DNA from: a virus
IMG/VR virus record: IMGVR_UViG_3300038701_000820
Span: 1 to 20,499 of that record
Direction: 5' to 3' (one strand)
Length of the DNA stretch: 20,499 nucleotides
Positions 1 to 20,499 of this stretch are shown here, one piece after another; within the stretch, counting starts at the first letter, position 1, and every line of letters begins with the position of its first letter. The notes below the pieces were generated by a model, which was given only the letters and a program-made list of their open reading frames with translations, did no database searches and was not told the DNA's origin. Both the position numbers and the translations under genes were made by a program.

Positions 1-2
1 GC

Positions 3-1088
3 GTGTTTACTGCCACCACTGAGAAAGCCGTACAGATAGCCGCAGAAGCCAACAAAGACCGCGATAAAGAGCACACCATTAAACCACCCGTAAAAACAGC
101 CGCAAGCATTTTGTATTGGTCTGAGAAATACATAGCTTGGCGTGAAGAATACGAACCAACGCTATGCGAGCTAGCAAGCTGGAAGAATCGACGAAACCAA
201 TTGAAACGCTTCGCCGAACATTTTCGAGCCACGCCAGTTAATCGGCTAACGCTGAAACTCATCACCGCTTGGTGGCACACACTCACAGCACACGCCCAGC
301 ATTCACGGCGGGCCGAGTTCAACAAGTTCTTTAATTACCTAGCCGGGCAAGGTTTAACCCCCCTGCTTTCGTCGAATCCATTCACAAAACTGGACGATAG
401 ACCGCGAACCATTAATAAGAAAAAACCAGATGTTAAACGTATGCGCCTGCCTATCGAAGACTTTTGGATCATCTACGACAAAGCGGGCGAAATGGGTTAT
501 GAGTGTCTGCAAATTGCCATGGGTATTTCACTGGTCACAACACTTAGGCGTGAGGATGTTGTTCAACTTCAATTCGATAGCCACGTAACGGCACAAAGCC
601 TTAAAAAAACGGTTAATAAAAGCGAGGCACAGCGCGGAAGCATTGCGGCGGCCCACCTTGAATTTAGTTTCACCGATCATCCGCTTTTGGCTCAATTAAT
701 TAACCGAGGCCGAGAATTAAGCCTTAAAAACTTTCGATGTCCTTACCTTGTGAGCTTCACGCCAAAGCAACGCCGAACCGGAAAAACAAAATCGCATGTG
801 GCGCAAGTTACCGGCGATAGATTGGGGAAAATGTTCGAAGAAGTTCGAGAGGCAACAAAACTTTATAAGGACATTGGAAGCGAAAATACACCGCCGACTT
901 TCCATGAAGTGCGAGCGCTTTCGTCGTTCATGCTTAAGAATGCGGGCCATGATGTAAAAGCTGTTCAAGTTGTTATGGCGCACACTGATCCACGCGTAAC
1001 GATGGGATATCAAGCAAGACATGAAACACCGGAGTTTACGAAAGTTGGCATTTCAATCGCTGGCGATCAATTGGGAAGGGGGTTTTAA
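3..1088 (+). CDS. int: Tyrosine-family phage integrase (5' partial)
   Basis: Site-specific recombinase that would integrate and excise the phage at attP/attB through a covalent 3'-phosphotyrosyl intermediate. The visible 361 residues hold the end of an N-terminal arm-binding part, a core-binding SAM-like domain (about 36-135) and a catalytic domain (about 145-345). Catalytic candidates are R182 (in a TTLRRED block, where many relatives have TGxR), K202 or K206, H301-x-x-R304, H327 and Tyr336 in MGYQARH. The layout of the core-binding and catalytic domains is lambda-Int-like. The frame is open to the window edge, and the GTG at 3 has no visible upstream context, so the true start probably lies before the window. 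The gene reads toward the tRNA-like att core about 100 bp downstream, the normal int-attP geometry. The family call is firm; which att site it uses is inferred from proximity. Confidence 0.93.
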   Translation: MFTATTEKAVQIAAEANKDRDKEHTIKPPVKTAASILYWSEKYIAWREEYEPTLCELASWKNRRNQLKRFAEHFRATPVNRLTLKLITAWWHTLTAHAQHSRRAEFNKFFNYLAGQGLTPLLSSNPFTKLDDRPRTINKKKPDVKRMRLPIEDFWIIYDKAGEMGYECLQIAMGISLVTTLRREDVVQLQFDSHVTAQSLKKTVNKSEAQRGSIAAAHLEFSFTDHPLLAQLINRGRELSLKNFRCPYLVSFTPKQRRTGKTKSHVAQVTGDRLGKMFEEVREATKLYKDIGSENTPPTFHEVRALSSFMLKNAGHDVKAVQVVMAHTDPRVTMGYQARHETPEFTKVGISIAGDQLGRGF

Positions 1089-1094
1089 TAAAAG

Positions 1095-1136
1095 TGAACA
1101 ATGTTTTTGTGCGGGTTTTTGTTCGCTTATTGTTCA
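1095..1136. repeat. 8-bp inverted repeat downstream of int
   Basis: TGAACAAT at 1095-1102 is the exact inverse of ATTGTTCA at 1129-1136, and a further inverse copy of its inner part (TTGTTC) lies at 1119-1124. It sits just past the integrase stop and about 55 bp before the tRNA-like core. It could be a recombination-protein binding site (Int arm or Xis) or a weak RNA hairpin after int. The 26-nt loop and lack of a clean U-tract argue against a standard terminator. Confidence 0.35.
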
Positions 1137-1191
1137 GTCAGTGAATCAAGCGAATTTATTTTTTGTAAGTTGCTGATCTAAAAAGGAAAAT

Positions 1192-1236
1192 TGGTGGAGC
1201 CTAGCGGGATCGAACCGCTGACCTCAACACTGCCAG
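1192..1236 (-). other. attP: Attachment core (attP): 3' part of tRNA-Ala(GGC)
   Basis: Read on the minus strand, these 45 nt match the 3' part of a tRNA-Ala: anticodon loop CTGGCAG (1236-1230, anticodon GGC), anticodon-stem 3' strand TGTTG, variable AGGTC, a perfect 5-bp T-stem AGCGG/CCGCT with loop TTCGATC, acceptor strand AGGCTCC, then ACCA ending at 1192. Beyond 1236 the match stops: the sequence that should form the other half of the anticodon stem (CAACA) and the D-arm is absent. Many tRNA-targeting phages carry such a 3' tRNA fragment so the host gene is rebuilt on integration, with crossover often in the anticodon loop. It is not a functional tRNA by itself. Confidence 0.8.
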
Positions 1237-1268
1237 AATCGACGGTACAAAAATGCAAGTCGTTGATT

Positions 1269-1308
1269 TTGTTTGAATTTAGACCTTTTTAGACTGTTTT
1301 TCAAACAA
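1269..1308. promoter_or_regulatory. Inverted repeat enclosing a 10-bp-phased direct repeat (candidate arm or operator site)
   Basis: TTGTTTGAA at 1269-1277 is the exact inverse of TTCAAACAA at 1300-1308. Between them TTTAGAC occurs twice, at 1278-1284 and 1288-1294, one helical turn apart. The element lies 33 bp beyond the tRNA-like core and just before the ribosome binding site of the 63-aa gene. It could be integrase arm-type sites on the side of attP away from int, or an operator for the downstream genes. The sequence alone does not decide between them. Confidence 0.4.
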
Positions 1309-1324
1309 CTAAGAGGGAGTTAAA

Positions 1325-1516
1325 ATGTTCAAACGCTGCAATCACCAATTCAAGACGATTTCGCCGGGCTTTCAAAGTTGTTCGCTATGTGGAAAACGAA
1401 GGAAGGCTGTAGCTGTGGAGGTATGCAAAAAGGGAATTGAACCAGGGAAAGAGCCAACGCAACCGCCTTGGCAATTTCCAGAGTATTGTAGTGAGGCCCG
1501 CCACCGGCAAAAATAG
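1325..1516 (+). CDS. Small Cys/His protein, hypothetical
   Basis: A 63-residue protein of unknown function. It starts at an ATG preceded by a strong ribosome binding site (AGAGGGAG, 1311-1318). Its N-terminal third carries C5-x-H7 and C19-x-x-C22 followed by a basic stretch (GKRRK). This spacing could bind one zinc ion as a small treble-clef or ribbon-like knuckle. The rest is Pro/Glu-rich and probably disordered. It is the first gene beyond attP in the accessory segment, on the opposite strand from the late operon. Zinc binding is inferred from the residue pattern only. Confidence 0.6.
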   Translation: MFKRCNHQFKTISPGFQSCSLCGKRRKAVAVEVCKKGIEPGKEPTQPPWQFPEYCSEARHRQK

Positions 1517-1668
1517 CCAATCCCTAGGCAAATAGCCGGTATTGGTGGCGAGTGGCTGTATTATGTGGCGCCCGCTTCCCTGTGGCTAGTGGCCGATTTC
1601 TGCGATGCTTGTGCGATATATCTTACAAAGACAGTTCAGTCAGCCGCTACATAAGGAAAGGTGACCCC

Positions 1669-2430
1669 ATGGATAACCAAAAAAATTTCCCTTTTTACGT
1701 AAAACTTCACGAATACATAAAAGCAGACCAATTTACCCAAGTTCAGTGGTACACGAATCAATACGATCAGGAAAAAGACCACGAAACCAAACTCAAAATG
1801 CTGATTGAAGAATCAGCATTCGAAAAAATTGAGGCTGTGAATGAAGTCTGCAACTACGTAGCGAGCGCACAAAATAAAGTATCCCCCCTTTTCGCCAACA
1901 CTTTCAAGGCGATCGACGAAAACGGCACCTTTGGAATGAACTCACAACAACTCCAACAACTGCGAAATGATTTCGCGGAGCTGCTGCAAAATCAGCAGAG
2001 TGCAAAAAAGTTAACTGACGCCCTAACTGAATTAAGGCGACTCTCCGACCTAAATCTATCAGTCTTAAAAAAACCCGTATTATCAGAAAAAATAAAGCAA
2101 GCGTGCAGAGATAAAATATATCGAGAAGATCGAAACAGAACGTATATGCGTTTTGTTCACCAGGGGCTGAGAGCTCTCCTTTGGTTCATTGCTGTTGTTG
2201 CAGTTTATTCAGCCGCCGCAGGTATCTCGGAATCCACGAACTGTGCGATAAAAATACCCATTCACCACACTATAACCAAATTTTCCAACGGAAATCATGC
2301 TTGCTCGGCTAAGGCTTCACATGCACCTGCGAAGCCAGCTGAACCGAAACAGGCCGCGCGCCACACTCCCGACAAACAACCCGATCCTTCACCTTCGGCC
2401 ACTCCAAATCCGCCCCAAACGCCTCAATAA
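1669..2430 (+). CDS. Hypothetical protein with a single membrane segment and Pro-rich tail
   Basis: Not recognised. The frame is open from 1552, but the ATG at 1669 is preferred because AAGGAAAGGTGA lies just before it (about 1653-1664); this gives 253 residues. Residues 1 to about 155 look helical, hydrophilic and charged, with Gln-rich stretches. One hydrophobic segment follows a basic patch at about residues 168-188. The remaining 65 residues begin with a short Cys-containing stretch and end in a low-complexity Pro/Ala/Lys/Ser tail. A soluble N-terminal domain, one helix and a disordered tail would fit a type II-like or tail-anchored inner-membrane protein, possibly a lysogenic-conversion or exclusion factor, but nothing shows this directly. 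The last 122 bases are antisense to a zinc-ribbon gene, so the tail may be over-printed sequence. Confidence 0.65.
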   Translation: MDNQKNFPFYVKLHEYIKADQFTQVQWYTNQYDQEKDHETKLKMLIEESAFEKIEAVNEVCNYVASAQNKVSPLFANTFKAIDENGTFGMNSQQLQQLRNDFAELLQNQQSAKKLTDALTELRRLSDLNLSVLKKPVLSEKIKQACRDKIYREDRNRTYMRFVHQGLRALLWFIAVVAVYSAAAGISESTNCAIKIPIHHTITKFSNGNHACSAKASHAPAKPAEPKQAARHTPDKQPDPSPSATPNPPQTPQ

Positions 2431-2530
2431 GTGTTTTCGTATCGAGCACATACGGTAGTCGACCGCACGTGCAATCTGCATAAATGGCTTGATTTTCCGA
2501 GAGGGAGCTTAAAACACTGATTTCAATCAT
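2309..2530 (-). CDS. Small zinc-ribbon protein, hypothetical
   Basis: A 73-residue protein from the ATG at 2530; a TTG at 2548 would add six residues. It carries C20-x-C22-G and C53-x-x-C56-G separated by about 30 residues with the pattern LDTKTLIEAFGADLEWP and then a basic stretch before the second Cys pair. This layout resembles a common class of short zinc-ribbon proteins in proteobacteria and their phages, with a four-Cys site. No convincing ribosome binding site precedes either start, which lowers confidence. It converges on and overlaps the 3' end of the 253-aa gene by 122 bp. Function unknown; nucleic-acid or protein binding is possible. Confidence 0.55.
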   Translation of the reverse strand: MIEISVLSSLSENQAIYADCTCGRLPYVLDTKTLIEAFGADLEWPKVKDRVVCRECGARPVSVQLASQVHVKP

Positions 2531-2582
2531 GTGTTTAATGTACCGCAAGGTGCGACTAATTGACGCACTGCTCGCTGAATTG

Positions 2583-2615
2583 TTGACACTTTAAACGCTT
2601 TGGTGGCACGATAAA
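2583..2615 (+). promoter_or_regulatory. Possible promoter for the 107-aa gene
   Basis: A perfect -35 hexamer TTGACA lies at 2583-2588. The best -10-like sequence, GATAAA at 2610-2615, is 21 bp away, longer than the optimal 17 bp. It sits 33 bp before the GTG start at 2648, in the only non-coding stretch of this segment. A sigma-70 promoter is plausible but weak on spacing. Confidence 0.3.
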
Positions 2616-2647
2616 TCGCTTTCAAAAAAATTAAGGAGCGGTTAAGC

Positions 2648-2971
2648 GTGAAAATATTGGGCTATGGATACGTTGGCGAGCATACGATATGGCTGTTTTT
2701 TGAAATCGGCGGCAATCAATATGCAGTTCCGGAAGATGAAGCCTTGCGCGACTGCTGCCTTGATTATGGGTGTGATTTGGAGCTGTTTTGTATTCAAGCG
2801 GTTAGTTTGAATGCATGGAAGGAAGCCGACGCAATCGACTTATTTAAGCTTTTAAAGAATGATGGCGGCTTAAAAAACGAGCTGCGCCACTTAACGGGCG
2901 AAGTGTTTTTAGTGTTTGATGGTGTGACGTTTATCTATAACACTAACACCGGCGTTATTTTTTGCCGCTAG
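2648..2971 (+). CDS. Hypothetical protein, 107 aa
   Basis: Not recognised. It starts at a GTG with an excellent ribosome binding site (AAGGAGCGG, 2632-2640). The product looks like a small soluble alpha/beta protein: an N-terminal beta-rich part with aromatic residues (about 1-30), a Cys-rich and acidic middle containing C36, C37, C42 and C48, a helical stretch around 54-80, and a C-terminal beta part ending in a Cys. No signal peptide or membrane helix is visible. Its stop codon lies only 3 bp from the stop of the convergent tail-fibre gene. The position at the end of the tail operon, with its own signals on the other strand, is typical of phage accessory (moron) genes. Confidence 0.6.
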   Translation: MKILGYGYVGEHTIWLFFEIGGNQYAVPEDEALRDCCLDYGCDLELFCIQAVSLNAWKEADAIDLFKLLKNDGGLKNELRHLTGEVFLVFDGVTFIYNTNTGVIFCR

Positions 2972-2974
2972 TTT

Positions 2975-3985
2975 TTATACGGTGCTAGTTAGCTCAGTAA
3001 CAATCACGTGCGAACCCTCATAAACATCGAGAGCCCCGCCCGAAAAGTTCCGCAGTCCAACGTGAAGCGTTGCTGCACTCCCGCCGACTTTGTATAGAAC
3101 GGATCCAGAAAGCGCGTATTCGGGAAATGCAGCGCCCGCCGTAATATTCAGATCGTTTGAAAAATAGTTGTCTGTAACTGTGGTGGAAGGCGCGCTCGAT
3201 AGGCTTTTTGCAAACCGGTAATAGTTGCCGGTAACGGTTGTAAAATCCGACCCCATGATGCGTGCTTGAGACGTTGCACCGTTCGCGCCGTCCATCATTA
3301 TCAAGAAATCTATTCTATAAAACGTATTCGCCGATAGAGACATGCCGGACAGTGGCGCAAAGGCGGTTGACTCAAGCTGGTTGTTAGCAAGCGACTGATC
3401 AGAAGATAGCGCCACGATTCTTTGAGCTGGCAAATTATCAACTTTTTGTTTATCGGTTTGCGACATAAAGCCCGCTGTGCCTTGCGTGGCGACAGCATGT
3501 AGCGATCCATTCGTTTGGTTGCCGTGTCGTGTTGCGTCAAGCGTGGGAATTCGTGCGAGCACAAAAGTACCCGTCCCTGTCTTGCTTGCATCAAGCGTAG
3601 GAATCCGTGCGTCTGCAAAAACACCCGTTCCGATTTTGCTCGCGTCTAAAGTAGGAATTCGCACATCTGCAAAGACACCTGCCGTTATTTTAGAAGCATT
3701 AAGCGAAGGAATCCGCGCATCTGCAAGCGTTCCGCTAGTAACTTGCCCCGCTGCAATATCGCCAATTGACGCCGCCAAAATGCTTTGAGTTACCCACGAC
3801 GTGCCGTTGTATTCCTGCACCGTAACCGTATTTGAACCACCGCGCAAAAGCCGAATCATTCCGTTTTGCAGATTTGTATCGCCCGTATAATCAAGAGACG
3901 CCGCGTTTAAAGCCTTCTCTCTTGCGTCAGCGGGGAAATCGAGCGTTTCTAAAGTGCTTGTGTTATATGCGGCCCAATTTGTCAT
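2975..3985 (-). CDS. Tail fibre protein with 18-residue repeats
   Basis: Last gene of the late operon, 336 residues. The N-terminal 80 residues probably attach to the tail tip. Residues 85-156 are four tandem 18-residue repeats of the type ADARIPTLDASKIGTGVF, which in other phages form extended trimeric shafts. Residues 169-184 (TAGFMSQTDKQKVDNL) match the GFMS-x-x-DK-x-K motif common in fibre and collar proteins. The C-terminal part (about 186-336) looks beta-rich and is the likely receptor-binding tip. The start overlaps the stop of the tail-tip gene as ATGA, which points to translational coupling. The fibre role rests on repeats, motif and position; the receptor is unknown. Confidence 0.85.
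   Translation of the reverse strand: MTNWAAYNTSTLETLDFPADAREKALNAASLDYTGDTNLQNGMIRLLRGGSNTVTVQEYNGTSWVTQSILAASIGDIAAGQVTSGTLADARIPSLNASKITAGVFADVRIPTLDASKIGTGVFADARIPTLDASKTGTGTFVLARIPTLDATRHGNQTNGSLHAVATQGTAGFMSQTDKQKVDNLPAQRIVALSSDQSLANNQLESTAFAPLSGMSLSANTFYRIDFLIMMDGANGATSQARIMGSDFTTVTGNYYRFAKSLSSAPSTTVTDNYFSNDLNITAGAAFPEYALSGSVLYKVGGSAATLHVGLRNFSGGALDVYEGSHVIVTELTSTV
3518..3733 (-). repeat. Four tandem 54-bp repeats in the tail fibre gene
   Basis: Four copies of an 18-codon unit (residues 85-102, 103-120, 121-138, 139-156 of the fibre). The middle two are nearly identical in protein (GVFADVRIPTLDASKIGT and GVFADARIPTLDASKTGT); the outer copies are more diverged. Such repeats can gain or lose units by recombination and so change shaft length. 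Confidence 0.85.
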
Positions 3986-6900
3986 ACTGCTACTATGCCT
4001 CGTATTTGATAGGAAACGGTCCCGTTCTGGCGCGTTCCTGAATCGTTAAAAATTAAAAATTGCGGTGCGCTTGGGTTTGGAACGTCCGAGAAATTAACAA
4101 CAACTTTATGGGAGCTAGTGCCGTAAACCGTTGCCGTAATAGATGTGATATCAAGCCAATTTTTTGCGAACGTGATAGCCGTGCCGCCAGAGTCGCCCGA
4201 ACTACAAACAACCGTGCCACTTTCGCTTTGCTCTTGAATTGACAATTGAACCGACGCGCTCAAGATGCGGGCTATGTCGTTGCCGTCGCCGGTTGCGTTA
4301 ATGGTTAAGCGAACGTATCGAACATCTTCGCCAACAATCGAGCCGCTAGAATCCTCGCTTGACCAAGTACTATTATCATCGCTGTAGGCAATCGACCACG
4401 TAACACCGGGCGAACCTTGGTAAGCATCGCTCACGACGGTTGTGTTAATTTGCGTTGTTGGAATGATCACGCCAGCGTCGAAAGTTTCTACATAGCTTGC
4501 AGTGTTTGATGTTGGTAGAAAGTAAATATTGCCCGCATTGTGTCGCGATTGTGGGGTCGTGTATTGCGCCGCGTACGTTGCCCAAGTCATGTCGTTGTCA
4601 ATAAGCAACAATAAAGCGGAACCACTTAGGCGCCCGTTTGTGATTGCCCCGCCGAAACTCGGTTGTGCGTCGAAGTCATTAAACAGCGTGAAATCATCGC
4701 CGCTAACTTGTACAGATGTGCTTCCCGGTGCGCTTAAGTTTTTAGCGCTATCCTGCGCAACAACCCAATACGTTATTGTGCCTGGCGTTGTTTCCTTCTT
4801 GAGAGTGAAACCAGAATCGCCCGCTTTTTCGTTGTATAAAACAGCGGTTTCAAACGTTGCTCCAACATAAAGTAAATACTTTTTCACGGGCAAATCGCCG
4901 GGCACCGACGAATAAAAAATAGTAACGTCGGAGCCGTAAGGCTGTGCGGTAACTGTTGGTGCGGCTGGCGGCGAAGGGTTAACGGTTATTGTGTTTGTCG
5001 TACCGTTAAAACCACCGCGCAACGTTTGACGAATTCCAAAATCTCGCGAGCCTACCCAATTGATTTCGCGCAAGTGGGTTTCATCACTAAAGCGCGCTAT
5101 CTCTGCGCCGCCATAAAACAACGTGTAGTAATCAACGGGATAAGGATGCGAACCGCCCGGCGTAATATCTAAACGAACGCGCCCGCCTTCGTACATTATA
5201 TTTGCGGTTGGAAAACTTACGGACGGTATATTGAACGTCACCGAATCTTCGGCGCTATTGTTGCCGCTGGTATCCTGTGCAACACCGTGGAGCGTGTAGG
5301 TGTTAGGGGATAGATAGCCCAAATCAAATTGAAGTTGTTCCGCAGCGGCTAGCACTGTGCCGCTAGGCCAAGGATCAAAATTAGTTATTACAAACCGCCA
5401 GAAATCAGCGTCGGGATGTTGATCAAAATTAATTAAACAACGACCGTCATTTGCGTGGGAAAAACTCATACCCGTGGGCGTTGCGGGGAGCTCGCTTTTA
5501 CCGGCTGCAACGTGTTGACCAGATGAAACCCAATCACTCGGATCAACCTCCGAACTATTACCGCGAACACGAACACGCACCTGATACGCTTCGCCTTCTT
5601 CGACATTAAAATAAGCCCAGTTATTCGTAACAATATTAACGGTTAAGTATTCGCTATCCGGCTCACCCCAAAACTTTGCCTGTACCTCATAATCAATGGC
5701 TTGCGATTCGGTAGACGGTAAAAAATCAACACGTATGCGTTCTTGAATCGTGCCGTCGTTTAAGCGCTGCATTGTGTCGTTGCCGCTTGTTAAAGTGACG
5801 GGGGCGATGAAGTTTTGTAGTTGGTATTTGGGGGGCCTTGTTACGCTGCCAATATTTTCCGGGCTTGGTACGTATTGGACATAAAAACCCGTTTCACCCA
5901 CGTCAACCTGTGGGGTTTGTGATCGGCCAAAATTAAGATCGAATAAGTCACCGTCGGCATTATCTTCAAGCCATACCAAAGTGGCTTGATCTTCGTTGCC
6001 TCGTGTTCCTAGTAGCGCCACACTTGTTGAAGGGTGTATTCCAGAAAGGCCGCGATTCTGCGTTACATTGTCGGTGCTCGTGTTGTGCGTAACGTTTCCG
6101 TCAAGCAACAAATAAAAACCTCCCGGCATACTTCCGCCGCTACCCGTAAAACTAAAATCTACAGGCTCTGAGGCTGGAAAGGTGTTGCCATTTAACGCGG
6201 CGTATTCGCCATTTGATCCACTTAAGTCTATTTGTGTTCCCGCGTTTGATGTTTCGCCACGGCAAAGCAAAATGAAACCGCCGGGGCCGTCTGCACCATC
6301 TAAACCGGGCGATGCAATCTCATAATCCCAGCCGTCGCCGCCTTCGCCGTTTCTTAAGCGTATAAAAGGCCGCGATCCGCTGCCACTTGTGCCGCGCAAA
6401 TCTAGGTCGTTTATACCTTCAAGCCTCGAGCCGTCGCGGTTAATGATAGGCAAGCGCGAAAAAGTATCTGAATTCCCGCGAGTGATGTTCTGATCAATAT
6501 GGGCATACAAGATCCCATACCAATCATTCGAAACGGAATAGTTTCCCATCGCGTAGTTAGAGGGAACGCTATTGCCCAGAACACCGGGCACGCCCTGCTG
6601 TTCGTTGGTGGCCAAGTCTGGGTGATTATCTTTTAAGTAAGAAAGCGCGCGGCTAGCATCGGTGTGTAAATTTGAAAGTATTGTCGAACTGTTCAGGGTG
6701 AATAATGTAGCGCCAGCCCCTCCGGCATGACCGCCGCCAACGAGGTTAATCATTCCCCGCGTGCAAAACCCTAGCACCTTTAAAAAAACGTTGTCGGTGC
6801 CCGTAATCACCGGTGCGGGGCTTCCTGTTCCTTGCGTTAAGTCTCCGAGATAGTAATAAATACCGTCTCCCATTGTTTCGCCACCGGTTAGCGTAATATC

Positions 6901-8652
6901 CGCCGTTACTACGCCATCTACAATTTCGGGGAATGTGGCAAGGTCTGTTCCTTCCAAACTGTAATAGGCATTGTCTAAAACATTCGTTTGCGAAATGGTC
7001 TCAAACGAACCGGGCGCATTTACTGAAGCAAATAATAAAAGCTTTAGTTTCCCTGTGCGTGAGTCGCGGCTTGTTTCTAGAATCTCGCAAACACGGTCAA
7101 AAGTACCGCCTCTTAATGGGTCGCGAATCATTGAAGTAGTTAAACGTATAGTGTCGCCGACTTCCAAACCGCGCACGTGTGGCAGGGCGTGTGCTTTTAG
7201 AGTTAAACCACCGCCAGCGAATCGACTGCGAAGCGCATCAAACATATTGCGAATCGTTTGCCCAGTCTCTTTGCTACTTCGTAAGCCGCGTAACTGGTAA
7301 CGCTTAGTTTTGCCTTTTTTATATTTGGCGATACTGTCTACATCGATTAACGTTGTGGGCTGTAAAAACTGCTCTTGAAGTGCCGACCAATCCCAATCAA
7401 TTGAAATTTCGTTGAGCACATCTGGTAGATCATGACGCAATGAGCTAATACTTTTTGAAACAATGTCTGCGTCGGTTAACTCCCTTACGTAGCCCGATTC
7501 TGGCAATACTGGAACGAGCTTTTTTATCCCGATTGCGCCGTCACTATATACAGGACGAATACAGCCAAGCACGGGCAAAATCTGTTCCGTTATAAATTGT
7601 TCGCCGCTTTGTTTTTTCTCGCCAATAAAGCTTAACTCTCGGCCTGTATTGGCTGAAGGATTCCATAAAAGCGGGTCTGCATTTTCGTAATCTGACAAAC
7701 GTACAAGGTTTGTTGGGATACCTTGGTGCCAGTTGTCTGGAAGTGTTGCGCCGCCCTGCCCGTATAAAACGCCGGTTTGCACGGCATAAAGAAGCTTAAG
7801 AATTGGGCCTTCTAAATAAACTAATTCCTCAATAGCCGGGCGACGGTCAAGCGGCGCATTGTCGTCTACTGCGTGGCCTTGTGGCTGCGTTCCTAAAACG
7901 TTTCTTTCTACTACGTTAAAGCATATACCTAGCTCGGCATCATCAACGAACCCATTATGACAAAACCATTCGTTACCTAGCTTTGCATAACCAACTGTTT
8001 CGCCTGGCCGATCGTCATAGCTTGCATCATGCTCTAAAACCTGAAATCGGTTTGTTGGCAAAACAAGCGCGCATGGAATCAACAACGTTTCTGCATCGAT
8101 TGTTTGGCGTAAAGTTGTTTTATCTAGAACGAATATTTCTTTCTTTTCTAGTCGCTGAACGTCATCGGCAACAACTTTATAACCGGTGGTTGTGACCTCA
8201 TAAGACTTAAACGGCATTGTGTATTCAAGCTCGAAATCGACCCAATCAAGGCTTTCGAGCTGGCCGGGTGCGCTAGAATCTTCAGGCCCAACCATTCGCG
8301 GGCCATAACCATAATAAACTTGAACCAATTTTTCGCGGGGGCTTTTCCCTTCGCTTTCTTTTAACGCGAAAAAGTCCGATATTTCCCCGTCAATATCAAC
8401 CAGATCAAAGCTAATTGAACCAATCGATGACTTATTGCTCGCCGGGTCGATACGTTGCGGTGTTGGTGTGAAGTTTTTTAAGCAGCCATCGACTGCGTTG
8501 ACACCGCCACCGGTTGGCCTTTGGTTTTCGTCGTGCGAAGTAAGCCACAATATATCACTGCCATCGTCTTCAAAATTAATGGCTATCGTAATTCGTGGGC
8601 GAGTTTGGGCCGCGCCAGCAAAGGCGAGAAAATTATTATTTAATTCGCGCAT
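3982..8652 (-). CDS. Tail tip / host specificity protein (central fibre, J-like)
   Basis: At 1556 residues this is the largest product. It follows the Dit-like gene directly (stop and ATG adjacent) and precedes the fibre, the usual place of the lambda J/gp27-like tail-tip protein. Residues 1 to about 550 look like the baseplate-hub part. About 553-945 is a Gly-rich beta region with short Gly-X-Y-like stretches near 783-792 and a GGGHAGGAGA run near 639-648. About 950-1318 appears to be four fibronectin-III-like modules. The C-terminal part (about 1320-1490) looks like a beta-sandwich or lectin-like domain. It would form the tail tip and contact the receptor, perhaps a surface carbohydrate. 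The J-like assignment rests on position, size and FN3-like modules; domain borders are estimates. Confidence 0.82.
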   Translation of the reverse strand: MRELNNNFLAFAGAAQTRPRITIAINFEDDGSDILWLTSHDENQRPTGGGVNAVDGCLKNFTPTPQRIDPASNKSSIGSISFDLVDIDGEISDFFALKESEGKSPREKLVQVYYGYGPRMVGPEDSSAPGQLESLDWVDFELEYTMPFKSYEVTTTGYKVVADDVQRLEKKEIFVLDKTTLRQTIDAETLLIPCALVLPTNRFQVLEHDASYDDRPGETVGYAKLGNEWFCHNGFVDDAELGICFNVVERNVLGTQPQGHAVDDNAPLDRRPAIEELVYLEGPILKLLYAVQTGVLYGQGGATLPDNWHQGIPTNLVRLSDYENADPLLWNPSANTGRELSFIGEKKQSGEQFITEQILPVLGCIRPVYSDGAIGIKKLVPVLPESGYVRELTDADIVSKSISSLRHDLPDVLNEISIDWDWSALQEQFLQPTTLIDVDSIAKYKKGKTKRYQLRGLRSSKETGQTIRNMFDALRSRFAGGGLTLKAHALPHVRGLEVGDTIRLTTSMIRDPLRGGTFDRVCEILETSRDSRTGKLKLLLFASVNAPGSFETISQTNVLDNAYYSLEGTDLATFPEIVDGVVTADITLTGGETMGDGIYYYLGDLTQGTGSPAPVITGTDNVFLKVLGFCTRGMINLVGGGHAGGAGATLFTLNSSTILSNLHTDASRALSYLKDNHPDLATNEQQGVPGVLGNSVPSNYAMGNYSVSNDWYGILYAHIDQNITRGNSDTFSRLPIINRDGSRLEGINDLDLRGTSGSGSRPFIRLRNGEGGDGWDYEIASPGLDGADGPGGFILLCRGETSNAGTQIDLSGSNGEYAALNGNTFPASEPVDFSFTGSGGSMPGGFYLLLDGNVTHNTSTDNVTQNRGLSGIHPSTSVALLGTRGNEDQATLVWLEDNADGDLFDLNFGRSQTPQVDVGETGFYVQYVPSPENIGSVTRPPKYQLQNFIAPVTLTSGNDTMQRLNDGTIQERIRVDFLPSTESQAIDYEVQAKFWGEPDSEYLTVNIVTNNWAYFNVEEGEAYQVRVRVRGNSSEVDPSDWVSSGQHVAAGKSELPATPTGMSFSHANDGRCLINFDQHPDADFWRFVITNFDPWPSGTVLAAAEQLQFDLGYLSPNTYTLHGVAQDTSGNNSAEDSVTFNIPSVSFPTANIMYEGGRVRLDITPGGSHPYPVDYYTLFYGGAEIARFSDETHLREINWVGSRDFGIRQTLRGGFNGTTNTITVNPSPPAAPTVTAQPYGSDVTIFYSSVPGDLPVKKYLLYVGATFETAVLYNEKAGDSGFTLKKETTPGTITYWVVAQDSAKNLSAPGSTSVQVSGDDFTLFNDFDAQPSFGGAITNGRLSGSALLLLIDNDMTWATYAAQYTTPQSRHNAGNIYFLPTSNTASYVETFDAGVIIPTTQINTTVVSDAYQGSPGVTWSIAYSDDNSTWSSEDSSGSIVGEDVRYVRLTINATGDGNDIARILSASVQLSIQEQSESGTVVCSSGDSGGTAITFAKNWLDITSITATVYGTSSHKVVVNFSDVPNPSAPQFLIFNDSGTRQNGTVSYQIRGIVAV

Positions 8653-9057
8653 TTACGGTAAAAGCCTTACCTGAAATGAAAATTTAAATTCTGGGTTTGG
8701 CCCTATGCGAGGCCGAGAGAAAGGCCCGGTTAAAATGGCCGTGCGTGGGTCGTCTGGGCTTGCAACACTTCCATACGCATCAAAAATAAACGTTTCTTTT
8801 AGGTTTACACTTTTTAAAAACTCTAAAACGTTTTCGTACTCTTGCGTGCCTACAAGAAGCTGCAACAACTCAACGTCAAAAAGCTCATCTTCACGTTCAA
8901 CGGCCACTTGTGTATTGCCCGCAATTGAAACCTCTTCGTGATATATAGGCTTATCGACCGGCTGTAAAACCATAGGGGATAAATCTAAATCGTAGCTAAC
9001 GCCTAGCGAGTGGCCTGTGGCGATGCTGCGCGATGCCGTGTAAGTGACTGCTGTCAT
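8653..9057 (-). CDS. Distal tail (Dit-like) protein
   Basis: A 134-residue protein between the tape measure and the tail-tip protein, where siphophages encode the distal tail or small minor tail protein that links the tube to the tip. An AAAGG ribosome binding site overlapping the tape-measure stop precedes the ATG. The sequence has alternating beta strands, a helical hydrophobic stretch near residues 64-87 (LLQLLVGTQEYENVLEFL), and a C-terminal strand ending FSFQVRLLP. No catalytic motif is visible. The assignment comes mainly from gene order and size; I cannot place it in a named family with certainty. Confidence 0.6.
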   Translation of the reverse strand: MTAVTYTASRSIATGHSLGVSYDLDLSPMVLQPVDKPIYHEEVSIAGNTQVAVEREDELFDVELLQLLVGTQEYENVLEFLKSVNLKETFIFDAYGSVASPDDPRTAILTGPFSRPRIGPNPEFKFSFQVRLLP

Positions 9058-9060
9058 ATT

Positions 9061-10899
9061 TTACCTTTCAACAATTATTTCGCCGTTTTGGTCAACAGCT
9101 CTTACGCGCTGATTGTCAAAAGCACGCACAAGAATATCGATTATTTGTTCCTCGGCACCTTCCGCGAATATATCTCCATTAAAAATAACCGTGCTTTGTG
9201 GGGTTTGTTGTTGCTGAGATACATTTTCTAATTGTTCTACACCAAAACTAGTTGGCACGCTCACGTCAGAAATAGACGGCGGTTCTGCTGCTGAACTAAC
9301 AGAAGGAGTCCCACCACCACCGCCACCATATTTCTGCGATTGAAGTGCGCGAACTTGCTTAAAGCCATTTGCCGCCGCCCATGCGACAGCCGGGATTGCT
9401 TTTGGCCAACCGAGTTTCACGCCGGCGGCAATACCTTGATAGGTACTAATTAAAGCGCTAGATATGCCAGCTATTTTTGAAGCTTTAAACATCTTCTTAG
9501 AGCCGGCAGAAAATATTTTTAGAATCTCGCCCGCCTCGCCAAGCGCAATACCTACACGACCAATAGCGGCTGACTTTTTAAATCTAGTGAAGAGAGATTC
9601 AAAATATTTTTGGTTTTTAAACCTGCGCTGATAATGTCCAAGCTCTAACTGTTCAAAATGATTATTTATATCGCGTTGTTTATCGATTTTGTCAGATTCA
9701 CCGTCCTTCGTTCCGTCGTCACCTATTAGATTTCCTAGCAACCCCTCGCGCTCAGAGGCAATTGTGCGCGCCTCAACTTCAAACTTATCCAGTGTCTGAT
9801 TTAGGTAGGCTCTGATTTTTTCGCCAGGTAGAGGAGCCATAGCCGCATCGCTCAATTCTTCACGTAACGAGCTTGTAGTTTGATTTATTGAGTCCTTAAA
9901 CTGATTTACTTTGTTTATTGCCTCAATATCAAAACCTAGTTTTTTTGCTAAGCCTCCACCCAAGCGAGCAGGGAGAGTAATAAGTTCAACAGTTTCATTA
10001 AATACTTCCGCCACCATTTGTCTGACGGTTAAGAAAACAACCTTTAAGCCGTGAACTGCGTCAGCCGCAAAGCCAATACCAGTGACAATTGTTCTTGAAA
10101 GTTTTTGCGAAACGGTTCCAAGCCCGCCAGCGTTCGCCGCGTTCTCTAAAAATAGATCAGCCATAGCCCCGAGAATCGGCGCGGTTTCTACAGCAATCCT
10201 TCGACCAAAAGCCCCTGAGCTTTTGCCAACTTTTGTGAATGCATCATTCGCAAGCTCCACTTTTGCCACATCAACGGAAGAAAGCGAAAGCCCCAACCCT
10301 TCAACTTCTTTTGCTGCGTTTCTTAATCCTTCTTCGCCCATAGCCAACGTGTTTACAAGCGCAACACCTTCACTATCGAATAATTTCATCGCTAGCCTGA
10401 CACGATCGCCTTGCGACGAAACGCCTTCCATTGCTTTCGATATCATTATCATTTGTTGGTCTGGGCGAAGCGATGCTAAATACTCAGCGCTTAAGCCTAG
10501 CTCTTTTATCGCGTCCCTTGCTTCGCCGGTTCCCTTTGCGGCCTCGGCAACCCTTCGCGTCATCCTTTGTACAGCCATATCCATTGTGTTTATAGATACA
10601 CCGGATAACTCGCCCGCGTGCCTTAACCCCTGCAAAGCATCAACGGTAACGCCGAGCTTTGCGGACTGCTTCGCAAGTTTATCTATCCCGTCAATGTGCG
10701 CCGTGTAAAAGCCTTTGATTTTATGAGCCGCAAACAATCCTATAAACGCCTTCACCACTCCATTTACCGAACCAATTGACTTCTTGTATCTTTTCTCCCA
10801 TAACTTCGAACGTTTTTCGGCTGCATCAAACCCTTTCTGTAGTTTCTCGGTCTGAGTCTCCATTACTATCGATAGTTTGGCTAACTCGTTTTGTGACAT
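9061..10899 (-). CDS. Tail tape measure protein
   Basis: Sets tail length and occupies the tail tube lumen until DNA ejection. It has 612 residues and lies directly after the tail-chaperone pair, its fixed position in siphophages. The N-terminal 60 residues are charged and helical, followed by long amphipathic Ala/Lys/Glu helices (about 80-420) with a hydrophobic segment around 265-310. A C-terminal block (about 470-525) has the typical ISSALISTYQGIAAG and AIPAVAWAAANGFKQVRAL motifs of tape-measure C-termini, then a Gly6 run and an acidic end. At roughly 0.15 nm per residue, this length would suggest a tail near 90 nm. The ATG at 10899 lies inside the GT frame (74-bp overlap); ATG 10863 is an alternative start. 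Confidence 0.88.
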   Translation of the reverse strand: MSQNELAKLSIVMETQTEKLQKGFDAAEKRSKLWEKRYKKSIGSVNGVVKAFIGLFAAHKIKGFYTAHIDGIDKLAKQSAKLGVTVDALQGLRHAGELSGVSINTMDMAVQRMTRRVAEAAKGTGEARDAIKELGLSAEYLASLRPDQQMIMISKAMEGVSSQGDRVRLAMKLFDSEGVALVNTLAMGEEGLRNAAKEVEGLGLSLSSVDVAKVELANDAFTKVGKSSGAFGRRIAVETAPILGAMADLFLENAANAGGLGTVSQKLSRTIVTGIGFAADAVHGLKVVFLTVRQMVAEVFNETVELITLPARLGGGLAKKLGFDIEAINKVNQFKDSINQTTSSLREELSDAAMAPLPGEKIRAYLNQTLDKFEVEARTIASEREGLLGNLIGDDGTKDGESDKIDKQRDINNHFEQLELGHYQRRFKNQKYFESLFTRFKKSAAIGRVGIALGEAGEILKIFSAGSKKMFKASKIAGISSALISTYQGIAAGVKLGWPKAIPAVAWAAANGFKQVRALQSQKYGGGGGGTPSVSSAAEPPSISDVSVPTSFGVEQLENVSQQQQTPQSTVIFNGDIFAEGAEEQIIDILVRAFDNQRVRAVDQNGEIIVER

Positions 10900-11568
10900 T
10901 ACAATTTTGTCCCACTAGTTGATCAAGGTGCGCCGCAAATGCGCGGGCATTTTGGTTTGATGTTTTTTTGCGAGGATAAAGAAAGTCTTTCGTCTTTGCT
11001 TTTGCCTTAGATTTCGTAGCGCCCATTGCGTAGAGCGCGGACATAACGCCGTTCGATATCGTGGCTTGAGTGTTGGCGTGGTGCCAATTATCCCGCTTGG
11101 TTCCAAACGGTTCTAACTGATAAAAGGATTTTAATAACGAGTAATCGCTCGCGGGCATTTCCCGCAACTCATGGGGCAAGCGACCAGTAAAACCTACTAG
11201 CTCACAAAAAAACTCTAGCTCTGGTCGCTCTCGGATTTTTTTTCGGTTTCTTCCTGCGCCTCTTCGCTTAACCCCGAAAGGGTCATAATTTGCTTTGATA
11301 AAAAAGCCAGGCACCCAGGGCCAACGGTTGCGGCTAGATCGCCGGGATTGTCTCGCAGGAAATCTTCACAACCATGCGAAACGATCCAAGCCGCCGCAAC
11401 AACATCATTTGATTCGTTTTCTTCAACGTATCTTGCTAGCGCCTGCATTTCGGACGTTGAAAGCTCAACAATGTTGAACTTTTCGCTGTTGTACTCAACT
11501 TTTTTACGCTGAAATGTATTCGACTTGCGTCGCATTCTTCGAGGTCGTAGATAAGTGAAAATACTCAT
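10826..11568 (-). CDS. Tail assembly chaperone GT (-1 frameshift product)
   Basis: The long form of the tail chaperone, produced when ribosomes slip back one base on the A-run at 11243-11236. The zero frame (G) supplies the first part, ending ETEKK. After the slip, translation continues IRERPELEFF in the frame that ends at 10826, adding 136 residues. This T part is basic, with a Lys-rich segment KSKAKAKTKD, and in lambda-type phages binds the tape measure while G binds the major tail protein. The T frame has no good start of its own with a ribosome binding site. It overlaps the tape-measure start by 74 bp. The frameshift is inferred from frame arrangement, slippery heptamer and conserved phage genetics. 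Confidence 0.75.
11215..11568 (-). CDS. Tail assembly chaperone G
   Basis: The short tail chaperone, about 117 residues, directly after the major tail protein as in lambda (V-G-T-H order). The core is mainly helical (STSEMQALARYVEENE and following) and the end is acidic (EEAQEETEKKSESDQS), typical of G-type proteins. The frame is open from 11604, but that start overlaps the major-tail gene; ATG 11568, 4 bp after the tail-protein stop, fits better, though its ribosome binding site is poor. ATG 11535 is possible. Most ribosomes should end at the TAG at 11215, giving much more G than GT. Confidence 0.72.
   Translation of the reverse strand: MSIFTYLRPRRMRRKSNTFQRKKVEYNSEKFNIVELSTSEMQALARYVEENESNDVVAAAWIVSHGCEDFLRDNPGDLAATVGPGCLAFLSKQIMTLSGLSEEAQEETEKKSESDQS
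11236..11243 (-). other. Programmed -1 frameshift slippery site (A8)
   Basis: On the minus strand the G frame reads GAA AAA AAA TCC, which contains the heptamer A AAA AAA (11242-11236), an efficient -1 slippery sequence in bacteria. Slipping one base gives AAA then ATC CGA, which is exactly the frame of the T extension. The G stop lies 21 bases further on. I did not identify a clear downstream stimulatory hairpin by eye. Confidence 0.75.
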
Positions 11569-11572
11569 ATTT

Positions 11573-12022
11573 TTAGGTGACCGCCTGCGTTGGTAGTGTT
11601 GCATTTATTTTCAAATTGAACGTAACCATGTCCTTCGCGTTTTCATCAGAAGAGGATGAAGGCTCGTAAGGGGCGCTTCTAACAAGAACACTAAATTGCC
11701 AGGTTTCGGTGCGCGTTCCGTCCGTCCAAACATATTGAACGTTAACCCCCGCGTTGTCCCCAATAGCGGCAATTAGTCTTGCCTGAGCGGTTGCGGTCGG
11801 CAAGTAATCGCACTTCAATGGAAGTTCCTGGCCATCAATCATTCGATTAAATGCCCATTTTTTCATAGCGCTAGTGTTTGCGTGATTAATGTCAGTGTCA
11901 TCTCGCAAAGTTCGATCAAGCGGGTTAAATTCTGGGAAATCGAAAAGACCTTCTAACGGATCAAAATTTTCTGGGTCTCCGCTGTCGCCAACGTTAAAAA
12001 GCCAAGCTTGTTGTGTAGCCAT
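11573..12022 (-). CDS. Major tail (tube) protein
   Basis: A 149-residue protein that would polymerise into the tail tube. It sits between the tail terminator and the G chaperone, the place of the major tail protein in lambda-like phages. The sequence is beta-rich: an N-terminal acidic loop region with DPLEGLFDFPEFNPLDRT, central strands around GVNVQYVWTDGTRTETWQF, a Ser-rich loop (SSSSDE) and a C-terminal strand MVTFNLKINATLP that matches the end of tube folds. It starts at ATG 12022 with GAGG upstream. No Ig-like C-terminal extension is present, so it is a minimal tube protein. Position and fold pattern support the call; the family is not certain. Confidence 0.8.
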   Translation of the reverse strand: MATQQAWLFNVGDSGDPENFDPLEGLFDFPEFNPLDRTLRDDTDINHANTSAMKKWAFNRMIDGQELPLKCDYLPTATAQARLIAAIGDNAGVNVQYVWTDGTRTETWQFSVLVRSAPYEPSSSSDENAKDMVTFNLKINATLPTQAVT

Positions 12023-12033
12023 GGGTTAAAGCC

Positions 12034-12426
12034 TCATATGTAGTTGAGTTGTACGTTAATGTTTCTATAAAAAAGATTGGTATCCGACTCCTCCGAATCA
12101 AAACCAAATTCAGATCGCAGCAATGTGCACTGATAGCCAAACATATCTCCCTGATAGCCGTTAATCGCTGTTTTAATGGCGTCACTAAGTCGCGCGGCAT
12201 CGTCTGGCCGTATAGCAAAAGCGTCGAGGTCGTAATTGTTGTACGTAATGCCACTAGAGGCTTGCGGGTAGTCTTGATTTTGTCCGGTCAAGTGAAACAC
12301 CACAAAAGGCGGGTCCACTTCCTGTGGTGCCGACTGAAAATAGTACCCAATGTTTTCGTTGCCCAAACCAAAATCAAAGCTAGGCACCTGCGCGGCTAAA
12401 AACTGTAAAAAAGAATGCTCAATCAT
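12034..12426 (-). CDS. Tail terminator / tail completion protein
   Basis: A 130-residue protein that in related phages caps the tail tube and joins it to the head. It lies between the gp10-like gene and the major tail gene, and its ATG overlaps the previous stop as ATGA. The sequence starts with a helix (SFLQFLAAQ), then strands around PPFVVFHLTGQN, a helix DDAARLSDAIKTAINGY and further strands, which resembles the alpha/beta fold of the DUF3168/gpU-like group. No other role is suggested. Assignment is by gene order and fold pattern. Confidence 0.72.
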   Translation of the reverse strand: MIEHSFLQFLAAQVPSFDFGLGNENIGYYFQSAPQEVDPPFVVFHLTGQNQDYPQASSGITYNNYDLDAFAIRPDDAARLSDAIKTAINGYQGDMFGYQCTLLRSEFGFDSEESDTNLFYRNINVQLNYI

Positions 12427-12869
12427 TTTTTGTATTCATCAATTTTATTTCGTAGTTTTTTTCTAAACCTACCGCGAACATCATTTAAATTCGAATAAAA
12501 CGCATCGGTTAAGAAGTTATCTTCTGGTACACGTTTCTTACCACGTATCCCCTTTTCTACAAATGCCGGCCCGTAGTACGCTTCCTTTTTGACGCCCACT
12601 ACTGCACGAGGAAGCCGACCAGGCTTCGCACGCATGGTCTTTTTCCTGATGCTTCTTGATAAGAATCCTGGGGCCACTATTCGGCCCTTATACGTTTTGT
12701 GATAGCGCTCGCCTCTAGGTGCGTTTTCGCGAGCGCTCTTCACAACCGGAGTCATCGCAAACCCCATTGATTGCTGTAGGTATTTCCCTTGAAGGTCGGC
12801 AGACATGCCTTTTAGCTTTTTGTTGAGTTCCTTTAGGCCCTCAACTTTAGAACCGATTCCGACGCTCAC
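12423..12869 (-). CDS. HK97 gp10-like head-tail / minor tail protein
   Basis: A 148-residue, very basic protein. It starts at a GTG (12869) inside the end of the preceding adaptor gene (23-bp overlap) and ends in an ATGA overlap with the tail terminator. The layout GLKELNKKLKGMS, then VVKSARENAPRGERY, then PGFLSRSIRKK and a later YGPAFVEKGIRGKKRVPEDNF is characteristic of the HK97-gp10_like family, found between the head connectors and the tail terminator. Family members act in head-tail joining. No convincing ribosome binding site precedes the GTG, so coupling to the upstream gene is likely. Confidence 0.82.
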   Translation of the reverse strand: MSVGIGSKVEGLKELNKKLKGMSADLQGKYLQQSMGFAMTPVVKSARENAPRGERYHKTYKGRIVAPGFLSRSIRKKTMRAKPGRLPRAVVGVKKEAYYGPAFVEKGIRGKKRVPEDNFLTDAFYSNLNDVRGRFRKKLRNKIDEYKK

Positions 12870-13164
12870 AAATCAACACCATGTTTATATTTTTCTCGCC
12901 GACATTCCGAATATCTTCTATTTCGTATATGTCCCCACCCTCAAGCAACCTATGTGTGCGCTTTATGTTGTCTCTATAGCGGGTTTGAAACTCGACTTTT
13001 GAATAGTCTGTTGTACCGCTTTCCTTTTCAGACTCTCCACCGGATTTATGTTTTTTAATGGCTTTTGCGGTGTGTATAGTTGTCCATTCCTCGCGGGCCT
13101 CGAATTGTCCGTTACTAGGGCGCTCTTGAATGACGATGCGAGAACGTGCGCGGCCTGCTTTCAT
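12847..13164 (-). CDS. Head-tail adaptor protein
   Basis: A 105-residue, mostly beta protein of the SPP1 gp16 / phage head-tail joining type, which forms a ring below the connector. It begins at ATG 13164, which shares one base with the stop of the preceding connector gene (TAATG); an upstream in-frame start at 13182 would overlap that gene. Typical features are the N-terminal RSRIVIQERP strand, a WTTIHTAKAIK strand, TTDYSKVEFQTRYRD in the middle and a GGDIYEIEDIRNV strand followed by a C-terminal strand. This pattern is seen in the Phage_H_T_join family. A KHKSGGESEKESG loop is longer and more charged than usual. Confidence 0.78.
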   Translation of the reverse strand: MKAGRARSRIVIQERPSNGQFEAREEWTTIHTAKAIKKHKSGGESEKESGTTDYSKVEFQTRYRDNIKRTHRLLEGGDIYEIEDIRNVGEKNINMVLICERRNRF

Positions 13165-13739
13165 TAGTAAGCCACCACGCATTTTTTAATAGGCGCTATA
13201 GCCATTTGGTAGGCGGGCATTTCGTGTAGCTGTAACGGGCCTACACGCTCTCGGTTTTCGAACAGCTCGCCACACACAAGGTAAATCGCTCGTCGTGCTG
13301 ATCTTGGCAATTCTTTTTGAATAAAACCCGCCGCATACGTAATGCGCACCGAGTCTTTTTTATCGCTGATATCTGAGGGCCAACTTTCGTTAGTTTGTAG
13401 CCGTATTTCGGGGTATAGAAAATAATCGTTGCCGTTGTTTTCTGATCCAGCTTCGTAAAACGCTTCACCCGATACAACGTAAGTTGAAACCGGCACCGTT
13501 TGCCATACATCGTTAGTGTCGCGGTATTCAATTGCGGTTAACGCAGTTATGGGCGTATTTCGAATATCAAGCGGGCATGAAAAACCATCGAAATACTGTT
13601 TGAAATTTCGCTGCTGAATAATCGAACCGCAATCACTTTCAATTATGCCGATTGCATCGTCTCGAATTTCTTCAAGCTTTAGATCGTCGAGATCATCGGG
13701 TATTTCTAAATGGTCGCGAATTTTTGAAACTGGAATCAT
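13164..13739 (-). CDS. Head-tail connector protein (gp6-like)
   Basis: Connector that docks under the portal. About 191 residues from ATG 13739; the frame is open to 13754. The N-terminal half is helical (LDDLKLEEIRDDAIGIIES) and followed by a strand-rich part with RNTPITALTAIEYRD and SVRITYAAGF, then a helix PRSARRAIYLVCGELFENRE, the layout of the HK97 gp6 / DUF3199-type connectors: N-terminal helices, an inserted beta region and a C-terminal helix containing the conserved YAAG-type motif. It is the first gene after the terminator behind the decoration gene, and its stop is fused to the next start as TAATG. Confidence 0.8.
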   Translation of the reverse strand: MIPVSKIRDHLEIPDDLDDLKLEEIRDDAIGIIESDCGSIIQQRNFKQYFDGFSCPLDIRNTPITALTAIEYRDTNDVWQTVPVSTYVVSGEAFYEAGSENNGNDYFLYPEIRLQTNESWPSDISDKKDSVRITYAAGFIQKELPRSARRAIYLVCGELFENRERVGPLQLHEMPAYQMAIAPIKKCVVAY

Positions 13740-13752
13740 TATTAACGCCCAC

Positions 13753-13777
13753 AAAAAAGGGGCCGCAATGGCCCCTT
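13753..13777 (-). terminator. Intrinsic terminator after the decoration gene
   Basis: On the minus strand an 8-bp perfect stem AAGGGGCC / GGCCCCTT with a 5-nt loop is followed by a run of T (13758-13753). It lies between the putative decoration gene and the connector gene. The T-run follows the stem only in the direction of the late operon. In an operon that must continue downstream it would act as a partial terminator or need antitermination. Confidence 0.85.
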
Positions 13778-13802
13778 ATAGGTTTTTATTTATTACTTAA
13801 AA

Positions 13803-14240
13803 TTAAACAGTTTCTACAACGTCGCCGCCGTGCGCTTTAGGCGAATAGTTCGCATCAAAGCCCAACAGCACCGCTGAAACTAACGATGCCGCTGTCGCTG
13901 CTGTTAGTTGCAACTGAACGTGTGTAAAACCGTTCGCCGTATCTAGGTCGTCTTCGCTTACATTGAAAAAGACTTGATCATCATCGTTTGCAGTTAATAG
14001 CTGCGTCATTGATTTACCTGTCACAGCTTTTTCACCTGCACCCGCCGCGCTTGTGGCTTGAACAAATGCGCCATCAAGCGTACCAGTATCGGCAATAGCG
14101 CCCGCCGCTACAATTGCGCACAAGTAGCCTAACTGCGCCATTGATATCCATGGGCTTGAAACAGTTGCACCGTCAACTGATTGTGGGGAGATAACGCCTT
14201 CAAGCGAAAATCGTTCGGTTGGTAAAATATTGGGATTCAT
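13803..14240 (-). CDS. Putative capsid decoration / head protein
   Basis: A 145-residue Ala/Thr/Ser-rich protein that directly follows the major capsid gene. It starts at ATG 14240 with AAAGGT upstream and is bracketed by two intrinsic terminators. Features include an N-terminal Pro/Ser part (PTERFSLEGVISPQSVDG), an Ala/Gly-rich middle (GYLCAIVAAGAIADTG) and a beta-rich end. The layout fits a small head stabilisation or decoration protein made in large amounts, but no named family was recognised. Position next to the capsid gene is the main support; a different head role is possible. Confidence 0.55.
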   Translation of the reverse strand: MNPNILPTERFSLEGVISPQSVDGATVSSPWISMAQLGYLCAIVAAGAIADTGTLDGAFVQATSAAGAGEKAVTGKSMTQLLTANDDDQVFFNVSEDDLDTANGFTHVQLQLTAATAASLVSAVLLGFDANYSPKAHGGDVVETV

Positions 14241-14275
14241 TTTTAAATACCTTTAATTTTTAAAATTAATTTGTA

Positions 14276-14302
14276 AATAAAAAACGCCCGGTTAAGGGCG
14301 TT
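14276..14302 (-). terminator. Intrinsic terminator after the major capsid gene
   Basis: On the minus strand a 7-bp perfect stem AACGCCC / GGGCGTT with loop TTAACC is followed by a T-rich run (14282-14276). It begins 5 bp after the capsid stop, a common place for a terminator or processing hairpin behind phage capsid genes. It would favour capsid over downstream gene expression. Confidence 0.85.
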
Positions 14303-14307
14303 AGTTA

Positions 14308-15588
14308 TTAGGCTGCGTCGCCAAGCTCAATGTATGAGCTTAATGAGTTAGCCGCTTTTTGTGGAGCGGTTCCCTTATTTGGTAGTACCGGGGTGCTCAG
14401 GTAAGGAATGCCACCCGCTCGAAGCGTCCATTTAAATGCTTGAACGTCGTAATCAAACAAAAGATGCGCCGAAACTGACGACTTGATGCCGCCTTTATGT
14501 GGCATGTAGTAGCCTTTCGGATCAACGAACTTAACATCACCTTGATCGCCCAGATATTCACAATTTTCTGAGAAGTAAACAGGACGCCCAAGTAATGTGC
14601 CGCCAGGCGCAGACGCAAGGCCGTTAGGTGCTAGATATACGGGCTGATTGCCAACGGTTAATGTCATCAACTTGGGAAGCACCGAGCGATTCACAAGCCA
14701 AATCGATCCCATTGGGTTTGTAGATCGTGAAAACATTGAAACCAATGCTTCGGCGTCGATTTGGTTGGCTGTAGCTCGAGCTACTGCTACCGCAACGCCC
14801 GATTCTTTAAAGCCAAGCATTTTCCCAACGCCGCTACCTTCAAAGATGCCTTGGTTAAGCTTCCAGTTAATCGCTTGGTTTGACTTGGTAGTTAAGCGAG
14901 AATTTAAACGCGGGGCGTCTTCTAGTAATTCCTCGGTTAACTCTGCGAAAGCATGAACCTTGTGAAGTTTTACCGTTTCGCCTTTTGTTTCCATTTTTGA
15001 GCGAACCATTTGCCCAGCTTCAGTGCCCCAATACGCTTGAATACCCAAGCCGCCCCAAGGGGTCGATTCGTCGCGCAACACTTGAACGGCATTACTTGAA
15101 GTCATTTCAGCATCAACCAAAGGCAACATATTTAAATCATTGGTTTCAACTTCCAACACTTCCATTTTTAGTGCTGGAGGCACATGCAATCCGTCATTGC
15201 TTCCGCCTTCTTTGTGCAGTACATCAGACGGCGCACCTAAGAATTTCAAGCGGTCATCAACAATAGCACCATTTGAAGGGTGCGCGGCATGAACTGCCAG
15301 TGCAAAATCAGCGAAATTTTCAAACCCGCCGCGTGCTTCTTCTTCGTGATTTTTTGCTTTTGCTGGCATCGTTGGCGCTGTTTGTCGACCTTGTGGCTGA
15401 AAGTCTTCGTTCATCGCTTCCAGCTTCTCTTTGCGCTTGATCTGCGCATCGATCTTTTTTACTTCAGCTTCAAGCGCGTCGAAATTCTCGGCGGTTTCTG
15501 CGTCCATCGTTTCGGGGTTGTCTTCAGTAATTTGGTGCATTTCTGCAATTTTTGCTTTTTTAAGCGCGATAAGTTCTGCGATAGTCAT
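14308..15588 (-). CDS. HK97-fold major capsid protein
   Basis: Forms the icosahedral head. About 426 residues from ATG 15588, chosen because GGTGAT precedes it; an in-frame GTG at 15597 is the alternative. Residues 1 to about 65 form a charged coiled coil (the delta/scaffold domain), followed by a Gln/Pro-rich linker (PQGRQTAPTMPAK) around which the prohead protease probably cuts. The rest has the HK97 pattern: the ETKGETVKLHKVHAFAELTEELLED E-loop/spine part, a helix with SNQAINWKLNQGIFEGSG, then GKMLGF, the SIWLVNRSVLPKLM strand-helix and the C-terminal LFDYDVQAFKWTLRAGG. It follows the protease and precedes the putative decoration gene. Strong by pattern and order. Confidence 0.93.
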   Translation of the reverse strand: MTIAELIALKKAKIAEMHQITEDNPETMDAETAENFDALEAEVKKIDAQIKRKEKLEAMNEDFQPQGRQTAPTMPAKAKNHEEEARGGFENFADFALAVHAAHPSNGAIVDDRLKFLGAPSDVLHKEGGSNDGLHVPPALKMEVLEVETNDLNMLPLVDAEMTSSNAVQVLRDESTPWGGLGIQAYWGTEAGQMVRSKMETKGETVKLHKVHAFAELTEELLEDAPRLNSRLTTKSNQAINWKLNQGIFEGSGVGKMLGFKESGVAVAVARATANQIDAEALVSMFSRSTNPMGSIWLVNRSVLPKLMTLTVGNQPVYLAPNGLASAPGGTLLGRPVYFSENCEYLGDQGDVKFVDPKGYYMPHKGGIKSSVSAHLLFDYDVQAFKWTLRAGGIPYLSTPVLPNKGTAPQKAANSLSSYIELGDAA

Positions 15589-15667
15589 ATTGATCACCGT
15601 TAAATAGTTTTAAGTTTTTAGGGTTTGGTTTTAAGAGTTCCCGCCTAGCGAGAGAGCGACTTAGCGC

Positions 15668-16501
15668 TTAAAGTGCTGCCAACTTAACGCGAGCTGCACG
15701 AGTGGAACGACCGGGGCGTACATTTGTCTGTATTGCTCCGATCGTTTCCGAAAGGGTTTGTATTCCGTCGATTAATCCGAGGGTTAGAGCTTTATCAGAA
15801 AGAAAAACGCGTCCATCTGCGACGGTTTCTAAATCTTTTCCGCTAATGCCTCGACCTTCTTGCACTTCGTTTAAAAATGATTTGTAAAGGCCGTCGATAA
15901 TTTCCTGAGTCGCTGCTATTTGCTGATCAGTTACCGGCGTACCGTCTAAGCCTGCGCTTTTATGTGGGCCGGTATCTACCGGTATAACTTTCACGCCCAT
16001 TTCTTCGTAATACTTGCTCGAATCAATCATCACAGTGCGCACACCGATTGAGCCTATAAGATCGTCGCGAGCGGCATAAATCGCTGAGGCATTAGCGGCA
16101 ACGTAATAGCCAGCACTAGCGAGTAGGCCATCAACTTGAACCGTGATAGGTTTAATTGCGTTAACACGTTTAACCGTTTGCGCTAGCTCGTTAAGCCCTT
16201 CAACGCTTCCGCCTGGCGTATCCATTACCCACACAATTGATTCGATTTCTTCGTCATTAGCTGCGGCAATCAAAGCCTCTTGTGCGTCTCGTGTGCCTGC
16301 AATGCCATAGCGAGCCATCCAGCCCGCACGCTTAATCATTGGCCCGACGGTGCTTATTACCGCCGTTGATCCGTATTTGTTAATGGGCAAGCCTTCGCGG
16401 TCTGCGTCTTCTACAGGCCCGGCCTTAATAGAATTCAATATTAATTCGATCGATGATTGAAAATAGTTTTGGTGAATATTCCAAATAGTGGGCAAAAGCA
16501 T
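15668..16501 (-). CDS. S49-type (SppA-like) prohead protease
   Basis: Processes the capsid scaffold during head maturation. It has 277 residues and is placed between portal and capsid. It carries the S49 signatures: WVMDTPGGSVEG (about 91-102) forming the oxyanion region, the nucleophile Ser129 in GLLASAGYYVAA, and the general-base Lys181 in GPHKSAG. The Ser-Lys spacing of 52 residues equals that of Bacillus subtilis SppA (Ser147/Lys199). No signal peptide is visible, as expected for the phage version acting in the cytoplasm, though the N-terminal 30 residues are moderately hydrophobic. ATG 16501 follows the portal stop by 3 bp, with GGGAG upstream. Confidence 0.9.
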   Translation of the reverse strand: MLLPTIWNIHQNYFQSSIELILNSIKAGPVEDADREGLPINKYGSTAVISTVGPMIKRAGWMARYGIAGTRDAQEALIAAANDEEIESIVWVMDTPGGSVEGLNELAQTVKRVNAIKPITVQVDGLLASAGYYVAANASAIYAARDDLIGSIGVRTVMIDSSKYYEEMGVKVIPVDTGPHKSAGLDGTPVTDQQIAATQEIIDGLYKSFLNEVQEGRGISGKDLETVADGRVFLSDKALTLGLIDGIQTLSETIGAIQTNVRPGRSTRAARVKLAAL

Positions 16502-16504
16502 CTT

Positions 16505-18088
16505 TTAGCACTCCCTTAAGAAGTTTGTAATTTTTGAAAATAGCTTTTCATCTTTGGTGTGCTCCCACGATTTCAAAAGCATTTTGTTTTCATCTTTAAT
16601 GATTGCGTTGTAGAGATCATCGGCACTTTGCGCAGCGTAATCGGAGAAAAACACCTTTAATTTTTCTTCGATTCCTTCGGGATTTTTGCCGAATTCTTCA
16701 AGCGCTAACGCTGCCACGTTTCGGAATTTATCAACGCATCGTTGCGCGTGTGAAACGTACACCCTTGCTATATCTTCCTGACTTGTTTCAATTGAGAACT
16801 TTTTAACTCTTACCAGCTCGGCTTTTGTTAAATCTCTGCACGTTTCCTGTATTAGCGCACCGATTGAGGCGCTTTTTTGCTTGTCGTTTGTCAAAACGCC
16901 GCTTTTCATGCGCTCTAAGGTGGTCATATTGCTAGGAACTACGCGCAAATCACCGTTATTTTCTAGTGCGTCCATGTCTTCGAATTCTCGGATTTCGTCG
17001 ATATCAATCGCACCCATCGCAAAAAGGTCTTTGTAATATTCTTTACGGGCTGCTGAATCACCGCGCAACAAACCCATCACGTTAACTTTCGTGTAATAGT
17101 TAACGCCCTGTTTTCTTAATAGCGTGTGATTCGCTGAGTTTTCCGCACGACTTACATTGGGAACGATGGCATCAGTCACAAAATCTATGTTTTGTGGTTC
17201 GATATTGGCCCATGTCGCTTTGTCTAAAATGGCTAGCTTATGGGGCGGCAATCTAAACCAGCGGCACATATCCAAAATCCCGAAATTAGCCGTTTCAATA
17301 AACTGGGCATCTTTCGCAGAAAAACCGAATTCTTTTACATCAAGGCCACCGTCTAGGTATTCGGTGCCGCGCATTTTGTTTGCGCCTTTGTTTCGGCGGT
17401 TCCATTTGTTTAATAGGTTTTTTACGCCGTCTTTATCTATTTTTGACTTATTTTCTACATTGGTAATTAGAAGCGAAGGCATCGCCCCATTGCCCAAGAA
17501 GCTCGCACCGAACGCATGAGCGCCCATCCCTAGCGAAATAGATTCGCGGGCTTGCTCTAATATTCCTAAACCGATTAAGCCGTCTTTACTGGGGCCGCGT
17601 ATATGCAACATATCGGCAGGCTTAATCGTACTATCTGGAAAACCAGAATTCGAAACCTCGTAATAAATGCGGCCTTTCTGGTCTCGTTGCATTTGTACGC
17701 GGTGCGGTTCGATAGGCCAAAGCGCGATAACTTCGCCTGAACGATTGCGCTCTACTTCTGCGTAGAAGTTGCCAAAGCGCAACACATTGCGCTGCATTAA
17801 TTCTTTAAAGTAAAACGGTGCAAGCTCATCATTCGGGTGCATATAAAGCACGTAATCCAAAGGGTGATCGCTTACAGGAACGCGTTTAGAGCCGCCGCGC
17901 TGGAACACATGCCAAGGCAAATAAGCCACGGTTTCCGTAATGATCCTTTCGCAACACGCATACCCCGAATAACGCGAGGCGGTATCATCATTAACAGCCA
18001 TTCCCGCGACCGGCTTTTGCAAACTGAAAAACGGTTGCTGTATTTGTTGGGGCGCGGTGTTTCGCTTCGCTGAGAAGTCAAAAAACAT
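16505..18088 (-). CDS. Portal protein (HK97 type)
   Basis: Forms the dodecameric gate through which DNA enters the capsid. It has 527 residues. The N-terminal half has the typical clip/stem-domain sequence: YSGYACCERIITETVAYLPWHVF, ELMQRNVLRFGNFYAEVERN, PADMLHIRGPSKDGLIGLG and a long helix ISLGMGAHAFGASFLGNGAMPSL. The region FGILDMCRWFRLPPHKLAILDKAT (about 295-320) is a conserved portal signature. It is longer than many HK97 portals (about 420): residues after about 400 add a helical, charged C-terminal part that probably extends the crown or barrel. AGGA precedes the ATG at 18088, directly after the 50-aa membrane gene. Confidence 0.93.
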   Translation of the reverse strand: MFFDFSAKRNTAPQQIQQPFFSLQKPVAGMAVNDDTASRYSGYACCERIITETVAYLPWHVFQRGGSKRVPVSDHPLDYVLYMHPNDELAPFYFKELMQRNVLRFGNFYAEVERNRSGEVIALWPIEPHRVQMQRDQKGRIYYEVSNSGFPDSTIKPADMLHIRGPSKDGLIGLGILEQARESISLGMGAHAFGASFLGNGAMPSLLITNVENKSKIDKDGVKNLLNKWNRRNKGANKMRGTEYLDGGLDVKEFGFSAKDAQFIETANFGILDMCRWFRLPPHKLAILDKATWANIEPQNIDFVTDAIVPNVSRAENSANHTLLRKQGVNYYTKVNVMGLLRGDSAARKEYYKDLFAMGAIDIDEIREFEDMDALENNGDLRVVPSNMTTLERMKSGVLTNDKQKSASIGALIQETCRDLTKAELVRVKKFSIETSQEDIARVYVSHAQRCVDKFRNVAALALEEFGKNPEGIEEKLKVFFSDYAAQSADDLYNAIIKDENKMLLKSWEHTKDEKLFSKITNFLREC

Positions 18089-18090
18089 TA

Positions 18091-18243
18091 TTAATTATTT
18101 CCTGTTAGTCGGATTAACAAGGCCAACACGATTAAGAAGCCGCCCGCAAACATTAACGAACACGCAAGGCCGTAAGATAAAAACACACCTGCCACGGTCG
18201 CTATAAAGCCAATAATTAATAATATTTCTGGAATATATTTCAC
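18091..18243 (-). CDS. 50-aa protein with two membrane helices
   Basis: A short gene filling the whole gap between the terminase and portal genes. GTG 18243 follows the terminase TAG directly and has AAGGG 7 bp upstream. The 50 residues are almost entirely hydrophobic: helix 1 about 4-22 (PEILLIIGFIATVAGVFL), a short turn with Ser/Tyr/Gly, and helix 2 about 28-44 (CSLMFAGGFLIVLALLI), ending RLTGNN. It is likely an inner-membrane hairpin. Small membrane genes at this spot are seen in some HK97-type phages, but no role is known to me. It could be holin-like by size and two-helix topology, but no endolysin is adjacent, so I do not assign that. Confidence 0.75.
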   Translation of the reverse strand: MKYIPEILLIIGFIATVAGVFLSYGLACSLMFAGGFLIVLALLIRLTGNN

Positions 18244-19965
18244 CTAGCAACCCTTGTCTTCGTCATCATTTAAATCACTTTCATTGTAAATAGAATCGAA
18301 CTCCTCATCCCCGTCTACCCCCATTGCTAAGGCGTGGGCCATAATAGTCGACACAGCCGGATCGATTTTTTCGGAACACTTCGACTTATCTGGCTTTATG
18401 TCGCCAGCCGGATTTATTGAAGCGACAACGTTGGACATCGCCCAGGAAAGTAACGGGTCGTTGTGCTCTAAGTCTTCCGTTAGAACAATTCGCATCACAT
18501 CTTTCATTGGCGCGGACATACTTTGAAAACCCTGCCCAAACTTCACCATTTCTACACCTTCGTCGATTAGATCAGTCACTAACTGAGAAGAATTCCAACG
18601 GTCAAAGGCGATACCTTTCACGTCAAACCTTTCACAAACATTTAAAATATCTTTGATAATAAAATCGTAATCTACGACCTCACCAGACAGTACCACCAAA
18701 TGCCCGCTTTCCTTAAAAGCCTCCAAAGTTTTATCACCATCTGCCAACCTTCGTTCCATCGCCGCCTGAGGTAGGTAGCCACGTTGAAAAAAACGGCGTT
18801 TTTTACCAGATGGAAAACAAAAACAAAGGCTGACAATATCTTCCGAAAAAGCCAAATCAAGTCCACCGAAACACTCCGCGCCTTCTAAGCCCGTGCATTC
18901 GCTGTAAGAATCAAAAATGGCAGTTGAATCATATTCAACTTGACACGCGTCCCATTTTTCCATCCTCATCCAAGCGCTTTCGGAATATGTCCATACATTG
19001 CAACGTTTCGTAAGAAACTCGACCTTTGCTGTAGGCATTTCCTTTGCTTCACGAAACTGTTCCCGCATATCTTCCAACGAAGTCGAAACCCCTAAGTTAG
19101 GATTAGCTTTTATCCACTCGTCTTCATTGTCCCAGTCTTCTAAATTATCCAATGTAAATATAATTGCAAAAAGCGAATCATCCTCAACGACACGTTGAAG
19201 CACTTTAATTGCGTATTGACGCCGGTTATATGCAAAACATTTTCGATCAAAACCTGCAGTTGTTATTCCTCTCAATATAGGCTGCGACCTCGACCCCATC
19301 GAACTACGCAACACATCCCATACCGACGAATCCTTATGCGCGTGCATTTCGTCAACTATTCCGGCGTGAGTGTTAAACCCATCCATAGTTGAAGAATCCT
19401 TAGAAAGTCGGAGCAAAACACTTGTTCCGCTTGAAATCTTATTATTGAACGCTTTTGCCCTTGACCTTAGCACCGGGCTCATACGAACCATTTGGGCCGA
19501 TGCATCAAAAATTTCTTTTGTTTGCTCCCTTTTGGTGGCCGCGATATAAACTTGCGCGGCATTCTCTTTATCTGCGATTAAGTAATAATTAGCTGCGGCT
19601 GCTTTACCTGTTGATTTTCCTTGTTTCCTGCCAATTTCTTCATGTGTAATTTTGAAGCGTCTTCGCTTATTCTCACGCATCCAACCATGCACATTGGCCT
19701 CTATAAAGCATTGCCAGGGTGAAAGAATTAGCGGCTGGCCTGCGAAATCCCCAATATAGTGACGGCAGTATTTATAGACAAATCGAAAGTAACGAGCCGC
19801 CGCATTTTCATCAAAATATAAACCGCGTTTTGGCCCCTGCTCTAAATCATCGAACCAACGTTCTACAGCAAGCTTTACGTATTCACAGGCAATCTGCTCA
19901 CCTGACCGTACTTGTTTAGCGTAATTGGCTGCCCGGTCTAGCCATTCGCTGCCAACATCACCCAT
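18244..19965 (-). CDS. terL: Terminase large subunit
   Basis: Packaging motor ATPase and nuclease, 573 residues. The ATPase domain has the Walker A variant GRKQGKST (112-119), a Walker B of hydrophobic residues then DE (about 201-206, AGIVDEMHAH) and a coupling-type region (ITTAGFD, about 234-240). The nuclease domain starts near GGLDLAFSEDIVS (368-379) with acidic D370 as a metal ligand candidate, and a second acidic site in IAFDRWNSS and the late SEKIDPAVSTIMAHALAM helix. This is the Terminase_1 / HK97 gp2-like type. The ATG at 19965 overlaps the TerS end by 8 bp. The TAG at 18246-18244 is followed at once by the GTG of the 50-aa gene. Confidence 0.94.
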   Translation of the reverse strand: MGDVGSEWLDRAANYAKQVRSGEQIACEYVKLAVERWFDDLEQGPKRGLYFDENAAARYFRFVYKYCRHYIGDFAGQPLILSPWQCFIEANVHGWMRENKRRRFKITHEEIGRKQGKSTGKAAAANYYLIADKENAAQVYIAATKREQTKEIFDASAQMVRMSPVLRSRAKAFNNKISSGTSVLLRLSKDSSTMDGFNTHAGIVDEMHAHKDSSVWDVLRSSMGSRSQPILRGITTAGFDRKCFAYNRRQYAIKVLQRVVEDDSLFAIIFTLDNLEDWDNEDEWIKANPNLGVSTSLEDMREQFREAKEMPTAKVEFLTKRCNVWTYSESAWMRMEKWDACQVEYDSTAIFDSYSECTGLEGAECFGGLDLAFSEDIVSLCFCFPSGKKRRFFQRGYLPQAAMERRLADGDKTLEAFKESGHLVVLSGEVVDYDFIIKDILNVCERFDVKGIAFDRWNSSQLVTDLIDEGVEMVKFGQGFQSMSAPMKDVMRIVLTEDLEHNDPLLSWAMSNVVASINPAGDIKPDKSKCSEKIDPAVSTIMAHALAMGVDGDEEFDSIYNESDLNDDEDKGC

Positions 19966-20425
19966 CTAAATCTAAAGACCCTTGGTTTGGATTTTCAATG
20001 CGTAAAGATTGCCGTGAATGGGGCGTTAGATTTAGTTTCGATTCAAGTTTATGAAGGCGTGAGGCATGTCGCTCACGAGCCACAGCCCAGGGTGATAGCT
20101 GGAAATACCCAGATGGCGTTTTCTGAAATTCGCCATTCTCCTGAACCTCTCTTTGAGCCTTCACATACCAAGCATATGTTTCGCAATAAACGCGAAACAC
20201 ACTTAAATCTACCGAACTAATTAGCCCTGCTTTTTTTAAGCGCGAACCAATATAAACCCAATGGTTTTTTGCGATGAGATCGAGTTCGCCCGGCATTTTC
20301 GGTAACTCAGCGTCAAGACCTTGAAAAAGCTCGTTGGCTTTTTCTTCCACGCTTTTTATATTACCTTTGTGCGAGTCTAGACCCACTACAGCATCGGTAA
20401 AAACGCCATAATCTCTACTAGACAT
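19958..20425 (-). CDS. terS: Terminase small subunit (P27-like)
   Basis: Recognises the packaging start and delivers DNA to TerL. It has 155 residues. The middle part follows the P27-family layout: a helix AKNHWVYIGSRLKKAGLISSVDLSVFRVYCETYAWYVKAQ-like stretch (about 52-91), a Gly-containing turn, SPWAVARERHASRLHKLESKL (about 111-131) and the ending LNLTPHSRQSLRI, where NLTPxSR is the family hallmark. It begins the late operon in the window. GGAGAA lies 7 bp upstream of ATG 20425. No DNA-binding helix-turn-helix is obvious by eye in the first 40 residues, but such a fold is expected. Confidence 0.88.
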   Translation of the reverse strand: MSSRDYGVFTDAVVGLDSHKGNIKSVEEKANELFQGLDAELPKMPGELDLIAKNHWVYIGSRLKKAGLISSVDLSVFRVYCETYAWYVKAQREVQENGEFQKTPSGYFQLSPWAVARERHASRLHKLESKLNLTPHSRQSLRIENPNQGSLDLDG

Positions 20426-20448
20426 ATTAAATTCTCCGGTATTTCTAA

Positions 20449-20457
20449 CCCCCCCCC
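20449..20457 (-). other. G9 homopolymer upstream of terS
   Basis: On the minus strand nine consecutive G residues, preceded by TTTTTTA, lie 24 bp before the terS start codon. No gene is visible between it and the window end. It could be part of a packaging (cos) region or leader, or a slippage-prone tract; the sequence alone does not settle this. Confidence 0.4.
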
Positions 20458-20499
20458 TAAAAAATCAGCAGTTGCAAAAAGTGGACGGAGTACGCGCTT

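Follow-up and report, generated by a model that had tools for sequence, protein, structure and literature searches.

Does the 45-nt piece of tRNA-Ala(GGC) sequence that separates an integrase gene from the accessory and tail genes of this viral DNA mark a phage attachment site? The window, by which we mean the whole stretch of DNA analysed (20,499 bases), is the entire IMG/VR virus record IMGVR_UViG_3300038701_000820, classed as linear and supplied without flanks. Its left end truncates the integrase gene, and its right end lies 74 bases upstream of the TerS gene. An earlier note on this DNA had described an integrase reading toward a tRNA-Ala(GGC) 3' fragment at 1192-1236, with accessory and tail genes running on unbroken on the other side. 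Both points were confirmed, the first by profile matches of the integrase and full identity of the fragment to intact tRNA genes, the second by PHROG assignments of the late genes.

Integrase and late genes of the window

The genes are arranged as follows.

3 to 1088, plus strand: tyrosine integrase, 361 aa visible, reading toward the proposed attP
1325 to 1516, plus strand: small accessory ORF of 63 aa, taken from the ORF list, without significant family match
1552 to 2430, plus strand: accessory ORF with one apparent membrane segment and a likely start at ATG 1669, without significant family match
2648 to 2971, plus strand: accessory ORF of 107 aa, without family match
2975 to 10899, minus strand: tail genes, from a tail-fibre-like gene and a 1556-aa tail protein to a tape-measure-like protein, names partly from position and length
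14308 to 20425, minus strand: head and packaging genes (capsid, S49 protease, portal, TerL, TerS), from Pfam and PHROGs

The integrase matches PF00589 (E = 3.8e-7) and the phrog_1 integrase family (E = 1.3e-15). When it is aligned with nine relatives, R182, K206, H301, R304, H327 and Y336 (window numbering) do not vary, and we take these residues to be the tyrosine recombinase catalytic set. Judged against relatives, ∼42 N-terminal residues are absent because the contig begins there. When IMG/VR was searched with the window integrase as a single sequence, no matches were returned, since the short exact peptide patterns used are too specific. With an integrase alignment as the query instead, 19 loci were found in IMG/VR, and 13 among 84,980 genomes. 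The integrase of a prophage in Gilvimarinus agarilyticus JEA5 is 53% identical to that of the window. In Marinobacter phage PS3, whose integrase is 28% identical, the core was not found in the stretch examined.

PHROGs confirmed TerS, TerL, portal and capsid as late genes, and their order together with the protease, TerS-TerL-portal-protease-capsid, is that of the HK97-like siphovirus module. The accessory ORFs (1325-2971) gave no significant match in family profiles, defence-system models included; an AbiTi match (E = 0.012) was discounted as not credible. For the 1556-aa tail protein there is no relative in IMG/VR and one weak match among phages, and for this reason the tail side could not be traced through it.

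The tRNA fragment and its integrated counterparts

ARAGORN calls no complete tRNA anywhere in the window. On the minus strand, 1192-1236 reads CTGGCAGTGTTGAGGTCAGCGGTTCGATCCCGCTAGGCTCCACCA, which corresponds to the 3' portion of tRNA-Ala(GGC), beginning with base one of the 7-nt anticodon loop and ending with CCA. All 45 positions are identical to the 3' end of intact, ARAGORN-called tRNA-Ala(GGC) genes of several marine gammaproteobacteria, including Gilvimarinus agarilyticus (L024), Aestuariicella hydrocarbonica (L025), three Marinobacterium species (L030, L034, L035) and others. An exact match to the last 43 nt is present in only 22 of 2.9 million IMG/VR contigs, and the 45-nt match with tRNA genes is not due to chance. 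Beyond its anticodon-loop end, the next five bases are CGATT in the window versus the stem sequence CAACA in the bacterial genes. The presumed core is divided as follows.

1192 to 1236, minus strand: attP core, last 45 nt of tRNA-Ala(GGC), anticodon loop to CCA
1230 to 1236, minus strand: probable 7-bp overlap, anticodon loop CTGGCAG; in the window as in the Gilvimarinus attR, the shared block begins at this point
1225 to 1229 (TGTTG) and 1237 to 1241 (CGATT), minus strand: half-sites flanking the overlap; CGATT is phage-side here as well as in the Gilvimarinus attR

An overlap formed by the anticodon loop CTGGCAG, together with a left half-site brought by the phage itself, would lead one to expect CGATT in place of CAACA, both here and in Gilvimarinus. 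Strand exchange in the anticodon loop, as the earlier note had proposed, is the probable arrangement as far as sequence comparison can tell, and how far the shared block extends at many independent attP and attR sites speaks for it.

The check that the earlier note had suggested, a search for the same 45 nt in an intact tRNA-Ala(GGC) and for a related phage integrated there, led to the prophage of G. agarilyticus JEA5 (NZ_JXCJ01000001.1, about 2127585-2165709). Its integrase gene lies beside and faces an intact tRNA-Ala(GGC) gene, and a displaced 3' fragment is found 38,092 bp away, beyond the late genes. Reading from the intact tRNA, the order is int, early genes, TerS, TerL, portal, protease, capsid, tail genes and fragment, where TerL and TerS were called by homology and the remainder by order and inspected translations. 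TerL is 62% and TerS 51% identical between the window and this prophage. No counterpart of the window capsid or portal was detected in it, and most late genes are not detectably related; the relationship is therefore mosaic. The displaced fragment adjoins tail-side DNA ending in TATCAAAGCTTTAGCAGTTTGTCCCCGCGATT, with the same layout and CGATT half-site as in the window, and when the computed excision junction is aligned with the window, the shared block runs unbroken from CGATT through the 45-nt core. The host flanks of the prophage, once joined, match a second genome of the genus (G445) continuously, at 95% identity over 184 of 185 nt, which identifies an empty site.

The arrangement is not confined to Gilvimarinus. 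An integrase gene also adjoins an intact tRNA-Ala(GGC) in Aestuariicella, Pseudohongiella, Neptuniibacter, the three Marinobacterium species and one Pseudomonadales genome. In six genomes, Gilvimarinus included, the contig carries the core once more, at distances of 38.1, 38.9, 30.8, 19.2, 46.9 and 38.9 kb, and each time this further copy is a 3' fragment without the 5' half of the gene.

These data support the attP-type junction that the earlier note had read from the gene order: int and the late end, 38.1 kb apart in the Gilvimarinus prophage, are joined in the window. We are highly confident that a temperate siphovirus-like phage with HK97-type packaging genes has its attP at window positions 1103-1268, and that this site recombines with the anticodon-loop region of tRNA-Ala(GGC). 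In the mechanism envisaged, the tyrosine integrase would recombine attP with this region of the host gene; the 3' 45 nt carried by the phage would rebuild an intact tRNA beside int, and the host's own 3' fragment would be displaced to the far end of the prophage, past the late genes. The host is probably a relative of Gilvimarinus (Cellvibrionaceae). Judging from the int-TerS distance in the Gilvimarinus prophage, the missing early region would span ∼16 kb, and the whole phage would thus measure roughly 36-37 kb.

Alternative origins of the junction

An identical sequence would be obtained from virion DNA, from a replicating circle, from one phage present as a tandem prophage, or from an assembly joined over the 45-nt repeat. 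The record is a linear fragment that ends inside int, so the junction cannot be verified physically from it, and this was counted against the attP reading.

Among the 22 IMG/VR contigs that contain the exact last 43 nt of the core, eight (L002, L005, L008, L011, L013, L016, L021, L022) show the order phage DNA, fragment, integrase, with an integrase that points at the core and is 36-43% identical to that of the window. An intact tRNA is present in seven others (L010, L012, L015, L017-L019, L023). At the same core, five more (L003, L004, L006, L007, L014) carry an integrase-like gene of another kind; they were dropped as direct relatives, no homology being detected between their putative integrases and that of the window. 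Contig L009 ends 2 nt beyond its core, as though the assembler had broken there.

The attP sequence may be real and yet come from a tandem double prophage of one phage rather than from free DNA. The junction would read the same and the record has no flanks. Nothing direct speaks against this possibility; tandem dilysogens should nevertheless make up a smaller share of viral contigs than virion or replicating DNA does, and on that general ground we regard it as unlikely. A still smaller probability attaches to the idea that an assembler fused the tail side of attR to the int side of attL of integrated copies, the 45-nt block being repeated in attB, attL, attR and attP and L009 looking as if it had been broken by an assembler next to its core. 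Even then, the two halves would belong to the same phage type and their join would be its attP. Moreover, the junction recurs in the eight further contigs, in one of which (L022) it lies in the middle of 37 kb.

Contiguity of late end, core and int would, taken alone, also fit two different elements lying in tandem within one tRNA-Ala gene, with the late end of one abutting the integrase end of the other at a core that is not attP. Tandem islands in tRNA genes are known, with 125 tandems of two or more among the 3919 islands of the Islander collection (PMC4383910). Here, a single Gilvimarinus prophage contains both the closest integrase and the closest TerL (in its family of genomes), the tail-side layout and CGATT half-site of the window match the attR of that prophage, and the same order recurs in the eight contigs with homologous integrases. 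Because integrase, terminase and late-side attachment arm all point to one prophage type, we consider two elements very improbable. Finally, phages may carry tRNA genes and remnants, and the fragment might on that basis be a relic unrelated to integration, a suggestion we give almost no weight: it opens precisely at the anticodon loop, shows full identity to live host genes, is adjoined by arm-like and IHF-like sites and lies in front of an integrase whose relatives face the intact tRNA, and the Gilvimarinus pair with its empty site refutes it in practice.

Putative arm-type sites, tRNA targets and known systems

If the core is attP, binding sites for integrase and IHF would be expected around it, and sequences resembling such sites lie on both sides.

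1103 to 1112, minus strand: putative arm-type site 2, int side (GCACAAAAAC), direct repeat with 1115-1124
1115 to 1124, minus strand: putative arm-type site 1, int side (GAACAAAAAC), direct repeat with 1103-1112
1166 to 1178, minus strand: IHF-like site, int side (GATCAGCAACTTA), weak, with one consensus mismatch, not kept in most relatives
1244 to 1253, minus strand: putative inverted arm-type site, late-gene side (TTTTTGTACC), counterpart in relatives agtttttgtcc
1256 to 1268, minus strand: IHF-like site, late-gene side (AATCAACGACTTG), perfect to WATCARNNNNTTR

On the minus strand of the window, ACAAAAAC occurs at 1103 and 1115 only, and equivalent direct repeats (such as ggacaaaaac) adjoin int in relatives. 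An inverted copy of the int-side repeat sequence lies between the late-side IHF-like site and the core. A perfect IHF-type match is found at the same position, 31-32 nt from the core, in 8 of 15 related att sites (window included), and over the full length of the window, counting both strands, the consensus is present only six times. Integrase and IHF may bind at these candidate sites.

Across the 15 elements, int-side and late-side arm sequences vary together, as in the pairs ggataaaaact/agtttttatcc (L002), ggacacgaact/agttcgtgtcc (L005) and gcacaataact/agttattgtgc (Pseudohongiella). Own arm pairs agree at a mean of 9.53 of 11 positions versus 8.81 for swapped pairs and 8.02 for a shuffled control (permutation P ∼ 2.5e-4), a statistic to which kinship among the elements contributes. 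The window's own pair scores 9 of 11 and is not the top of its row, the arms of L013 giving a better fit to the window tail side; we accordingly rejected the argument that continuity is proved by the arm sites of the window alone. This score, and the mosaic relationship to the Gilvimarinus prophage, were also counted against the attP reading.

Members of the integrase family are found at other tRNA genes as well. Nine (L027, L028, L031, L033, L036, L047, L048, L077, L079) are at tRNA-Pro(GGG) genes or fragments and one (L081) at tRNA-Val(GAC), and L083 carries the 3' half of the latter tRNA. The anticodon arms concerned are CAACA-CTGGCAG-TGTTG (Ala), CCACA-CTGGGGG-TGTGG (Pro) and CCACC-TTGACAT-GGTGG (Val). 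A maximum-likelihood tree of 30 integrases requires five changes of target, and its well-supported branches alone require at least three for tRNA-Ala; the cluster that includes the window also has Gilvimarinus and a Microbulbifer genome (G010) in it, and all three are at tRNA-Ala. It seems rather likely that this marine gammaproteobacterial family has switched repeatedly between the anticodon arms of tRNA-Ala(GGC), tRNA-Pro(GGG) and tRNA-Val(GAC), with the arm-type sites on the two sides of the core changing in concert with each other. Retargeting to another tRNA gene with the anticodon-loop position kept would fit the sublocation classes described for integrases (Islander, PMC4383910; Williams 2002 cited therein). 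If this holds, the family offers a natural series in which the core and arm specificity of integrases that target tRNA genes could be mapped.

The site itself is of a well-known kind and represents ordinary phage biology; what is supplied here is its exact mapping and an inserted relative in a marine Gilvimarinus. From about half of its genome, the attachment site, likely host group and genome order are fixed for an undescribed marine-type phage. The integrase family with its three tRNA targets is a by-product of some interest, in that the related attP sites provide paired integrase and site variants, with covarying arms, for working out how such integrases attain their specificity.

The closest known system is the Gilvimarinus prophage, which shares with the window the tRNA-Ala(GGC) site, related int, TerL and TerS genes, the late-side layout and the CGATT half-site; unlike the window, it is integrated, with int and late end 38 kb apart. 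The IMG/VR contig 3300035492_000143 (L022/L041; 37168 bases) has a homologous integrase (43% identical) and, like the window, an un-integrated junction, and L018 and the Marinobacterium genomes hold the integrated form of such phages. These phages differ from the window in having a tRNA-Glu and a second tRNA-Ala between int and core. Lambda attP resembles that of the window in its tyrosine integrase, its core with flanking arm-type and IHF-type sites, putative in the window, and the order tail genes, attP, int. In contrast, lambda attB is intergenic rather than in a tRNA gene, and the arm and IHF sites differ in number and order. In the class A phages and islands of Islander (PMC4383910), attP carries a gene-restoring 3' tDNA fragment with the overlap centred on the anticodon loop, and we found no difference of kind between these and the window attP. 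Mycobacteriophage Ms6 also uses tRNA-Ala genes, with crossover in the T-loop (PMC1762012), whereas crossover for the window phage would fall in the anticodon loop.

tRNA targets of the integrase family

Among the loci compared (L handles), homologues of the window's integrase are found at tRNA-Pro(GGG) in L027, L031, L033, L036, L047, L048, L077 and L079, and at tRNA-Val(GAC) in L081 and L083. The crossover region at these sites is likely to be the anticodon arm in every case, and about five changes of target are required by the maximum-likelihood tree of 30 integrases. The tRNA-Ala core itself is adjoined by a different integrase-like gene in L003, L004, L006, L014 and L007, which suggests that unlike integrase-like genes reached this core through independent convergence.

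In Marinagarivorans algicola (L028:2253-2400), the integrase lies on the opposite side of the core, followed directly by an arm of the late-gene-side type and a tRNA-Pro fragment, oriented the same way as int.

tRNA genes carried by Marinobacterium-type phages

Between int and the attachment core, Marinobacterium-type phages carry tRNA-Glu and a second, slightly divergent tRNA-Ala(GGC):

L022:2983-3160, both genes, un-integrated junction
L018:5724-5901, both genes, integrated form
L030:1297-1474, both genes, Marinobacterium species
L034:11059-11228, both genes, Marinobacterium species
L035:11229-11412, both genes, Marinobacterium species

Since the pair is phage-borne, it is gained on integration, together with a possible second target site.

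Genes near the attachment sites

The un-integrated contig L013 has a 234-aa ORF at -6084 to -5379 from the core (tRNA-sense coordinates), whose start is built of AIADIAFKK-like repeats; a large fibre-like gene lies fairly close. An SRAP/DUF159-looking gene is found close to the attachment end of the Gilvimarinus prophage (L073:18112-18684), and Marinobacter phage PS3 has a gene annotated DUF159 upstream of its integrase gene (L052:1-123).

In the window, an accessory ORF (1552-2430) lies in the stretch from attP to the tail genes, on the strand opposite to the late genes. It matched no known family among Pfam, PHROG and defence-system models. It has a proline-rich C-terminus and one apparent membrane segment, and is possibly a lysogenic conversion gene.

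Follow-up and report, generated by a model that had tools for sequence, protein, structure and literature searches.

What does a tiny membrane protein do between the gene for the large terminase subunit (terL) and the portal gene of a phage? The question is raised by the window, the whole stretch of 20,499 nucleotides of viral DNA analyzed here, in which a small open reading frame (ORF) on the minus strand runs from a GTG at 18243 to a stop codon ending at 18091 and encodes VKYIPEILLIIGFIATVAGVFLSYGLACSLMFAGGFLIVLALLIRLTGNN (Table 1). The GTG directly adjoins the stop codon of terL (18246-18244) with zero spacer, and 2 nt (18089-18090) lie between the stop of the small frame and the portal ATG at 18088. 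An ORF of this size is weak evidence by itself because other frames are also open there, one of 51 aa on the minus strand (18095-18250) and one of 49 aa on the plus strand (18057-18206). Hence, the case rests on homology. The best match of the protein is to phrog_7105 (E 1.7e-8 over residues 4-46), followed by weaker matches to phrog_4810 (E 0.0013) and phrog_502 (E 0.0076). A family profile built without the window protein scores it at 34.9 bits, compared with a maximum of 14.7 among 500 shuffles of its own residues. The protein carries G12, G19, and G34, the conserved glycine columns of the family, in two uncharged helices, which AlphaFold2 places at residues 4-24 and 26-48 (36-row alignment; mean pLDDT 89.2). 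The small ORF is thus a real gene for a tiny two-helix membrane protein. This is what the first-pass annotation had proposed from the letters of the window, and phrog_7105 homology, the predicted hairpin, and the leave-one-out score bear it out. Its further statements, that the protein is strongly hydrophobic (mean hydropathy 1.62), that a ribosome binding site precedes the gene (AAGGG, 7 nt before the GTG), and that the frame fills the terL-portal gap, also hold.

Table 1. Features of the window around the small gene.
Feature	Coordinates	Strand	Evidence or remark
50-residue two-helix membrane hairpin protein, GTG start	18091..18243	minus	ORF; phrog_7105 E 1.7e-8; leave-one-out profile 34.9 bits; AF2 hairpin pLDDT 89.2
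AAGGG, Shine-Dalgarno-like, 7 nt before the GTG, within the 3' end of terL	18251..18255	minus	sequence read directly
Terminase large subunit (terL), stop adjoins the small gene	18244..19965	minus	phrog_9 E 3.4e-151; PF20441, PF03354
Portal protein, starts 2 nt past the stop of the small gene	16505..18088	minus	phrog_12 E 4.1e-89; PF04860 E 9e-85
Portal codons 2-20, net charge +1 in the window	18029..18085	minus	stretch whose charge differs with versus without the small gene
Head maturation protease, S49 family	15668..16501	minus	phrog_53 E 7.5e-51; PF01343
Major capsid protein (MCP), HK97 family	14308..15597	minus	phrog_10; PF05065
Terminase small subunit (terS); window end 74 bp past its start	19958..20425	minus	phrog_83 E 4.9e-25; PF05119

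Two further observations concern other parts of the window. The minus-strand ORFs 10826-11314 and 11215-11604, with matches to phrog_337 (tail protein) and phrog_344 (tail assembly chaperone), overlap out of frame and are likely a programmed frameshift pair of the G/GT kind. Near the integrase, a plus-strand ORF (1552-2430; 261-292 aa) encodes a hydrophobic stretch and has no PHROG match at E<=0.01.

Related loci were gathered by TerL, as a set of 11 and two sets that were each the best 80 of more, together with 12 annotated phage regions. With the window and its own locus this gave 185 entries (loci are cited by L numbers), in 170 of which both terL and portal could be placed. The terL-portal gap is shorter than 60 nt in 84 of these 170 loci, 60-420 nt in 70, and longer in 16, and 47 of the 70 intermediate gaps contain an ORF on the same strand for which one or more transmembrane stretches are predicted. 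The automatic choice of gap ORF took a longer, wrong frame for the window, the frame of L173 was left out as doubtful, and later starts were chosen by hand for L022, L091, and L104; the resulting alignment, A3, contains 44 distinct members. At E<0.01, its profile finds a match between terL and portal in 50 loci, a count that includes the weak relative D3 orf3 and a seemingly broken frame in L021, and it has no match elsewhere at E<0.5 in loci with both terL and portal placed. One extra match lies in L029, where the portal was not found. The profile was built mostly from the same sequences that it scored, and it was checked on finds independent of TerL: a whole-genome search with phrog_7105 gave four places in 3 of 194 genomes, of which three match the A3 profile, all between terL and portal, and the fourth (L188) does not. 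Altogether, the gene is present in 50 and absent from 117 of the 167 sampled loci with usable TerL and portal, so that the search of relatives for a two-helix ORF in the same gap, suggested at the outset, finds it in a subset of them. In L124, L126, L127, L132, and L134, and in L079 and L142, the gap is used for other small proteins, one type of 76-79 aa and another of 68-75 aa, in which no membrane stretch is predicted.

The members share more than their position. The columns of G12, G19, and G34 are glycine in 40, 42, and 43 of the 44 sequences, respectively. Lysine or arginine occurs in the C-terminal tail of all 44 members, in the N-terminal tail of 36, in the turn of nine, and in helix 2 of two, with none in helix 1. 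Positively charged ends tend to stay on the cytoplasmic side of the membrane (the positive-inside rule), and this distribution therefore suggests that both ends of the hairpin are cytoplasmic. PHROGs assigns 34 of the 44 members to phrog_502 and 18 to phrog_7105, the latter filed as unknown function and resembling the window protein in both sequence and length. No common family was found in Pfam or NCBIfam, where at most four of the 44 members match any one entry, even at E 0.1; RefSeq gives InterPro entry IPR020297 for the member YmfR. The gene occurs in phages that infect E. coli, Klebsiella, Edwardsiella, Vibrio, Pseudomonas, and Marinobacter. It is also present in contigs whose assignments span several bacterial phyla, some of them metagenome bins that are possibly misassigned. 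A 401-bp query across the gene of an E. coli phage matches 885 of 5426 E. coli genomes, many of the weaker matches covering terL only, and at least 80% of the query is matched in 626. The window gene is therefore a new member of a known, widespread, and uncharacterized family. Other searches added little: 45 pattern matches of the 50-aa protein in viral contigs yielded 0 confirmed members, phrog_502 had no match in whole-genome searches of six entries or of 274 genomes, and the L039 member had none in a phage search. A tblastn match in Rhodococcus phage Weasels2 was set aside, as it lies within a 181-aa protein elsewhere in the genome. The hairpin had no fold match in BFVD at E<=0.001 and no match among PDB sequences below E 0.04, comparisons for which a bare hairpin is uninformative.

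Several well-known phages carry the gene, and a membrane protein in the packaging module is thus not unexpected, contrary to what had been claimed. Among the annotated regions, 11 contain both terL and portal, and in seven of these the gene is found, whole or in part. Carriers are D3 (orf3), Marinobacter phage AS1 (gene 3), a Klebsiella, an Edwardsiella, an E. coli, and a Vibrio phage, and Halomonas phage QHHSV-1 (L021), in which the gene is apparently broken. The annotated 30-aa member of QHHSV-1 (L021:5197-5391) seems to run on in another frame within the same gap, and the break seems to be a frameshift or a sequencing error. The gene is absent from the annotated terL-portal regions of KS9, phiKM1, BgVeeders33, and mEp235, and from HK97, where nothing lies between the two genes. 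SfII_03, ST64B Sb3, and phiKO2 gp3 occupy the same slot under the label "membrane protein," and unannotated members lie between terL and portal in PY54 (L193, gap 2302-2491) and SfIV (2304-2483). In the K-12 prophage e14, ymfR (L185:7550-7732) lies between a chimeric terminase gene and beeE, which we take, from its position, to be a portal remnant. YmfR and SfII_03 of the Shigella phage agree in every letter. These phrog_502 members share the slot, the hydrophobic hairpin pattern, and the conserved glycines with the window protein but have longer C-terminal tails, and the window protein matches their group at no better than the E-value given above. D3 orf3 (phrog_4810) also has the same slot, 54 aa, and two hydrophobic stretches, yet it scores 12.2 bits against a family profile built without it, within the shuffle range. 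It may thus be regarded as a distant relative at best, linked to the window protein and L106 through phrog_4810, which L106 also matches (E 1.9e-4).

The labels that relatives bear in D3, SfII, ST64B, phiKO2, and e14 are hypothetical, membrane, or uncharacterized protein. Several E. coli and Salmonella phage records name the gene "head-tail joining protein W," which is at odds with its hairpin nature. In the open-licence literature that we searched, no study of the function of the hairpin gene was found. A replacement of ymfR in MG1655 is said to be without effect on phenotype or survival (PMC9145139), which says nothing on a phage role because e14 is a cryptic prophage. The gene also appears among the induced e14 genes (PMC10012262) and within listed e14 deletions (PMC11541549, PMC4444293).

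The distribution of the gene points to the head module. Over the 167 loci, the portal tree requires at least 23 changes to explain its presence and absence and the terL tree 29, as against about 43 with shuffled labels; 25 bootstraps per tree gave 22-25 and 28-34 changes, respectively. When the alignments were split, median changes were 23 and 24 for the portal halves and 33, 33, and 30 for the terL thirds, so the signal is flat across the portal and poorer throughout terL. In 141 loci to which the MCP could be added, the medians were 20 for MCP, 20 for portal, and 27 for terL. The MCP is thus as good a guide to presence as the portal, which indicates a linkage to the head module and not to the portal alone. 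Nearest neighbors tell the same: among 139 dereplicated loci, the closest portal predicts the state of the gene in 114 and the closest TerL in 103, and where the two disagree (39 loci) the portal is right in 25 and TerL in 14. The window itself is an example. Among the matches listed, its closest TerL (L105, 62%) comes with a different portal and no gene, whereas its four closest portals all come with the gene. Likewise, the TerL of L187 is 86.5% identical to that of L107, but L187 has a different portal together with the gene, which L107 lacks. Finally, clear members occur in three of the 16 long-gap loci, L027 (468 nt), L033 (2944 nt), and L051 (4043 nt), and all three adjoin the portal. A sub-threshold candidate in L112 (E 0.57) lies near terL, about 2 kb from the portal, and would, if real, break this pattern. 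Presence therefore follows portal and capsid phylogeny better than terL, which fits the idea of the first-pass annotation that the protein anchors head assembly to the membrane; neutral recombination inside the more conserved terL could, on the other hand, yield the same linkage without any function.

A second association, an unexpected one, concerns the portal itself. While seeking a substitute for the gene, we noticed that the portals of phages without it begin with a basic segment. In a first count of independent pairs, the charge was lower in carriers in 17 of 21 and higher in four. A strict rule on start codons left 125 of the 167 portals usable (49 with the gene, 76 without), in which the mean net charge of residues 2-20 was +0.29 with the gene and +2.36 without; carriers were lower in 18 of 20 pairs, higher in one, and tied in one, and pairs showed no comparable trend at residues 21-40 and 41-60. 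In an unpaired comparison, residues 21-40 (p 0.009, opposite sign) and 81-100 (p 0.0004) also differ, and for this reason we trust the paired counts only. The prediction was then fixed beforehand and new loci were collected via portal alignment. Of 79 new loci, 67 were usable, ten being dropped for a gap >60 nt and two for want of terL or portal. Their mean charge at residues 2-20 was -0.91 with the gene (11 loci) and +1.57 without (56 loci, many of them plainly of one lineage). In the combined set of 189 portals, from which three new loci with identical portals were excluded, carriers had the lower charge in 23 of the 25 independent pairs and the higher charge in none, the other two being ties. 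These 25 pairs include pairs of the first sample; the 12 pairs with a new member gave ten lower and two ties, and the four wholly new pairs were all lower. Among 19 further 19-residue portal segments taken as a control, the most one-sided were 14 lower against 4 higher and 5 lower against 15 higher. Omitting residues 2 and 3 left 21 pairs lower, one higher, and three tied, and in the first sample the difference persists within each of the two commonest overlaps. Carriage of the gene is thus associated with a less cationic portal N-terminus, a contrast unique to that segment among those tiled, with counter-examples in HK97 (gene absent, net charge 0 at residues 2-20) and D3 (gene present, +3).

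Other differences in the portal did not stand. Carriers more often have a hydrophobic residue at portal position 2, but this was rejected because an ATGA overlap dictates the first nucleotide of the codon there, and position 3 shows no difference. The portal N-terminus is shorter in carriers in ten pairs, longer in six, and tied in nine, from which we make no claim. A transmembrane helix fused to the portals of phages without the gene was also considered and discarded: hydropathy maxima exceed 1.6 in 42 of 117 portals without the gene and in nine of 50 with it (medians 1.46 and 1.37), and nowhere is there a clear fusion.

Taken together, the linkage to portal and capsid genes, the cationic tails, and the less charged portal N-terminus make a membrane dock or chaperone for the portal the best reading, to which we give a probability of roughly 0.45. 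The hairpin would be a product of the head-assembly operon, synthesized after TerL and before the portal, and would sit in the inner membrane with both ends in the cytoplasm. There, it would most likely bind newly made portal subunits, probably via the portal N-terminus, and retain or chaperone them at the membrane during formation of the portal ring and the onset of prohead assembly. Membrane insertion, this topology, the contact with the portal, and the chaperone or anchor role are what we infer from these data. The model is T4, whose portal is reported to form on the inner membrane with the help of the phage chaperone gp40 and host YidC (PMC9958956, PMC9026906, PMC4493910). The likeness to gp40 lies in the proposed role only. 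T4 falls outside the HK97-like siphophages, and its gp40 exceeds the hairpin in size. A recent D3 study may also be relevant. In E. coli carrying the cloned D3 portal, protease, and MCP genes, the study saw no sign of portal being produced or incorporated, which its authors leave unexplained, and D3 shells formed without any portal (PMC12749128, 2025). If orf3 was missing from the plasmids, its absence could be why the recombinant portal was not found, which we offer as a lead and not as evidence of cause. The absence of the gene from 117 of the 167 loci and from HK97 shows that HK97-type heads do not generally need the hairpin. Moreover, because MCP and portal are equally good indicators of presence, the hairpin may have some other head protein as its partner.

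The protein could instead be a moron-type product, that is, a small late membrane protein that alters the membrane to the detriment of the host or of competing phages, as in superinfection exclusion, and is merely located in the head operon. PHROGs files phrog_502, which 34 of the 44 members match, as "membrane protein" in its moron category, and the patchy presence of the gene (50 of 167 loci) would suit such a role. A moron typically brings its own promoter and is found at varying positions. The hairpin gene, however, keeps to one interval, overlaps or abuts both neighbors in many loci, and follows the portal and MCP trees, and its association with the portal N-terminus would be left unexplained. 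We therefore consider a moron unlikely. Somewhat less probable still is a virion component, in which the hairpin would reside in the portal vertex and help DNA into the inner membrane of the next host. A compact membrane hairpin linked to the head module is compatible with this, but the gene precedes the portal and lies away from tail or ejection genes.

Selection on the peptide bears on a further alternative. Of 30 member pairs with at least 50% protein identity, which are not independent of each other, dN/dS could be computed for 26. The ratio was 0.12-0.56 in 25 of them, and 1.41 in the remaining pair on the basis of five differences. The substitution bias that had been proposed as a check is thus found in relatives, with dN/dS <0.6 in 25 of 26 pairs; the gene of the window, with <50% identity to every other member, lies outside this set. 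The relatives of the window gene are therefore under purifying selection. A purely translational device, in which the ORF mainly links translation of the portal to that of terL, or holds back early portal production, while the peptide matters little, would agree with a gene that abuts or overlaps its neighbors in the window and many relatives, but is very unlikely given that the conserved glycines (40, 42, and 43 of 44), charged tails, and low dN/dS indicate that the peptide matters and that the terL-portal spacing is <60 nt in 84 of 170 loci.

A holin or pinholin-like lysis protein, also put forward in the first-pass annotation, appears similarly improbable. The hairpin does share size and shape with small two-helix holins and pinholins, and it bears a sub-threshold likeness to Pfam Phage_holin_5_2 (E 0.024; 15.3 bits, short of the gathering score of 29.2); no holin family in Pfam matched above its cut-off. 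In addition, the DNA between terL and the hairpin gene in L033 encodes a glycosyl hydrolase 25 protein (PF01183, E 4.8e-25), and some Agrobacterium RcGTA-like clusters are described as having a lysozyme gene between terL and portal (PMC11409702). Lysis genes can thus enter this interval. The L033 gene (L033:10726-11736) also has an SH3 domain (PF01183, PF08239). In the window, however, the hairpin gene is flanked by terL and portal and lies outside any lysis cassette, and terL and portal are also its neighbors in the seven annotated regions and in SfII, ST64B, and phiKO2. The carriers ST64B and Klebsiella phage VIPKPNMC05 have separate annotated holin and endolysin genes, and SfIV, whose family match is unannotated, is reported to have holin, lysin, Rz, and Rz1 (PMC3851460), which leaves the holin-like idea weak. 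The lack of a visible lysis gene had been cited in its favor. None is indeed seen in the window, but this has an explanation: on the circular map, the lysis genes of ST64B, VIPKPNMC05, and AS1 lie upstream of terS, and the window is a fragment that stops 74 bp upstream of terS and lacks that region.

If the hairpin is a docking factor, the charge of the portal N-terminus suggests an extension that we regard as tentative and rather doubtful. HK97-type phages may have two interchangeable routes from portal to membrane, either a cationic amphipathic N-terminus on the portal or a separate hairpin. Where the hairpin is present, its cationic tails would take over the membrane job and the portal N-terminus would lose its charge. 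Should this be true, the gene would be a sign, across much of the HK97 lineage, that heads nucleate at the membrane. Membrane-based head initiation has been reported for T4 and for the giant phage SPN3US, and a portal-docking role of the hairpin would extend it to the HK97 capsid lineage.
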